Notes under the pieces: model-generated
Seen by the model: the letters and a program-made list of their open reading frames with translations, nothing else
Databases searched by the model: none
Told to the model about the DNA's origin: nothing
Program-made: the position numbers and the translations under genes
Part shown: positions 1 to 64,000 of the stretch, in pieces
Layout: every line of letters starts with the position of its first letter
Position numbering within the stretch: position 1 is the stretch's first letter
Source: Thraustochytrium sp. TN22
Lineage: Eukaryota; Sar; Bigyra; Thraustochytrida; Thraustochytriidae
DNA: 64,000 nucleotides
NCBI GenBank assembly: GCA_013306675.1
Contig: JABLUY010000067.1
Location: 1-64,000, forward strand
Reading direction: 5' to 3'

Positions 1-70
1 CGCCCGCGCCGCCGCCGCCGCCCGCGCCGCCGCCGCCGCCCGCGCCGCCGCCGCCGCCCGCGCCGCCGCT
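1..70. repeat. 18-bp GC-only tandem repeat
   Basis: The unit CCCGCGCCGCCGCCGCCG is repeated about three and a half times in near-perfect register and continues beyond the left edge. Read on the minus strand it encodes GGGGGA. It may be coding low-complexity sequence or promoter-proximal GC repeat. Confidence 0.8.
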
Positions 71-94
71 GCCGCCGTCGCGCCCGCGCTGCAT
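1..94 (-). CDS. Possible 5' end of a glycine-rich protein, cut by the window edge
   Basis: A minus-strand ATG at 94-92 opens a frame that stays open to the window edge. It begins M-Q-R-G-R-D-G-G-S and then runs into Gly/Ala repeats (GGGGGA) encoded by the 18-bp tandem repeat at the edge. Only 31 codons are visible, so no function can be assigned. Gly/Ala-rich N-termini are seen on other genes here (SmD2, FAD synthase), which makes a real start plausible. The frame could equally be an accident of a GC-only repeat. Confidence 0.25.
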   Translation of the reverse strand, partial: MQRGRDGGSGGAGGGGGAGGGGGAGGGGGAG

Positions 95-288
95 TGTCGC
101 TCTGCTGGCACGCCGAGCGGCGCGCGCCCGGCGCCGGCCCGCGATCGGCCATCCGCTGATGATCCGCAGTCTACCGTGACCAGGTATCCACATTAGGCCA
201 CTACATGCCGGGAAGTGTGCGGGAAAGCGAACAATTGCCCGCTCATCGGCGAGCCCAGCGAAGCGATCGTTGCTCATCCGCCAGCCAT

Positions 289-659
289 TCACCCGTTCTC
301 CAGCAGCGTGCGGAAGGAGCAGTCAAAGAGATCCGGATCTGCGCAGACGCCGCGGAGCGCGAAGAACGTCTTGCCGAGCTGGCGGCAGCGGCCCTCGTTT
401 AGGCGTTCCATGAAATCGTTCCATTCTATTGTGCTTGAAAACTCCACTGCAGGACGTGCAGGCGGCGCGCGCCCATGCCGAGGCGCTCTGCCGCAGGCCT
501 GGGCGCGAGCGACGCGAGGACGAGCCGCTGAAAGCCCGGGAGCTGCGGGGCAGCCTCCTCGACCCGGCTGCGGACTTCCTTCTCCGTGCGCACGCCATGG
601 TGGATGGAGAAGATCGTTGCCGAGGGCTGCGCGCGGAGCGCCGCCTCCTCCTCGTCCAT
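289..659 (-). CDS. Small unrecognised protein, two segments in different frames
   Basis: Two minus-strand segments look protein-coding but lie in different frames. The first begins at the ATG at 659 (M-D-E-E-E-A-A-L-R) and reads to a TAG near 426. The second, from about 445 to the TGA at 289-291, reads T-I-E-W-N-D-F-M-E-R-L-N-E-G and ends T-L-L-E-N-G. Both have balanced amino-acid composition, unlike the Arg/Ala/Pro-rich shadow frames. A short intron or a frameshift must separate them. A CTGCAG acceptor-like site lies between, but I found no donor of matching phase, so the junction is unresolved. No family was recognised. Either a small two-exon gene or a decayed one; it sits in a region with other decayed genes. 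Confidence 0.35.
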
Positions 660-735
660 GCGCGCGCGCGTGTGGTCGTGTGTACGTTTGCTCACCTAAC
701 TAAGTGGCCAGATGTTTCTCTGGCACCTGTGCGAA

Positions 736-1995
736 AGGCGAGGTGACAGCGGCGATGACAGACGCGGCCCGCCGCCAGCAGCGCTTCCGGGCCAACGCCG
801 GCATGCCGCTCCGCACCTGGCGCCACCGCAGCCTGGACCTCGCCGCGGCGCGCCCGGCACCGGCCTCTTCCTCGTGCAGCTGGGCCCAGAGGTGCCCATG
901 GACTCGGCTGAGTGCAAGGCGCTGGAGCAGACCCTGGCGGACCAGAACCTGAGCGTGCGCGAGAAGCGCTCGTGCCGCTTTGGGGACACCCTCCTGGTGC
1001 GCGGCCCGCCGGCCGCCGCGCGCGCGCTCGCGCGCCGCCACCCGGGCGTGGTGGACCTCGTCGTGCCCGTGCCGCACGCGCGCCGCGCCGAGGCCACCGC
1101 GCACCGGCCGCCGCGCGCCGGCGGCGTCTGCACCGCGGACGAGGCGCGCCGCCAGGTGGGCGCGCTGGACGCCCTGGCGCGACCCGGCCGCGGCGCGGCG
1201 GCGGACTACATCCGCGCGGCCGCCGACCGCGACAACTTCGGCCAGGGCGCCATCATCGTGGTCTGGGACGAGGCCTGGCGGCCGGGCGCGGGCGGCGCCG
1301 AGCTCGAGCAGCGGCGCGGCGGCGCGCCCGTGCCCTTGGAGCCCGTCGAGCCAGAGGACACCAAGGCCCGCGTGGCACTGCTGGCGGACAGCCACGCGGC
1401 GGCCGTCGCATCCGCGTGCTGCGGCGCGACCTTCGGCTAGGCCTCCGGCGCGGAGCTCGCCTTCCTGCCGCTCAACGCGGACGTGGCCTCATCGCTGGCG
1501 GTCGTGGACCGGCTCGCGCGCCGTGAGCGCGCCAAGCCCGCGGCCGAGCAGAAGGCCATCGTGGTCTCCATGAGCTTCGTGCTGCGCTTCGACGAGGCGG
1601 CCTGGAAGGCCTCGCGCGCCTCCTGCCAGCGCGCCGTGGAGCAGTGGACCGAGATCATGCGGCTGCTCCGCCAGGAGTACCCGCGGCTCGTCTTCGTGGC
1701 CGCCGCCGACAACCGCGGTGCGGACCTCTGCGCCTTCGACTTCGAGTCCAACCGCGCGCCGGGCTGCGAGGTCTCCGGCTGCTACGAGTGGCCCACCTTC
1801 GGCCACGGCCACGCCTACCGGTCGGGCGGCGAGCCCCTGGTGCGCGTCGGCGCGCTCGAGGCCGCCACCAACGCGCTGCCGGCACAGGCGCGCGTGGCCA
1901 AGGTCAGCAACCGCGGCGACTGCGTCGGCGCCTATGCGCGACGGCGGCCAGCTCTTGCTGGAACGCGGCGAGGTCGGCGCGCAGCGCGTCTAGCC
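736..1995 (+). pseudogene. Decayed subtilisin-like serine protease (S8 family)
   Basis: Subtilases are Ser/His/Asp proteases with a propeptide followed by the catalytic domain. From about 860 the frame reads a propeptide-like stretch (G-L-F-L-V-Q-L-G-P-E-V), then an Asp-site-like segment (Q-G-A-I-I-V-V-W-D-E-A-W, about 1240-1270), a His-site-like segment (D-S-H-A-A-A-V-A-S, about 1390) and an Asn/oxyanion-like segment (A-A-A-D-N-R-G, about 1700). Three signs of decay are visible: the likely N-terminus (ATG 756, M-T-D-A-A-R-R) is in a different frame from the propeptide; a TAG at 1438-1440 interrupts clear homology (C-G-A-T-F-G-stop-A-S-G-A-E-L); and the frame breaks off after S-N-R-G-D-C-V-G near 1935, so the catalytic-Ser GTS block is absent. 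The His motif is also atypical (HAAAVA instead of HGTxVA). Confidence 0.6.
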
Positions 1996-2489
1996 GCTCC
2001 TGCGCCGCTTGCACCTTCTCGCTCGTGGTTGGCGGGAGAGGGGCCATGCGCGGTCGCCTAGCCGAAGCGTGCAAAGCAACGGAAGCTGTGCTGGCGGAAG
2101 TACGTCGTCTCTGTTGCGCGCACCTCGAAGATTTTCCACGAGTCGCCCGTCACGGTCACGTGTGCCAGCGCCGCCGTGACGCAAATCTGGACGCCTGACC
2201 CGTCCTTGCTCTCCACGAAGCCGCTCACCAGCATGCCCGCGCCGTCCTCGTAGAGCTCGTGGCGCCCCGGCGGGTTCGGAAACTCTTGAAGCGAGTAGCA
2301 GACCAGGGAGACTGAGTTGGGCGCGATCCTGGTCCTCGTCAGTTGCGTGTTGAAGTAGTACTGCTGGTTCGCATCGTCGTCATGCGTGTCGGGGCTGAAC
2401 GCGCCGCTGAATTCAGTGGCCTCCCCTGCATACATGGTGCGCGCCCCTTCCCCGGCTCTGGTCTCCGCCACCTTGGTCGAGTCCTGCAT
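1904..2489 (-). CDS. Small protein with C-terminal coiled coil, probably two exons
   Basis: Exon 1 (2489-2104) starts M-Q-D-S-T-K-V-A-E-T; there is an in-frame TGA upstream of this ATG. It encodes about 128 residues of mixed composition (for example Q-Q-Y-Y-F-N-T-Q-L-T-R-T-R), which looks like a folded beta-rich domain. A 46-bp intron (2103-2058, GTACTT...CTAG) keeps the phase into exon 2, which encodes a heptad-like helix (S-E-K-V-Q-A-A-Q-E-R-L-D-A-L-R) and stops at 1904. Predicted length is 179 residues. Without splicing the protein would end at a TAG at 2058-2060, and the coiled coil just downstream would be in another frame. The last codons overlap, antisense, the truncated end of the subtilase relic, so the native C-terminus may have been replaced. 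No family recognised. Confidence 0.45.
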
Positions 2490-2496
2490 GCCAGCT

Positions 2497-2614
2497 TGCC
2501 GCAGCTTGCCGCAGCTTTCAAGTTGCCGCAGCTTTCAAGTTGCCGCAGCTTTCAAGTTCGCCGCAGCTTTCAAGTTCGCCGCAGCTTTCAAGTTCGCCGC
2601 AGCTTTCAAGTTCC
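2497..2614. repeat. 17/18-bp tandem repeat encoding NLKAAA
   Basis: About seven copies of (T)TGCCGCAGCTTTCAAG. The left copies are 17 bp and the right copies 18 bp (an added C). On the minus strand the 18-bp units encode N-L-K-A-A-A in frame, while the 17-bp units shift frame. The array lies just upstream of the minus-strand ATG at 2489. Confidence 0.85.
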
Positions 2615-3025
2615 CTTGGTCCTCGCCACTCACCGCGAGCTCGGCTGCCGTCACCGCTGCTCGCGCGGGGTGGCCGCCACGCAGCCAGCGCGTCGTCGGC
2701 CCAGAGTCCGAGCTCAGAGAGAGCTGCGATCGCGGCTGGAGGCTGCCTCTCGAGGCGCGACGCGGACTCGAACCTGAAGTTGAACGTGAACTTGATGGCG
2801 AACTTGAACTTGATGATGACAGTGAATCACAGGTGGCGCGCACTGGGGTGCGCGCGCGCAGTCGTGGGTGACTCGATAGCTTGGCGGCGCCGCGCCGCGG
2901 TGCCGCGGAACAGGCCCGTGGCGAGCTGCTGCAGCATGATGATCATCATCATCGTCGATGCTGGCAGTGCCCGAAGAGGAAACCTGGACCAAGACCCGCG
3001 CGGGCCCGCGCGGCACGGCGCTTCC

Positions 3026-3100
3026 GTGGCGCGGTGCGGTGCGGCGTGGCGTGGCGCGGTGCCGTGCCCTGCCGTGCGGCGCGGTACGGCACGGTCCGGC
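3026..3100 (+). repeat. Period-5 GC array (15 units) directly upstream of a start codon
   Basis: Exactly 75 bp of units such as GCGGT, GCGGC, GTGGC, GCCGT and ACGGC kept in 5-bp register despite substitutions. It ends 8 bp before the ATG at 3109, so it must be 5' UTR or core promoter. Comparable arrays precede many genes in this window. Confidence 0.85.
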
Positions 3101-3108
3101 GAGACAAG

Positions 3109-3840
3109 ATGAAGGGGGAGGAGAGCGTCGCGAGGCTGGCGGAAAGCAAGGCTGCGACCAAGGCGGCAGAGGACTGGTGGGCTACCGTCAAGGTCTGCAT
3201 GCTCGTGTCGTTACCGGCGAGCGTGGCGGCTGTGGTTGTGGCGCTGAGGCAGCTCGTGCAGGGCCCGGCGCTGGTGGATACGCCGGGCTTTGACCCAACG
3301 TCGGACCTCCACGTGCTGGCCACGCTCGCCATGCGGCTCGCGCTTGTCTCCGCCACTGGGACCTTGATTACGCTCGCAATGCAGCAAGCGGCCGCGGGAG
3401 GGTCCGTGCCAGCGTGCAACGCCTGCGGCCGTTCCATCGCGCAGCGTATGCTGCTCACCTTCGTGCTCTTTACCTGCCTCGCTGGTATCGGCCACATTTC
3501 CCTCAACCTACACAGGCCATGGGCCATGCGCTTGTTGCTGAGCTCCGTTGTGCTCATCGGCCATGCCGCGCTCGGCCTGCACGCTTTCGTGCTCGTCCAC
3601 CACTGTCGAAGGAAGCGTTTCTCCAAGGCTTGGCCGTCCAACGCGCCCAGCACGAGAGAGCGGCGCTCGCCGCATGCGCCGGCGCGCCTCACGCTGCAGC
3701 TGGCTCTGGTTGAGGCCTACGTCACCAGCAAGGACGAGGACCCAGACGGTCTCCTCTACTCGCCCTTTGCGCAGCTACAATCACAAGTGCACGAGCAGCA
3801 GCATATTTCTGCGCAGGGCGAAGGTGTCCGCCCTGCCTGA
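3109..3840 (+). CDS. Four-transmembrane protein of unknown function
   Basis: 243 residues from M-K-G-E-E-S-V-A-R-L. This ATG is preferred because all upstream in-frame sequence is translation of the GC array. Four hydrophobic segments are visible, at about residues 28-50, 69-95, 108-130 and 142-165. A short Cys-containing loop (P-A-C-N-A-C-G-R) lies before TM3. After TM4 comes a basic segment (H-H-C-R-R-K-R-F) and a soluble tail ending Q-G-E-G-V-R-P-A. The positive charges after TM4 suggest that the C-terminus is cytosolic. I do not recognise the family. Transcribed in the same direction as the SET-domain gene 370 bp downstream, with its own upstream array. Confidence 0.7.
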   Translation: MKGEESVARLAESKAATKAAEDWWATVKVCMLVSLPASVAAVVVALRQLVQGPALVDTPGFDPTSDLHVLATLAMRLALVSATGTLITLAMQQAAAGGSVPACNACGRSIAQRMLLTFVLFTCLAGIGHISLNLHRPWAMRLLLSSVVLIGHAALGLHAFVLVHHCRRKRFSKAWPSNAPSTRERRSPHAPARLTLQLALVEAYVTSKDEDPDGLLYSPFAQLQSQVHEQQHISAQGEGVRPA

Positions 3841-4012
3841 GCTCGGTGCACCGAGCTCTGTTCCGAGCCGAAGTCGCGGGCGCCATGTAAGATATGAACA
3901 AATGTGAAAACACGGCGTTGTAAACTTGCGACCGACAATCTTGTACTGGTACCGGGTGCGGCCTTTGTATACCAGCCTTATGATAATGTTGAAGTCAAGA
4001 ATGGTTGGCTCT

Positions 4013-4107
4013 CTGCTGTGCTCTGCTGTGCTTTGCTGCGCGGTGCTGTGCTCCGCTGTGCTCTGCTGCACGGTGCTCTGCTATGCTGTGCACTGCTGCG
4101 CTCCGCT
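4013..4107 (+). repeat. Period-5 (NTGCT) array, 19 units
   Basis: Nineteen consecutive 5-mers, mostly CTGCT, GTGCT and CCGCT, in strict register with interspersed GCGCG or GCACG units. Lies 100-200 bp upstream of the SET-domain ATG. Confidence 0.85.
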
Positions 4108-4160
4108 CTCCTCGTCGTTGTCGTGCTGACGACAGCAAAAAGGCAATACTCTGCTCTTGG

Positions 4161-4200
4161 CGGGTCGCGGGTCGCGGCGCGGCGCGGCGCGGCGCAGCGC
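4161..4200 (+). repeat. Period-5 (GGCGC) array next to the SET-domain start
   Basis: Eight 5-mers (CGGGT, CGCGG, GTCGC, then GGCGC repeated) ending 9 bp before the ATG at 4210. It is a second, more GC-rich array behind the NTGCT array. Confidence 0.8.
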
Positions 4201-4209
4201 GCGGGGAGC

Positions 4210-5322
4210 ATGTCGAGCGCGGCGGCGCTCAAGCTGCTGTCGCACGTGCGGCACCACGGCGCGAAGCTGGGGTCCGTGACGGTGCAGGATGTGCCAGGCA
4301 TGGGGCTCGGGTTGGTGGCGACCAAGCGTCTGCGCGCCGGGCGGCCGTTCCTGACGCTGCCGGAGAAGACATGGCGGCCGCTGTCGGCGGACGAGGCGTA
4401 CGTGCAGATGCGCGCCCGCAACTCGGCAATGCTAGACGAGCTGCAGGAGTTCGCAATGGCGCAGGACATCAGCATGCAGGCGCAGCTGCTGCTCATCGGC
4501 TCCGTGTGCTTCGTGGTGCACCTGCTGCGGGAGTTTGCTGACCCGTCCAGCATGGCGGCGCCACACCTGGAGGCCATGCCGAGGTCCGTCACCACGCCGC
4601 TCTTCTGGGATGGCCCGCAGATGGAGCGCCTGCAGGCCTCGCCCCTCGTGCAAAAGATCGCCGAGCGACGAGCGCTCATTGACAGCGTCTTCTCGCACGT
4701 CATCGAGCCGCACGCGCGCCACGAGCCGGATGCCAACCTGACGCCCGCCAACTTTAGTTTTGCCTGGTCGCTCCTGCTCTCGCGCGCCATCTCGGACCTG
4801 CGCTCGCGCATGCCCTTCTCGCTGCCGCCCGTGCTCGACATGATGAACCACTCCGCCGCGCCGCGCGGCCCTGGCATGTGCCAGCACTGGTTCGACCACC
4901 TCAGCCAGAGCTTCATGGTCGCCCCGCTGCTCGATGTTGAGCCGGGCGACCAGGTCTACATCAGCTACGGCGATCTGCCCAACGCCGACCTCCTGCGCCT
5001 CTATGGTTTCACCGTCGAAAACAATCCCAACGACTACATTGACTTTTACGTGTCTGGCCCCAACAGCCCCATGCGTATGCGCTGCATGCACGACGGCACT
5101 ATCGAGTACCCGACCGACGCGCCCCGCGTCGATCATCTCACCATGCAGGCTGCGCTCACGCGTACGCTTGACTCCTACGCGACCACGGTTGCCGACGATC
5201 GCCTCATGCTCACCGAGGTCTCCCGCGACGGTCTCCCCGTTGATGTGCTCAACGCCGTCCGCATCCGCCTCTCCGAGAAGCTCGCTCTCGAGCGCGCCAT
5301 TGCCGATCTGCGCCGCCATTAG
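4210..5322 (+). CDS. SET-domain protein lysine methyltransferase (SETD3/SETD6/LSMT-like)
   Basis: Transfers methyl groups from S-adenosylmethionine to lysine (or histidine in SETD3) of non-histone proteins. 370 residues from M-S-S-A-A-A-L-K-L-L. An N-terminal SET part carries G-M-G-L-G-L-V-A-T-K (about residues 31-40), corresponding to the GxG motif. The long insert typical of the RuBisCO-LSMT/SETD3/SETD6 class is present. The SAM-site motif is D-M-M-N-H-S (about 207-212), and the catalytic-Tyr region is Y-I-S-Y-G-D-L-P-N-A-D-L-L-R-L-Y-G-F (about 248-265). The C-terminal helical part resembles the Rubis-subs-bind domain but is short. Single exon. Substrate unknown. Class assignment is firm, subfamily is inference. 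Confidence 0.85.
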   Translation: MSSAAALKLLSHVRHHGAKLGSVTVQDVPGMGLGLVATKRLRAGRPFLTLPEKTWRPLSADEAYVQMRARNSAMLDELQEFAMAQDISMQAQLLLIGSVCFVVHLLREFADPSSMAAPHLEAMPRSVTTPLFWDGPQMERLQASPLVQKIAERRALIDSVFSHVIEPHARHEPDANLTPANFSFAWSLLLSRAISDLRSRMPFSLPPVLDMMNHSAAPRGPGMCQHWFDHLSQSFMVAPLLDVEPGDQVYISYGDLPNADLLRLYGFTVENNPNDYIDFYVSGPNSPMRMRCMHDGTIEYPTDAPRVDHLTMQAALTRTLDSYATTVADDRLMLTEVSRDGLPVDVLNAVRIRLSEKLALERAIADLRRH

Positions 5323-5533
5323 CCTGGTCGTGCATCATTTCGCGGCAGCTGCGAATCATGGCAACGCGCTGCGAACTTGTGGTAAAAGATGCTTCCTTGA
5401 GAAGTCACGCCTTCCACGGCTTTCCAAAGATAGTAGGTTAGAACTTAGGATCCCTGCGAGCCTTCAGGACTCGAGCCCAAACACAACGTCATCCGTCTCG
5501 CTCCCGAGAGGAGTGTGCTGTACGTGATCGCGG

Positions 5534-5845
5534 GGAACTAGCAGTTAAGCAAATACATTAATCGACCCAGCGTAACTGGCTGCAGATCTCTCTAATAGCT
5601 AGAGGGCTCTAGTAGAGCTTAGCTAGCTAGACTAGCCAGAGCCTCGCCTCTTCGTAGAGCTACTTTTTGACGGACGTTGTGACACGGACTCTGCGAAAGA
5701 ACTAGCAGTAAGCAAATACACTGATCGACCCGGCACACTTGGCTGCAGACCTCTCTCTAGAGCTAGCTAGAGAGCTAGCTACTAGGTAGACTCTAGCCTC
5801 GCCTCTTCGTGGAGCTTCTTTTGACGGAGGTTGTGGCTCGAACCC
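5534..5845. repeat. Imperfect direct duplication, about 145 bp, two copies
   Basis: Copy 1 (about 5534-5680) and copy 2 (about 5698-5845) share AACTAGCAG, AAGCAAATACA, ATCGACCC, TGGCTGCAGA, GCCTCGCCTCTTCGT and TTTGACGGA, in the same order. The central CTAG-rich part is the most diverged. No terminal inverted repeats or coding capacity seen, so it looks like a local segmental duplication. Confidence 0.75.
5753..5774. other. CTAG-type hairpin
   Basis: Arms CTCTCTAG and CTAGAGAG (8 bp) flank AGCTAG. One of several CTAG-rich hairpins in intergenic DNA of this window. Confidence 0.6.
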
Positions 5846-6075
5846 AACTCCATTCTTTCGCCATGAGGACATGGCGCATCAGTCGCCGTAACGGCTTCAA
5901 GCCCAAAGCGCATGCAGTGCCAGTGCGATGCAACATAGTGGCCCGAACACGGTGCAGACCATCGCGCGCGCAACTTGAGCGCGGCGCTTGCTCACGGCGC
6001 TTGCTCAAGGCGCTCGCTCGCGCGCGCTTGCGCTTGCTTGCTTGCGCGCGCGCGCTGCATGGTATCGGCAGCAGC

Positions 6076-9000
6076 ATGGCCGCGGAGCGCGCGCGGCGAC
6101 TACCGGCCATCATCGTGGACAACGATGATGGTGAGGACGGGCCGGAGGACTCGGAGGAGGACGCAGAGTCCCTCGAGGCGCTGGTGGAAGCCAATGACAT
6201 CGTGGCGCCGCTGCGCAAGACCCATGGACGTACCAACGCGAGCAGGTACCTGCGGCGCGACTCGTCGATACGCGCCGACGTGGCGGCACTCTTGACCGCA
6301 GATATGACGGCCTCAGCCAAGGCTCGCGCGGTGCGCGATGACAAGCAACGAAGGCGCGACAGGCGTATCACACGCATGCAGCGCAAGACAAATCGGCTAA
6401 AGGTACAGGAGCTCGTGGAACAAAACTCCTTGCCCTCCCCAAAGAAGCTCAAGGCGATCGAAATGAGGGCCTTCATCGAGGAGCGTCGCGTGCTCTGGGA
6501 CGATCTCAACCCGAACCGCGCCAAGGGCTCAAGCTCGCGCGTAGAGCACCCCGCCGTCGCTCGCTACGCGCTGCAGCCCGTCCCCGCCCAGTGGGATGCT
6601 CGCACGAAGAGCCCAATGTACGTTAGGTGACACGTTGCTCGCTCTGCAGTTCGAAAAAGGCAGGCGCCCACTGACCGACCGCGCGCTCTGACCATTCGCA
6701 CTGCGCAGCTTCTTTGGCCTCTTGGCGCAGCAAAAGGCTAATGACACGTTGTACGTCTCGCACTCGCCGTCGCCGGCTCCAAAGTGTAGCCTTGTACTCA
6801 CGCAGCCGCACGAGGCATGTCTCCGTGCAGCGTTGACGTGGATCTCAAGATCTTCGGGATCGTCTCAGATGACTGGAACGCGCAGCTGCAGGGTGCCGTG
6901 GAGCGCGCCGTCTGGCTCGCGCTGCCCCGGGCCGCTGGCATCCCTCGGAATTCGGTTCGCGTGATCTTCGCAGAAGAGGTGGCCGGCGAGAATCTGCGGC
7001 GCGTCGCCGAAAAGGTCAATCGCCGCGCCGGGCAGGATCCGGCCTTCGGCGCGCACCTCGCGAACCTCGCGCGCGAGGACGGCGGCGTGATGAACGTCCG
7101 GCTCTCCGTCATCACGCCGGCGACGCGCGAAGCGATCGCCAGGGTTGGCCACTTTCGCGTGCCACATGATGCGCCAGGGGAGTCCTTCGCACGTCGCCTC
7201 GTGACGCTGGACATTCCAGAGCTAGAGGTCTCCAAAGCAAGCGACCTGTCGGCGGCCATCGCGGAGGCCATCGCCAGCGGGGCCTTGGCGGCCTCCATGC
7301 GGCGGACGATCAAGTGCAGCAAGGCCTTCTCGCTCGCGCACAACCACATACCAAAGGCGCAAACCGGCTCACAGACGGACGACTACACGCTGGCGGTGGA
7401 CACGCCCCGGCATCGAAAGTCAGACGCGCGCGAGCAGCGCTTCGCCGCGTGCAAGGAGCTTGCGACTCATGTGGCAGAGGCCCCGCTGCTGACGCAGACA
7501 CTGGATCCCTCGCTGGTACGCACCACGCATCCAGTCTTCTTGCACCGCCACACGAAGCACATGCGACCGGATGTGCGACGCACGAACCCAATCTTTTGGG
7601 GCGCCTGGGCGCGACAACAAGTGCACGACCTGGCGCCGAACGGTCCGAACCCCCTGCTCTTTCACACGGCCTTCACATTCGACGACCGCGACTACGTACC
7701 CGCGGATCAGGAGTTACACGGCGTGAGCCGTGCCGAGGCCACGATGGCCGACGCGCGAGTGCAGAACCCAGTGTTTGCTGGCTACGTGCGCTGCAAGGAG
7801 GACTACGACGTCCTGGCACGCGAGGCAGAGGAGCGGTACAAGCAGTCGGAGGCTGCGCAGGCCGATGCGGACGAGGCCTTTGTGCTTTCCATGGCGCGAC
7901 GCACCAAGCGGTCGGAGCGTGCGCGGCGCGACGAGGAGGAGGAGGAGCGCATGCGAAAGTGGGTGGAGGCCACCATCAAGCGCAACCTGCACCCAGCGAC
8001 GCAAGGCTACAAGACGCGCCGTGTGCCTGCAGTGGCCGCGGACGCCGCGCGCCGCGTGCATCCGACCTGCTTCGGCTACGACACCGGGCCGGAGCAGGTT
8101 TTCCTGCCACATAGCGCGACGCAGGTCGTGCATCCTGCCTGCGTCGGGTACGAGCTGGCCGCCCAGGAGCCGCACCTCTTCTCGAACTCCGCGTCCAAGG
8201 TACTCAACCCGATCTTCCATGGGCTCTCTTTGCGCAAGGGCCCGCGCTTCGTGCCGGCGGCGACGGGCAACGACGTCATGGCGAAGCGGCGGCTTTTTCT
8301 GGAGGACCTCACGGCCAATCCGGTCAAGAAGCAGTCGGCGCTCTGCGTGGTTTGCTTCGGGGAAAACAGCACGGGGTGCCCCCGCTGCTGGCAGCCCGGG
8401 GCGTACGAGACCTCGGGCGCCTTGTCGGCTATCGACGACATTGCGTCAAACCTGACCAAGGCCATCGCCGCCAATGCGTTGCTCAAGAAGTCGACGCGGC
8501 GCCACGCCAAGCCCTCGGGCCAAGTCGCTGGCGACTCCGTTGGAGCAGCAGCAGCATCCGAGCCCTCCGGCGAGGCTTCCGAGGCGGGCAGCGCGACCAA
8601 GGACCGCGAGAGCGAGCGCGCCCAGCGCTTCCGCTTTAAGATGGCGGCCAAGGCGGCCCTCCAAGAGACGCTGCGGCTGTTGTCGCCAGAGGATATCGCG
8701 ACGTACCGGCGCACCAAGTGCACCTTCGTCACCATCTACATCAAGAGCTTGCCGACGGGCGAGGTAACGCGCTTGCGCATGGAGGCCAAGCGCACCGTGC
8801 GAGACCTGTACTTTCTCTACCGGACCAACGTGCGCAGCGACGTGGCCCACCTGCCCGGCTTCTGGATTCTCGTGCCCACCTTGCATGGCTTGGTGTGTCT
8901 GGACGACACGCGCCAGACGCACGACGAGATGAACTGCGCCTTTGAGCCCGGCGCGCTGACACTTGAGGACTACGGCATTTGCAAACCGGATAGCGAGGTC

Positions 9001-9876
9001 TGCATGTTCCAGATGCGCGACCTGCACCACCCGCCGGCCGGCGAGGTGATTCGCCAGTACATCACGGCGAACGTGAATCTGGCACGCAAGCTTAACATCG
9101 AGGCCATGGAAGAGGAGGCGGCTGGCTCTGTGCCGCGCCGGCGCAGCAAATTCACCGAGGACACCACCTCGAGCGTCTCCATCAAGACGCGCATCAACGC
9201 GATGCGCGTGGCCAACAGCCGCGCCGAGGGCGAGGATGACAAGGGCGCCTCCGCCTTTAATCGCTGCCGCCTGCCCACGCTCAACGCCGACATCATCAAG
9301 CTCGTTCGCTTCGACCTGCTGCTCTACCGGCCCGACGAGCTGCCGCCTGCGCTGCCGGAGGAGCCCTACACGCCGCCCATGTACAACGTCGCGCTCGACG
9401 GCCTGCAGCGTCCGCTGGTGCGCGAGATGGCCGACATCATGCTGCGACAGGCTCGCGCCTGGAGCGAGACGATCGCCGCTCGCGAGCGCCTTCTGAAAGC
9501 TGCGCGCGAGGAGCGCATCGCGCGCGCGCTCGAGGAGCGCAAGCAGAAGAACTCGCTCCGCCGCAAGTCCTTCTTGCGCAGCCTACACCGCGAGGAGGAG
9601 GGAGAGGAGGTAAAGGAGAAGGACGTTGGCGAGCGTCACGAGCTGGAGGACCTCCACGCGGACCTGGAGCAGCGCCACAAGCACCGTCACCGCGAGCGCC
9701 AGCGCGAGAAGGGCCGTCGGCTACGTGCCGCGCAGCGCGCCCGCCGAGAGGCCAAGGAAGCCGCGCTCGCCGTTCCCATGCCTTCCGCCGCGCCCTCTCA
9801 AGCGTCGAGTTTCGTGCCTCCTCTGCGCATGCTTCGCCGCAAGTCGTCGTCCTCCCTCTCCAAGTCGTCCTCCTGA
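6076..9876 (+). CDS. Large unrecognised protein with (N/H)P-x-x-x-G repeats; three exons
   Basis: Exons 6076-6617, 6709-6750 and 6831-9876 join in phase to give about 1209 residues. Introns are 6618-6708 (91 bp) and 6751-6830 (80 bp), both GTACGT...GCAG. Support for splicing: exon 2 supplies S-P-I-F-F-G-L-L-A-Q-Q, another copy of a repeat found throughout the protein (H-P-A-V-A-R-Y, N-P-I-F-W-G-A-W, N-P-V-F-A-G-Y, H-P-A-T-Q-G-Y, H-P-T-C-F-G-Y, H-P-A-C-V-G-Y, N-P-I-F-H-G-L). About nine copies are present. An acidic patch (D-N-D-D-G-E-D-G) follows the start. A possible zinc site, C-V-V-C-F-G-E-N then C-P-R-C-W, lies near 8340-8390, followed by a globular stretch (about 8700-9040) and a Lys/Arg/Glu-rich coiled-coil tail. 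No family recognised; a repetitive structural or cytoskeletal role is only a guess. Confidence 0.65.
6618..6708 (+). other. Predicted intron 1 of the (N/H)P-x-x-x-G repeat gene
   Basis: GTACGT donor and CTGCGCAG acceptor, 91 bp, phase 2. Without removal the frame stops at 6628-6630, and the downstream repeat motif S-P-I-F-F-G would not be joined. Confidence 0.6.
6751..6830 (+). other. Predicted intron 2 of the (N/H)P-x-x-x-G repeat gene
   Basis: GTACGT donor and CCGTGCAG acceptor, 80 bp, phase 2. It restores the frame from N-D-T-F into V-D-V-D-L-K-I-F-G. An unspliced model would instead start the long frame at the ATG at 6817. Confidence 0.6.
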
Positions 9877-10268
9877 CTATGAAGACTCGGACCGCCGCGC
9901 GCGCAGTAACCAAGTACGACGTCGCCATCTCTACTGGCACGCAGGCAGGATTTTGATGAATGAGAGAGATGCCCTTGTTTGTGTCCATCTTCTCCCCGAG
10001 AACCTTGACCTACCTTCATGCCATGCTGTGGCACCTGGACGACGGGGCCGGCCTCCGTCAGCTTCCAGACCTTTGGTGCTCCTGGCCTTTGGTGCTCCTG
10101 GCCTCGCCTGCCTTGCGGCACAGAAGCGACGAGCAGCAGGCCAGCCTCGCGGGTAGATCTGCTCAGGGCACAAACAACAAGTTAGCAGCTTGAGGATGAT
10201 GTCATGGTTGGCCCGGCTTCAAGTCTGCCTGTCCCTGCGTCACTGGCAGCGGCTTTTACCACCTGACG

Positions 10269-10296
10269 GAGGCAGGACACGGAGACGTCCTGCCTC
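10269..10296. other. Perfect 10-bp inverted repeat
   Basis: GAGGCAGGAC and GTCCTGCCTC separated by 8 bp. It lies 392 bp after one plus-strand stop codon and 344 bp before the next start, so it could be an RNA hairpin of either transcript or a DNA site. Function unknown. Confidence 0.6.
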
Positions 10297-10550
10297 TCCT
10301 CCTCCTTCACGTGCCTCCAAATGGACTCTGACTATGAGTCAGAGCGCGCGTCGCCGGCGTCCGGGACGGCGTATTATACGCGGAGGCGCCGCGCGACGTT
10401 GGGCTCGTCGAGCAAGTTGAAGTGGAAAGAATGAATCAATCACCCAAGCGAGGGCCCATCCCGTCCCGCACGCGCGGCGCAGCGGCGCGGCGGCGCGGCG
10501 GCGAGGGGCGCGGCGCGCGGCGCTGGCGTGCGGCCGTCGCGGCCTCGAGC

Positions 10551-10584
10551 GGCGTGGCACGGCGCGGCGCGGCGCGGCGCGGAC
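10551..10584 (+). repeat. Period-5 (GGCGC) array upstream of CDC27
   Basis: About seven 5-mers (GGCGT, GGCAC, then GGCGC repeated, GGACC), 56-90 bp before the ATG at 10640. Confidence 0.75.
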
Positions 10585-10639
10585 CGAAGAAGCGCGGCGG
10601 CGGCGCGGCAGCGGCGGCAACCGCCGCGCGGAGGACAGC

Positions 10640-13351
10640 ATGGGCGCGCTGGGCGAGGAGCGGTGGCAGGCGGCGACGGCGGAGACGCTGCGCAAGCTGG
10701 TGTGGAGGTACTTGAGCCAGTACCTGCACGACAATGCGCTGTTCCTGGCGGAGCGCCTGTACGCGCTGGAGGAGAGCGCGGAGAACCTGAACGTGCTGGC
10801 GACGTGCTACTTGCGGGCGAACATGGCGCAGAACGCGTACGGGGCGCTGACGCGGAGCATGGAGGTGGTGGAGGCGACGGATGCGGAGGACGCCATGCTC
10901 ATGCAGAACCGGTTCTTGCTGGCCAAGAGCTGCCTGATGCTGGGCTACATGCGCGAGGCAGAGTCCGCGCTGGTCAAGGGCACGCCGCTGGCCTCGCAGG
11001 GGCCGCAGCGGTGCAAGGAGGAGGTGCTGCGCGGCGAGATCCGCGTGCCCAACGACGCCGCCGGGTTGTACCTGCTGGGCCTCATTTGCTCGCGCGACAA
11101 CCGCCGTGAGCACGCGGTGACGTACCTGGCGCTGGCGCTGCGGCTCGACCCCTACCTCTGGGACGCCTACGAGCACCTGTGCAAGCTGGGCGTGGACGCG
11201 CCGCCCGAAGCCTTTTTCGGGCGCAACCCGGCGCAGTTCGACGCCGACCGCGAGATCCTGGTGTGGGAGACCAACCCGGCGGCGGTGGGCCTGGGCGCGG
11301 ACGGGGACAACGCTGGCGGGGACGAGGCGGGGCTCCTGGACGAGGACGAGAACGGCGAGAACGACGCAGAGAACCAGGGGCCCGGGCCCGCGGCGCGACG
11401 GCGCGCACGGCCCGAGGCGGATGCGGAGGACGACCCAGCGCCCATTCCCGTTCCGGTCATGGTGCGGGCGCCCTCCTCGCAGGGCATGGCCAAATACGAG
11501 CTGGCGCACGTGTCGACGCTGCGAGTGTGGCCCGGCGAGCAGCCCGCGGGCGGGCCGGGCGCGAGCGATGGGGCTGGAACGGGAACCGGCGCCTACGCGA
11601 CGCGCACCAGGGCTCGGTCGCGGTCCCGCAGCGGCGTGGGCGTGGGCGCTGGCGGGAGCGCCGGTGCCGGTGCTGGCGGGGGCAGCGCGGGGAGGACGCG
11701 GGGTGGCGCCGCTGCCGCCGGCGGCATTAGTGGCGCGGCGCCCGCGCCAGCCTCACAGCAGCCGCACGTGCTGGTGAGCACGGGCTTTAGTCTGCGCCGG
11801 TCCGCGCGCTTCCCGTGGCACCCAACGCCAACGCTGGCCGAGGGCCGCGAGGTGCAGGTGGCGCGCGCGGAGGATGTGAGCGCGCTGGAGATGTGCCGTG
11901 ACGGGGAGCCTCTGGGCGCTCTCCGCGAGCCGCCGACGGGCGCCGCGGAGACCGCCGGCGGCCCTGGGGGCGCAGACAATGCGGCCGGCGGTCAGCAGCA
12001 GCAGAGGCCGGTAACCCGGCGGAGCTCGCGTCGCGCTGCAGCCGGCTCGGGGATGGGCGGCAGCGGCGTGGGCAGCGGCGCTGGCAGCAACAGCGCAGGT
12101 GCAAGCTCGCGGTCACTGCGCGGCGCGAGCGTGGCGAGCGCCGACGAAGGCTTCGACACGGAAAACCAGCAGGTGAGCCACACCAACGTGCGGTCGGCCT
12201 CGCTTGAGATCGCCGACGTGGGCGGCGTGGAGAAGCAGGCGCCTCTTTCGGCGCGTGGGGCGGCTGGCGAGGCGGAAAGTGAGGCGGAGTTCGGTGAGCG
12301 GCGAGAGCGTCGCAAGGATCCACTCAGTGTGGACGCGCTGGTGGGCTCGCTACGCGTGCTGGATCTCCTGCGCGCCATGGGCACGGGATTCCAGCTGCTG
12401 AGCCAGTACCAGTGCGAGGAGGCCCTGGAGGCCTTTGCGAAGCTCCCTGCGGCGCAGCTGGCGACCGGCTGGGTGGCGCATCAGCAGGGCCGCGCCTGCT
12501 TTGAAATGGCAGACTACCGGCGCGCCAAGCTGCACTTTGAGGATATGCGCGCGTACGCGCCTGAGCGCACGGAGGGCCTGGAGATTTACAGCACAAACCT
12601 GTGGCATCTCAAGGAGGAGGTGGAGCTGTGCTATCTGGCGCAGCAGGCAGTGGAGATCGACAAGCGCTCGCCCGAGGTCTGGTGCGTGCTCGGCAACTGT
12701 TTTTCATTGCAAAAGGAGCACGACTTAGCCATCAAGTTCTTCAAGCGTGCGCTCGTGCTGGACCCGACCTTTACGTACGCGTCCACCCTCTCTGGCCACG
12801 AGTACGTGTCCAACGAGGACTTTGAGAAGGCCACCGCCTGCTACCGGGCGGCCATCTCGCAGGACGCGCGCCACTACCCTGCGTGGTATGGCCTTGGCAC
12901 CATCTATTACCGCCAGGAGAAGTACTCGGTCGCCGAGTTCCACTTTCGCCGCGCCGCCGCCATCAACCCGCGGTCCTCCGTGCTCTACTGCTACCTTGGC
13001 ATGGTGCTGCACGCCAGCGACCGCTGCGAGGAGGCGCTCGAGGTCCTGCAGCGAGCCAGCGCGCTCGAGCCCGGCAACCCGCAGGCGCGCTTCCAGCGTG
13101 CGCTCGTGCTGCGGACCATGGAGTGCTTCGAGGCGGCGCTCAACGAGCTCGAGGCCGTGCGCGACTTCGCGCCCCACGAGTCCAGCGTGCACTTCCTCAT
13201 GGGTAAGCTCTGCAAGCAGCTCGGTCGCCGTGACGACGCTATGCTCCACTTCACCACCGCCCTCGATCTCGACCCCAAGGACGCCAACCTCATCAAGCTC
13301 GCCATTGACAAGCTCGACTCCGATGACATGGACGAGGCCGACGAACTCTGA
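10640..13351 (+). CDS. CDC27: APC3/CDC27, TPR subunit of the anaphase-promoting complex
   Basis: Scaffold and co-activator-binding subunit of the APC/C ubiquitin ligase, which drives mitotic exit by ubiquitylating cyclins and securin. 903 residues, a typical length for CDC27. The N-terminal helical TPR dimerisation part (W-R-Y-L-S-Q-Y-L-H-D-N-A-L-F-L-A-E-R, about residues 24-41) is characteristic. It is followed by a long Gly/Ala/Ser-rich disordered insert (about 210-560), then a superhelix of TPRs from about residue 560 to 880, with motifs such as S-P-E-V-W-C-V-L-G-N-C and H-Y-P-A-W-Y-G-L-G-T-I-Y-Y. The acidic C-terminus is D-S-D-D-M-D-E-A-D-E-L. Single exon. The insert is a likely phosphoregulation region by analogy with the family. 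Confidence 0.93.
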   Translation: MGALGEERWQAATAETLRKLVWRYLSQYLHDNALFLAERLYALEESAENLNVLATCYLRANMAQNAYGALTRSMEVVEATDAEDAMLMQNRFLLAKSCLMLGYMREAESALVKGTPLASQGPQRCKEEVLRGEIRVPNDAAGLYLLGLICSRDNRREHAVTYLALALRLDPYLWDAYEHLCKLGVDAPPEAFFGRNPAQFDADREILVWETNPAAVGLGADGDNAGGDEAGLLDEDENGENDAENQGPGPAARRRARPEADAEDDPAPIPVPVMVRAPSSQGMAKYELAHVSTLRVWPGEQPAGGPGASDGAGTGTGAYATRTRARSRSRSGVGVGAGGSAGAGAGGGSAGRTRGGAAAAGGISGAAPAPASQQPHVLVSTGFSLRRSARFPWHPTPTLAEGREVQVARAEDVSALEMCRDGEPLGALREPPTGAAETAGGPGGADNAAGGQQQQRPVTRRSSRRAAAGSGMGGSGVGSGAGSNSAGASSRSLRGASVASADEGFDTENQQVSHTNVRSASLEIADVGGVEKQAPLSARGAAGEAESEAEFGERRERRKDPLSVDALVGSLRVLDLLRAMGTGFQLLSQYQCEEALEAFAKLPAAQLATGWVAHQQGRACFEMADYRRAKLHFEDMRAYAPERTEGLEIYSTNLWHLKEEVELCYLAQQAVEIDKRSPEVWCVLGNCFSLQKEHDLAIKFFKRALVLDPTFTYASTLSGHEYVSNEDFEKATACYRAAISQDARHYPAWYGLGTIYYRQEKYSVAEFHFRRAAAINPRSSVLYCYLGMVLHASDRCEEALEVLQRASALEPGNPQARFQRALVLRTMECFEAALNELEAVRDFAPHESSVHFLMGKLCKQLGRRDDAMLHFTTALDLDPKDANLIKLAIDKLDSDDMDEADEL

Positions 13352-14262
13352 TTATTCGGTTCTATCCACCAAGGAAAGGAGGGATTATTATCCTGAGGAC
13401 TGTAGCTTTTTTTCCTTAGTCGTAGACCATTTCCCCTCAGATTGACAAATCGACGACCTTGCGTGAGCCGAGCCAGCAGCTGAGACAAGACAAAGCAGAC
13501 GAACGAGATCTTGCGTTGGCGACGTCGAGGTGCAACATGAGACGCACAGGCAGGCGCATTCGCCAGAGCCAGTTTTTTTTTGCGAGCCCACGAACACGCA
13601 AGCCGTCGTGCGTGCACGTTGCCGGTCTACTTTCCGAGTCGTAATCTCTCCGGGCGGACTCGGCAACAATTTCCAATGTCCCAGACTACCTTGCCCGGCG
13701 TCGCGCCGCAAGAGCTCTCGCGCGTCCAGAGTTTCCTCTACAACACGCCCTCTGCACAGCACAGCAGCGCGCCGTCTGGCAGCAGGCTGCAGCGACGCTC
13801 GTCGTGATGCGCGGGCAGCGAGCGAGCAGTGCAGGACTCCGACTCGTGCCGTGCGCTTGTTGCTCCATCCACGCGAGCGATTCTCCCTTGGCCTGCAGCG
13901 ATGATCATGCCTCTGGCTAGCCTAGCCTAGCAGAGGCTGGCCTCTCTGCAGCTAGGCTAGGTGCCGCAGTGCAGAGCGCAGCGATGAGCAATGAATGCGC
14001 CACGGTGGGACAGGGACTGACCCACGATCCCAGTAAATGGCAATAGCGGGTTCCTGGACCTGGACATGACAGAAGTCAAGAGGTGCATCGGTGGCATCGG
14101 CGGCGTGCTCGCGCGCACTCGCGCAAGCATCGACAAAGGTCAACTTGAAGGTCGCGCGCCGCGTGGCAGCCGCAGGCAGACCGCAAAGGCGGCGACGCGC
14201 GGCCCGCAGACGGCAAGGCGCGCTGCACGGCAAGCGGGGCGAGCGAGCGAGGCCGCGGCACC
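13352..14262. other. Intergenic region between CDC27 and the P450
   Basis: 911 bp. Contains a nested CTAG hairpin (13921-13961). A 43-codon frame from the ATG at 13676 (M-S-Q-T-T-L-P-G-V-A-P-Q-E-L-S) has fairly ordinary composition but is too short to call. The 150 bp before the P450 ATG are purine/GC-rich. No RNA gene recognised. Confidence 0.45.
13921..13961. other. Nested CTAG hairpin
   Basis: An 11-bp perfect inverted repeat (CCTAGCCTAGC with GCTAGGCTAGG) encloses a second one (AGAGGC-TG-GCCTCT). About 570 bp after the CDC27 stop and 300 bp before the P450 start. Possible structured RNA end or DNA element. Confidence 0.7.
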
Positions 14263-15951
14263 ATGGAGCGCGTGGCCGCCCTGGCGCGGCACCTGGGCGC
14301 GCCCGCGACGCGCAATGTCGAGCGCGAGCGGCGAGTCAAGAGTGGCGAGACCGCAGGCGAGACGAACGACGGCGAGAGCGGCAAGACGGCCGGCGTGCCG
14401 AGCCTGCAGGAGCTGGTCGCCATGCTGGAGGACCGCACGACGCAGGAGTCGCGCGTGGCGCTCGCAGAGGCGCTGGGCGGGCCGGTGCGCGAGCTGGGAC
14501 GCGACGGCGCGATGCTGGAGGTGCAGCGCGCCTCGCGCGACGGGCTCTTGCACAAGTTCTGGTACGAGTGGAGCCGCAGAGCGGGCGGCGGCGACCCGGG
14601 CACGAACATCGTGTTCCCGACGGCGGTCATCCCCAAGGGCGAGGCGCCGTACGTGGACTACATGCTGGTGATCGCGGACCCGGAGGACTGCGAGCGCATG
14701 GCGCGCACGCACGTGCGCAAGTCGGACACTTACGGCATCGCCTTTCTGGGCGACGGCGTCCTGGCGACGCGTGACGTGGACCATTGGCGCGCGCAGCGCG
14801 AGCACCTGTCGGAGGCCTTTCTGCCGGAGGCCTCACTGAGCAAGATTTTCCCCATTTCTGTGGAGCGGTCCACCTATGCGGCGGAGCACAAGCTGCCGGA
14901 GCTGAGCGAGGAGGGCCGCCGCGTCTTCAACGTGAATGAGCTGTTCCTCTTCGAGACGATGGCGCAGCTGCAGCTGGCGCTCTTTGGCGAGACGGAGGAG
15001 CGCATGGAGGAGACCAACGTGCCGCTGCGCGCCGCCTTCAAGGCGGCGCTCACGCTCGACGGCTCGCCGCTCGACGCCGCGCGACGCCGCAGCCAGGCGC
15101 GCCGCGTTGTGCAGCAGTACTCCAGGGTGCTCGTGGAGCGCAGCCGCGAGCAGGGCCGCGTCGGCGCGGCCGAGGTCATGGAGTGCCCGCACAAGGCCAT
15201 GCATGGCCCGCTGGCCGCGCGCATTGCCGACTTTTGCCCGGCCGCTGGCAGCGGCTTTGACCAGATGCGCGTCGGCATTGATCAGGCCTCCACGCTGTCC
15301 TTCGCCGGCCACGACACGACCGCCAACCTGCTCACGCACGTCATCTACTACATTTGCTGCCATCCCGAGTGGCAGAGCCGCATGCAAGACGAGATCGATG
15401 CCTTTCTGGCCCGGCACCCGGACGGCTACGACTTCAGCCACCTGCCGGAGCTCGTCGTCATGAAGAAGGTCATTCTTGAGACGCTGCGCCTCGCGCCCTC
15501 TGTCCCGAACGGCACCTTCCGGGAGACCATGCTCGCCGACACCATTCGTGGCCCCGGCGGTGCCCCGGTCGAGGTACCCAAGGGCGTCTCTTTCGTGCTC
15601 CCTGTCTGGAATCTTCACCACAACGCGCGTCTTTGGGGCGACGACTGTGAGGAGTTCAACCCGGACCGCGACTGGCTCCCGGAGGAGATCTGGGGTGCTG
15701 AGGAGAGCTTCAAGGCCTACAACCCGTCCTCGTACCGCTTCTGCCCCTTCACCTTCGGCCCGCGCGACTGCATTGGCAAGGCCTTCGCCCTGCTCGAGGC
15801 CCGCAACATCCTCATCCAGTTCCTGCACCGCTATACCTTCCAGCTCGCGCCGCCCTCCGCCGGCAAGTCGCTCGACCAGATTAGCGTCAACGTCGGCACG
15901 CTCGGCCCCAAGGACGGCCTCTTCGTACGCGCCCTGCCGCGCAAGCTCTGA
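14263..15951 (+). CDS. Cytochrome P450 monooxygenase
   Basis: Haem-thiolate monooxygenase; the substrate cannot be inferred. 562 residues with the diagnostic motifs in order: I-helix F-A-G-H-D-T-T-A-N (about 347-355), K-helix E-T-L-R (about 406-409), a PERF-like region F-N-P-D-R-D-W, and the haem loop F-T-F-G-P-R-D-C-I-G with the axial Cys near residue 503. The N-terminus (M-E-R-V-A-A-L-A-R-H-L) has no obvious membrane anchor or signal, and residues 25-55 are polar and Gly/Glu/Lys-rich, so the protein may be soluble or peripherally bound. That is unusual for a microsomal P450. The C-terminal half resembles CYP4/CYP97-type clan sequences (H-D-T-T, ETLR, F-G-P-R-x-C-I-G), but I would not assign a family. 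Single exon. Confidence 0.93.
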   Translation: MERVAALARHLGAPATRNVERERRVKSGETAGETNDGESGKTAGVPSLQELVAMLEDRTTQESRVALAEALGGPVRELGRDGAMLEVQRASRDGLLHKFWYEWSRRAGGGDPGTNIVFPTAVIPKGEAPYVDYMLVIADPEDCERMARTHVRKSDTYGIAFLGDGVLATRDVDHWRAQREHLSEAFLPEASLSKIFPISVERSTYAAEHKLPELSEEGRRVFNVNELFLFETMAQLQLALFGETEERMEETNVPLRAAFKAALTLDGSPLDAARRRSQARRVVQQYSRVLVERSREQGRVGAAEVMECPHKAMHGPLAARIADFCPAAGSGFDQMRVGIDQASTLSFAGHDTTANLLTHVIYYICCHPEWQSRMQDEIDAFLARHPDGYDFSHLPELVVMKKVILETLRLAPSVPNGTFRETMLADTIRGPGGAPVEVPKGVSFVLPVWNLHHNARLWGDDCEEFNPDRDWLPEEIWGAEESFKAYNPSSYRFCPFTFGPRDCIGKAFALLEARNILIQFLHRYTFQLAPPSAGKSLDQISVNVGTLGPKDGLFVRALPRKL

Positions 15952-16233
15952 GACCCGCCGCTAACTTATATAACCTTTCTCATTTTTTTAAGAACCCGTC
16001 ACCTGCTTCTTCATCCATCCATGCCCAATGTTGCGCGCGGGCGCGCCGCGCCCTCGCGACGTCGCCATCGCGCAGCTCCAACACCAACAACAGCCACCCA
16101 GCGAGCGAGCTCCGGGACGGCCCTACGAAAGCCAGCTATTCATTCTCCAGTAGTCAATGAGTCCGCGAGCCACCAGCCAGCCGGCGAGCTAGAGTGCGAG
16201 GCGCCGCTGCACGGCCTTGGCCGGAGGGCCCAC

Positions 16234-16572
16234 TCAGGCGGCCTGCGGGTTCTTGACCACCATGATGACGCAGTCGCCGCGCAAGAAGAGCTTGCTGATC
16301 TTGCGGTCCTTCTCAACGGCCTTGGCGCGCGCCGCGCCCTTGCCCTGCTTGGGCGCTTCGGTCCACATCTCCAGCACGTCCTCCAGCACCATGTTACAAT
16401 GCCTGTCGAAGGCCTTGACGCGCGCCAGCAGCTTGTGGTTGTTGCGCAGGCTGATGAGCACCTGCGCGCCGCTCTTCACGCTGTGCATCAGCACCGACAG
16501 CGGCCCGTTCGTCACCATGTCCTTCTCATCCTCCGCGCCGCCGCCCGCGCCGCCCGCCGCCACCGCCGCCAT
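16234..16572 (-). CDS. SNRPD2: Small nuclear ribonucleoprotein SmD2
   Basis: Core Sm-ring protein of the spliceosomal U1, U2, U4 and U5 snRNPs. 112 residues against about 118 in human. After a Gly/Ala-rich start come the Sm1 motif ([16 protein letters not shown], then [23 protein letters not shown]) and Sm2 ([12 protein letters not shown]). The D2 signature N-M-V-L-E-x-V-x-E-M-W-T-E is clear. The ATG at 16572 is chosen because upstream frame sequence is translated repeat. Faces the P450 gene tail to tail with a gap of about 280 bp. Confidence 0.95.
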
Positions 16573-17288
16573 CGCGCGCCGCCGCCGAGCGAGCGCCGCC
16601 CGCGCGCGCGCCGCCGTCGATCGTCGTCTGCCGCCAAGCCAAGCCAAGCCAAGCCACGCCGCCCGTCCGATACTCGATTCGAGACGCCATTTCGGACACG
16701 GGGACAAGCAAAGGCAAGCAAAGCACCATCTCGGCGATCTCGGCATCTCGTCGGAGAACATCTTCGCTCCACGCTTAGCCGGATGGAGGAGACGAAGGGA
16801 AGGGTCAATCAAGCGAGCAAGCAAGCGAGCAAGGAAAGAAGGAAGGAAAGAAGGAAGGAAGGGGCCGCCGCGAGACGGAGCGGCGGCTCAATAAATGTGA
16901 CTACAGGAGACTACTCTAGCTAACAGACTACGGGCGGCGGTGCTGCGCACTGCCTTGGAAAAGAAAAACATTGGTCAGGCACGGCGGGAGGCGAGCAAGG
17001 TGAAATGGCACGTCGCTCGTCGATGGCGCCTCCCTTGATGTGGCGCATTGCTCACTCCATCTCTCCCTCTCCTCATGACTCCTCGACATCAGGACCGTCA
17101 TCGACTCGACACGAGACACAAACGGACCTTGGATCACCGTCGAGCCGCGGGGGGTGCCGCTGAGCACGCCCACAGACGACGCGTTGTCTGCTCCACAAAG
17201 GAAGGCAGCTTACAATGAGGTTTGGGTGGTATGCACATGTTTGGACGTGCGAGGCGGAGGGGAGGGCGAGATGAGAGCAGAATCCCCT
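16573..17288. other. Intergenic region upstream of SmD2
   Basis: Includes a CCAAG period-5 array (16634-16660), a purine-rich AAGGAAGG stretch (about 16832-16862) and a CTAGCTAA word near 16915. The AATAAA at 16890 lies on the plus strand with no plus-strand gene to terminate. No gene recognised. Confidence 0.5.
16634..16660 (-). repeat. Period-5 (CCAAG) array upstream of SmD2
   Basis: Five 5-mers (CCAAG four times, then CCACG), 62-88 bp upstream of the SmD2 ATG on its 5' side. Confidence 0.75.
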
Positions 17289-18302
17289 TTACGACTGCGC
17301 GAATCGAAAGGTGCGGCTGAGGCGCCTGCTGAGGCGCTTCATGGAGGTGTCCTCCGTGGCCAAGGTGTCCATGATTGCGCGACGGTGGTCCGGGACGACA
17401 ACGCCGAAGCTCTCGAGGTCCTCCTCGGTGCACGTGCGGCCCTTCTCGAGACTGCGCACGTGGTGCTCGAAAAAGTCCGGGATGTAGCGGTCCATGGCGC
17501 AGGTGCGCAGGCGCGCGACGAGCTCGGAGCGCATAACAAAGAGCACAAACTCCTTGATGGCCGGGTCAGCGGCGGACTCGGACGCGGTGAAGTGCTTGCG
17601 CTTGGGCACGATGCCGCCACCCACGAGGACTTTGACGACGCCGAGGTGCTCGCGCTCGATGGCGGCCATGAGCGCGTCGCGACCGTTGCGCGAGGTCTTG
17701 AAGGTCGGGTCTGCGCCGTGCTGCAGGAGCATAAGGGCGAAGCTGGCGTGGCCGCGCTCCGCCGCGATGTAGAGCGCCGTGCGGTGCGAGTCACCAGACT
17801 GGGCTTCGATGAGGGCGCCACCAGCCAGCAGCGCCTCGCCGAGGTCCGCGTTGCCGCCGGCCGCGGCCAGGTGCAGCGGCGAGGCGCCGTCAGACTTGAG
17901 GAGGTTCACGTCGGCGCCGTGCTGGACGAGGAGCTGTGCCATGGCAGGGGCCGACTCCGCGGGCGCGTCCAGACTGCAGGCCTCGTGAGCCGGCGTCCAG
18001 CCGTCCGCGTCCTGCATGTCCACATTGGCGCCGGCCTCCAGCAGAATGCGTGCCATGTCCACCTTGCCGTTGGCCGCGCAATGGTGCAGCGCCGTCCAGC
18101 CGTCGTCGCGCTGCGCGTCCAGCTGTGCGCCGGCCTCCACGACGGCGCACAGCACCTCCTCGCTGTCGCCCAGCACGGCCAAGTGCAGCGCGCGGTAGCC
18201 GCCCTCCGTCGCCGCCTCGCGCAGCTCCGCCTCGGCCGCCAGCTCGCGCACCATTGCCTCATCCCCGCTCCGCACCGCCTGCCACAACTGCATGACCGTC
18301 AT
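17289..18302 (-). CDS. Ankyrin-repeat protein with C-terminal SAM-like helical domain
   Basis: 337 residues from M-T-V-M-Q-L-W-Q-A-V. About six ankyrin repeats span residues 1-230, with consensus pieces G-Y-R-A-L-H-L-A-V, D-G-W-T-A-L-H-H-C-A-A-N-G, A-N-V-D-M-Q-D-A-D-G-W-T-P-A-H-E-A, S-P-L-H-L-A-A-A-G-G and T-A-L-Y-I-A-A-E-R-G-H. A helical C-terminal domain follows (about 270-325, Y-I-P-D-F-F-E-H-H and then E-D-L-E-S-F-G-V), whose spacing resembles a SAM domain. The tail is basic with Ser/Arg (R-L-S-R-R-L-S-R-T-F-R), a possible phosphorylation or membrane-contact segment. Probably a protein-interaction adaptor; partner unknown. Confidence 0.85.
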   Translation of the reverse strand: MTVMQLWQAVRSGDEAMVRELAAEAELREAATEGGYRALHLAVLGDSEEVLCAVVEAGAQLDAQRDDGWTALHHCAANGKVDMARILLEAGANVDMQDADGWTPAHEACSLDAPAESAPAMAQLLVQHGADVNLLKSDGASPLHLAAAGGNADLGEALLAGGALIEAQSGDSHRTALYIAAERGHASFALMLLQHGADPTFKTSRNGRDALMAAIEREHLGVVKVLVGGGIVPKRKHFTASESAADPAIKEFVLFVMRSELVARLRTCAMDRYIPDFFEHHVRSLEKGRTCTEEDLESFGVVVPDHRRAIMDTLATEDTSMKRLSRRLSRTFRFAQS

Positions 18303-18587
18303 GGCGCTCGATTCCCGAATTGGGCTCCAGCTCGTGCTCGTCGTCCTCGAACCTCGGCAAGTCAGGTTGTCTTGATGATGCGGTGCTTTGCGAAGGTGGT
18401 TGCGGGATTGCCGCCGCCGCGAGCGAGGACGAAGCAAAAGTATACCTGCTGCTACCTGCTCGTGCGGCAGCGCGCGGCAGCGCTTGCTAGGGTGGCGCCG
18501 CGGCCGGCGCGCGCCTTCTTCCTGCCCGCGTGCAGCGCACTTTGTGCAGGGCCACTGCAGGCCCGCTTGGCCGGCCAGGTCGGCCGC

Positions 18588-18622
18588 GCTCTGCTCGCTC
18601 TGCTCTGCTCTACTCTCCTCTG
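18588..18622 (-). repeat. Period-5 (GCTCT/CTCTG) array upstream of the ankyrin gene
   Basis: Seven 5-mers in register, 286-320 bp upstream of the ankyrin ATG at 18302. Confidence 0.6.
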
Positions 18623-18653
18623 CAGCTCTAGGCTACTCTGCGCGGCAGTGCGC

Positions 18654-18725
18654 TTAGCACGCGGAGTACTGCTCGAGCTCCTCGGCGGCGACGTCCACGA
18701 CTTGGGCGGTCAACACAGAAATCGA
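18654..18725 (-). CDS. Possible short C-terminal exon of an unknown gene
   Basis: A minus-strand segment encodes V-V-D-V-A-A-E-E-L-E-Q-Y-S-A-C then TAA, with strongly GC3-biased codons, preceded by CCCAAG that could be an acceptor. Sequence further upstream in the same frame looks non-coding. A first exon was not identified. May be chance. Confidence 0.2.
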   Translation of the reverse strand, partial: SISVLTAQVVDVAAEELEQYSAC

Positions 18726-19122
18726 GCGATGGCGAGCGGCGAGCGGCGAGGGTGAGCGCAGGCCCAGGGTGAGGGCGAGGGAGGGAAGTGGTGGGTACGG
18801 ACGGTGCCGGCCGTGACGGTGGGCGAGCACACGGCGACGGGGATTTGTAGAATGCCGGCACGTCGAGTGCGGGCCGGTACTCTCTCGTATGAGGAGGGGA
18901 CGCGACTCGGATGCAGACGCGACGCGCGGCGTGCCAGAGCTTGGAATGAGGAGCGCGAGAGGATCGTTTGCCTCTGGCCGGCCTGCCCTCCTCCCGGACG
19001 AGTTGCGCAGGCGCAAGTACCGCCTCAGCTCGCCATCGAGCGAGTATCGATCAAGACCGGCAGGTAGGCCGGCCGGGCCGTAGGGTGGCGCCTTGCACGT
19101 GACTTTCAGCCAGCTCGCCCTC

Positions 19123-19176
19123 TAGAGCTGTAGCTACCTAAGCTAGCTAACTAGCTAGTAGTATGGCTAGGCCTAC
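19123..19176. repeat. CTAG-rich island
   Basis: Dense AGCTAG/CTAGCT words (TCTAGAGCTGTAGCTACC, AAGCTAGCTAACTAGCTAG) that can fold on themselves, in a GC-rich genome where such words are otherwise rare. Confidence 0.6.
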
Positions 19177-19527
19177 CTGCTGGAGGCTGAAGCACGGGCG
19201 CAGCGTCGCACTGTAAGTGGCAGCGAGCGGCCCGCCGGCGACCCACAGCGCTGAGCGCTCGATCGACCCGCGCGCGACGTGGAAGTCGTGGCTCGGTGCG
19301 CAAGTTGATCAGGCTCGGCGTGCGCGTGGGGTGCAGGGCGCCACCCTACGCACGGTTCTGCTTCGTCGAAAGACGGGAGGGTCACCGTCACCCGCGCAGT
19401 TGCTCGGCTGCGCCAAGGCTCTCACCCTCGTCTTGAACGATCTTCTCGTCCTGCACGATGCTCGCTTTGCATGCCTGCCCACTGAAATCATCTCCGGGTC
19501 ATTGTTTTTGTTTTGCATTCATCATCA

Positions 19528-22500
19528 TCAGAAGATGGCCTCCCAGGCAGGCCTAGATGAGGCCCTGGCCGCCGGCGCAGAGCGTGGCTTGAAGGAGTTC
19601 GCTGCCTGAGGCGTGGAAGCGCGCTGGAGCGTGTCGAGCACGCGCGATTGGCCCACGACCTCGAGCACAGAAGCCGGCGCAGGAAGAGCGCGAGCACGCA
19701 GAGCTGGGAGGTCGAGGCTGCGGAAGAACTCGTGCTCCGTGACGCTAGGTGCCGCGGCGCCGCAGGACGCAGCCCCGAGCCGGAGCTCCGGGTCCGGGTG
19801 GAGCAGTGCTCGGACGAGGTCCACAAAGGCGTCGTCGCCGTTGCACGCGTCGTGCAGTTTGGCGAAGAGCGGGCTGTCCGGGTAAGACACGAGGTAGGCA
19901 GCATGCTGGCTACGCAGCGAGGAGACCACCTGCGCCCGGAACGGGAAGGACCCAGTGACGAGCTCAAAGTAGAAGACGCCGAGCGCCCACCAGTCAACGG
20001 CCGTGCCATAGCCCTGGAGAGTCATAATCTCCGGCGCGATGAAGGTGGGCGTGCCGCACAACGTGTAGGTACGCGGGTGCGAGTCGGAGAGCTCCTTGGC
20101 CATGCCAAAGTCCGTGAGGCGCAGGTAGCCGTCGACGCAGAGGATGCAGTTCTCTGGCTTGAGGTCCCGGAACACGACGCGACGCTCGTGCAGGTACTCG
20201 ACCGCCAGCGCGATCTGGCCCGCAAAGAAGCGCATTTCCTCGGTGGACAGCGATTGCGAGGGCCGCGGCTCGATGAGGTCAAAGAGATCTCCGCCCAGAC
20301 CACACTCAAGAAGCAGGTAGACGCTGCGCTCGTCTTGGAAGCTGCGCACGAAGCGCGCGATGAACGGGCAGCCATCGCCCACCTTGGACATGATGACACG
20401 TTCCGCCAGCACGCGCTGCTCCTGGCGGCGCGCCACAATCTTGCGCTTGGACAGTTGCTTGAGCGCAAAGACATGGTTCGTCTCGCGGTCGCGCACCAGG
20501 GTGACCGAGCCGAAGGCGCCGGCACCCAGGCTCTGCAGGCGCTCCAGGCTGTCGAGCGAGAGCACCAACCCGGTCGCACGCTTGCGCGGCGAGACGGCCT
20601 TGCCGGTCGACTCGCGCGCTTGGCCCGGGGTGCGCGGCTTGGCGCCGCCCGCCTCGGTACGCGGCGTACGCCAGCCCTGCGCCGTTGCGCACTGCTCGCG
20701 CGAGGTCGGCGTGCCGTTGCGGTGTGGCGAGGCGCACGCCGGCAACGAGCGCCCACCCACGGCCGTGGCCGCCGTCTGCACGGGCGAAAGCGTGCGCAGA
20801 AAGGCCAGCTGCTTTTGCGTCTTGAGTCCGAACCCGAGCCCGCGTGGCGCCCTCGATACGGCCAGCCGCTCCTGGCCGGGCTCGCTCTCGCTCTCGCTCT
20901 CGTCGCTCGCGAGGCGCCGCAATTCGCGCATGCCGCCATTGTCCTCGTGCGCCTTGGCCTCGTCGACGTCGCCATTGTCGACGTCTTCATCGTCATCGTC
21001 ATCGTCATCGTCGTGGTCGTCGTCCAGGGCGCCGTCCGACTCGTCGTCCCCACCGTGGAATGACGACGTTGGCCGCAAAAGCGGGGCCATGTTCATGGGT
21101 ACCACGGGCACCGAGGCCGCGCGCAGTCCCGAGGCGCGTGCCGCGAGCCGTGGCGCCTCGGAGCGCCAATCAGCGCGGCTGCCGTGTGCAGGGCTCCCGG
21201 CGGAGTGCGGAGCCTGGGGCGAGCTGTCCATTGGGCCGCGCCACGCGCCAAACGCCTCGTTAATGCCGGCCGACCCGGGCGAGGACACTGCCAACGCGGT
21301 GGTCACCATTGGCGCCGCCGCCGCCGACGTTGTCACCGCTCCAGACGTGTCGCGGCTCACCCTGGGCACCGGCAGGCTCTGCAGGCGCGGGCGGGGGCGC
21401 TTTTGGCCGGCCGAGGCGCCCAGCGCCAGGCGGCACCGGTACATTGCGTTCACGGAGCTGAGAGCGCTCTCTGCCGGCACGTCGTCCAGCTCCTCACCCC
21501 CGTCCTCGTCCTTGTCAGTGTCCGGGTCGCTCACCGAGCGCGCGCGTAGCGCGTACAGCGAGGGCAGCGAATTTGGGCTGCAGGGCTCGTCGTCCAGAAC
21601 AAGAAGCTCACCGCACTTGTCGTCCGGGTCGCGCTCCTTGCCTTCTCCATCAAAGTCTCCCCCAGCCAAGGTCGTCATGTCGCTGATGGTGCCCATGGTT
21701 TCGCGACTGGGGGAGCGCGGGCGCATGTCGGCGTCCCCGTCCACGTCCACCGTGGCGGGGTGTGTCGCGTCGCCGGCGTCGCGACGCGGCGAGCAGCTGC
21801 TCATTGTGCGGGACGACTCGTCTGAGGACTGGCGCACGTAGCGTGGACGCTTGCGGAGCTTGTTGAAGATGCCAGCGCCGGAGGAGCTCAGGAGTGGCGA
21901 GGAGATGCTGGTGAGGCTCGCGCTGGGGCGCGCGTCGCCCGGCACCGGCGCTTCTGGAACCACGAGCAAGCAGGTGCGCGGCTCGAGTGTCACGCTGAGT
22001 GCGTCGGCTGCCAGCAGGCGACGCACAAGGTAGCCTTGACCAACGCTCAGGCGGCCGAGCGCGCGCGTGAGCTCCCGCCCCCCCTCCTCAGTGTCGTCCT
22101 CCGCGTCGCGCACCTCGACAGAGCCCTGAAGCACGACAAATCGCACGTCCACGGAGGGCGCCTGCAGGCGGCGCGTGAGTTGGTGCACCGGGAAGCTGTC
22201 CCCGGACGGGTAGCTCACGGTGAAGCCTTGGGTCGCGACCTGGTCCTCGACGACGGTCACAGGGAGGCTGGAATACGGGTGCAGATTGAGCAGGACCTGC
22301 ACGAAGAAGTGGTGGCGCATCGCCGTGCGCAGGCGTGCGAGCGGCGCCAGGCGACCATACGGAATCACGTAGACTTCGGTGCCGTCCGCGGCGACCACCA
22401 CGTCCGCCGCGCAGCGGTCCTGGCTGTCAACGCAGAAGCCGTCCTCGCCAAAATACTCGCCAGGCGCACGCTCCCAAAGCACCTCGCCGTGTTGCTTGAG

Positions 22501-23286
22501 CTCCAGCAAGCTCGACACGCCGCCATCGCGCAGCACGCCCCACACCTCGCCGGAGCGCACCAAGAAGAGGCGGTCGGCCGGCGCGCCGTGGCGCAGGAGC
22601 ACCTCGCCGCGCGCCGCGCGCACGAGCTCCGCGCCGAGTTCGAGTTGTGCGCGCTCCGCCTCGGACAGTTGCCGCAGAACCGGGTGGCGCGCGATGAGGT
22701 CGCGGCACGAGCCCGGCCTGGCGGCGCTCATGCTGCGGGCCGCTTCGAAGGCCGCGCGCGTCAGCCTCCAGAGCCGCGGCGCGTCCGTGCAGTCCACCTC
22801 CAGCGTCCAGCTGCTCGGGCAGCCGCACACGAGCGCGTGCGTGCCGAAGGCGCCGGCATTTTCAAAATGCACGCGCTCCACGTCGGACCCTTGCCGCCGC
22901 AGTTGCAGCTGCAACTGCAGCTGCAGCTGCGGCTGCTGCTCCTGCTGGCGCCACTCCTCCTCGTCCGCGCCGCCGTCGTCTCCCTCGTACGTCTCCCGTC
23001 CTCTCCGCATCGTCACGCAGTGCTCGCCATGGTCGTCCTTACCGTACGCGCCGCGCCGCAGCACGGCCCTTCCTCGCGTGAGGAAATACGCCGCGTCGCC
23101 GCGTCGGCCCTGCTCGAAGACCACGGCGCCGTCCGCGTCTCGCGCGCGCGGCAGGTCGTCCGCGTCCACGAGCTGCAGCGCCTCCACGCACGCGTCCACC
23201 TCGTCCTCCCGCAGATCCGCGCGCTCCTCGCCGTCCACCGTCAGCGCGCGCAGCGCCGCGGCGAGCGCCGCGCGCTCCCCGGCCAT
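19528..23286 (-). CDS. PKG-architecture AGC protein kinase with degenerate cyclic-nucleotide-binding domains
   Basis: 1252 residues. N-terminal half: two or three CNBD-like beta-roll segments (about 45-185, 195-325, and a weaker third about 340-450), for example A-R-G-E-V-L-L-R-H-G and Y-F-G-E-D-G-F-C-V-D. A 450-residue disordered linker with a poly-Asp block near residue 760 follows. The kinase domain (about 905-1170) has Gly-loop L-G-A-G-A-F-G-S-V, Lys in F-A-L-K-Q-L-S-K, catalytic loop F-R-D-L-K-P-E-N, D-F-G, and activation loop T-L-C-G-T-P-T-F-I-A-P-E-I. All catalytic residues are present, and an AGC-type tail follows. cGMP-dependent kinases have this order, but the canonical FGE...RTA phosphate-binding cassette is not intact in any CNBD. 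A large Gln/Leu-rich insertion sits in the first. Activation by cGMP is therefore doubtful. Confidence 0.85.
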   Translation of the reverse strand: MAGERAALAAALRALTVDGEERADLREDEVDACVEALQLVDADDLPRARDADGAVVFEQGRRGDAAYFLTRGRAVLRRGAYGKDDHGEHCVTMRRGRETYEGDDGGADEEEWRQQEQQPQLQLQLQLQLRRQGSDVERVHFENAGAFGTHALVCGCPSSWTLEVDCTDAPRLWRLTRAAFEAARSMSAARPGSCRDLIARHPVLRQLSEAERAQLELGAELVRAARGEVLLRHGAPADRLFLVRSGEVWGVLRDGGVSSLLELKQHGEVLWERAPGEYFGEDGFCVDSQDRCAADVVVAADGTEVYVIPYGRLAPLARLRTAMRHHFFVQVLLNLHPYSSLPVTVVEDQVATQGFTVSYPSGDSFPVHQLTRRLQAPSVDVRFVVLQGSVEVRDAEDDTEEGGRELTRALGRLSVGQGYLVRRLLAADALSVTLEPRTCLLVVPEAPVPGDARPSASLTSISSPLLSSSGAGIFNKLRKRPRYVRQSSDESSRTMSSCSPRRDAGDATHPATVDVDGDADMRPRSPSRETMGTISDMTTLAGGDFDGEGKERDPDDKCGELLVLDDEPCSPNSLPSLYALRARSVSDPDTDKDEDGGEELDDVPAESALSSVNAMYRCRLALGASAGQKRPRPRLQSLPVPRVSRDTSGAVTTSAAAAPMVTTALAVSSPGSAGINEAFGAWRGPMDSSPQAPHSAGSPAHGSRADWRSEAPRLAARASGLRAASVPVVPMNMAPLLRPTSSFHGGDDESDGALDDDHDDDDDDDDEDVDNGDVDEAKAHEDNGGMRELRRLASDESESESEPGQERLAVSRAPRGLGFGLKTQKQLAFLRTLSPVQTAATAVGGRSLPACASPHRNGTPTSREQCATAQGWRTPRTEAGGAKPRTPGQARESTGKAVSPRKRATGLVLSLDSLERLQSLGAGAFGSVTLVRDRETNHVFALKQLSKRKIVARRQEQRVLAERVIMSKVGDGCPFIARFVRSFQDERSVYLLLECGLGGDLFDLIEPRPSQSLSTEEMRFFAGQIALAVEYLHERRVVFRDLKPENCILCVDGYLRLTDFGMAKELSDSHPRTYTLCGTPTFIAPEIMTLQGYGTAVDWWALGVFYFELVTGSFPFRAQVVSSLRSQHAAYLVSYPDSPLFAKLHDACNGDDAFVDLVRALLHPDPELRLGAASCGAAAPSVTEHEFFRSLDLPALRARALPAPASVLEVVGQSRVLDTLQRASTPQAANSFKPRSAPAARASSRPAWEAIF

Positions 23287-23731
23287 CGCTCGCTCTCGCT
23301 CTCGCTCTCGCCTCCGCCCGCGCGCGCGCGGCGCCGCCCGCCGCCGCCGCCGCCGCCGCCGCCGGGAGGCCTTTGCTGCTTTGATTCACTCCGCAGCTCA
23401 AGCGCGCATGACCGCCTCCGGCGGCGCCTCCTGTTTGAATTTGAATGGGCATGCGCGCTTGATCCGCTCATTCCCTCTCTCTCACGCGCCAGATCCGTTC
23501 CGGGACGCGCGCGCGCGGTCCCCTAAGGCGGCGGCGGCGGCGGCGGCCACTTGCGCGGCGCGGCGGCGCACTTGCGCGGGCGCGGCGCCCACTTGCGCCG
23601 CGGCGCCGCAAGTGCCGCCAAGCGCGCCACGCGCGCCGGCGCGTAAGGCGGCCGCGGGCGGTTTCGCGCGCGCCGAGCACGGCGGCGCGAGTCCGAGTCA
23701 GCCTGAGGGAACTTGACGGCGGGCGCGCGGC

Positions 23732-23765
23732 GCCGAGCCGAGCCGAGCCGAGCCGAGCCGCGCGG
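23732..23765 (-). repeat. Period-5 (GCCGA) array
   Basis: Six 5-mers (GCCGA repeated, then GCCGC), 446 bp upstream of the PKG-like ATG. Confidence 0.7.
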
Positions 23766-24414
23766 CGAGGCCGAGCGGCGGCCGGGCCCGGCCTGGAACG
23801 AGGCGAAGAGAGGAGGCCGGCGCAGCGGGCCCTGCGCGGCGAGACGCCGGGCCGGGTTTTCTCGCGCGAGTTCTTCGTCCTGCTGGAGAACGCAGGCTAC
23901 GCTGGGGCAAGTGCGCGCGCGATTTTTCCCATCGCGAGCGAGCGCAAAAGCCAGGGCAGGAGGCGAGGCAGGGCACGGGCAGGACGAAGCAGGATGAGTC
24001 AGGCGCGAGGAGCGGGAGGAGAGGAGATTTCTCTTCTCCGCTCCGCTCCGGAAGAGCGCTGCAGCGCAGAGCGGTGCCTGAGGAGAACGGCGCGAGCCGG
24101 GCCGTGCGTGGAGAAAAATGCGGGCATGACAACGGGACTTGCGCGGCGCGCCGTGCAGCGCAGGCTGCGCAGCGCAGTACGTGACGCAAGGCTGCGGCGG
24201 CATGATCGTGCGAGTCGGCGCGAGTCGCCCTGGATGGATCGATGGACCGCGCGTGCGCGCGTGCAGGCCCCCGGGACATTCCCAAGGCTGGCTTCTCTCC
24301 TGATCTGAAGAAATGGGAAGAGAGGCTACGAAGGGATCGAGCTGCCAGGGCGGCAGGGCCTGCCTGCATGCGAAGTCTGCGCCGAGCTGAGATGAGGCCA
24401 ACCTGCCTGCCTAC

Positions 24415-24513
24415 CTGCCTGGCCCACGCGGCGCCCCGCTCGTACGTCGCCAGCACGTGCGACGCGGCGGCGGCGGCGGCCGCGTCGGAGCCTCCGACCA
24501 CGGGCGCCGCCAT
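24415..24513 (-). CDS. Candidate first exon of an unidentified gene
   Basis: The minus-strand ATG at 24513 opens M-A-A-P-V-V-G-G-S-D-A, then S-H-V-L-A-T-Y-E-R-G-A-A-W-A-R-Q, ending at a good donor CAG|GTAGGC. A possible acceptor (TTCTCCAG at 23883) would join Q-D-E-E-L-A-R-E-N-P-A-R-R in phase, but the implied intron (532 bp) is far longer than the others here. It starts about 90 bp from the divergent TMEM184 start. Unverified. Confidence 0.2.
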
Positions 24514-24605
24514 GTGTCTCGGCCGCGGTCACGAGATGGGGATGCGCGGCTCCCTCGGCGCGCAAGACCGCAACTCGCGTGGCGCGCGCGCGCGGGCCGG
24601 CGGCG

Positions 24606-24945
24606 ATGCGGCTGGAGGCGGCGGGCGGCGCGGTTGCGGGCGGCGCGGGCGGCGCGGCGGCGGGCGCGCGCGCGGCGGCGGAGGCGGCGGCCGAGCAGGC
24701 GCTGGCGGCGGCAGCGGCGGCGGCGCGCGCGGACGTGGCGGCGCGCAGCGCGGAGGGCGCGCTGGGCAGCCTGGAGCAGGACGCGTGGGCGCGGCAGGGC
24801 ACGGTGGTGCTGGCAGCGGCGGTCTGCACGATGCTGGCGGTCTGCGTGTCGGTGGTGACGGTGCTGGGCCACCTGCGGCACTTCTCCGTGCCGGCGCAGC
24901 AAAAGCTCATCTGCAGGATCGTGCTGCTGGTGCCCGTGTACGCGG

Positions 24946-24977
<32 letters not shown>

Positions 24978-25994
24978 TGGGCCGTGGCGTTTGAAATGGT
25001 GCGCGGCTGCTACGAGGCCTTTGTGGTGTACACGTTCTTGGCGCTCCTGCTGACGTATTTGGGCGGCGAGCGCGCGCTCGGCGACTGGCTCGAGACGCGC
25101 GGCCACGTGCAGCACTGGGGGCTGGTGCGCGAGCTGCTGCCGCGGCACCGCAACATCCCGCTGGGCCCGCGCTTCCTGCGCCGCGTGCAGCAGGGCGTGC
25201 TGCAGTTTGTCTTCGTCAAACCGCTGACCGCGGCGCTCGCGCTGCTGCTCTCGCTCGCCGGCGTGTACCACGAGGGCAGCTTCCGCTTCTCGGACGCCTA
25301 CCCGTACCTGAGCGCCATCAACAACCTGAGCGTGTCCGTGGCCCTTTACTGCCTGGTGCTCTTTTACCTGGCCACCGAGGCGCTTTTGCGCCCCTTCAAG
25401 CCGCTGCCCAAGTTCCTCGTGGTCAAGGCCGTCGTCTTCTTTTGCTTCTGGCAGGCCTGCACGCTTCAGGGCCTCTACTGGATCGGCGTGCTGCCCTCGC
25501 GCACCGACGTGAGCCTCCTGCAGAACTCACTCATCTGCATTGAGATGCTCCTCGCCGCCGTCGCGCACCACATCGCCTTCTCGCCCTCGGATTACCGCCA
25601 GGACGCCGCGGGCGCCACGGCGCTGGCCGCCAAGCTTGCGCGCGGCAGCGAGGAGGTCGCAGCGGCCAGTCGCCTGAGCGCCGCGGACCGCGATACCTGG
25701 CGCTCGGCCGCAGCCGACGCCGCGGCGCCCTCGCGTGCCGTGGACGACGTGGGCGACGGCGACGGCGACAGCGACTGCGACGACGACACGCAGAGCTTGC
25801 TTCCCAAGTTCATTGCAGTCCTCGACGGCCGCGACGTGCTCCACGAGGGCAAGGACAAGTTTGTTGACCACCCCGCCCACCGCGCCAACACCGAGCTGGC
25901 CGACACGAGTCGCGCTATTCTCGCGGCCTACGACGCCGACTCGCAAGCGGACGCCTTGCGCCGTGCGAGCCTGACCGCTGACGACCTCGTCTGA
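24606..25994 (+). CDS. TMEM184/OST-alpha family seven-transmembrane protein
   Basis: 462 residues from M-R-L-E-A-A-G-G, the first in-frame ATG. After an Ala-rich N-terminus come seven hydrophobic helices (residues about 65-360). The family signature is clear: H-L-R-H-F-S-V-P-A-Q-Q-K after TM1, R-I-V-L-L-V-P-V-Y-A-V in TM2, then Y-E-A-F-V-V-Y-T-F-L-A-L-L-L-T-Y-L-G-G-E. K-P-L-T-A and F-L-V-V-K-A-V-V-F-F-C-F-W-Q follow later, as in TMEM184 and plant LAZ1 proteins. The cytosolic tail is acidic (D-D-V-G-D-G-D-G-D-S-D) and polar. Family members are organic-solute-transporter-like proteins of endomembranes; the substrate here is unknown. Confidence 0.9.
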
Positions 25995-26109
25995 CACTGG
26001 GTGAAAACCAAATTGTTTTGATTTGTTTTGTTTCTCTCGACTCAAGCAAGAAAGTCGCTGGTCACGGCTTTTCGTGCCTGAACGCCCGCGGTACGAAGGA
26101 TACCTTACG

Positions 26110-27552
26110 TCAGACGTGCAGCGGGATGGCGTGGAACGCGTTCTGGTCCACCTGGCACGTCGGGCACTTGAGCTGGCCGGCGGTGCGCGTGATGCGCATC
26201 ATGGAGGTGCGCGCGATCACGTGGCCGCAGTGCAAGAGCATCGGCTCGTTCTCCTCGGACGTCTGCTCCTTGTGGACCGGGCAGACCACGACCGAGTGGT
26301 AGTCAAAGCCCGAGTCTAGGTCCACGTTCACCGGCAGCTGCTCCAGGTCAGTCCACGCAGAGCCCGCTGGCGTCGGCCGCGAGGCGTCCAGCAATGAGGC
26401 GCGCGGCGGCGCTGCCGCGGACGTCGAGGACGCTGACCGGCGCTCCGAGGCCATCGCAGACATGTGCCTTGCGGCATGGGCCACGACCGCCGCATAGTGC
26501 GAGTCGGCTTGCGCTCTCGCATCGTCGGGCACGGCCGCGCTGGACGCACGCCGCGCCAGCAGCACGCGAAAGAACTTGCGTAGCTGCTTCACGCAGACCC
26601 GGCCGGCCTGCAGTGCGACGCTCAGCGGCGACTCAGACGGCACACCGTACACGAAGCTGGCGTCTGAGCGGAAGCACTGGCGCACAAGCTGCTGCTGCGC
26701 CGGCACGGGGCTCGGCTCCAAGAACACCAGGTTGCCCATGATGGACTGCACCTCGGCGTAGCGGCGTGCCTTGTATGGGCGGAACTCCTTGCGCGCATAG
26801 ATAATGGCGGCGCCCTCATCCCCGCCCACCGCGAGCTGCAAGAAGTGCAGCTTGTGCAGCTCGAAGACGAGGTCCGAAGACGCCGCCTCCAGGCGTGACG
26901 CATGCTGCGTCGCCCAGCGCAGGGCCAGCGTGATATCCACGACGCGCGCAGGCTCGGCCGTTGACTGTTGCTGCTGCTGCTGTTGTTGATGTTGCCGCCC
27001 GCCGCCGCTCGCTCGCGGTGCCACGATCGCCTCGCCCTCGAGACTGCGCAACACCTCGTGCATCTCCTCGAAGCGCGCCACGAGCGAGCTTTTGAGCGGC
27101 ACCGCGGCGGCGCTGGCCAGCTCGCGCGCCAGCTGGATGCGGCCCTCGTGCAAGAAGTGGTGGACAATGGCCTGCGTCAGCAGCGCCGAGACGGCGGTCT
27201 CGTCCGCGTCGTCCTCCTTGGCGGCGCGCCGGAAAACCTCCACGTCCTCGGGCTCCAGCACGCGGTCCAGCGACTTGCCCAGCTTGCCCAGCGCCGCGTG
27301 CATGGCCTTGTGGTTCGCGCGCATCTTGCTCTGCGCCGAGACACGCTCCGCGTCCTCGCCCAGCTGCGCCACGGCGCGCTTGCGCTTGCCCACCAGCGCC
27401 TGCGGGTCGGCATTCTGCGCAGCGGCGACGCGCAGCGCCGTCTTGCACGACCGCACGGCCGCCAGCACCGCCTCCAGCTCGCTCTCCGTCGCCTCGTAGC
27501 CCTGCTCGAGCCGCTTCCCGCACGCGCGCAGCTCCGCCATGGCCTCCTCCAT
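26110..27552 (-). CDS. RMND5: RMND5/Gid2, RING-type subunit of the CTLH (GID) E3 ubiquitin ligase
   Basis: RMND5 pairs with MAEA/Gid9 to form the catalytic RING module of the GID/CTLH ligase. 480 residues starting M-E-E-A-M-A-E-L-R. The coiled N-terminal region is followed by a LisH-like segment (Q-A-I-V-H-H-F-L-H-E-G-R-I-Q-L-A-R-E-L). A poly-Gln insertion (residues about 185-195) precedes a CTLH/CRA-type helical region (D-I-T-L-A-L-R-W-A-T-Q-H and I-I-Y-A-R-K-E-F-R-P-Y). The C-terminal degenerate RING reads C-P-V-H-K-E-Q-T, then P-M-L-L-H-C-G-H-V-I-A, then K-C-P-T-C-Q. The H-C-G-H-V-I and C-P-x-C signatures are diagnostic. The ATG at 27552 is preferred because upstream frame sequence is low-complexity. 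Confidence 0.9.
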   Translation of the reverse strand: MEEAMAELRACGKRLEQGYEATESELEAVLAAVRSCKTALRVAAAQNADPQALVGKRKRAVAQLGEDAERVSAQSKMRANHKAMHAALGKLGKSLDRVLEPEDVEVFRRAAKEDDADETAVSALLTQAIVHHFLHEGRIQLARELASAAAVPLKSSLVARFEEMHEVLRSLEGEAIVAPRASGGGRQHQQQQQQQQSTAEPARVVDITLALRWATQHASRLEAASSDLVFELHKLHFLQLAVGGDEGAAIIYARKEFRPYKARRYAEVQSIMGNLVFLEPSPVPAQQQLVRQCFRSDASFVYGVPSESPLSVALQAGRVCVKQLRKFFRVLLARRASSAAVPDDARAQADSHYAAVVAHAARHMSAMASERRSASSTSAAAPPRASLLDASRPTPAGSAWTDLEQLPVNVDLDSGFDYHSVVVCPVHKEQTSEENEPMLLHCGHVIARTSMMRITRTAGQLKCPTCQVDQNAFHAIPLHV

Positions 27553-27918
27553 CTTGCTCGCCGGCCGCGCTCGCTGTCGGCCGCTCGCCGCCTGCCCGCT
27601 CTGACCTGCGCTGCCCGCTCTGACCTCCGCCGCCGCCGCGCCCGCGCCCGCTGCCCGTGCCCGCTGCCCGCGCCGCAAGGCCGGTTCCGGGTATGGATGT
27701 TGCACGAAGAGAAGATGAGGACTCTTCTTCACCACCTCCGTGCGCTCGCCGCGCAAGAGCGGGCACTCCAGCAGCACGCACCGCACGAGAGCAGCCAGTG
27801 CTGATGCCGCGCGAGAGCGGCCGGTGCCGCTCGTCACATGGCCAAGCAGTGCTTGGCGATCGCAGCATGCGTGCCGTCGAGACGCTGTATCGTGGATTCA
27901 CAACTCCTGAGCGACGTG

Positions 27919-27950
27919 CATTGTCATTGTCATTGTCATTGTCATTGTCG
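27919..27950. repeat. CATTGT hexanucleotide array
   Basis: Five perfect CATTGT units, an AT-rich microsatellite in a divergent promoter. Confidence 0.9.
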
Positions 27951-28390
27951 TTTCTGTCACGTTGCGTCTGACGACAGTCAGAGCACAGCAACCTGAAGAG
28001 GCGTACGCTCACGTGCGTGCGTGCGGGCGGGCGGGCGGGCATGCATATGCGTACAACGGGATGACCTCGAGCCTGCCTTCATGCAGCCTTGTACGCGTCA
28101 TCTCCCTCTCCTCGGTGGTATGATTGACCGTGGCAAGCTGCTCGAGGTGAAGGTGACTCAGTTGTGACGCCCAGGCTGGTCGGGTTCGTCGTCGCGCCGC
28201 TGACTAGCCCCGAGGCCATGGCGTTCGGCGAGCGGCCTAAGAATGGCGCGGATGCAGTGCGGCCTTTACTGTTGGTACGCCGCGCGCGTGGACGTCCACG
28301 TGGAGCTGCACTGGCACTGCCACGCGAAGGAGGCCAGCAAAGCGCTCTCGAAGAGTAGGGCGCGGGCGCGGGCGGGGGCGCGGGCGCGAG

Positions 28391-28416
28391 CGCGGCGCGG
28401 CGCGGCGCGGCGCCGG
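28391..28416 (+). repeat. Period-5 (CGCGG) array directly upstream of PI4KB
   Basis: Five 5-mers (CGCGG repeated, then CGCCG), 13-38 bp before the ATG at 28429, preceded by a GGGCGC-rich stretch. Confidence 0.75.
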
Positions 28417-28428
28417 CGCGGCGGCGGT

Positions 28429-29744
28429 ATGGCGGCGCTGGCGTGGCGCGTGGCGACGTGCCGGTGCTGCGCGTCGCGCGTGGAGTACGATGGGCTCGAG
28501 GTGGCGGGCGCGCAGGCCGTGGCCGGGGCGCGGCCGCCGGCCGAGGCGGTGCGCGACAAGTGGCTGGGGTTCCTGGAGGCCATGACGCTGGGCAAGTCGC
28601 GCAAGCTGGACATTGACACGACGGCGTACGTTTTCCAGCTCATGCTGCGGTTGTACGCGCACAAGGTGGTGGTGCACGAGCTCGAGGCGCTGTACAGCCA
28701 CCGGCCGGAGCGCTTCATCTTCTTCGTGCCGCAGTTCGCGAACTTTGCGTTACATGGCGCGCAAGGCGCCACAGTGGAGGCGTTGGAGCAATTTCTGCTG
28801 GACAAGAGCGAGAAGTCGTTGCGCTTCGCGCATCGACTGTTCTGGTTCGTGCGCGCGTTTAGCCCATCCAGCGTGGGCGGCCGGCTTGCGCGCGGCGCAG
28901 AGCAGCGCGCGCTGCTGGCATGCGCTGCGCTCTCGCCCGTCACTGGGCTGGCCATGGCGGACGGCATCTTTGGCGGCGAGAGTGTCGCGGGCATGTTGCC
29001 GACGCTCGAGGAGGACGGCGGCAAGGGCGGCGGCAAGGGCGGCGACAGCGGCAGCGGCGCGGCCTCTCTGGCGGCGGAGAGCCCTCGATCAGGCATTCGC
29101 TTCGCGCCCGTCAAGCCGCTGCCGCGCCTGGCGGCCGGCCCGCCGCACGTGCTGGGCGTCAACGAATTCCGCTGGGCCGTGGGCTTCTTCGACGAGCTCA
29201 CGCACATGGGCGGCACGCTGGCGGCCGCGCCTGAAACGGACCGCAACCGCCTGCTTCGCGCCACGCTGTCCTCGCTGCAGGCCGACTACCTTCCGGTCGA
29301 CACGCTCTACCTGCCAATCGGTCGCCGCGCCTCGCGCGTCGTCGGCATTGTGGGCAGCGAGTCCTTCTGCTTCAAGACCAACACGCGAGTACCCTACATG
29401 GTTTGTCTTGAGGTCGTGGACGATCCGAACAGCGCGCTGGCTGCTTCGAGCCCGGGCGGTGGCGTCGCTGGCGTCGGTGCGGGCAGCGCGGGGGGCGCCG
29501 CCGGCGACGACCAGGACCCCGGCGCGTTCTCTGCCATCGAGACGGGCGCAGGGCACGAGCGCGAGGTGCAGCGCCGTAACAGCGGCAGCGACCTGGGCGG
29601 CCGTATCAAGGAGACACTCGGCGAGTGGCGCACGAAGCTGCAACGCAAGCTGTCCACATCCTCGTCCTCCGTCTCGCTCAACGGCCAGGGCATCGCCTTG
29701 CAGACGTTGGCGCCGCGGGACGGCAACGGCGATGGAGGCATCAT

Positions 29745-29786
<42 letters not shown>

Positions 29787-31536
29787 GGGTGCTTCGAAAA
29801 GGGGCGCATCTCGGCCACGGTCGGGCAGCTTCGACGACGCCAGGCACGCCCTTTCCAAGCGCACGTGGAGCGGCAATCGCGGCGAGCCCGTGCAGGCGGG
29901 GAGCGCTTCCAAGCACGGCGGCAAGGCCATGGCGGCGACGCCACGCCAGTCTGCGGACGAAGCGGCGCTGGGTCAGTGGACGCCGCGATCGGTGGCAGCC
30001 AGTGAACTGTCCGGGGGCGGGCGGGGCGCTGGCTTCAGCCACTTCGTGCACCACAAGGACTTTGACTTTGAGGACCAGCGCAGGACGGCGCGCCGCAAGC
30101 TCAAGCAGCAGCAGCAGCATGTTCTCACGCCGCGCTCCACCTCGCTCTCGCTGGACGACCGCATGGTGGAGATCGACCTTCGCTCGCACGCGAGCGGCGC
30201 TGACGGCGACGACGAGACCGACAGCAGCGGCCGTGGCAGCCGCCGCTTCGGGCTCGGGAGTAGCGCCGTGACACCTATCTTCGACCCCGCCAACGGGGAC
30301 GCGAGTGGTGCGGGCGCCCGTGCCAACGCGGACTCGCCCAAGTTTGCCAGCGGGCGGCTCTCCAGCTCGTGCGACTCGGAAGACTCGGGTGCGCTCATCC
30401 TGCGCGATGACGACTACGAGGACTACGAATCGTACTTTGTGCGCAGCGAGGACGTGCTGAAATCCGCGCCCGACGCCGTGGTGCCGGTGGACGATGCCAG
30501 CGCGCCCGATTCAAAGGCCGTCGACACGGACGAGGATGACTTTGACGACGAGGGCGCCGGCGATCTGGGCGAGGACGACTTCGACGAGGAGCCGCACGCG
30601 GACCCGAACGCCGACACGGACGACGAGGAGGGCGCCGAGGCGGCGCAGACGGTCGTCTTCCGCGAGCGATGGGCCGACAAGACTCGGCGCGTGGCGGAAC
30701 GCAGCCGCTGGAGCCACCTCCCGACGTGGCGGATCGTGCCCATCATCGTCAAGAGCGATGACGATCTGCGCCAGGAGCAGTTCGCTGCGCAGCTCATTGC
30801 GCTCTTCGACTCGGTCTTTCGCGAGGACGGCCTGCCGCTGCGCCTGCACCCGTACGATGTGCTGGCCGTCTCCCCCAACAGCGGGCTCATCCAGGCGGTC
30901 CCGGACACCATTTCGCTGGACTCGCTCAAGAAGAACGACGCCGACTACACGACGCTGCGCAATTTCTTCATTCGGTACTTTGGCCGCCCCAAGTCCGACG
31001 CCTTCAAGCGCGCACAGGCGAACTTTTGCGAGTCACTCGCCGCCTACTGCATCGTCTGCTACCTGCTGCAGATCAAGGACCGCCACAATGGCAACCTGCT
31101 GCTCAATGCGGACGGCCACATCGTGCACATCGACTTTGGATTTCTGCTCACCTCGCAGGGCCCGGGCAATATGAACTTTGAGCGCGATGTGCCCTTCAAG
31201 ATCACCGCCGAATTCGTGCAGCTGCTTGACGGGCCTGACTCGGCGCTCTTCCGCCGCTTTCGCACGCTCTGCTGTAAGGCTTTCCTTGCCGCGAGGCGTC
31301 GCCGCGAGCAGTTCGTCCTCATGATTGAGATGATGCTCTCTAATGACGCCGACCTCGACTGCTTCCAAGCCGGCGCGGACGCCACCATCCGCCAGCTCAA
31401 CGAGCGCTTCCAGGTCGGCAAGTCCACCGCCGCCTGCATCTCCTTTGTCAACGACCTCATCGACGTGTCCATCAACCACTACCGCACCTGGCTCTACGAC
31501 GTCTATCAACGTCTCGCAGTCGGCATCGCCTATTGA
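28429..31536 (+). CDS. PI4KB: Phosphatidylinositol 4-kinase, type III beta
   Basis: Makes PI4P, mainly at the Golgi/TGN, to recruit trafficking adaptors. 1035 residues from M-A-A-L-A-W-R-V. The N-terminal lipid-kinase-unique helical domain (about 30-160) contains T-A-Y-V-F-Q-L-M-L-R-L-Y and R-F-I-F-F-V-P-Q-F. A very long Ser/Gly/Asp-rich middle (about 185-745) includes a poly-Gly run (29749-29785). The C-terminal PI3/4-kinase domain has W-R-I-V-P-I-I-V-K-S-D-D-D-L-R-Q-E (about 766-782), catalytic loop D-R-H-N-G-N-L-L-L (about 884-892) and H-I-D-F-G-F-L-L (about 900-907). All active-site residues are present. The acidic patch before the kinase (D-E-D-D-F-D-D-E-G) is unusual in extent. Confidence 0.93.
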
Positions 31537-32486
31537 TTGAGCGGCCAGAAGGGAGGGAAATCTCGTCTCTGCTCTGTCCGTGCCTTGTGGGACTGCTATG
31601 TAGTTAACCGTAACGTTTTGTGTGAGTGGAAGAGCATCTATATAGTGGTACCACCGGGTACATTGGACCATGCATGAGTGCAGTGCAGTGGCCCGCCGCG
31701 GCGCGCAGCGTTGTGAGTTGCGCAAGCTCTGACACAGCCAGACTGCCAGTGAGTGGCGGCCCTAGGCCTAAGGCACGACTTGAGATGAAGAGGAACCACA
31801 ACTCGGCAGAGTCGGTCATCGCGGTCGCCCGTGAGTTGCGCGCACTCGAAATCGAAGCGGTGCTCGAACGCCATCCGGACGAGGGCCGCGCAGGGCCGCA
31901 GGGCCGGCCCTGGCCCCTTTGCGACCGGCCTTGGTCTTGGCCGGCGGAGTGAGTGCGGGCGCCCTTGATTGCGAGTGGCGATTTGCGCGCAGAGAGCCTG
32001 GAGCCCAACTCGAAGCGTCCGGGCGGCGGCCCGGAGTCTGCGCCAACAGTGAGGCAGCAAGCGAGCAGACACGCCGGACGCGAAGCCCGAACTCCTCAGG
32101 CTCAGCTCAGTTCCACTCCCCGCCATCAATCACTGAGGCCCAGCCCCTGTGCTGCGGCTGCGCGTCACTGTACTAGCTGAGCACGCTCTCGGCCCTGCGA
32201 TCCTTAGCCCATACTCGGTTTGGTCTTGCGATGGGAGTCGTCGCGAGTCGGCACTCGAAAGTCTTCGCGTGGACCCACAGCCTGTAGAATCGACTTGGAA
32301 GCCCCGCTGTCGCCACGCTCGCGCGAGTAGCATGGCTCCTTCACTGGTCAAGATCGCGAGTCTGATGTGAGTAGCGCACTGCGCGCAGCGTGGTGCGGCC
32401 AACCCCAGCCGTGACCGCGCTGACAGGGGCCGGGCGACTCGGACTCGGAGGCGGACTGCAGCGCATCACTGATGGCAAGGTCATCA
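31537..32486. other. Intergenic gap between convergent PI4KB and BAG-like genes
   Basis: 950 bp of lower GC with no clear coding sequence, repeat or RNA. A TATATAGTGG word near 31638 is the only A/T-rich landmark. Longer than expected for a tail-to-tail gap here. Confidence 0.4.
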
Positions 32487-32924
32487 TCAAGCGGAATGAC
32501 GCAAGGCGTCAACGCCGGCCATGCACTGCGAGTTGATCCAGCGCACGGCGTCCTTGCGCGCCGCGACAATGTCCGCGTCACCACGCACGTCGTCCAAGGC
32601 GTAGAGCACCTCGAGGAGCGCCGCCTCCGCGCCGTTCACGCGCAACTGGAAGGCCTCCTGGCCTCGAAGGTGGGCGTCAGCGGCGGCCTCCGCCTCGAGC
32701 GGCGCGAGACGAGCGGCGCGCACGGCAACTGCACGCTCCTGCAGCTGTTGCACGTGCCGCAGCGCGCCCTGCTTGGCGAGCGCGCGCTGGCGGCCCTCCA
32801 TGTCGCCATCCCAAATCATGCGTGCCAGCCAAGCCAGCTCGGCGCGCCAGACCCAGGCGCCGGCGAGCGCGGCAGCTGCCGCCGCGCCGGCGAACGCCAC
32901 CCCTTCTCGCGTCCACGCCGCCAT
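32487..32924 (-). CDS. Membrane-anchored protein with BAG-like C-terminal helices
   Basis: 145 residues. The ATG at 32924 gives M-A-A-W-T-R-E-G-V, then one Ala-rich transmembrane helix (about 9-30). A coiled segment (about 45-95, for example L-R-H-V-Q-Q-L-Q-E-R-A-V-A-V-R) follows, and then L-L-E-V-L-Y-A-L-D-D-V-R, A-A-R-K-D-A-V-R-W-I-N and V-D-A-L-R. The spacing of LDxV, RKxAVxxI and the final Asp matches the second and third helices of BAG domains, which act as Hsp70 nucleotide-exchange co-chaperones. If so, this would recruit Hsp70 to a membrane. The assignment rests on pattern only. Confidence 0.5.
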   Translation of the reverse strand: MAAWTREGVAFAGAAAAAALAGAWVWRAELAWLARMIWDGDMEGRQRALAKQGALRHVQQLQERAVAVRAARLAPLEAEAAADAHLRGQEAFQLRVNGAEAALLEVLYALDDVRGDADIVAARKDAVRWINSQCMAGVDALRHSA

Positions 32925-33184
32925 CGCAGCACTGCACCGCGCCACCTCGTGCAGCAAAAGGCGCCGACTGTTGGTCTGCCCTCGCAGTGGTCCACGCTGC
33001 CATCCATCCTCCCGAGAAAATGCATGCAGCAAAGGATGATGAAGGGAGAGCCGAATGGCCAAGGAATCAATCGCAACAGCCAGCCAGAACACAGGCGCGA
33101 CGGGTTATGCAAGTCTCTCTTCTCGCTCTGGGACAAGCAAGTAGTAATACAGCTAGCTGCCAGCGGGCAACGGGGCAGAGCACG

Positions 33185-35134
33185 TCAAAAGCCGGAGGCG
33201 CCGAGCTTATCGAGCCAGGCGTCGTGGAGGTCGTCCCCGTCCGCATCGCCGCTGTCCTGCTCGGCCAGGAGCTGCTCGAAGGTCTTGCGCGACTCGGCAA
33301 CGAGGTCCGCAGCGATCTGGGACGCAATGTCGGAGCTATCGTCGGACGCCCGAGACGAGCTGCGCCGCCGGCCACGACGCGGGCCCGGGCCCGGGCTCAG
33401 GCCCGGTTGCGCGGCTTGCTGCGCGGCCTGCTGCACGGCCTGCTGCGCGGCCTGCTGCGCCTGACGTGCGGCCTGCTGCGCCTGACGCGCCGCTTCCTGT
33501 GCGTCGCGCGACGCCTGCTGCGACATCTGGTCATCAAGCTCGCGCTGGGACGCCTCGGACTTTGGCTGGGACGCCTGAGACCTCGTGGGCGACCTCACGA
33601 CGCGCCGAAGGAGGGAGATGGGCGAGGGCACGGAGCTCGACGCGGACAGCGGCGATCGCGGCGATCGCGGCGAACGCCGCGACCTCGGCGAACGCAGCGG
33701 ACGCGACGAGTCCGAAGCAGCGCCCCGCGAGCCGGGCGAGACCAAGCTGGAGACCGCAGACACCGGCGCAGCTGGCGAATCGTCGTCCAGACCCACAGCC
33801 GGCGTCGAGAGATCGTCCATCTCGTCTTCTTCGTCCTCCTCGTCGTCGCTGGTCGAGACGGCCCGCGACCTCGAAGCGGAGGATCGCCCCGGCGAGTGCA
33901 GCGGCGAATGGACGAGGGAGCGCGTCGGAGAGCGCGCCAGCGAGCGCGAGGGAGAGTGCAAGGACGGTGCAGTCGACGAAGAGCAGGAGGATGCCGAGTC
34001 GGAGAGCGGACGGCCACGCGGCGCGCGGCGTGCGCCCATCGACGGCGAGGACGAAGGAGGTAGCGCTTGCGCCGCGGAGGCCGGGCGTGGCGCGGCCAAG
34101 GTGCCCTGGCGAAACACAGTAGTCCAGTCGACCTTGACGTCAACGCCCGGAGCCGTGGCAGGAGACTTGGACGCCACTGAGCGACGGCCGGCCGGACTCG
34201 CTTGCGCGCGGCGGTCAGCAGGTGGTGGCGGCGCGCGGGTCGGAGCGTCCGTCCGGTTGAGCTCGCGACTGAGGTCGAGCAGCTTTGCCTCGAGGCGCGC
34301 GATGTAGGCGTCCTTCTTGCGCGCGTCGGCCTGGAGGCGCTCATTCTGCTCGAGCAAATAGTGGACGCGGCGCACGGCTCCGAGGACCTGCGTGTGCTTG
34401 TTGGCGAGGAGCTGTTCGAGCTCGCGCGTGCGGAGCGCGGCGTCCTTGCGCGAGCGCACCTTGGCGTTGGTGAGCTTCTCGACGCGCGTCTGCAACTTGG
34501 CGACGTCCTGCTGGGCCTGGCGCAGACGCGCCTTGGTGGCCTCCAGCTCGGTGGCTTGGGAGGGCTCGACCTTGAAGACCTCGAAGTGCTGCGGCGGCTC
34601 GCTGAGGCGGATGAGGTCGTCGGCGGCACCGGCTGGGACGACCCCGCCGAGACGGTCAAAGAAGGCCTGCGCGCGGCGCATGCGGTGCTTGGACTGCTCT
34701 CCGTCGCGCATGGTCTCGAGCATGAGGTCGCGCAGGCCGTCGGAGGCGCGCTCCAGGTCGACGGCGCGGCGCACGGCGGCGTCGCGCGCGGCCTTGCTCT
34801 CGCTCAGGCCGCGCTCCAGCTCGGCGATGCGCTCCTCGGCTTGGGCCAGCTTGCGCGCCAGCTGCACGAAGCGGTTGCCGTCGCGCGCCACCTCGACGAG
34901 GCCCTGGCGCTCGGGCGTCCAGGCGGCCGACGCCGGCCGCTCGAGGCGGTCGTCATCCTTGGCCTCGAGCTCCTGCTCGGGCCGGAGCGAGGCGGGGTCA
35001 GCGGCGGTGCGCGGCCTCCGCGCGCCACTGCGCGGACCGGGCGTGCTCGCCTCGCTCTGCGCGTCCGAGAGCAGCTTGGCGAGCTCGCGCTGGGTGCTCT
35101 TGATGGCCGAGGCCGCCGTCGACAGCCGCTGCAT
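33185..35134 (-). CDS. Long coiled-coil protein with Ser/Pro/Arg-rich linker
   Basis: 649 residues from M-Q-R-L-S-T-A-A-S-A-I-K-S-T-Q. Helical heptads cover about residues 75-320 (E-R-I-A-E-L-E-R-G-L-S-E-S-K; V-A-K-L-Q-T-R-V-E-K-L; L-E-Q-N-E-R-L-Q-A-D). A Ser/Pro/Arg-rich disordered region (about 330-540) contains repeated S-P-R-S and H-S-P motifs, likely kinase sites. A Gln/Ala tandem (A-R-Q-A-Q-Q-A, about 565-600) and an acidic C-terminus follow. It looks like a cytoskeletal, centrosomal or basal-body scaffold, but no family is recognised. The start is chosen at the ATG after the GC array. Confidence 0.75.
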   Translation of the reverse strand: MQRLSTAASAIKSTQRELAKLLSDAQSEASTPGPRSGARRPRTAADPASLRPEQELEAKDDDRLERPASAAWTPERQGLVEVARDGNRFVQLARKLAQAEERIAELERGLSESKAARDAAVRRAVDLERASDGLRDLMLETMRDGEQSKHRMRRAQAFFDRLGGVVPAGAADDLIRLSEPPQHFEVFKVEPSQATELEATKARLRQAQQDVAKLQTRVEKLTNAKVRSRKDAALRTRELEQLLANKHTQVLGAVRRVHYLLEQNERLQADARKKDAYIARLEAKLLDLSRELNRTDAPTRAPPPPADRRAQASPAGRRSVASKSPATAPGVDVKVDWTTVFRQGTLAAPRPASAAQALPPSSSPSMGARRAPRGRPLSDSASSCSSSTAPSLHSPSRSLARSPTRSLVHSPLHSPGRSSASRSRAVSTSDDEEDEEDEMDDLSTPAVGLDDDSPAAPVSAVSSLVSPGSRGAASDSSRPLRSPRSRRSPRSPRSPLSASSSVPSPISLLRRVVRSPTRSQASQPKSEASQRELDDQMSQQASRDAQEAARQAQQAARQAQQAAQQAVQQAAQQAAQPGLSPGPGPRRGRRRSSSRASDDSSDIASQIAADLVAESRKTFEQLLAEQDSGDADGDDLHDAWLDKLGASGF

Positions 35135-35191
35135 CACGCCTGCCAGGCCCCGGCGCGGCGCGCGGCTCCCGGCGCGGCCGGGACCGGGACT

Positions 35192-35237
35192 GCCGCGTCG
35201 CGCTGTGCTGCGCTGCGCCGCGCCGCGCCGCGCTGCC
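35192..35237 (-). repeat. Period-5 (GCCGC/GCTGC) array upstream of the coiled-coil gene
   Basis: Nine 5-mers in register (GCCGC, GTCGC, GCTGT, GCTGC, GCCGC), 58-103 bp upstream of the ATG at 35134. Confidence 0.8.
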
Positions 35238-35390
35238 CAGCGCGCGCGTCGCGCCCGGCCGCCGCGCAGCTCCGAGTCCAAGGCGGATGTATGTGATGTG
35301 AGGAGGGAGGCCGTTTCATGGGTACGCACGGCGACTGTCCCGCTTGGGCTTGCGATCGTCGAGCGAGTACGGAGAGCGATTCGCTGGCGT

Positions 35391-35427
35391 CGAGGCGAGG
35401 CGAGGCGAGGCGAGGCGAGGCGAGGCT
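35391..35427. repeat. Period-5 (GAGGC) array
   Basis: Seven near-perfect GAGGC/CGAGG units about 260-290 bp upstream of the coiled-coil start. Confidence 0.85.
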
Positions 35428-35617
35428 GCGAAAGGTAGCAGTGCTGTGATTATCAAAAAGCTGTGCTTGTGCTTTAGAAGAAAGTCAGGGCGCAGCGGCT
35501 GTAGTGCAGCGCGGCGCACGGGACGGGCCACAGCGGCTCCACGCAAAAGGCGTGCGAGACCTGTGTCGCGTCGCGTGCAAGCGTGCGCATGGCCGGAAGG
35601 CTTATGTCTTGCTGCTC

Positions 35618-35680
35618 TGGCTAGCTAGCTAGCTAGCTCTGGGTGATAGAGAGATGGCTCCATTAGCTAGCTCTCTGTCT
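35618..35680. repeat. CTAG-rich island
   Basis: Four consecutive CTAG words, a spacer with TAGAGAGA, then TTAGCTAGCTCTCTG. The flanks can pair. Confidence 0.6.
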
Positions 35681-35940
35681 CTCTCGCTGTGGCCAACCCA
35701 CGTGCGCACGGGCAGATGTGCGCAGGCGGGCTGGCGTAGGCTGGTTGGGTATGTATGCAGGAAGAGAATGCCCGGCTGGCGTTAGAGGCGAAGAAGGGAG
35801 GCTCGCCACTCTCTGGGGCGAGGGTAGGTTCCGTCTATCTGCTTGAAGAACGAGATCGCCACGAAAGCGAGGCCGCACGCGATGGGAGGTGCGTATGCTC
35901 TGTCTCGTGGGCTGTGGGTCGCTCGCTACAAGGGGTCTGT

Positions 35941-36906
35941 CTACTCGTGGTGCACGCGCTCGAGGCGGCGGAAGCCGCGCGCGTAGGGGTCGTTGATCTG
36001 CTTGGACCAGTAGTAGAGGGAGACCAGGAGACAGATGAAGTAGAGCGCGGCGGCCGTGAAGGCGTTGGTGGCGACGTTGGAGCTCTTGGATGGTGGCCAC
36101 ACGTGCGGAAAGTAGTTCCAGCCCATGAGCGCGTAGGAGCCTAGGCAGCAGAGGTAAATGACCGCGATGAAGGAGAAGACGCTGCAGCACACCGGACAAC
36201 AGTGCGGCTTTTCGTTGGCCATGCGCACGCCACCACCGCGTGCGAAGACGTACTCTCCGCCGTGCTTGTCGTCATAGGCTGTAAGGTTGCCTGAGGGGGA
36301 GCGCGCGTCCGTCATGAGCAGCGCATCGGTTTCGCGCGGGCCGGAGCCGACGGAGCCAGGCCTGGAGTACATCGCGTTGTCCCTGTCTGGGAACAGTTTG
36401 ATGGCCGCCGCGGTGCGCGTGCGGATGTCGTCGCCTAGGCGGTGGCTGAGCGAGGCCTGAAGTTCGCTCCTGGAAAGGCGCGAGGTATCTAGCAGGTCGT
36501 CGCAGTCCTCGGTGAGCGGGTCCCGCGAGTTAGCCGAAGTGCGATTGCGAAGCCGAGACAGGTCAATCTCGAGCGGCTCGAACGATGCGGATGCCCCTGC
36601 GAGAAGGCCGTCGCCGTCCCAGCCGCCGCCGCTGCCGCCGTTAGCCTCTTGCTGCTGCTGCTGCTGCCGCTGCTGCTGCCACGCGTTGGGCGTCGGGCTG
36701 GGCGCCTCGAGGCCGAGCCCGAATGGGTCGTCCGCGATGTAGTCTCCACCGAGGCTCGAGGTATCCGTGTCGCCGAAGAGGCCGAGCGCGTCTTCGACCC
36801 GGTCGGCGCCCGGGGCTGCGCCCCTAGCAGCAGAGTTCGTTTTCTTGATTGTGGCCGCCAAAGCGGCGCCGCGCGCTGCCGCCGCCGCCACCACACACGC
36901 GACCAC
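35941..36906 (-). CDS. Two-TM protein, RNase-kappa-like C-terminus; 5' end unresolved
   Basis: The last 100 residues hold C-C-P-V-C-C-S-V-F-S-F-I-A-V-I-Y-L (TM1), a loop, then a second hydrophobic helix (F-T-A-A-A-L-Y-F-I-C-L-L-V-S-L-Y-Y-W) and a charged tail. Cys before TM1, the inter-helix loop and overall topology resemble RNase kappa, a small V-ATPase-associated protein, but this protein carries about 220 extra N-terminal residues: a poly-Gln run and acidic/Ser segments such as D-I-A-D-D-P-F-G-L-G. The frame is open from 36906, but that codon is GTG and no in-frame ATG precedes the conserved part until about two thirds along. A 5' exon upstream with an acceptor near 36820-36850 is likely. 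Confidence 0.5.
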   Translation of the reverse strand: MVACVVAAAAARGAALAATIKKTNSAARGAAPGADRVEDALGLFGDTDTSSLGGDYIADDPFGLGLEAPSPTPNAWQQQRQQQQQQEANGGSGGGWDGDGLLAGASASFEPLEIDLSRLRNRTSANSRDPLTEDCDDLLDTSRLSRSELQASLSHRLGDDIRTRTAAAIKLFPDRDNAMYSRPGSVGSGPRETDALLMTDARSPSGNLTAYDDKHGGEYVFARGGGVRMANEKPHCCPVCCSVFSFIAVIYLCCLGSYALMGWNYFPHVWPPSKSSNVATNAFTAAALYFICLLVSLYYWSKQINDPYARGFRRLERVHHE

Positions 36907-37125
36907 CGCGCGCGTCGCTGGCTGCTTCTTCCCGCGCTCGGCGCACCTTTTTCGCCGTGACGCGCAAACTAGCTAGCGAGAGGCCAGAGGGAGAGGCGAG
37001 ATCCGAGCGCGAGCGCGAGCGCCAGCGCTCGTGTGAGCGCGAGCGCCTGCGTGCGCGCTCTCGCGCGCGCCTTGCTGGCGGCCGCCCCGCTAACCTCAGG
37101 CAAGCCAACCCAGCGGCGCAAATGA

Positions 37126-37159
37126 GCCTGCCTGCCTGCCTGCCTGCCTGCCTGCTTGC
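37126..37159. repeat. GCCT tetranucleotide array
   Basis: Eight consecutive GCCT units, the last one changed to GCTT. Confidence 0.9.
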
Positions 37160-37255
37160 GTATCGTATCCTCCGCCCTAGGGGGCGCGCAGCCCAGGCAG
37201 CGAGCGGGCCCGCCGGGTCGCGGCGCCGGTCTGGTCTAGCCTCGGCTCGCCTCCT

Positions 37256-37295
37256 CGCGTCGCGTCGCGTCGCGTCGCGTCGCCTCGCGTCGCGC
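37256..37295. repeat. Period-5 (CGCGT) array, 8 units
   Basis: Eight 5-mers (CGCGT, one CGCCT, final CGCGC) upstream of the two-TM gene on its 5' side. Confidence 0.85.
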
Positions 37296-39600
37296 GCGAG
37301 CCCGCGCCCGCCGCTGCCGCTGCCGCTGCCGCTACCGGCGAGGCCGCGCCGTCGCAGCCGCGCGCGCCGCGCCGCCGCGCGCCGTTGCCAGCCTGGGAAG
37401 CGCGGGTCCTGCCGCCGCGACCGCCCCGCGCATGCAGCGCGGTTCCGCCCCGCGCCGCCTCGCCTAGCCTCGCGTCGCCTCGCCTCGCTGGAGACCGCAC
37501 GCGCCGCGCAGCGCGCTGCCCGAGTCTGCGGCACCAGCCAGGTCTGGCGCGGGGCGCGAGCGGCGGCGGGGGCGGCGTCAGCGAGGAGCACCTGCATGAG
37601 CAGCACCGGCGTCGACTCCGCGCGCCGGTAAGGCGGCGCCGCGCTGCTTGCAGCTGGGGTCCAGCCGACGCCAGTCCGGACCGGAGCAGGCGGCTGCGGC
37701 GCCAGCGTAAGGCGCTCGGGGGGTTCTGGCGTTCTAGGCGTGTGTGCTAGACGAGATGGGTCAGCGTGGCCGGGACCCGGTCCTCACGGGGACATAGCGT
37801 CCGGTCTCTGACGGTCTGATCATGACATCATGACAGACTGACACGGCGCTTGGCAAGCGAACGCCTGCTGCGCGACTGAGCTGCGCAGACGCAGTGGCAG
37901 GCTAGTCGCTGGCGGTTGCAGAGGCTCCGCACCGTGCGAGGCGGCCCGGGAAGCGGAGGCCGGGACTCCAGGCGGCCCGCGGCCTGGCTCAGGGCCGAGT
38001 TCCGGGCTGGTGGTTGACGCAGTTGCACAAAGATGCTGCTGGTGCCGCTCGTTCTTGCTAAAAAGCACCGGCCAGCCAGCTGGGGCCAGCCTGCCGGTCT
38101 CTTCAGGCCTGGACTCGTGAAAAGTCTTGGCCCGCTCAAGCGGCCCGCGAGCAGCGAGCTGGTCTGCGAGGCGGTCGAGGCGTGGGCCGCATGGCGCGCC
38201 ACGCGTGGTGGGTGTTACAAGGGTGTATGCCACGCGCGAGGTGGCGAAGGCCGCGAGGCGCGTGGACTTGCTAGCTAAAATGGCTGGTTGAAGCAAAGGC
38301 GACGCGACCACGGGGCGCGAGGAGGTGCTTTTGGGTCGTGCATACCGGCGCAGCGCGTGAGTCGTCTGGCAGACTCTGTCTCTCTCACTCTTTGTGTTTG
38401 TTTTGGGCCAGACAGTGAGTGAAAGATCTTGCCGCGGCTGCCAGTGGCGGCTGGCAGCCGCACGCCAGCTCGTCATTTGACAACATGATGATGCCTTGCT
38501 GATGATCGGATGACACAGCCGACACGCTACCTCCCGTCACCACTACACCTGGTATCCCGCATTCGCCGCCAATCGCCTCCTGATTTGGCCCTCCTTGCTC
38601 GCCGCGCGCACGCCAGCGATGGCGCCACACCCGGGCGGCGGCCGCGAGCCTCCCGACGCGTCGCCGTGGAGCGCTCTACTGCAGCCTGCAGGCACTGGCA
38701 GGGAGGCCGGTGGCCGTCAGCCCAGGCAGGCGGGCCTTGACCGAGACTCGGAGTGACGAAGATAATCTGGGCGTCAGTCAGGCCGTCGCACGACGCCTGC
38801 CAGCGCTCGGCGCGGCGCCGCCCGCTGACCGACCGCCACTGGCGAGCTGGCTTGGCCTGGTTCGGACAGCGGCTGGCTTGGCCAGCCAGATTGGCTGCGC
38901 GCAGTGCGCGGCCCGGCACGGCACGGCGCAGCGCGGCACGGCGCCAAAGGCAACTCGAACTTCCCGAGGACGAGGCGCACTGCAGGGCGGGCGGGCAGGT
39001 CGCCGCGCAGGTCCGGAGCCGCGGAGCGCCTGCCGAGCCCCGGCTTGCCTGCCTGCCAGTGCCTGGCTGGCTGCGCCTGGCTGCCTGGCTGGCTGCCTGT
39101 GGCGATTCCGGGTCCAGGTCCGAGTCGGCAGGCGGGCTGGTGAGCGGCCGTGAGCCTGAGAGCGAGGCGGCCCGAGGGCCCGGGCCCAGGCGGAAGCAGG
39201 CCCGTGCCGAAGGCGGCGGGCTCTCGCTTCGAGTAGTTAGTTCGCCACACGCGTCCTCCTGCTCCTTGAGCCCGGACGTGAGGTTGTGAGGCCGCGAGGC
39301 CCGCGACGAGACTCTGTCTCTCTCCAGCCTCAGCTGCCGCGCTGCGCCGCGCTCGAACTCGGCTCGGCCGGCTTGGCAGGCAGGCAGCGATGACGAGCGC
39401 GCCGTCGATCGATCGCCCACGAGATTGCGAGGAGCAGGCAGGCCTGGCCGGCCGACCGCCCGGCGCCGGCGCCGCAGGACGTGTCGAGCTTCTGCATCGC
39501 CGCGCCTTGGCCTCGCCGGTGAATTCAAATTTCAAACCCAGCCTGCTGCGCTGCTCGAATTCAAATTCGAACCCGGGCGGCAGCCGCGCGGCGCCAGAGC

Positions 39601-39660
39601 AGACCAGACCAGAGTCGAGTCGAGTCGCCCCGCCCCGCCCCGCCCCGCGCCGCGCTCGCG
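39601..39660 (+). repeat. Period-5 composite array, 12 units
   Basis: AGACC, AGACC, AGAGT, CGAGT, CGAGT, then CGCCC four times, CGCGC, CGCGC, TCGCG: exactly 60 bp in register while the unit drifts. 668 bp upstream of the MAP3K ATG. Confidence 0.75.
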
Positions 39661-40327
39661 CGCCTTCCTCCTGCGCAGGCGGCGCTTCCTGCCGCGCCGC
39701 GCCGCGCCGCCGCGCCGCCGCGCCGCGCGCCGGCCGCCGTCCGCCAGGGGAGGAGGAGGCGACCCGACTCGGCGCGGCGAGGCGAGGCGAGGTGGGCGAG
39801 ACACGCCGCTGCTTTCTTTCCTTTGTCTCCTTTCCTTCTGGGCGGGCGGCGGCAGACCGGTAGCGCAGCGGCGCGGGCGGGCGCGAGCCGCGCGCGGCCG
39901 GCCGGGAAGGGCCGGCGCGGCGCGCGGCGCGCGGCGCGCGAGCGAGGCGAGCGAGGCCGGCGCCGCCGCGACGCCGCGCCGCGACGCCGCGCCGCGCGGC
40001 GGGCGCGCGAGCGCGCGGGGCGGGCGAGGCCGGCGGCGAGGCCGTTTGAGGCGCGGCCAGCCGGTGGGCGGCGAGCGCGAGCGGCGGGCGGGGAATCGAG
40101 CGCGCGGCGAGGAAGCGGCGCGCGGGCGTGGCGCACGGACGGACGGCGCGCGGGAGAGGCGCGAGCGGCGAGGAGGCGGCGCGAGCGGCGAGGAGGCGGC
40201 GCGAGCGGCGCGCGGGCATGGCGGCCGCGAGCGGCGCGCAGGCGCAGGCCGCGGCGAATGCGATGCTGGGGGGGGGCCCGCGGCGAGGGCTCAGGACGCG
40301 ACCGGCGGCACGCGCCCAGCAGCGCGC

Positions 40328-43273
40328 ATGCTGCGAACGCGCGCGAGCGCGGACGAGGCGAGCGAGGCGAGACGCGAAGCCGCGGCCGGCGAGGCGGAGA
40401 ACCGCGCGAGCGCGGGCAACGCGGGCGCAGGCCTGCCCGCGGCGCTGGCAAGGCCCAAGCGGCTCACGCGCGCGAGGACGGTGAGCGAAAACGTGCTCGG
40501 TCGGGGCGCCTCCGCCTCGGCAGCAGCCGCAGCAACAGCAGCAGCGGGAGCAGCGGCGCCCAGGACGAGCGCGCTGGGCGCCCCGGGCGGCAGACGCGGC
40601 AGACGCGACTCCGAGGAGTCCGAGGGCGCCTACAGCACCAACACCGGTAGCGCAGTGAGCGCGTCGCCCAACGTCGCCGGCATGGGTCCGCCGCAGCGGC
40701 CGCAACGTCTCGTGCGACAGGTCTCGGCGCCCGGGGCTATGGCGGTGGATTCCATGGGCAGCGACGCCATGGACCTCTCGTACGAGTCTCAGTCGCCTCG
40801 CTCGCCGACCGCGCTGCACGGCATCAACGCCATTGGCAGCATAAACGCGCTGCACTATCCGCCCTTGCTCAACGCGGACCAGATCCGCCCCTCGCAGCAC
40901 AGGCGCCTACCCAGCATGCCCAACATGCCCAGCACGACTGCTATGCCCAGCTCGCCGTCGCCCCGGGGCGCCGTGCTGCGGCGCCCGCGCATCCAATCGC
41001 GCCAGCCCGGCGACAGGAACAAGTCGCAGCCCGTGCTGCCCAAGTACGGGAATGCAACCCGGTCGCGGACGCGGTCCATCAGCGGCGCGCGCGCCGATGG
41101 CGTCGAAGACGATGTCTTTGTGGCCGGCGTTGCGTCTTCACCCTCGCCACCTTCTGGTCAGCACTACTTGCAGCACCAGGGGCAGCAGCAGCAGCAACAA
41201 CAACAACAACAGCAACAGCAACAGCAGCAACAACAACAACAACTGAACGTACGTCGGAAGCGCGTGGACCCGGTGCGCGTCCCGCGATACGATGGCCAGG
41301 TCGGCGTGCCAGACCACGAGGATTACCGCCTGGATCAGGCCACCTCTCCATACGGAGCCGGCTACGCACACTTGAGCTCGTCTTCTTCGCCGCGCACCAA
41401 TTATATCCACGGCAACCGCAGCATATCGCAACAACTGCCAAGGGCCTCTCGCGACTTTTCCGGCCACTCGCCGCGCAACAGCAACAACCCCTTCGCAACC
41501 GCCTCGGCGTTTCAGTCCAATGGTGGCAGCAGCAGCAGCAGCGGCGGCGGCAACAACAACATCAACAACAATGCGCGCCGCGGAGAATCCCCGAACGTGA
41601 TGAATCACACAACTGGCATGCAGCGCTGTAACACCGCGAGGGAATTGCCAGTCTATCGGACCGGGATGGCCGGCGCGGGCGCAAGCTCCGCGTCGAGAAG
41701 CAGCGCTGGCCTGGGCCGCTTAAAGGGCACGCTCTCCGCGTCACGGCCTCCGAACTCGCCAAACAGCGCCACCTCGCCTTCGCGCCGTGGCAGCACGCTG
41801 TCGGGAGGTGACTCGCACCACCAGAACCAGAATGCTTTGCAGCATCAGCACCACCAAGCACCACGGCAATTTGTTTACTTTCCAGTTCCATCGGAAGCGA
41901 ACTGCGAAACGCGCACATCCGAAGCAGGCTCGGAAGACTACTACGGCGAAGACGCCGTCGTGAACACGGCAGAGAGCGCGCTGGAATCCATCAGCTCGCA
42001 CGCGTCTGCTTCGTCGACGCGGTCTGCCAAGCGGCCCTCTCAGGCCAGTCGCGGGTCGTACAACGAGCCAGACTCAGCCAGCACCACCCTCGCCTCGCCC
42101 CCGACGCCATTGCAGTCTCATATTAGCCCCAAGCCGCCCGTAAGCAAGCCCTCCACCGAGCCCAGGCGCAAACCGCTGCGCAACTTTCGCAGCTCCTCCG
42201 GCAGCAGCGCGCGGGTCGCTCAAGGCGAGATGGGCGGCTCGGCCGAGTCCAGGCTCGTCGGCTCGCACACCTCACAGGGAAGCCACGGCAGAGACGCCGA
42301 GCACCAGACTCCGAGCAGTCCAAGCTCCGAGGCCGTGTCCGCCTCACCCGGCGCCTTCGGCGGCTCGCCAACCGGCAGCTCCTACGGCGGGGGCCTGGCC
42401 ACCACCGGCGAAGACGACGAGGTGGCGCCCAACTTCAAGTGGAGCCTGGGCAGCCGCCTCGGCAGCGGCACCTTTGGCGAGGTGTATACCGCGCTCAACC
42501 TCGAAACCGGCCAGCTCTTCGCCGTCAAGATCATCGGCAAGATGAAGGAAGCCACCAAGGAGGACGCGGCACGCATCCGCCACGAAATTGCCGTCATGAA
42601 GCCGCTGGACCATCCCAACATCGTCCGCTACCTCGGCAGTCAGATCGACAAGGAGACCGGCGCGCTGCAAATCTTCCTGCAGCTCGTCACCGGCGGCTCG
42701 CTCAAGAGCATTTATGAGAACCACGGCCCCCTCAGAGACAAGCTCCTGGCTCGCCTCACCGTACACATGCTGCGCGGCCTGCAATACCTTCACTCGCGCG
42801 GTATTGTTCACCGCGACATCAAGGCAGCCAACGTGCTCGTTACCGCCGAGGGCGTTGCCATGCTCGCCGACTTTGGCACCTCCAAGCAAATCGATCAAAT
42901 CAGCACTGCGGACCAGACGCTCTGCCAGGTTCGTGGCAGCGTGCCCTGGATGAGCCCCGAGGTTGTGCGCCAGGAGGGCGCAACCTCGGCCTCCGACATT
43001 TGGTCCTTTGGCTGCACAGTGCTCGAGTGTGTCATCGCGCGCGCGCCTTGGGGCTTCAAGGACCACGTCGCCGGCCTCTGGACGATCGGCAACACCACTG
43101 TGCCGCCTCCCTTTCCCGAACATATTCTCGGCAGTTTGTTACACGACTTTTTGCTGCGCTGCCTCGCCGTCAAACCTCAAGATCGCCCCTCGGCTGCCGC
43201 CCTGCTTATGCACCGCTTTCTCGCCGGCGCCGCTGCCATGTCCCCTGCCACCTCCCCCGGACTCATGGAGTGA
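40328..43273 (+). CDS. MAP3K-like (STE11/MEKK/ANP class) serine/threonine kinase
   Basis: 981 residues; M-L-R-T-R-A-S-A-D-E is the first in-frame ATG of a long open frame. The N-terminal 700 residues are disordered: Ala/Ser/Pro-rich, with a poly-Gln tract (41185-41241, mixed CAG/CAA) and Asn/Gly/Ser-rich patches. The C-terminal kinase (about 703-970) has L-G-S-G-T-F-G-E-V-Y, Lys in F-A-V-K-I-I-G-K, catalytic loop V-H-R-D-I-K-A-A-N-V-L-V (about 827-838), D-F-G-T-S-K and the MAP3K-type activation segment G-S-V-P-W-M-S-P-E-V. D-I-W-S-F-G-C-T-V-L-E follows. The H-R-D-I-K-x-x-N and GTPxWMxPE-like signatures place it in the STE11/MEKK class. The pathway it feeds is unknown. Confidence 0.9.
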   Translation: MLRTRASADEASEARREAAAGEAENRASAGNAGAGLPAALARPKRLTRARTVSENVLGRGASASAAAAATAAAGAAAPRTSALGAPGGRRGRRDSEESEGAYSTNTGSAVSASPNVAGMGPPQRPQRLVRQVSAPGAMAVDSMGSDAMDLSYESQSPRSPTALHGINAIGSINALHYPPLLNADQIRPSQHRRLPSMPNMPSTTAMPSSPSPRGAVLRRPRIQSRQPGDRNKSQPVLPKYGNATRSRTRSISGARADGVEDDVFVAGVASSPSPPSGQHYLQHQGQQQQQQQQQQQQQQQQQQQQLNVRRKRVDPVRVPRYDGQVGVPDHEDYRLDQATSPYGAGYAHLSSSSSPRTNYIHGNRSISQQLPRASRDFSGHSPRNSNNPFATASAFQSNGGSSSSSGGGNNNINNNARRGESPNVMNHTTGMQRCNTARELPVYRTGMAGAGASSASRSSAGLGRLKGTLSASRPPNSPNSATSPSRRGSTLSGGDSHHQNQNALQHQHHQAPRQFVYFPVPSEANCETRTSEAGSEDYYGEDAVVNTAESALESISSHASASSTRSAKRPSQASRGSYNEPDSASTTLASPPTPLQSHISPKPPVSKPSTEPRRKPLRNFRSSSGSSARVAQGEMGGSAESRLVGSHTSQGSHGRDAEHQTPSSPSSEAVSASPGAFGGSPTGSSYGGGLATTGEDDEVAPNFKWSLGSRLGSGTFGEVYTALNLETGQLFAVKIIGKMKEATKEDAARIRHEIAVMKPLDHPNIVRYLGSQIDKETGALQIFLQLVTGGSLKSIYENHGPLRDKLLARLTVHMLRGLQYLHSRGIVHRDIKAANVLVTAEGVAMLADFGTSKQIDQISTADQTLCQVRGSVPWMSPEVVRQEGATSASDIWSFGCTVLECVIARAPWGFKDHVAGLWTIGNTTVPPPFPEHILGSLLHDFLLRCLAVKPQDRPSAAALLMHRFLAGAAAMSPATSPGLME
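41185..41243 (+). repeat. Mixed CAG/CAA poly-glutamine tract
   Basis: About 20 Gln codons alternating irregularly between CAG and CAA inside the MAP3K disordered region. The mixing argues for selection on the amino acids over simple slippage. Confidence 0.85.
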
Positions 43274-44049
43274 AGATCTCTTGCGTGGGAGATCAGATCA
43301 GTCAATCAGTCAGTCAGTGGCGGCATGAGCAAGCCCCTTTTGCCCATCGACGCGGACACCACACCATACCTTCCTCTGTCAATTTTCGCAAAGCGAGACG
43401 ATCGTTTCCGTCACACCAAAACCGTAGTCTAAGTAGCACTAGCTAGCACCAGGAGACGAATCCTCGTTCCATGGAATCTTCATGCTTTCCATTTCTTCTT
43501 TGACCATGACGCTTCTGTGCGGGCTGGCTGTTTGCTGCTCGTCTGTGCTTGCCACTCATCATCACTGCCTGTGTCAGTAACATGATCTTCCCCCCCCCCT
43601 TCTTTCATTCGCCAGCCATGCCATAGCGGCATGGCCAGCCTGGGGCACGCAACAACCACGCAATTGCGACTCTGCTGCCCGTCCGGCCGCCCGTTGGTTG
43701 CATGACATGTGCAACTCGGCCTCTTTCTGAGCTGCTTGCCGTTGCTTGTCTCGCGTGTCTCTCGCGTCTCTCTCGCGGCTCGCCGCGGCTCGCCCGCGGC
43801 TCTCCTCTCGCGCCGTTCTTGCGTTCGCAAGTCTGGGCTTTCGCGAAAAAAACACTGGCAGCACGGTGCGGCGCTCCAACGAGCCGCGCGGCTGGAGCGG
43901 CGACGACCTTGGCGAGCTCGGGCAGTCGCGCATCGGGGCAGCCAGCGCTCCAAGCGGCGAGCGGCTCGTGCGCCTGCGTCGCCTCGACGAGCCAAGCCGT
44001 GCCGTGCCGTGCCGTGCCTTGCCTTGCGAGAAGAGAAGGCGGAGCCAAG
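43274..44049. other. Intergenic region upstream of the Hsp110-like gene
   Basis: 776 bp. Starts with TCAGTCAATCAGTCAGTCAG (43297-43316), contains a poly-C run near 43590, alternating CTCTCGCG words (about 43750-43815) and the period-5 array before the ATG at 44050. Confidence 0.5.
43991..44028 (+). repeat. Period-5 (GCCGT/GCCTT) array upstream of the Hsp110-like gene
   Basis: GCCAA, GCCGT four times, GCCTT twice, GCGAG; ends 21 bp before the ATG. Confidence 0.85.
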
Positions 44050-46371
44050 ATGGGCGAGGAGACCGTGCAGCAGGAGGTGCAGGAGCAGGAGCAGGCGGCC
44101 GTGAACGAAATGGCCGGCGAGGCGGCTTCGGAGGCGGCCCCGGAGGCACCGAGTGCGAGCACGGCGGCGGCGAGCGGCCCGGAGTCGGTGTGCGGCATTG
44201 ACCTGGGCTCGTTCGCAGCAACGGTGGCCAAGGTGTCGACCAAGTCGCTCAAGCCGGAGCTGCTGCGCAACGAGATGAGCAACGAGCGCACGCCGATGAC
44301 CATCACGTTCACGGAGACGGCGCGGTCGTTTGGCGAGGTGGCGGAGCAGCTCAAGGCGACCAAGCGGGACCGCACGGTGACGAACCTGGTGCGGCTGCTC
44401 GACCAGGCACATGGTGGGCCGGCCGTGGCGAGCGCGCCGCTGGTGGGCCGCGTTGAGGACGACCGCCTGGTGGTGGAGGCGGCCGGCAGTGAGCGGCGCT
44501 TGCGGCCTGAGGAGCTCCTGGGCATGGTCCTGCGGCGCCTGGCCCGCTACCGCGGCGTGGAGGAGCCCGCGCCGGAGGACCCGCACGAGGACGCCAAGGC
44601 GCCCACGCGGCCCGTGGCGGTCTGCGTGCCAGACTCCTTCTCGCAGGCGCACCGCCAGGCGGTGGCGGACGCCGCGCGCATCGGCGGCGTGGACCTGCGG
44701 CGCATTGTGGACCACACGGACGCCGCCATCATGGACTACGTGACGCGGCGCAGCGCCGAGGCGCTGAGCGAGGGCCTGAACGCCATCGTCAACGTTGGCC
44801 ATACGTACGCGAGCGCTGTGGTCTTCAAGTGCGACGGCAAGACCGTGACGAAGCTGGCGACGCAGTGCGAGGCGGACCTGGGCGGCGCGGCGGTGGACGA
44901 GATCCTCTTTCAGGCGCTCAACGAGGACTGCAAGGCGCGCAAGGGCGAGGGCGTGGCGCGCGGCAGCAAGGCTAGCGTGCGACTCATGACGCAGGTGCGC
45001 AAGCTCAAGGAGGCGCTCTCGGCGGCGCCCGAGGCGCGCGTGAGCTGCGAGGCGCTGGTCAACGATGAGGACGTCAGCTTCACCTTCTCGCAGCAGCAGC
45101 TTGTGGAGCTCTGCGAGCCTGTGCGCGAGCGCACGGAGGCGATGCTGCGCGCGCTTCTGGACCAGGTCCCGGAGGAGGCGCGTGGCGATCTTCGCGCCGT
45201 CGAGCTCATTGGCGGCGGCATGCGCATGCCGGTCGTCAAGGCTGCCATCCAGGCCGCATTTGGCGAGGACGTCTCGCTCTGCTACACGATGGACTCCACC
45301 GCCTCGGTGGTCATCGGCACGGCACTCTGCTGCGCGCAGGACTTTGAGCCCAAGGCGGGCGGCCTCATGCGCCCGGCCTTTGACTCGCTGGCGCGCGGTG
45401 TGCCCAGCGCCGAGACGGCGGCCGCGGACCCGGCCGCCGCAGAAAGCGCTCGCGTGGACGGCCCCTCGCTGATGAGCGAGGAGGAGCTCGCGGCCGCCGT
45501 GGAACTCGAGCACGAGCTCCTGCGCGCCGACGCTGCCGAGGCCGCGCTGCACGCGGCGCGCAACAAGCTTGAGTCCAGGGTGTTCGAGACTCGCGCGCTT
45601 GCGGACGGCCGTCCGGGCCGCGCGCATGGCGATCTGATCGACGCCGCGACCTGCACCACGGTGCTGGATGAATTCGAGAACTGGCTTTGGGATGCCTCGA
45701 CCACCGCAACGGTCGAGGACTACCAGGCCAAGCTAGGCGAGCTGGACGCCGCGCTCGAGGCGCCCTGCGGCGCCTATTTTGCCAAGGTGCGCGAGGAGCG
45801 CGAGAAGCGCGACCTCGAGCTGCAGGAGCAGGAGAAGCTGGCCGCCGCCGAGCTCGCCGCTAGCGGCGGCAAAGATGATCACGATCAGCGCAAGCTCAAG
45901 AAGCCCGAGCGCATGCGCAAGGTGCAGCTCAACAAGGACGAGGGCACGCAGCTCTTCAAGGACGGGAACTTCAGCCATGCCAAGGAGCGCTACCTGCACG
46001 CGCTCAAGCACGCCGACAAGTTCTTTGACCTCAGCCCCGCGGACGAGGAGGAGGTGCGCGGCATCAAGCTCTCGCTCTTTCTCAACGTCGCGCAGTGCGC
46101 ACTCAAGCTCGAGGAGTGGTCCGAGGCCATTCGCTCTGCCAAGGAGGCGCTCGAGCTCGACAACGACTCCACCAAGGCGCTCTTTCGCCTCGCCTGGGCT
46201 CAGGAGCGCACCAAGGACTTTGACGCCGCCAAGAAGAACCTCACTCGCGCCAGCAAGATCGCGCCGGAAGCCGAGCAGAAGCCCATCGCGGCGCTCCTGA
46301 ACCGCGTCAATATCCAGATCCAGCGCGAGGACGCCAAGCGCGCCCAAATGGCCAAGAAGATGTTTGGCTAG
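44050..46371 (+). CDS. Hsp110-like chaperone ATPase fused to a C-terminal TPR domain, without SBD-beta
   Basis: 773 residues. After a Glu/Gln-rich start, the actin-fold nucleotide-binding domain runs from G-I-D-L-G-S-F-A-A-T (about 48) to G-T-A-L-C-C-A-Q (about 423). It includes E-L-I-G-G-G-M-R-M-P-V-V-K and the Hsp110-type N-E-M-S-N-E-R-T-P. In Hsp110/Hsp70 a beta-sandwich substrate domain should follow; here only a 50-residue Ala/Glu linker separates the NBD from an Hsp110-type alpha-helical lid (about 477-593, A-R-N-K-L-E-S-R-V-F-E, L-D-E-F-E-N-W-L-W). A three-unit TPR (about 620-765; N-K-D-E-G-T-Q-L-F-K-D-G-N-F, T-K-A-L-F-R-L-A-W-A-Q) of the FKBP/cyclophilin-40 type ends the protein. Probably a nucleotide-exchange or Hsp90/Hsp70-docking factor with no client-binding site. 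Single open frame, so the fusion is not an assembly join within the ORF. Confidence 0.85.
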   Translation: MGEETVQQEVQEQEQAAVNEMAGEAASEAAPEAPSASTAAASGPESVCGIDLGSFAATVAKVSTKSLKPELLRNEMSNERTPMTITFTETARSFGEVAEQLKATKRDRTVTNLVRLLDQAHGGPAVASAPLVGRVEDDRLVVEAAGSERRLRPEELLGMVLRRLARYRGVEEPAPEDPHEDAKAPTRPVAVCVPDSFSQAHRQAVADAARIGGVDLRRIVDHTDAAIMDYVTRRSAEALSEGLNAIVNVGHTYASAVVFKCDGKTVTKLATQCEADLGGAAVDEILFQALNEDCKARKGEGVARGSKASVRLMTQVRKLKEALSAAPEARVSCEALVNDEDVSFTFSQQQLVELCEPVRERTEAMLRALLDQVPEEARGDLRAVELIGGGMRMPVVKAAIQAAFGEDVSLCYTMDSTASVVIGTALCCAQDFEPKAGGLMRPAFDSLARGVPSAETAAADPAAAESARVDGPSLMSEEELAAAVELEHELLRADAAEAALHAARNKLESRVFETRALADGRPGRAHGDLIDAATCTTVLDEFENWLWDASTTATVEDYQAKLGELDAALEAPCGAYFAKVREEREKRDLELQEQEKLAAAELAASGGKDDHDQRKLKKPERMRKVQLNKDEGTQLFKDGNFSHAKERYLHALKHADKFFDLSPADEEEVRGIKLSLFLNVAQCALKLEEWSEAIRSAKEALELDNDSTKALFRLAWAQERTKDFDAAKKNLTRASKIAPEAEQKPIAALLNRVNIQIQREDAKRAQMAKKMFG

Positions 46372-46674
46372 TGTGTGTTGGGCTGGGCGCAAAAGGCTAG
46401 CAGCCGGTCTGGGCGTTTGGAGGGTGTCTCCTTGGCCCGCCGGTAGTTTTCAGAACGTGGTATGGTAGAGTATAAGAGATGAGACCTTTTCTCCTCTTCT
46501 TTTTTCTCCCTTCTCCTTGTATCTTCTCCTTGTATCTTCTTCTTTCTCTTTCTCTTTCATCATCTTCATCATCGTCATCATCATCTTCATCTTCTTACTA
46601 CCACCAGACCTTGCTTAGCTCTTCCCAAGTCAGGCTTCGGTTCTGGACCGAGGCGGGCCTATGCCTGCACTGGA
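46372..46674. other. Convergent intergenic gap with a long pyrimidine tract
   Basis: 46483-46600 on the plus strand is almost purely T/C with TTC, ATC and TCA repeats. It lies between the two stop codons and may serve as a 3' processing or transcription-termination region for either gene. Confidence 0.55.
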
Positions 46675-48764
46675 TCAGGCAGTCTCCTCGGTAGACTCTT
46701 GCTGAGCAGCGGCAGCATCGGAGACAACCGACGACGTGACCTCGCCCTCACTGCCAGCCTGGTCGTCGAGACCGAGGTCACGAGCGATCATCTTTTGTGC
46801 GATAGCGTGGTAACCCGAGCGGTGTGCCTGGAATGCTTCGAGAGCCGCGGCCCTGCCCTTGGACCCAGCGTTGTAGAGCTCGCGATAAAGCGGGCGCACG
46901 AACTTCATGCGGCCCTGGTCAGTAAGGAAGCGCACGACCATGGCGTGGCTGCGGTCGTCGCCCGCCTTGAGGCAGAGCAGACACCAGCGGAAGAGCACCT
47001 CACTGTTGCGCGTGGACGAGAAGGCATACCAGTTGTCGACGGCGTCAATGAGCTCGCGCGTGAGCAGATCGGCGTCGGCATCCAAGAGCTGCTCCACGAA
47101 GGCGATGCGCTGATCGGCAGACCAGCTCGAGGTGTTCTTGGAGGCCCAGCTAGGCGCGGCGCGCTTGTCGAGCCAGTGCGCCGCGGCCTGCGCCACGGCG
47201 TCAATAAGGCTCGTGTCCAGGGGCGGCTCCCAGGGCGGCATGCCCGTGCCGTGCACCCAGGTGTCCCAGTCAATGCGCGCCAGCACGTCCTCCCCGGCGC
47301 CGCGCTGCGTGAAATACTCAAGAAAGAAGGTGCGAAAGTCCTCCCACGACAGCGTGCCGTACTGGAAGCGGAGCACGTAGGCGCGCAGGAAGCGCTCAAA
47401 GGCCTCGGGCCCGCCCACGAGGTCCTCCAGGTAAAGCAAAAACGCGGCGCCCTTCTCGTAGGGCACCATGGAGAAGGAGTCGTCCGGATCCGTGTCAGTA
47501 AGGTCGACGTGCAGCTTGGTGAACTCGTGGTCCGCACCAAAGTGCGCGATGGCGTCGCGCAGGCGGTTCCAGCCGGCCTTTTGCTTGAGCGACGCGACGC
47601 CGGACCCGTAGACCTTGCGGATGATGCGGCGCTCAATGAAGACGGTGAAGCCCTCGTTGAGCCAAAAGTCTTCCCAGGTCGCGTTCGTGACCAAGTTGCC
47701 GGACCACGAGTGCGCGATCTCGTGCGCGATAATGTTGCCCAGCGAGCGGTCGCCGGCCAGCAGCGTGGGCGTCACAAAGGTCAGCGTCGGGTTCTCCATG
47801 CCGCCGTACGGGAAGGAAGGCGGCAGCATGAGCAGGTCGTAGCGGCCCCACACGTACGGCCCGCAGATGGCCTCGGCCGCCGCGATAAAGCGCTCGGTGT
47901 CGGCGAACTCATAGGCGCCCAGGTCAACGACCGAGGGCTCGGCCCAGACGCGCGTGCGCGGGCCGATGTCGCGCGACTCCAGGTCGCCCACCGCGAGCGC
48001 CACCAGATACGACGGAATGGGTACCTCCTGACGGAAGCAGTAGACCTTGTGGTCGGCGCCCGGCGCGGTCGCGCCGGCCGTGCCGGCCTCTGCGACCGCG
48101 CTCGCGCTCATGAGCGCCACCAGCGGGTCCGGCACCACGATGCGCGCGTCATATGTGATCTTGACGGCCGGCGCGTCCTGGCAGGGCGCCATGGACCGGC
48201 AGTGGATCGGCTGGTTCTGCGTGAACAGGTACGGATGCACGCGGCCGGCCGTCTGCTCGGGCGGCAGCCACTGCACCGCCGAGCACGCCTCTCCCGGCGC
48301 CGTCTCGTACGCGACCTCCACGTGAACCTCGGCGCCGGCCTTGCGCGCCGACATGGGCAGACTCACGCGCAACGCCGTCCCAAACGCCGGGTGCCGCTCG
48401 CCGAACGAGTACTCTGCGGCTTGCGCGGTGCGCGTCGCGCCGTGCAGCACACGCACGCCCGTTACCGTGAGCGAGGCGCTGTCCAGCACCAGCTCGGCTG
48501 TCCCGTCGCGCCTCACTGTCGCGTGCAGCAGCGCCGTGCCCACCAGGACGCGCCTCTGGAAGTCCACCTCAAGTTGCAGCGACATGTGCTGCACGGCGCA
48601 CGCCTCGAAGTTTGCAAACGACGTCGGTTCGCGCACTTTACCGATCGGCACCCGCACCGGTCGCGGCATCGCGCCCTCCTGGCCCGGCGCCTGCAGCTGC
48701 GTCTGCGTCTGGGTCTGCTTCTGCGTCTGCGCAGCCTGCGTGTCATTCTGGGTGCCGCTTGTGC

Positions 48765-48795
<31 letters not shown>

Positions 48796-48873
48796 TCGCC
48801 GCAGCGCCAGCGCGGCCACGGCCGCGGCCGCCGCCACGGCCGCCGCTGCCGTCGCCACCGCCCACCCGCGCAT
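46675..48873 (-). CDS. LTA4H: Leukotriene A4 hydrolase-type M1 aminopeptidase with N-terminal membrane anchor
   Basis: Zinc aminopeptidase/epoxide hydrolase family. 732 residues. N-terminus: M-R-G-W-A-V-A-T followed by an Ala/Val helix (about 5-27) that looks like a signal anchor, then a poly-Gln run and a Gln/Thr linker to about residue 75. The M1 domain carries Y-G-G-M-E-N-P-T-L-T-F-V (about 358-369), H-E-I-A-H-S-W-S-G-N-L-V-T-N (about 387-400) and W-L-N-E-G-F-T, giving the complete HExxH...E zinc site. The C-terminal helical domain matches LTA4H/Aap1-type length, with F-S-S-T-R-N-S-E-V-L-F-R-W and G-R-M-K-F-V-R-P-L-Y-R. Human LTA4H is soluble, so the anchor and poly-Gln are departures. The leukotriene-forming activity itself is not demonstrated; aminopeptidase activity is the safer inference. 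Confidence 0.9.
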
Positions 48874-49847
48874 TGCTGCGGCCGCGCGCGCGCGAGTCCG
48901 GTCTCCCTCCTTCTGCTTTCTTCTTCTTCTTCTTCTTCTTCTTCAAGTTCGGGTTCTGCTGCAACGGCGGAGTAGCCAGGTCTACGGCGTGCCGACGGCC
49001 GCGCTCGCTAACTTGCCTACTGACTGTAAACTGACGGCAGGAGGCCACGCGACGGCCGAGCAAGAATCAAAAGCAGCGCGCAAGCGCGCAAGCGCGCAAG
49101 CGCGCAAGCGCACAAAGCCTTGGGATCGCAGGCGAGGGATTGCAAGGTCGTGGAGAATCGACTCAGCGCGGATTGCCCAATCTGGCTGACGCGGAGCTGC
49201 CGATCCACGACGCGCCACAAAACGGAGCGAAGACCTGCATGGTGCTCGAGAGAATGACGAGGTGAAGAAAGGACCGCCGATGCGGCACGAGGGTAACATA
49301 GCCTGTGTCGATGAAGTCGAAAGGACGTGCAAAAAGCAAGGCGACCTGTCGGCAAATGGAAAAGCTAGCTCGCTCGCTCGCTCGCTCACGCACTCACTGC
49401 TAACCTCTCAATCAAACATACACTCGCTATCAGTTCGTCGGCCTAGTGTACCGCATGGAACCAGGGGAAGATGGCCGGAATCTCTCGCTAGTAGCTAGAG
49501 AAGAGGGACTGGACGAAGTGGGCTACGGCAGCACGAGCTTTCGTCGAGCAAAACCCCCGTGCAAACGAGCCTCGGAGCCAGTAGAGGGCTGCACGCGCCT
49601 CTCTGTGCTGCGCGATGTGAGCTCTGACGTTCAGCTCCAGCTTCCAGACGAGACATGCCCTTCTCGACATGCCTTTCTCTCCGGCCCCAACGCAATCACT
49701 TGTTGTGAAAACACTTGTGACAGCCGCAACATGACGTGAACGGCCGCCACATGCTGCGGCGCTTCGTCGCACAGTTTCGCTCACCGATTGCTCCGTCGGG
49801 CCCTGTGGCACGCACTCGCTCACCCACGCACTCACTCACTCACTCAC
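48874..49847. other. Intergenic region with several microsatellites
   Basis: Contains CTT/TTC repeats (48921-48946) just 5' of the peptidase gene, a GCGCAAGC octamer array (49077-49113), GCTC repeats (about 49370-49385) and a TCAC array (49830-49855) that runs into the FAD synthase stop codon. No gene recognised. Confidence 0.55.
49077..49113. repeat. 8-bp (GCGCAAGC) tandem array
   Basis: Four to five units in register, the last degraded (GCACAAAG). Confidence 0.85.
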
Positions 49848-49855
49848 TCACTCAC
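49830..49855. repeat. TCAC tetranucleotide array over a stop codon
   Basis: Seven ACTC/TCAC units. The minus-strand TGA of FAD synthase (49848-49850) is part of the repeat; further in-phase TGA codons follow because the unit is 4 bp. Confidence 0.85.
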
Positions 49856-50720
49856 GGCTGGCGCGCTCGTACTTGTCGCCGTCCGTAAGCTCGTACGCCG
49901 GACGAGCGTGTCCATTTGCGAGGAGCTGCGGGTTCTTGTGCGTGGAGTGCACGGAGCCGAGCGAGGTGTAGCCCTCGTCGTAGAGCGAGCAGTACTCGAG
50001 GCTGCAGCCGCGAAGGAAGAGCCAGATGGTGCTGTAAGACCACTCGAGGATCGGATTGATGCGCACGATGTCGGGCCAGCCTGCGGAGCACGGCGAGAAA
50101 TGGTCGAGGCTGCCGGCGTGCGGGTCGATCCTTCGCTGGCCCATGAGCACGGCCTTGGTGCCGGCGGCCCGCAGGGCGGTGAGGCCCTCCTTAAAGTCGC
50201 TGGGCAGCACCTCAATGACGAAGCCGTACTTGGCCTGGCACTCGTCCACGAAGGCGTGCATCTCGGGAAACTCGTCAAGCTTCTTGAAGTAGACCACCTT
50301 GAAGGCCGACAGGCGACGGTCCTCGCCGGCGTCCGGGAAGCGCTCCTCCAGCACGGCGCGCAGGAGGTGCAAAACCACTGTGCAGTCCTTGCCGCCATTG
50401 AAGGACAGCGCGAGCTCGTCAAACGCGAAGCGGTCGAGCGCCTCGTGTATGACCGCCAGCGCCTCGCGCACCTGCGCCGCGGCCTCCCTGTCCGCCTTGG
50501 CCAGCACCTCGTCCAGGCGTGGCCTCAGCGGCGCGGGCGCCGGCGCGGGCGTCGGCGCTGGCGCCGCGCCTCCTGCTGACGCGGCGCCATCCGCCGCGCC
50601 GCCCAGCGCCGCCGCCGCCGCCGCCGCGCCGGACCGCCGGTCCGGGCCGTCGTAGCCCAGCGCCGTCAGCGCCGCCGCCGACGCGCCGCCGCCGCCGCCG
50701 CCGCCGCCCGCCGCCGCCAT
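49848..50720 (-). CDS. FAD1: FAD synthase (FMN adenylyltransferase), PAPS-reductase-type
   Basis: Adenylates FMN to FAD. 290 residues; the ATG at 50720 precedes a Gly/Ala/Pro-rich stretch of about 75 residues, then the PP-loop ATPase domain. P-loop: L-A-L-S-F-N-G-G-K-D-C-T-V-V-L-H (about 101-116). Also E-F-P-E-M-H-A-F-V, the R-I-D-P-H-A block, the family signature R-I-N-P-I-L-E-W-S-Y-S-T-I-W (about 226-239) and Y-C-S-L-Y-D-E-G-Y-T-S-L-G-S (about 250-263). This is the stand-alone FAD1/FLAD1-C-terminal type, without the molybdopterin-binding domain of animal FLAD1. The low-complexity N-terminus could be an organelle-targeting or disordered extension. Confidence 0.92.
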   Translation of the reverse strand: MAAAGGGGGGGGASAAALTALGYDGPDRRSGAAAAAAALGGAADGAASAGGAAPAPTPAPAPAPLRPRLDEVLAKADREAAAQVREALAVIHEALDRFAFDELALSFNGGKDCTVVLHLLRAVLEERFPDAGEDRRLSAFKVVYFKKLDEFPEMHAFVDECQAKYGFVIEVLPSDFKEGLTALRAAGTKAVLMGQRRIDPHAGSLDHFSPCSAGWPDIVRINPILEWSYSTIWLFLRGCSLEYCSLYDEGYTSLGSVHSTHKNPQLLANGHARPAYELTDGDKYERASRE

Positions 50721-51466
50721 CCCGCCTCTGCCGCGCGCGCGCCGCCCCGCGCCGCGCGACGAGGCGAGGGAGGCGAGGCCGCCGCGCCCCGTGCACGGGC
50801 CGCCGCCGCCGCCCGAGGGCGGCCAGAGAGCGGAGGGAGCGAGAGACGGGCGCTCTCGGCTCTGCTCTGCTGCTCGGGCAGGACCGTGACCCGGAGGTGG
50901 ACGCCGCGGCGGCGGCCACGGCGGAGACGGCGCCGGAGTCCGGAGTCCGGACCCGGAGCGCGCCCAGGACCGACCGGCAGCGGATGGGCATTTGGAGCTG
51001 AGCTGCGCTGAAGCGAAGCTGGTCAGTGAAGCCAAGTGCAGGGAGGAGAGAAGAGGAGAGACTTGCCTGCCTGCCTTGCGGCTCAGGCTACGCCGTCTGA
51101 GGCTCGGAGAGCTGGCGGTGATCGTATCGTACCTGGCCATCGGCCGGCTGGCAGCCCACTGCCAGTGCAGGTTCCGGCGCACTTCGGCGGAAGTTCGGCC
51201 CGGGACCGTGACCCGGCCGTCGGCCGAGTCTCGCACGACCAGGGTAGTTGCAACGGATAGGCAGCGGCGCCCGGCCTTGTCGCCGCTTGGCGCCTTGCCT
51301 TGCCTTGCCCTGCCTTGCCTTGCCTTGCGTTGCGGCGCCCTGCGGCGCCTTGCGGCGTCCTCGGCATCGTCTCGGCATCGCCGAGGGGGGCGAGCTCCCG
51401 CTCCGAGTCGACTGGCCGCCAGGGTCGTGCATCAGGAGGTGCCTCGAGCAAGTTCTGTCCGTGCTC
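50721..51466. other. Bidirectional promoter region
   Basis: 746 bp between divergent FAD synthase and the VHL-like gene, with a CCG run (50687-50712) next to FAD1 and a 65-bp period-5 array (51292-51356) nearer the VHL-like gene. No extra gene recognised. Confidence 0.55.
51292..51356 (+). repeat. Period-5 (GCCTT/GCGGC) array, 13 units
   Basis: Thirteen consecutive 5-mers (GCCTT, GCCCT, GCGTT, GCGGC) in strict register, 111 bp before the ATG at 51467. Confidence 0.9.
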
Positions 51467-52405
51467 ATGGAGAACCTACTGCCAGCCTTCGATCCGGCGC
51501 GTGCCCGCGCAGAGGCTCGAGCGCGCAAGGGCACGGGCGGCGCGGCGACGCTGCGTGTGGCGGAGCGCATCAGGGCAGCGCCGCGGCTTGCCCTTGAGAC
51601 CAAGGCGGATGTGCTCGCAAGGAGGCGCAGGCCGTCGCCACGGGCGCTGACAATGCGCGACGGCTTGGAGCGGGAGGAGCAGCGTCGCTTCGAGCCACCA
51701 CCGCCGCTCTATGGCGCGACGACTGGGGACGTGTCGCCACTCATGGCAGCCTTCAAGGTGATGCGCGAGACGAAGAGGGTCAAGACAGGTTGCGGCGCCA
51801 TTCTCGAGGACAGCGGCGGGCCAGCAACCTCGCCTAGAGCTGCCGAGACACTCGATTCCGCCGGGACGCAGGCTGTGCAAGTGCTCAATGCGTCCGCGAC
51901 AAACTCGGCGTGCATCTTCAGCCGTGGTTCGCGAATGCATATGCGCGAGCTGGCGCCCGAGGAGCGCACGAACCCGGCCGTGGCAAAGGGACGCGCGTTC
52001 ACAGCTATCTTAGCGCCACGGACCGAGACCAGGACATGGGCGCCCACAGTGGGCTCTAGCGTACGCTCTAGCGCTAAAGGCCACCATTTGTTGGCCATGC
52101 ACGTGACGAACCGCAATCCACGTTTGGCGCTGCAGCTCCAACGCGTTGATGAGGCCGGTCGGTTCACCGATGAGGTCTTCATTGCTCCTCGCGAAGCCCA
52201 GGCTGTGCAGACTTCTTGCGAGCACCCGTGGCTGCTCTCTGTTGCGCAGGAGCGGGGCGGCCCCCCTCTCGAGCTGCTCGTGGTGGCTCACGTAACAGCC
52301 GCATACGATGTACACGTGGTCTGGAACTCAACAACACAGTCCATCACAGTCGTCTCCGCAACGCCTACAAGTGACGCACGACTTGCGCATCTTGAAGTGA
52401 TGTGA
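51467..52405 (+). CDS. Protein with VHL beta-domain-like C-terminus
   Basis: 312 residues from M-E-N-L-L-P-A-F-D-P. The first 190 residues are basic and polar with no recognised domain. From about residue 205 to 300: H-L-L-A-M-H-V-T-N-R-N-P-R-L-A-L-Q-L, V-D-E-A-G-R, E-V-F-I-A-P, T-S-C-E-H-P-W-L-L-S-V and P-L-E-L-L-V-V. This matches the order of the pVHL beta-domain (N-R-S-P-R-V-V-L-P-V-W-L, then D-G-E, P-P-G-T-G, G-H-L-W-L-F and L-L-V-N). The alpha domain that binds elongin C in animal VHL is not evident, so a ligase role cannot be assumed. Its 3' end faces the channel gene 121 bp away. Confidence 0.55.
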   Translation: MENLLPAFDPARARAEARARKGTGGAATLRVAERIRAAPRLALETKADVLARRRRPSPRALTMRDGLEREEQRRFEPPPPLYGATTGDVSPLMAAFKVMRETKRVKTGCGAILEDSGGPATSPRAAETLDSAGTQAVQVLNASATNSACIFSRGSRMHMRELAPEERTNPAVAKGRAFTAILAPRTETRTWAPTVGSSVRSSAKGHHLLAMHVTNRNPRLALQLQRVDEAGRFTDEVFIAPREAQAVQTSCEHPWLLSVAQERGGPPLELLVVAHVTAAYDVHVVWNSTTQSITVVSATPTSDARLAHLEVM

Positions 52406-52526
52406 CCCTGAAAAAGGGGAAAAGTCAAGACAAAACAAAAGAAAGGTGTTATTTTCCGTTTGTTTGCTTCTTTGCATGTGCGTGCGTGCGTGCGTACTTG
52501 CTTCGCTCGCAGCGCCCCCCCGCGGC

Positions 52527-55500
52527 TCACCTGTTTGCGCTTGAGGGAGACATGCCAACGTCAACGCGGCCCTCTTCGGCCGTGCGGCCCTCCACGCTTT
52601 GGAGGCCAAGCACGGGGATAGCCTGGATGACGGAAGCAGCTGGTGCGCGCGTATAAAAGAGGGACTCTTGCGCGTCCTCGTAGGTCATGCTGCTCCCACG
52701 CTGGATGTTGGACGACCAGTTCTGCTTCCGTACGCCACGAAAGACGGTGGCACGGCGGTCCGGATTCACGTTTTCGGCCACAGCCTTCGCGATCTCCTCG
52801 CTCCTTTCCGAAAGCTGGCGCGTCAGGCGCCGCTGTGATTCCTTGCGCGCCTCGGTCCGAAAAGCGCCCGGCGACATGGGCGCCACCCAGCTGACGGCTT
52901 CCTCTAGGTCGTTGGCATCCTCGCCCTCCTCCTTCTCAGCAATAGCCTCGTCGCTGGTCTCCTCGCGGGTGACCGAGTTCCGCGAGTCTCGCGAGCCGCG
53001 CGACGTGCTGAGGCTCGCTCTCGCACTTACAGTTGTGCTCTCGTCCTCGGCGAAGGCGCTGAGGCGCATACCTCTGCCCGCCATGCCGTGAGCTCGTCGA
53101 AAGGAGAACTCCGAAGACTGGGCGTCCCGCATAATGTCCATGCGTGACGCCTTGTGGGACAGGAGCGTATCGTCATTGAGCTGCGCGCGGAGAAAGGTGG
53201 AGCGCTTGCCGTCAGGCCGCCGTGCGTCGCGAAGGGTGGTTGTCTTGACGTTGCCCAGCACGTTGGCAATGTGCTTGGCTGAGAAGCGGCCGAGCGGGGT
53301 TTGCCCGCTCCCGGCAATCTCGGCCACCTGGCGCTGGAGCTCCTTGGTCTGCGCGATGGTTTTGCGCTCCGGATGGACGAGCTCCGCAAAGATGCCAATC
53401 TCACGGTGCTCCGGGAACTCAATCATAATGCGCTCCAGCTCCTCCTTGGAGATGAAGACCAGCTCGCAGTCCTCCACACAACGCACGGTCATCATGCGCT
53501 CGCCGCTCAGCGAGTAAAGACACTCGCCGCCAAAGTGGTGTCCGGAGCGCAGGCGGTAGGAACCCTTGCTGCGAAGGCTCATGTTGGAAGGGGGCGCAAT
53601 GTACACGGCACGTGAGGAGGAGGAGCTGGTGTTCTTGTTCTTGCTGCTGCCGTTGTTGTCCGTGCCGGCAGTGACATTGTTGAGGTTGGCGGTGGCGGTG
53701 GCGGTGGAGGCATCGGTACGGGCGAGCTCCGTGGAGGGAACAACCTCTACCTCACCCTTTTTGATAAAATAGATCTCGTGGCCAATCTCCCCGGCACGAA
53801 AAACGTACTCACCAGCGCTCATGATCTGCGCTTGTAGCTTGCGCGCGATGTGGCGCTGCACGTGGATGTGGCACTTGCGCAGGCCGCGGACCTTGTTGAT
53901 AATATCTTGATGAATGCAAATGGCGAGCTCCAGTTGCAGCGGTAGGGGAAGGTCCTGGATGACCTCGTGCATGTTGACGCCCTCAAAGTGCTCCCAGTGG
54001 TTGGTGAAGTGGTTGACAATCTCCTGCTGCAGGTCACCCGGCAGCTCGCGGAATTCCATAAACTCGATGAGCTTCCGCAGACGGCTCTTGAAGGAGATGG
54101 AGCCGCGGGAGTCCCAGTGCAGAAAAACCACCGCCACAGAACCAATGAGCGCCGCAAAGGTACAAGCCCCTAGCACCACGACGGCGAGCTCGTGCACTGT
54201 CTCTAGAAGTGTGTACGGGCGCATGTCGCCGTAGCCGACACTTGACATCGTGGTCACGGTGAAGTAGATGGCGCGAAGGTAAACGAACCACGGCGTGAGG
54301 TCCTCGTTGAAGACATTGTGCTTGCCGGTGACCGGGTCGAAGGTGGCAAGACCGTCCGCGATGGCCCAGGTCTTGTGCAAGTCCGATTCCACGAAGCGGT
54401 GCACCATGAACCAAGAGCAGGCCGCCCAGTGGTTGAGCAGCAGGATACCCATGAAGAGGAAGAAGACCGACATGACGCTCGAGTTGATGCGCGGAAAGGA
54501 CTCATGGATGTACTTGTCCAGCAACCGTGAGTACATATTGATGCGGACAAGGCGCACCATATGAATGAAGCGCACGCTGGAGAGCATGACGACGTGGGAC
54601 GAGTGTTCTGACCCTTCAATCGAATCGGTCAGGATATGAATGAGCACGAAAAAGTCGACGGGGAGCGAGGCCACCAGATCGTAGGCCAGCCATGTGGCAC
54701 GATAGGTTTGTGCAATCGTGGTCTGGTTGGTGATGACCTTGCCGTACTTGTTGACTGCGAAGCGACGATAGCGCATGTAGATGTCCACGATGAAAAAGAC
54801 GTCAATGGCGTAGTCAAAGGCGAACCACGCCCACATGCCTGCAGGCATGTGGTGGTCCACAATCGGCACTCGGTCCTCCACGAAAAAGGCGCAGCGGAAG
54901 GGAATGCTGATGGCAAAGTACACGGTGAAGATGAGCGACAGCATGTTCCAAACGCGGCAGAGCGTGTCGTTGGGCTTGTAGATGCGCGCCTTGCGCAGTG
55001 CCAGCGCAGCGCGCCGCCGCTGGATACGCGCGTCTGTGAGCATGTGGTGCGCCAGTTTGGCCACCGGCTTCCCGTCGATTCCGTACTTCTTGTTTGCTCC
55101 GTTCGGAGCCGTGCGCGCGCTGCCGCCGCCCGTAGCGGCCGCCAGCGCGCGGTAGAACGTCGTGCCGATGTTACTGCCGCGGGACACGAGGCTACCCCTC
55201 GAAACGAGCGAGCCACGCGAGCCTGCAGAGTTGGGTGACGCCGGCCCGGCGCTGGTGCTGCCGCGGCGCAGAAAGGATGGCTTGCGCGTGAGCATGCGGC
55301 GACCAAAGTCGATGAGCGAGCCGGCTGTGAAGGAGTTCCGCTTCTGCTGCATGAAGTCGAGCATCTTGGAGCCCGCAATGATGGTCTCCATGTTGGTGCG
55401 CAGATTGTCGTTGCGCAACTGATTGCTCTCGCGCAATTCGGAAACAATCTCGAACATGAGGTCGCTCTGGTGCGGGTAGCGAAGCAACACCTCGTCCAGG

Positions 55501-58500
55501 TCTTCGCGGTTCAACGAGTACAGCTCGGTGAAATCCAGCGCGCGCACGGAGCAACTGCGCCGCTCGTTAAAGAAGACGGCTGTCTCGCCAAAGTAAGCGC
55601 CAGACTCGAGCGTTGCAAGCACGATGATCTCCTCCTCGCCGATTTTCTGCTCCATGGCCACCAAGCTGGCGCGCTGCGTGGCGTTCGCGCCACTTCGCAG
55701 CGAGGAGAGCGACGCCTGTCGGCGCGGTGCGATGGGCGCCAAGGGGCCCGACTCGATGCGGATCTCAGTGGAAGACTTGCGCGGCTCGCGGAGGACCGAG
55801 CTAGCGCGCATCGGGGTAACCGGCTCAATCACACTGCTCGCTCGGTGCCCGCTGCGCCAGTTGCCCCGGAAGGAGACCATCTGCACGATGCCCTGCTCGA
55901 TAAAGTACATCTCCGTGCCAACGTCGCCCTCGTAGATGATAAAGTCCTGTGGCGAGTAGACCTCCGTCTTGAGCTTGGCCGCGATACCCTTGGCGAGCGC
56001 CGTGTCGCAGTTCGCAAAGAAGGGCGTCTGCACCACGAAACGCAGCTTGAGGAAGTTTGACACCTCCGCACGGAGCGTCGTGGGCATTTGGTCCACGAGG
56101 CTTGCCTGTACCGCGTCCTTCTCCGTCTCCCACAGGTATTCGAGGTAGTTGCGCGTGCGCTGCTGCAGCGTGTCCGGAATGCGGTACATGTACAGGAAGC
56201 GCTCAAAAACGTCCATCTTCTCACGGTACTTGGCCGCGGCGCCCTCCAGGTTGGCCACTAGGTTTGCAATGCTGCCAATGATCGCCGCGTTGATGGTCAC
56301 GCCGATAATGATCATGAACACCACATAGAGAGTGCCCGGGACGTCGACTGGCACGGTGTCGCCGATCACGACGACCACGAGCGTTGGCAGCGCCCAGTTC
56401 ATGGCGCGCAGGTACTGGTGGCTGAGAGGACCGCCGTCCAGCGGCAGCAGGCCCATCTCCATCTGGTTTTGTATCCACGTCGTGTCAAACTTGCAGTGCG
56501 CCTCGTATGTCGCGCCGCACGTCAGGTCCGACGCCTCGCGGTCCTCCGTCTCAAAGAATGAATCCAACGGGCAGCTGTCTGGGCTGTAGCGCACCACGCC
56601 GGGCGTGCTTGTGCCGGCCGCCGTCTCCTGTGCGGCAAGCGCGGAGATGCAGGCCTCCAGCTCCTCGCCGGTGCTCTGCTGGTAGTTGGCAATCGCGTAG
56701 AAGAAACAGCCGGTCCAATGGGAGATACCAATCACCGCCACAACGAGTGTGAGCAGCCGGTACAGCGCCGTGTATTCGCGGAAGCTAGACATGCTAAAGA
56801 GTGTGTCCAGATTCGCCTTGAGCTTGGGGGTGCGGATCACGAGAACGAGCTTGGGCACCCGCAGGCAGGCCATGACGATTGCCAGCGTAGTCGTGTCTAC
56901 GCCCATGATGACGGGCACCAATGCGAAGATGTCGACTGGCAAAAGCGAGATGAGATCGCGCCGCAGCACGCCACTGCGCAGGTAGTTGCGGCGGATATCC
57001 TCCGGGTCGGTGAAGATCTGGCCGCCTCGAACGAAGCCAAGTACGCGCCAGCGACAGAAGAAGTCCGCGACGAGAAAGACGTCGAGGAGATAGTCCACCG
57101 CGAAGAGCGTGAGCCCCGCATTGAGAGCAAGGCGCACGGGGATGAGCACGAAATTATACAGGATGGCGCACAGGACTGCGAGGTCCCACGTTCGGCGCAG
57201 CGCCGACTCCGGGTGGCGCCAGGAGGACTCAGGAATGCTCTTGCGCTCGTCGTACTCGGAGCTGGTGACGCTGTTGAGCTTGGCGTGCATTCGCATATTC
57301 TCCACGACCGCGGCATTCTTGAGGCGCTTCTCCTCAAGAGTTGCACGCAGACGTGCGATGACGAGCTCGCGCTGCAGGGGGAACTCCTTGGTGACGCGGT
57401 CGAAGTCCTCCTTGTTGAGCACGAAGCAGTCACAGTAGCCGATGGCGATCACATTCGCTGTGCGCTTCTCCAGACCCAGCAGGGAGCCTTCCCCAAAGTA
57501 GTCGCCCGGCGTAAGGATTGCGTAGGTCATCTTGCCGTCCGGAGAGGTAATGCGCGTGGCACCCTTCTCCAGCAGATACATGTCCTGGCCCAGCTCGCCC
57601 GCCATGACGATGTGGTCGCCGGGCAAAAACACGGAGGGCTGCAGCACGCTGAGGAGGTGGCGCAGGAGCTCCTGGTCGACGCCCTCGAGGAAGGTGATGT
57701 TACGCATGATGGCGCCGTTGATGTACTCTTGCACCTCCATGCGCAGCGAGGACGGGAGGTCGCTCAGGATGTAGTCCTCGTCGACGCCGCGCTGTCGCGA
57801 CCAGAGGTAGTCATAGTAGCGCATGATGCGTACCCGCAGGGGCCGCGGGAAGCGCTTCACGGCCATGTACTGCGTGAGGACGGCCAGCTTGTTTTGGAAC
57901 TCTGCACGCGCTGTGTCGAGGCTCGCGATGAGCGCCGCCATGGCGCCCACGACGGCCGGGTAACCGAGGCCGCAGATGAAAGTGATGAAGGCCACATACG
58001 CCGTCTCAAGAGTGTTGTACGGCACCAGGTCGCCGTAGCCCACCGTTGTCATGTCTACCAGCACGAAATAGATGGCACGCAGGTAGGTGATGCCGTCCTT
58101 GCGGTGATCGATGCTGGCCCAGTTCTCGCTGTCCATGCAGATCCAATCATAGTTCGTGAGCGCACAGCGGTCCTCCGTGCCGCGCGCCCCAAGCTCGTCA
58201 TGCGTGTGACCCGCCAGGTGCTGGGTGGCGAGCGACATGACCATCCAGCCGCAGCCCACCAGATGCACGCACCACAAGACGGCGAAGAATATCTTGATGA
58301 TGCGGTGCAGGCCGTTGGAAATGGTGATGCGCCGCGCCGCCATGTAGTTTTGCGCCGTGTCGTAGTGCGACAATAGGTAGCCGATACGCAGCAGCTTGGG
58401 CACGCGCAGCATCGGCAAGGCGCTGCGCTGCGCGAAAGCCAGCACATCGAGCGGGAGACAAATGAGAATGTCCATGCGCCACGAGTCCCGATTCTTGTAG

Positions 58501-60332
58501 TTGGCAAAAATGTAGGAGCGGTCGTGAATCACGATGCCCTCGTGCACGTAGCCGAAGAAACCCGCGCGAAATATGACGTCCGTCACGAAGAGGGCGTCCA
58601 GGAACCAGTCCAGCACGTAGTCCTTCGGATCGACCGCGCCCGAGAGCGAAAACGTCTGCGTGGCCAGCCTGTACGGCACGATCATGGCAGTGTAGGAGAT
58701 GCCTAGGAAGTTGATATTGTTCCACACCTCCCGGAAGCGAGAACGCGGCGCGAAGATATCGCGCCAGCCGCGCGAGCTGGGCGGTTGGTGGTCGAGACCG
58801 AAGAACTTCTTGACCTTGGCTTCTCGCTTGGCCGCCTTCTCCGCCTCGTCGCGGATGTCGTTGAACTCGTCCTCCTCGAGCGACTCCGACAAGATGTCCT
58901 CGAAGAGCTCCTTCTTGAGGAAGAAGAACTCGCAGTAGCTTTTGGCGCGGATCGAGTTCTCGAAGGTCCCAGGAAAGAAGAGCGAGCTCTCGCCCACGTA
59001 GCTGCCGAGCTTGCCGCTAAGCTGCTGCAGCACTTGGCCCGTGGCCGGCGACACGACCTCGGCTTCACCCCTGCGAAGCCAGTAACAGCCCGGCATGTTC
59101 TGTCCCTTGCGCGCCACGTAGTCTCCCGGCGAGACGATGACCTGCTCCAGCGCGACGCAAATGGCGTTAATGACCGGGTCGCGCAGCTTGCGCAGAAAGC
59201 CGACCTGGGTCACCAAATCCTTGGACCGCAGGCCGGCCACCTGCAGGCGCAGCGTGATGGGCAACTCGCGCAAGAAGGCTGCCTCGCTCACGCCCTTGAG
59301 GCTGGTCCACATGTACGTGTAGTAGGCGCGGATTCGGTCGCGCAGGTCGGTGGACAGGTGGCGGTACGACATGTACTTGTTCATGTTGTCCATCTTCGTG
59401 TGGAAGGCGTCCTCATCCGCATCCAGATTGGCAACCATGTTGGTTAGGTTTCCAATGACCATGCATGTGAGCGTCATGCCGAGGTACATGGTCATGAGCG
59501 TGAAGAAGGTCTCCGGGCCGGAGGTCGCCTCGGGGGTAATATCACCCAGGCCCACAGTGACCATCGTGATCATGGCCCAATAGATGCTGCGCACGTACAC
59601 GTGGCCCGTCGTCACGCCCTCAGACAGCATCACCTGGCCGTCCACCAGCTCGATGAGGCCGTCGGAGGACGCCCAGCTCGGCCGCCCCTGGGCCGTTGTG
59701 CTCACGCCTACGGCGAAGAAGCCGCACGCAGACCAGTGGGCGGCAAAGAAGAAGACTGCCCAGAGCAGAATCATCCGTCGCAGGCCAGCGTTGACGATGA
59801 TCCTCCTCCGCTCCAGCACGAGGAAAATCACGTTCGACTGCTCCATGAGCCGCATCAGGCGCACTGCCTTGATGAGCCGCAATGGCGTGGGGTCCGCCAT
59901 ATCTGTGGCGTTGAAGACCATGACGTCCAGCGGCAGCACGCACACGACGTCTGCGGCGAAGTACACGTATCGCCACAGTCGTCGCCTCGCGCGCTCCTGG
60001 TGGGTCATGCGCTCCTCGCGCTTGCGATCGTGCGAGATGCTCTGCATGATGGCCACCTCTGGCATGACGATGGAACTCAATCGCGGGTTGAACCTTCGCT
60101 GGAAAATCCACCGGCGAACAAAGATGTCCAGGAACACGAGCACGTCTGAGAGCACGTCACCCGCGAGGAACAGCAGCAAAACCCCTTCGGTGCCGTACCC
60201 GGGCGAGAACGCCATGCGGAACGGCACCATGAAGCAGTTCCATGCCAGCGACAGCAGCTGAAGGCTTTCCCATGCTGGTCTCGTCGGCACCACGCGTCTC
60301 AGCGCGGCGCGCGCCTTGCGCACCGCACCCAT
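52527..60332 (-). CDS. Single-chain four-repeat cyclic-nucleotide-gated K+-channel-like protein
   Basis: 2601 residues in one uninterrupted frame; an in-frame TAG lies four codons upstream of the ATG at 60332. It contains four tandem copies of a 6-TM voltage-sensor/pore unit followed by a C-linker and CNBD, equivalent to a whole tetramer. Approximate limits: I 15-510, II 525-1010, III 1030-1640, IV 1785-2310, then a disordered tail. Pore motifs: I T-V-G-L-G-D-I-T-P (about 261), II T-V-G-Y-G-D-L-V-P (about 766), III V-V-I-G-D-T-V-P (about 1323), IV S-V-G-Y-G-D-M-R-P (about 2031). CNBD cassettes: I Y-V-G-E-S-S-L-F-F without the Arg; II Y-F-G-E-G-S-L-L-G-L-E-K-R-T-A; III Y-F-G-E-T-A-V-F-F-N-E-R-R-S-C; IV H-F-G-G-E-C-L-Y, no clear Arg. 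CNBD III has an insertion of about 80 residues, and CNBD IV has an Asn/Ser-rich one of about 45. The architecture matches the CNGK/tetraKCNG channels known from sea-urchin sperm. Ion selectivity and ligand are inferred. Confidence 0.92.
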   Translation of the reverse strand: MGAVRKARAALRRVVPTRPAWESLQLLSLAWNCFMVPFRMAFSPGYGTEGVLLLFLAGDVLSDVLVFLDIFVRRWIFQRRFNPRLSSIVMPEVAIMQSISHDRKREERMTHQERARRRLWRYVYFAADVVCVLPLDVMVFNATDMADPTPLRLIKAVRLMRLMEQSNVIFLVLERRRIIVNAGLRRMILLWAVFFFAAHWSACGFFAVGVSTTAQGRPSWASSDGLIELVDGQVMLSEGVTTGHVYVRSIYWAMITMVTVGLGDITPEATSGPETFFTLMTMYLGMTLTCMVIGNLTNMVANLDADEDAFHTKMDNMNKYMSYRHLSTDLRDRIRAYYTYMWTSLKGVSEAAFLRELPITLRLQVAGLRSKDLVTQVGFLRKLRDPVINAICVALEQVIVSPGDYVARKGQNMPGCYWLRRGEAEVVSPATGQVLQQLSGKLGSYVGESSLFFPGTFENSIRAKSYCEFFFLKKELFEDILSESLEEDEFNDIRDEAEKAAKREAKVKKFFGLDHQPPSSRGWRDIFAPRSRFREVWNNINFLGISYTAMIVPYRLATQTFSLSGAVDPKDYVLDWFLDALFVTDVIFRAGFFGYVHEGIVIHDRSYIFANYKNRDSWRMDILICLPLDVLAFAQRSALPMLRVPKLLRIGYLLSHYDTAQNYMAARRITISNGLHRIIKIFFAVLWCVHLVGCGWMVMSLATQHLAGHTHDELGARGTEDRCALTNYDWICMDSENWASIDHRKDGITYLRAIYFVLVDMTTVGYGDLVPYNTLETAYVAFITFICGLGYPAVVGAMAALIASLDTARAEFQNKLAVLTQYMAVKRFPRPLRVRIMRYYDYLWSRQRGVDEDYILSDLPSSLRMEVQEYINGAIMRNITFLEGVDQELLRHLLSVLQPSVFLPGDHIVMAGELGQDMYLLEKGATRITSPDGKMTYAILTPGDYFGEGSLLGLEKRTANVIAIGYCDCFVLNKEDFDRVTKEFPLQRELVIARLRATLEEKRLKNAAVVENMRMHAKLNSVTSSEYDERKSIPESSWRHPESALRRTWDLAVLCAILYNFVLIPVRLALNAGLTLFAVDYLLDVFLVADFFCRWRVLGFVRGGQIFTDPEDIRRNYLRSGVLRRDLISLLPVDIFALVPVIMGVDTTTLAIVMACLRVPKLVLVIRTPKLKANLDTLFSMSSFREYTALYRLLTLVVAVIGISHWTGCFFYAIANYQQSTGEELEACISALAAQETAAGTSTPGVVRYSPDSCPLDSFFETEDREASDLTCGATYEAHCKFDTTWIQNQMEMGLLPLDGGPLSHQYLRAMNWALPTLVVVVIGDTVPVDVPGTLYVVFMIIIGVTINAAIIGSIANLVANLEGAAAKYREKMDVFERFLYMYRIPDTLQQRTRNYLEYLWETEKDAVQASLVDQMPTTLRAEVSNFLKLRFVVQTPFFANCDTALAKGIAAKLKTEVYSPQDFIIYEGDVGTEMYFIEQGIVQMVSFRGNWRSGHRASSVIEPVTPMRASSVLREPRKSSTEIRIESGPLAPIAPRRQASLSSLRSGANATQRASLVAMEQKIGEEEIIVLATLESGAYFGETAVFFNERRSCSVRALDFTELYSLNREDLDEVLLRYPHQSDLMFEIVSELRESNQLRNDNLRTNMETIIAGSKMLDFMQQKRNSFTAGSLIDFGRRMLTRKPSFLRRGSTSAGPASPNSAGSRGSLVSRGSLVSRGSNIGTTFYRALAAATGGGSARTAPNGANKKYGIDGKPVAKLAHHMLTDARIQRRRAALALRKARIYKPNDTLCRVWNMLSLIFTVYFAISIPFRCAFFVEDRVPIVDHHMPAGMWAWFAFDYAIDVFFIVDIYMRYRRFAVNKYGKVITNQTTIAQTYRATWLAYDLVASLPVDFFVLIHILTDSIEGSEHSSHVVMLSSVRFIHMVRLVRINMYSRLLDKYIHESFPRINSSVMSVFFLFMGILLLNHWAACSWFMVHRFVESDLHKTWAIADGLATFDPVTGKHNVFNEDLTPWFVYLRAIYFTVTTMSSVGYGDMRPYTLLETVHELAVVVLGACTFAALIGSVAVVFLHWDSRGSISFKSRLRKLIEFMEFRELPGDLQQEIVNHFTNHWEHFEGVNMHEVIQDLPLPLQLELAICIHQDIINKVRGLRKCHIHVQRHIARKLQAQIMSAGEYVFRAGEIGHEIYFIKKGEVEVVPSTELARTDASTATATANLNNVTAGTDNNGSSKNKNTSSSSSRAVYIAPPSNMSLRSKGSYRLRSGHHFGGECLYSLSGERMMTVRCVEDCELVFISKEELERIMIEFPEHREIGIFAELVHPERKTIAQTKELQRQVAEIAGSGQTPLGRFSAKHIANVLGNVKTTTLRDARRPDGKRSTFLRAQLNDDTLLSHKASRMDIMRDAQSSEFSFRRAHGMAGRGMRLSAFAEDESTTVSARASLSTSRGSRDSRNSVTREETSDEAIAEKEEGEDANDLEEAVSWVAPMSPGAFRTEARKESQRRLTRQLSERSEEIAKAVAENVNPDRRATVFRGVRKQNWSSNIQRGSSMTYEDAQESLFYTRAPAASVIQAIPVLGLQSVEGRTAEEGRVDVGMSPSSANR

Positions 60333-60568
60333 GGGCCGCCTCTACGACGAGACCGCCGATGCCCAAGGCCGCGAAGGGCGCTTGGTGGAGGTGAACGAGG
60401 CTCGCAAGACCTGCGACCTAGCCACGCCCGGTCGCGGCGGCGGACGTGTACGAGACGGGGGTCAGCTGCGGCGGCCAACAGGCATCCCTTGCCAGACCTC
60501 GCGCGCTTCTCTTCCGAGGCAGCCGCGGGCAGCACGACGTCGGGGTCGCCGCCCGTCGCCTGCCTGCT

Positions 60569-60611
<43 letters not shown>

Positions 60612-60637
60612 CTCGCTCGCTCGCTCGCTCGCTCGCT
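60569..60637. repeat. Compound tetranucleotide array (CCTG then GCTC)
   Basis: About eleven CTGC/CCTG units switch directly into about seven GCTC units, a compound microsatellite 240-300 bp upstream of the channel start. Confidence 0.9.
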
Positions 60638-60686
60638 CTGCGCAGCAGGAGGACCTGCTCGGCACCGCGCCGAGGTTACCGAGCTT

Positions 60687-60723
60687 GCCGCGCTCGCCGC
60701 GCTCGCCGCGCTCGCCGCGCTGC
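60687..60723 (-). repeat. 9-bp (GCCGCGCTC) tandem array
   Basis: Four units in register about 355-390 bp upstream of the channel ATG. Confidence 0.8.
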
Positions 60724-62668
60724 GCCCAGCGCAGGCGGGCGTCCAAGTTGGGCACAATGCAGGCAGGCAGACCGCCGCGCCCGCCTCGCCGCACGAGCGG
60801 CGCCCGGCTGGCAGAGGTAGAGGCGCCGCCGGGCCGCCTTGCGTGCCTCTTGCCGGCCTGCCCGGCGATGTCAATACCGTTGAGGGCGGTTAGGGGCGCG
60901 GGTGGCACTGCGCATAACGGAGGGCTCCTTGCACGGTGACGGTGGCAACTTAAAGGGAGCCTGGCGCCTGCAACGGAAACGGGGGGGCGTCGCCACTGCC
61001 ACGGCGCTGTAGAGTTGTAAGAATGCGAAGTCTTGACTGAGACCTCGACCACCGTGACTGCCACAGACAGTGCCACGCAAACGGTGCACCTTGGCTGACC
61101 CGCACTTGAAAGGACGGAGATCCTGGCGTGAGCTCGCCGGTAGACGATGAGTCCTCTGGACGAAGGCTGTCTTATTCGTGCACCCACCAGCCAGCTGGGA
61201 GGGGTTTCGGCTCGGCGGCAGCCGCGGCACCGCCTGAAAGTCGGATTCGACGCTGACAAGACGTCCAGAGCTAGTGGAGCTTGGCCACGCACTCACTCGA
61301 AGAAGGGAAATTGCTCGTAACTTAGGTACGCACGGTCGACACCCCCTTCGCAGCACAGCGATTCCCACTGGCGCGCTCTAGTCGCGCACTGGGGCTCGGC
61401 ATTGGCAACTTGAAACCTATTTACGGCCCGGTGAAGAAGGTTCGACCTGGGCTTTCCTTCCTCCCGTTCACTGGCCATTCAAGTTGTGATGGCGCAAGTG
61501 GTGATGTAACGTCTCTTTCCAAACCGTATCCGAAGCTCCGGGGCCGTCGGGGACTACATTTGCGGGTTCCTATCGTGCCGATGCGAATAACGTTGGCGCG
61601 GGTTGCGCGCAGCCAGCGAGCTCATCACGGTCGCAGATTTCAAAGCAAGGACAGAGCGAGGCCGAAGTTCCCCCCCTCCCCCCCGCGCTGCTTGACAGGT
61701 AGCCGAGTCATGTTCTGCGGCGCCCAACGAGCGCGCGGCTCGTCCGGACGGCTCGTCAGCTGATTCGCTTTATGGAAAAGCAGGAAGCGGTCAGCCATTC
61801 AGCTTTTGAGAGTAACCCAGGGCGAAACAACGCGTTTTCGCCTGTATGTCGACCGTGACGACGGCGATTAGGAAGGCCGAGCCCCCTCCGACGGCAGAAG
61901 AAAGAAGTCGGCCAGCCATCGTCATCCTCCCCTGCCTCGACCGCGTCGAGTCGCCAGCCAGGCTCGACCGGACTTCCCCAGCAAGAGACGAATCTGTGGT
62001 TGTCATCGCCTAGATAGCACTGCACTTACCGTGACACGACACCAGACCTCGACTTCAGGCATTCCATGGTGATGAAAGCTTGAAACGAGGGCGCCTCGGC
62101 ATTCGGCGAAGGTTGTGGCCGTGCTGGGATTCTGCTGTGCACGCGCCCATTGGAGCCTCTAGCGACGGCCAACGCACTCACTGTCAGGACGACCATGCGA
62201 TGCGGACGTCGGACGAGGTACGGTTCCTCCAGGCGAAGCGGGCCCGTTCCCCCAGGACGCCTTGACAACTTTGCTTGCAGACTTGCTCATCGCGCGCACA
62301 CCAAATGGCAACAAGACTCTCAAGCGCGGTTGGACCCCTTGCACCAACCGAAGAGCCGCTTCCCAGGACTTTCTCGAGTTCATCCGGGTCCTTGTGTTCT
62401 CCTTGCTCACGCCCCTCGCGCGGCGCCTTCAAGTTCTTGCGCCTCCTGACCGCCTTCTTGCGCGCTCGCGGCTTCTCGCGGCTTCTTCCCCTCGTTCCCG
62501 TTCCCGCGTTCCCGCCTTCGCGCACCCGCGGGGTCCCCAGGCCCGATTCGTCGGCGCGCGAAGTTCTTCTGTTTTCGAGGGAGAAAGCTATCTCCGAGTC
62601 GCGCCGGGCTCGCGCGCGCGCGCGGCAGCAGAGCGCGCGCGGGCGACCGGCGGCGCTCGCCATCGCCG

Positions 62669-62670
<2 letters not shown>

Positions 62671-62702
<32 letters not shown>

Positions 62703-62765
62703 CGCGGCGCCCGTGCAGGCGGGCGGGCGGGCGGGCAGGCGGGCAGGCGGGCAGGCAGGCAGGGC
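62671..62765 (+). repeat. GCC and GGCG/GGCA arrays upstream of TSG101
   Basis: A GCC trinucleotide run (about 62671-62700) followed after a short spacer by GGCG and GGCA tetramers (about 62718-62763), roughly 100-200 bp before the TSG101 ATG. Confidence 0.8.
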
Positions 62766-62866
62766 GGCCGGCTAGCTGGCGAGCCCTCGCGCGCGCGCGG
62801 CGAGGCGGAGCGCGCGCGCGGCGAGCGGAGGGCCGGCGCGGCGGAGGAGGAGCGGCAGAGAGGAGG

Positions 62867-64000
62867 ATGTACCCCGGGCAGCGCGGCCCGGGGCCGTCGT
62901 CCGGGATGATGGGCGTGGGCGGCGGCAACGTGACGGATATCATCGAGCACCTGCTGGCCGGGAGCGACACGTACAAGCAGGAGTTCAGGCCGCGCATCGT
63001 GAGCGACGTGGCGGCGGCGTGCAGGGAGTGGAACTCGCTCAAGCCGAGCATGGACGTGTTCTTCAGCAATACGGGAGAGTCCAGCACGCTGCTGGTGCTC
63101 AAGGGCACGGTGCCCATCATCTATAGCGGGTCGCAGTACAACATCCCGATGAGCTTCTGGGTGTCGCGCGACTACCCGCTGACCGCGCCCATCGTCTTTG
63201 TGACGCCAACGTCTACGATGGTGATCGCGCCAAACCACGACCACGTCAGTCGCGAGGGCGAGGTGTCCTTGCCCTACCTGAACGGCTGGCAGCACTCGCG
63301 CAGCAACCTGCAGGGCGTCATCCAGACGTGCAAGTCGGTCTTCGCAGCCGCGCCCCCTGTGCACGCGGCCCCGCCTCCCGGCGCCGGCCCGCCGCCCGCC
63401 ACGCGTCCGCCGCCGGCCTACAGCTCGTACTCGCCTGCGCAGCCTCGCGGGGGGCCGCCGCCGCCGCCACCACCACCCACGGCGGCGGGCCGGCCGGGCA
63501 TGCCCCCGTATCCGCCTCGCGCCGGCGGCACGCCGCCGCCACCGCCGTACCCGTCGTCCGCGGGTGCTTCCGCGGCGTCGCCGCCGCAGCCGCTGCCGTC
63601 GAGTCGCGGCGTCGGTTCGCGGCCGCTCCCACCGTACGCCTCTGAGGTGCAGTCCGCGAGCGAAGACGAGCGCTCGCGCATGGAGGCGCGCGAGGCGTCG
63701 AAGCGTCGCTCTGCGCGCCAGGCTGTCGAGATCAAGCTGCAGCAAGAGTTCCATCGCTTCCGCGAGCGCATGAAGCAGGAGCTCGGCGACGAGATGCGAA
63801 AGCAGAGCAAGCTCGAGGAGGGCAAGACGTACCTGGAGGAGGGCGTGCGCAAGCTCGAGGCGCAGAAGCTTGAGCTCGAGGCCACGGTCGACGAGCTGGC
63901 TACCAAGGAGACGCAGCTCAAGACATGGCTCGCCGAGTATGGTCAGGCCGAGGCCTCGGACGCCGGCGACAGCGACGGTGTTCACCATAGCGCCATGGCG
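62867..64000 (+). CDS. TSG101: TSG101/VPS23, ESCRT-I subunit (3' end beyond window)
   Basis: ESCRT-I component that binds ubiquitylated cargo and PTAP-type motifs on endosomes. 378 codons are visible from M-Y-P-G-Q-R-G-P-G-P; the frame is open at the edge. A Gly-rich leader of about 20 residues precedes the UEV domain (about 25-165): Y-K-Q-E-F-R-P-R-I, L-V-L-K-G-T-V-P-I-I-Y, Y-N-I-P-M-S-F-W-V, D-Y-P-L-T-A-P-I-V-F-V and L-P-Y-L-N-G-W. The E2 active-site Cys is absent, as expected for a UEV. A long Pro-rich linker with poly-Pro runs (about 165-265) contains P-P-P-A-Y-S-S-Y. A coiled coil follows (about 280-365). The C-terminal steadiness box must lie past the right edge. Confidence 0.93.
   Translation, partial: MYPGQRGPGPSSGMMGVGGGNVTDIIEHLLAGSDTYKQEFRPRIVSDVAAACREWNSLKPSMDVFFSNTGESSTLLVLKGTVPIIYSGSQYNIPMSFWVSRDYPLTAPIVFVTPTSTMVIAPNHDHVSREGEVSLPYLNGWQHSRSNLQGVIQTCKSVFAAAPPVHAAPPPGAGPPPATRPPPAYSSYSPAQPRGGPPPPPPPPTAAGRPGMPPYPPRAGGTPPPPPYPSSAGASAASPPQPLPSSRGVGSRPLPPYASEVQSASEDERSRMEAREASKRRSARQAVEIKLQQEFHRFRERMKQELGDEMRKQSKLEEGKTYLEEGVRKLEAQKLELEATVDELATKETQLKTWLAEYGQAEASDAGDSDGVHHSAMA

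Follow-up and report, generated by a model that had tools for sequence, protein, structure and literature searches.

A putative one-chain, four-repeat CNBD channel and its multi-repeat relatives in a GC-rich protist genome

Channels of the SthK, CNGA, HCN, and KCNH types are built from four separate chains, and CNGK (tetraKCNG), known from choanoflagellates and from the sperm of animals, carries four six-transmembrane (6TM) units on one chain, each with a cyclic nucleotide-binding domain (CNBD). Four-domain Cav and Nav channels, a separate branch of the superfamily, share the 24-TM one-chain layout with the protein described here and, unlike it, have no CNBD. According to the accessible text of a 2020 survey, four-repeat CNGK occurs in metazoans and choanoflagellates, oomycetes and dinoflagellates have two-repeat tandem CNBD channels, and no tandem channel was identified for labyrinthulomycetes; within CNGK, repeat R1 is described as clustering with R3 and R2 with R4 (PMC7576140). 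In the accessible part of another paper, CNGK pores carry GYG or GFG, the sea urchin channel is gated by a single cGMP at its third CNBD, and the zebrafish channel is gated by pH instead (PMC4749565). The two-repeat channels are tandem, like the gene analyzed here, and fall within SAR, the group that includes thraustochytrids; they differ from this gene in having two repeats rather than four. Among the matches listed from the open-licence literature, we found no later report of a four-repeat CNBD channel in labyrinthulomycetes; the layout itself was already known, and its presence in this protist appears to be new.

The window, the whole stretch of 64,000 nucleotides that was analyzed (bases 1-64000 of contig C417, which has 149,778 bases), carries at 52-60 kb a minus-strand frame of 2601 codons, with its ATG at 60332 and a TGA that ends at 52527. 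Given the base composition of the stretch, the chance of 2601 stop-free codons is ~2e-34; the frame has no N letters, and the five other frames over the same stretch contain 21-140 stops, with many on the plus strand. When the frame was divided into 18 blocks, of which 17 had 150 codons and the final one was shorter, third-position G+C stayed within 0.67-0.89, was lowest in that final block, and did not dip at repeat borders. On the protein, Pfam detected Ion_trans (PF00520) in four stretches, Ion_trans_2 in three, and cNMP_binding (PF00027) in six rather than four, because inserts split the CNBDs of repeats 3 and 4 in the alignment; nine NCBIfam families matched, all below cut-off and mostly CRP-like CNBD and K-channel pieces, and Rfam at gathering thresholds gave no match within the 64-kb window. 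Frame reading and Pfam together bear out the original prediction, made without naming a strand, of four tandem 6TM + CNBD units in a single frame, and the gene is intron-free as read solely from that frame (Table 1). It is extremely improbable that this frame, although real, gives a product that is cut or transcribed into separate subunits: the linker between repeats 3 and 4, ~130 residues by the hand-set bounds, would suit such a product, but neither a stop nor a fall in third-position G+C occurs at the repeat borders.

Table 1. Coordinates of the four-repeat gene in the window and properties of related channel loci in the same genome (repeat bounds are hand-set)
Feature	Position	Strand	Residues	Description
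Whole ORF (P0001)	52527..60332	-	2601 aa	Four-repeat CNBD channel; frame, Pfam, coding bias
Repeat 1	58803..60332	-	aa 1-510	6TM; filter TVGLGD (59541-59558); degenerate CNBD VGE...FEN, without phosphate-column Arg
Repeat 2	57243..58802	-	aa 511-1030	6TM; filter TVGYGD (58029-58046); canonical CNBD
Phosphate-binding cassette of repeat 2	57453..57497	-	aa 946-960	FGEGSLLGLEKRTAN
Repeat 3	55413..57242	-	aa 1031-1640	6TM; odd filter VVVIGD (56358-56375); CNBD FGE...RSC; long low-confidence insert
Linker R3-R4	55023..55412	-	aa 1641-1770	~130 residues; hand-set bounds
Repeat 4	53343..55022	-	aa 1771-2330	6TM; filter SVGYGD (54225-54242); degenerate CNBD FGG...RMM; Ser/Asn-rich insert
C-terminal tail	52530..53342	-	aa 2331-2601	Without Pfam family at cut-off
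C401			2468 aa	Four-pore frame; filters GYG, GYG, GFG, GYG
C445			2823 aa	Four-pore frame; filters GYG, GYG, GFG, GFG
C111			943 + 1746 aa	Four-pore, two frames, changeover inside repeat 2; filters GYG, GFG, GYG, GFG
C310 (L013)			1714 aa	Two-repeat CNBD channel; Pfam detects one CNBD
Single-repeat loci (n = 12)				C98, C112, C273, C162, C68, C114, C29, C158, C46, C67, C227, C242

The assembly comprises 37.9 Mb in 453 contigs, with a G+C content of 67% in the window and 61-68% at 28 examined loci. A genome this small and open-framed would be out of keeping with a dinoflagellate. The genome also contains a 3044-aa frame for a PfaA-type omega-3 polyunsaturated fatty acid (PUFA) synthase (2539.7 bits against a cut-off of 1010.1), with a 2083-aa opposite-strand frame beside it that gave weaker PfaA matches. 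In the accessible part of a review, a table of 20 eukaryotes with such a PUFA synthase lists 19 that bear thraustochytrid names and one dinoflagellate (PMC9702510). The PUFA synthase and the small, open-framed genome indicated that the host is most likely a thraustochytrid. The labyrinthulomycete primer site LABY-A had 0 matches in the genome, but so did a universal 18S stretch, and the missing primer site therefore carries no information on the host. Other thraustochytrid genomes are given, in the accessible parts of their descriptions, as 43-57% G+C, below the present genome (PMC10101102, PMC12258536, PMC7073664, PMC5854782); for Thraustochytrium sp. 26185, similarly consulted sources give a genome of 38.60 Mb (PMC12258536) and a transcript G+C of 62.65% (PMC12472049). 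A four-repeat frame at this base composition agrees with the earlier suggestion that a four-subunit chain from a GC-rich protist would widen the reported range of the layout.

In the alignment, the filters of R1 to R4 read GLG, GYG, VIG, and GYG, of which R2 and R4 are K+-type, R1 is near K+-type, and R3 has a Val for the first Gly of GYG. K+ selectivity of the channel is likely; with Val in the R3 filter, it may be relaxed, and the same replacement could instead represent a loss of conduction. The latter would fit a regulatory pseudo-channel with one broken filter and little or no conduction, and four single-repeat genes of this genome (C29, C68, C114, and C242) likewise have no canonical filter, with the alignment unsure there. 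We consider a pseudo-channel very unlikely, given that two filters are GYG, one is GLG, and the frame is intact for 2601 codons. Along the aligned S4, Arg and Lys residues numbered 4, 3, 5, and 4 in R1 to R4.

The Glu and Arg of the phosphate-binding cassette hold the ribose and phosphate of the ligand. At the aligned cassette columns (F-G-E and R-T-A), R2 reads FGE/RTA (with its Arg at aa 957), letters identical to those of SthK, HCN4, and CNGA2, and the other repeats read as given in Table 1. By this alignment, the full cassette is kept in R2 only and nearly so in R3, and R1 and R4 are degenerate. The Thr that follows the cassette Arg is common to SthK, HCN4, and CNGA2, and so cAMP and cGMP are indistinguishable as ligands from the sequence.

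Comparison with solved structures placed all four repeats in the CNBD-channel superfamily, each unit having a 6TM core, a re-entrant pore, a C-linker, and a CNBD by Pfam and PDB sequence matches and, for R2 and R3, by fold matches as well. In single-repeat searches of the PDB set, the best matches were SthK for R1 (E 9.2e-48), HCN4 for R3 (E 5.9e-43, with CNGA2 also among the best), and KCNH2 for R4 (E 1.9e-40), and R2 was the top-scoring stretch in the whole-protein search (SthK, E 6.4e-59). Separate affinities of the repeats to unrelated single-subunit channels, combined with assembly breaks between them, had been named beforehand as evidence against the one-chain reading; the best PDB matches did differ among the repeats, but the frame is unbroken and neither of the trees described below (30-row and 34-row) supported these affinities. 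R3, whose pore deviates most, was nevertheless modeled as a complete CNG subunit (pLDDT 76.1; best described by a Foldseek match to a CNGA1/B1 chain at E 6.8e-25), and R2 matched the SthK fold over 406 residues at 3.0 Å. The AF2 model of the R1-R2 tandem was poor (pLDDT 67.9, pTM 0.50) and too weak for neighbor packing or a four-fold arrangement; in the solved-chain comparison the R2 half was covered and the R1 half absent, among the matches listed. Identity among the repeats is 24-28%, and with SthK, over its aligned parts (352-354 columns), it is 28.5-32%; pairwise scores and identities gave no ordering of the repeats. Compared with SthK, CNGA, HCN, and KCNH, they align over the transmembrane core, C-linker, and CNBD, with fold matches for R3 and R2, and differ in lying on one chain as specialized repeats.

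A whole-protein search of the genome loci, in which 18 of 94 candidates were scored, gave a best non-self match of only 32% identity, so that no close copy of the protein was seen. The genome nevertheless holds three further four-pore genes, C401, C445, and C111, and the two-repeat gene C310, which has the layout reported from oomycetes and dinoflagellates (Table 1). Pfam found three cNMP_binding stretches in C401, two in C445, and one in C111 (none in its first frame), and Ion_trans in four, three, and 2 + 1 stretches, respectively; as judged from their sequences, the CNBDs of these three proteins are eroded. Of the 16 repeats in the four four-pore proteins, 2 had both cassette marks (xGE and Arg), and these belong to the window protein. 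None of the 12 CNBD positions of C401, C445, and C111 had both; C445_R4, with an Arg in the aligned column and no FGE, was scored as lacking. Neither repeat of C310 has both marks, the cassette Arg being absent from both CNBDs, and 9 of the 12 single-repeat loci have them, the misses being C162, C158 (split over two frames), and C46 (FGD + Arg). The single-repeat status holds for the fetched stretches, as short fetches and introns could hide further repeats. The difference in cassette retention (2/16 versus 9/12; Fisher p 0.0015) is descriptive, since the repeats are related and the alignment of eroded CNBDs is unsure. The lack of both marks from all 12 CNBDs of C401, C445, and C111 indicated that the four-pore layout can outlast ligand binding. 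With a two-repeat gene and four four-pore genes side by side in this genome, tandem forms are seen both to arise and to be maintained in the lineage.

These findings bear on an alternative for the window protein itself, namely that it is gated by voltage or otherwise, with all of its CNBDs structural and no cyclic nucleotide involved, as in KCNH or zebrafish CNGK. Such gating would agree with the loss of the two marks in C401, C445, and C111 and in R1 and R4 of the window protein, and with the pH gating described for the zebrafish channel in the accessible text (PMC4749565). We regard it as unlikely, because the FGE...RTA letters of R2 match those of SthK, HCN4, and CNGA2.

The history of the repeats was analyzed with one tree under LG+F+R4 (30 rows, 422 columns) and another under LG+C20 (34 rows, 447 columns). 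The repeats of C445 and C111 paired position by position, with bootstrap values under LG+C20 of 79, 93, 99, and 96 for R1 to R4 and under LG+F+R4 of 97, 98, and 97 for R2 to R4, R1 being unpaired; the tree program flagged R1 and R2 as places where long branches meet. From this pairing, C445 and C111 very probably descend from a single four-repeat gene. The two repeats of C310 were sisters (96 under LG+F+R4, 99/92 under LG+C20), with the single-repeat C158 next to them (95/96), which suggested a separate two-repeat event. In the best-pairing test, which ranked 24 orders, 1-2-3-4 came out on top for every pairing of C401, C445, and C111 with one another, and for the window protein against these three it ranked 9, 11, and 3, respectively. 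Under a richer model, the 12 repeats of C401, C445, and C111 came together at 72/95, not starred.

Among the topologies compared, that in which each of the four genes built its repeats alone was rejected, with p-AU 0.007 in an incomplete search and 0.0085 with the finished search. Position-by-position orthology of the window gene with C401, C445, and C111 gave p-AU 0.098 (0.131 on rerun, with the search finished); a clade of the window repeats gave 0.475 (0.485 on rerun; p 0.169 under the richer model), and a clade of all 16 repeats gave 0.475 (0.479 on rerun; p 0.391 under the richer model); none of these three was rejected. On these values, phylogeny neither unites the window gene with C401, C445, and C111 nor separates it from them. 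A single-protein query for a bacterial comparison set found no relative. It is possible, though we would put it at somewhat less than an even chance, that several independent fusions took place in one thraustochytrid lineage (the window gene; C401, C445, and C111, one of them RGS-ended; and C310), all apart from animal CNGK and followed by a loss of ligand binding in most CNBDs. Several one-chain genes in one genome would allow a test of the repeated origin of one-chain channels.

The original prediction had proposed a copy of CNGK. The two share a single polypeptide with four 6TM-CNBD repeats, and in the sea urchin channel, as in the window protein, the CNBDs are of unequal competence; this part of the proposal stands. 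The filters depart from it, CNGK being known here by description: its pores carry GYG or GFG, whereas R1 has GLG and R3 has VIG. Moreover, the working CNBD is the third in sea urchin CNGK and the canonical one is the second here, and the CNGK hosts belong to a different eukaryotic supergroup if the present host is a thraustochytrid. On the basis of the filters we did not assign the gene to CNGK, and from the filters and the reported distribution of CNGK, the one-chain layout here probably evolved independently of the animal channel. Alternatively, the gene could be an ortholog of CNGK, acquired by transfer or passed down from an early eukaryote, in which two repeats lost strict GYG. This would account for the shared layout, and the CNGK-like pairing of R1 with R3 and R2 with R4 was not rejected (p-AU 0.509, a value that the incomplete search can only have lowered), other topologies fitting equally well. 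We judge orthology quite unlikely in view of the GLG and VIG filters, repeats that are no closer to one another than to SthK, and reports of CNGK from animals and choanoflagellates only, as far as the accessible texts go (PMC7576140, PMC4749565).

With moderate confidence, we favor a cation channel of the CNBD superfamily in which a single chain forms a pseudo-tetramer; it would be gated through one or two competent CNBDs and probably arose apart from animal CNGK. By homology to tetrameric SthK, CNG, HCN, and KCNH, the four repeats would surround one central pore; cAMP or cGMP would bind the intact R2 CNBD, and perhaps that of R3; binding would pull on the C-linkers, whose ring would open the pore; and the CNBDs of R1 and R4 would serve as a structural frame. 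Ligand control would then be asymmetric, as in sea urchin CNGK. A flagellar role, raised in the original prediction along with chemosensory use, might be considered by analogy only. Four-repeat CNBD channels were previously tied to animals and choanoflagellates, and four four-pore genes are present here in one protist genome; as natural concatemers with CNBDs from canonical to degenerate, they would permit a direct test of the number of working CNBDs, and of perfect filter repeats, that a channel needs.

Signaling genes were also found. Strong G-alpha matches (163-357 bits) occur in 12 frames of the genome, which also has 21 cyclase matches; the highest-ranking cyclase frame (1289 aa; PF00211, E 2.3e-101, three stretches) is on contig C417. 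We counted the presence of cyclase and G-alpha genes, with one cyclase gene on the window contig, in favor of the channel reading given above. That cyclase frame is at ~98.3-102.2 kb (L035, C417:97800-102200), ~40 kb from the window channel. Within the window, a 1252-aa minus-strand frame at 19528-23286 carries a CNBD and a protein kinase domain and is PKG-like.

At its C-terminal end, the C111 channel has an RGS domain (PF00615), detected at E 3.1e-13 in the whole frame and 7.4e-15 alone, at 50.6 bits against a cut-off of 23.9, and located at aa 1614-1727 of the minus-strand frame 1949-7186 (L017), which it shares with pores 2 to 4. Against the PDB set, this region matched RGS18 (E 2.5e-10). 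The C445 tail gave an RGS match below cut-off (14.7 bits versus 23.9) over nearly the full RGS length, and the tails of C401 and the window protein had no Pfam family at cut-off. The open-licence literature, among the matches listed, yielded no earlier report of an RGS-channel fusion. The RGS end suggests a physical link of the C111 channel to heterotrimeric G proteins, and if several independent fusions did occur, C111 would be a channel directly tied to G-protein signaling.

Large CNBD or multi-pore frames in this genome are not uniformly CNBD channels. The frames C87, C205, C432, and C375 have four Ion_trans stretches and no CNBD match, and C337, C4, C110, and C232 showed no channel filter pattern in the frames examined for one. 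A channel identity for all giant multi-CNBD frames was rejected by C418, which is of the SulP-STAS-CNBD type: at ~76.7-89.2 kb (L010, L011), it encodes adjoining proteins of 2102 and 1888 aa that combine a SulP sulfate transporter and STAS with two or three CNBDs. Altogether, the 37.9-Mb genome gave 118 CNBD matches, several of them lying two or three in a row within one frame (e.g., C222:509130-510116, C453:144431-145471, and C38:68641-69705), and the genome is a rich cyclic-nucleotide toolkit. Two CNBD frames of equal score, both 1528 aa, lie on opposite strands of C37 (C37:7318-7608, minus, and C37:92872-93162, plus) and perhaps reflect an inverted duplication or an assembly effect.
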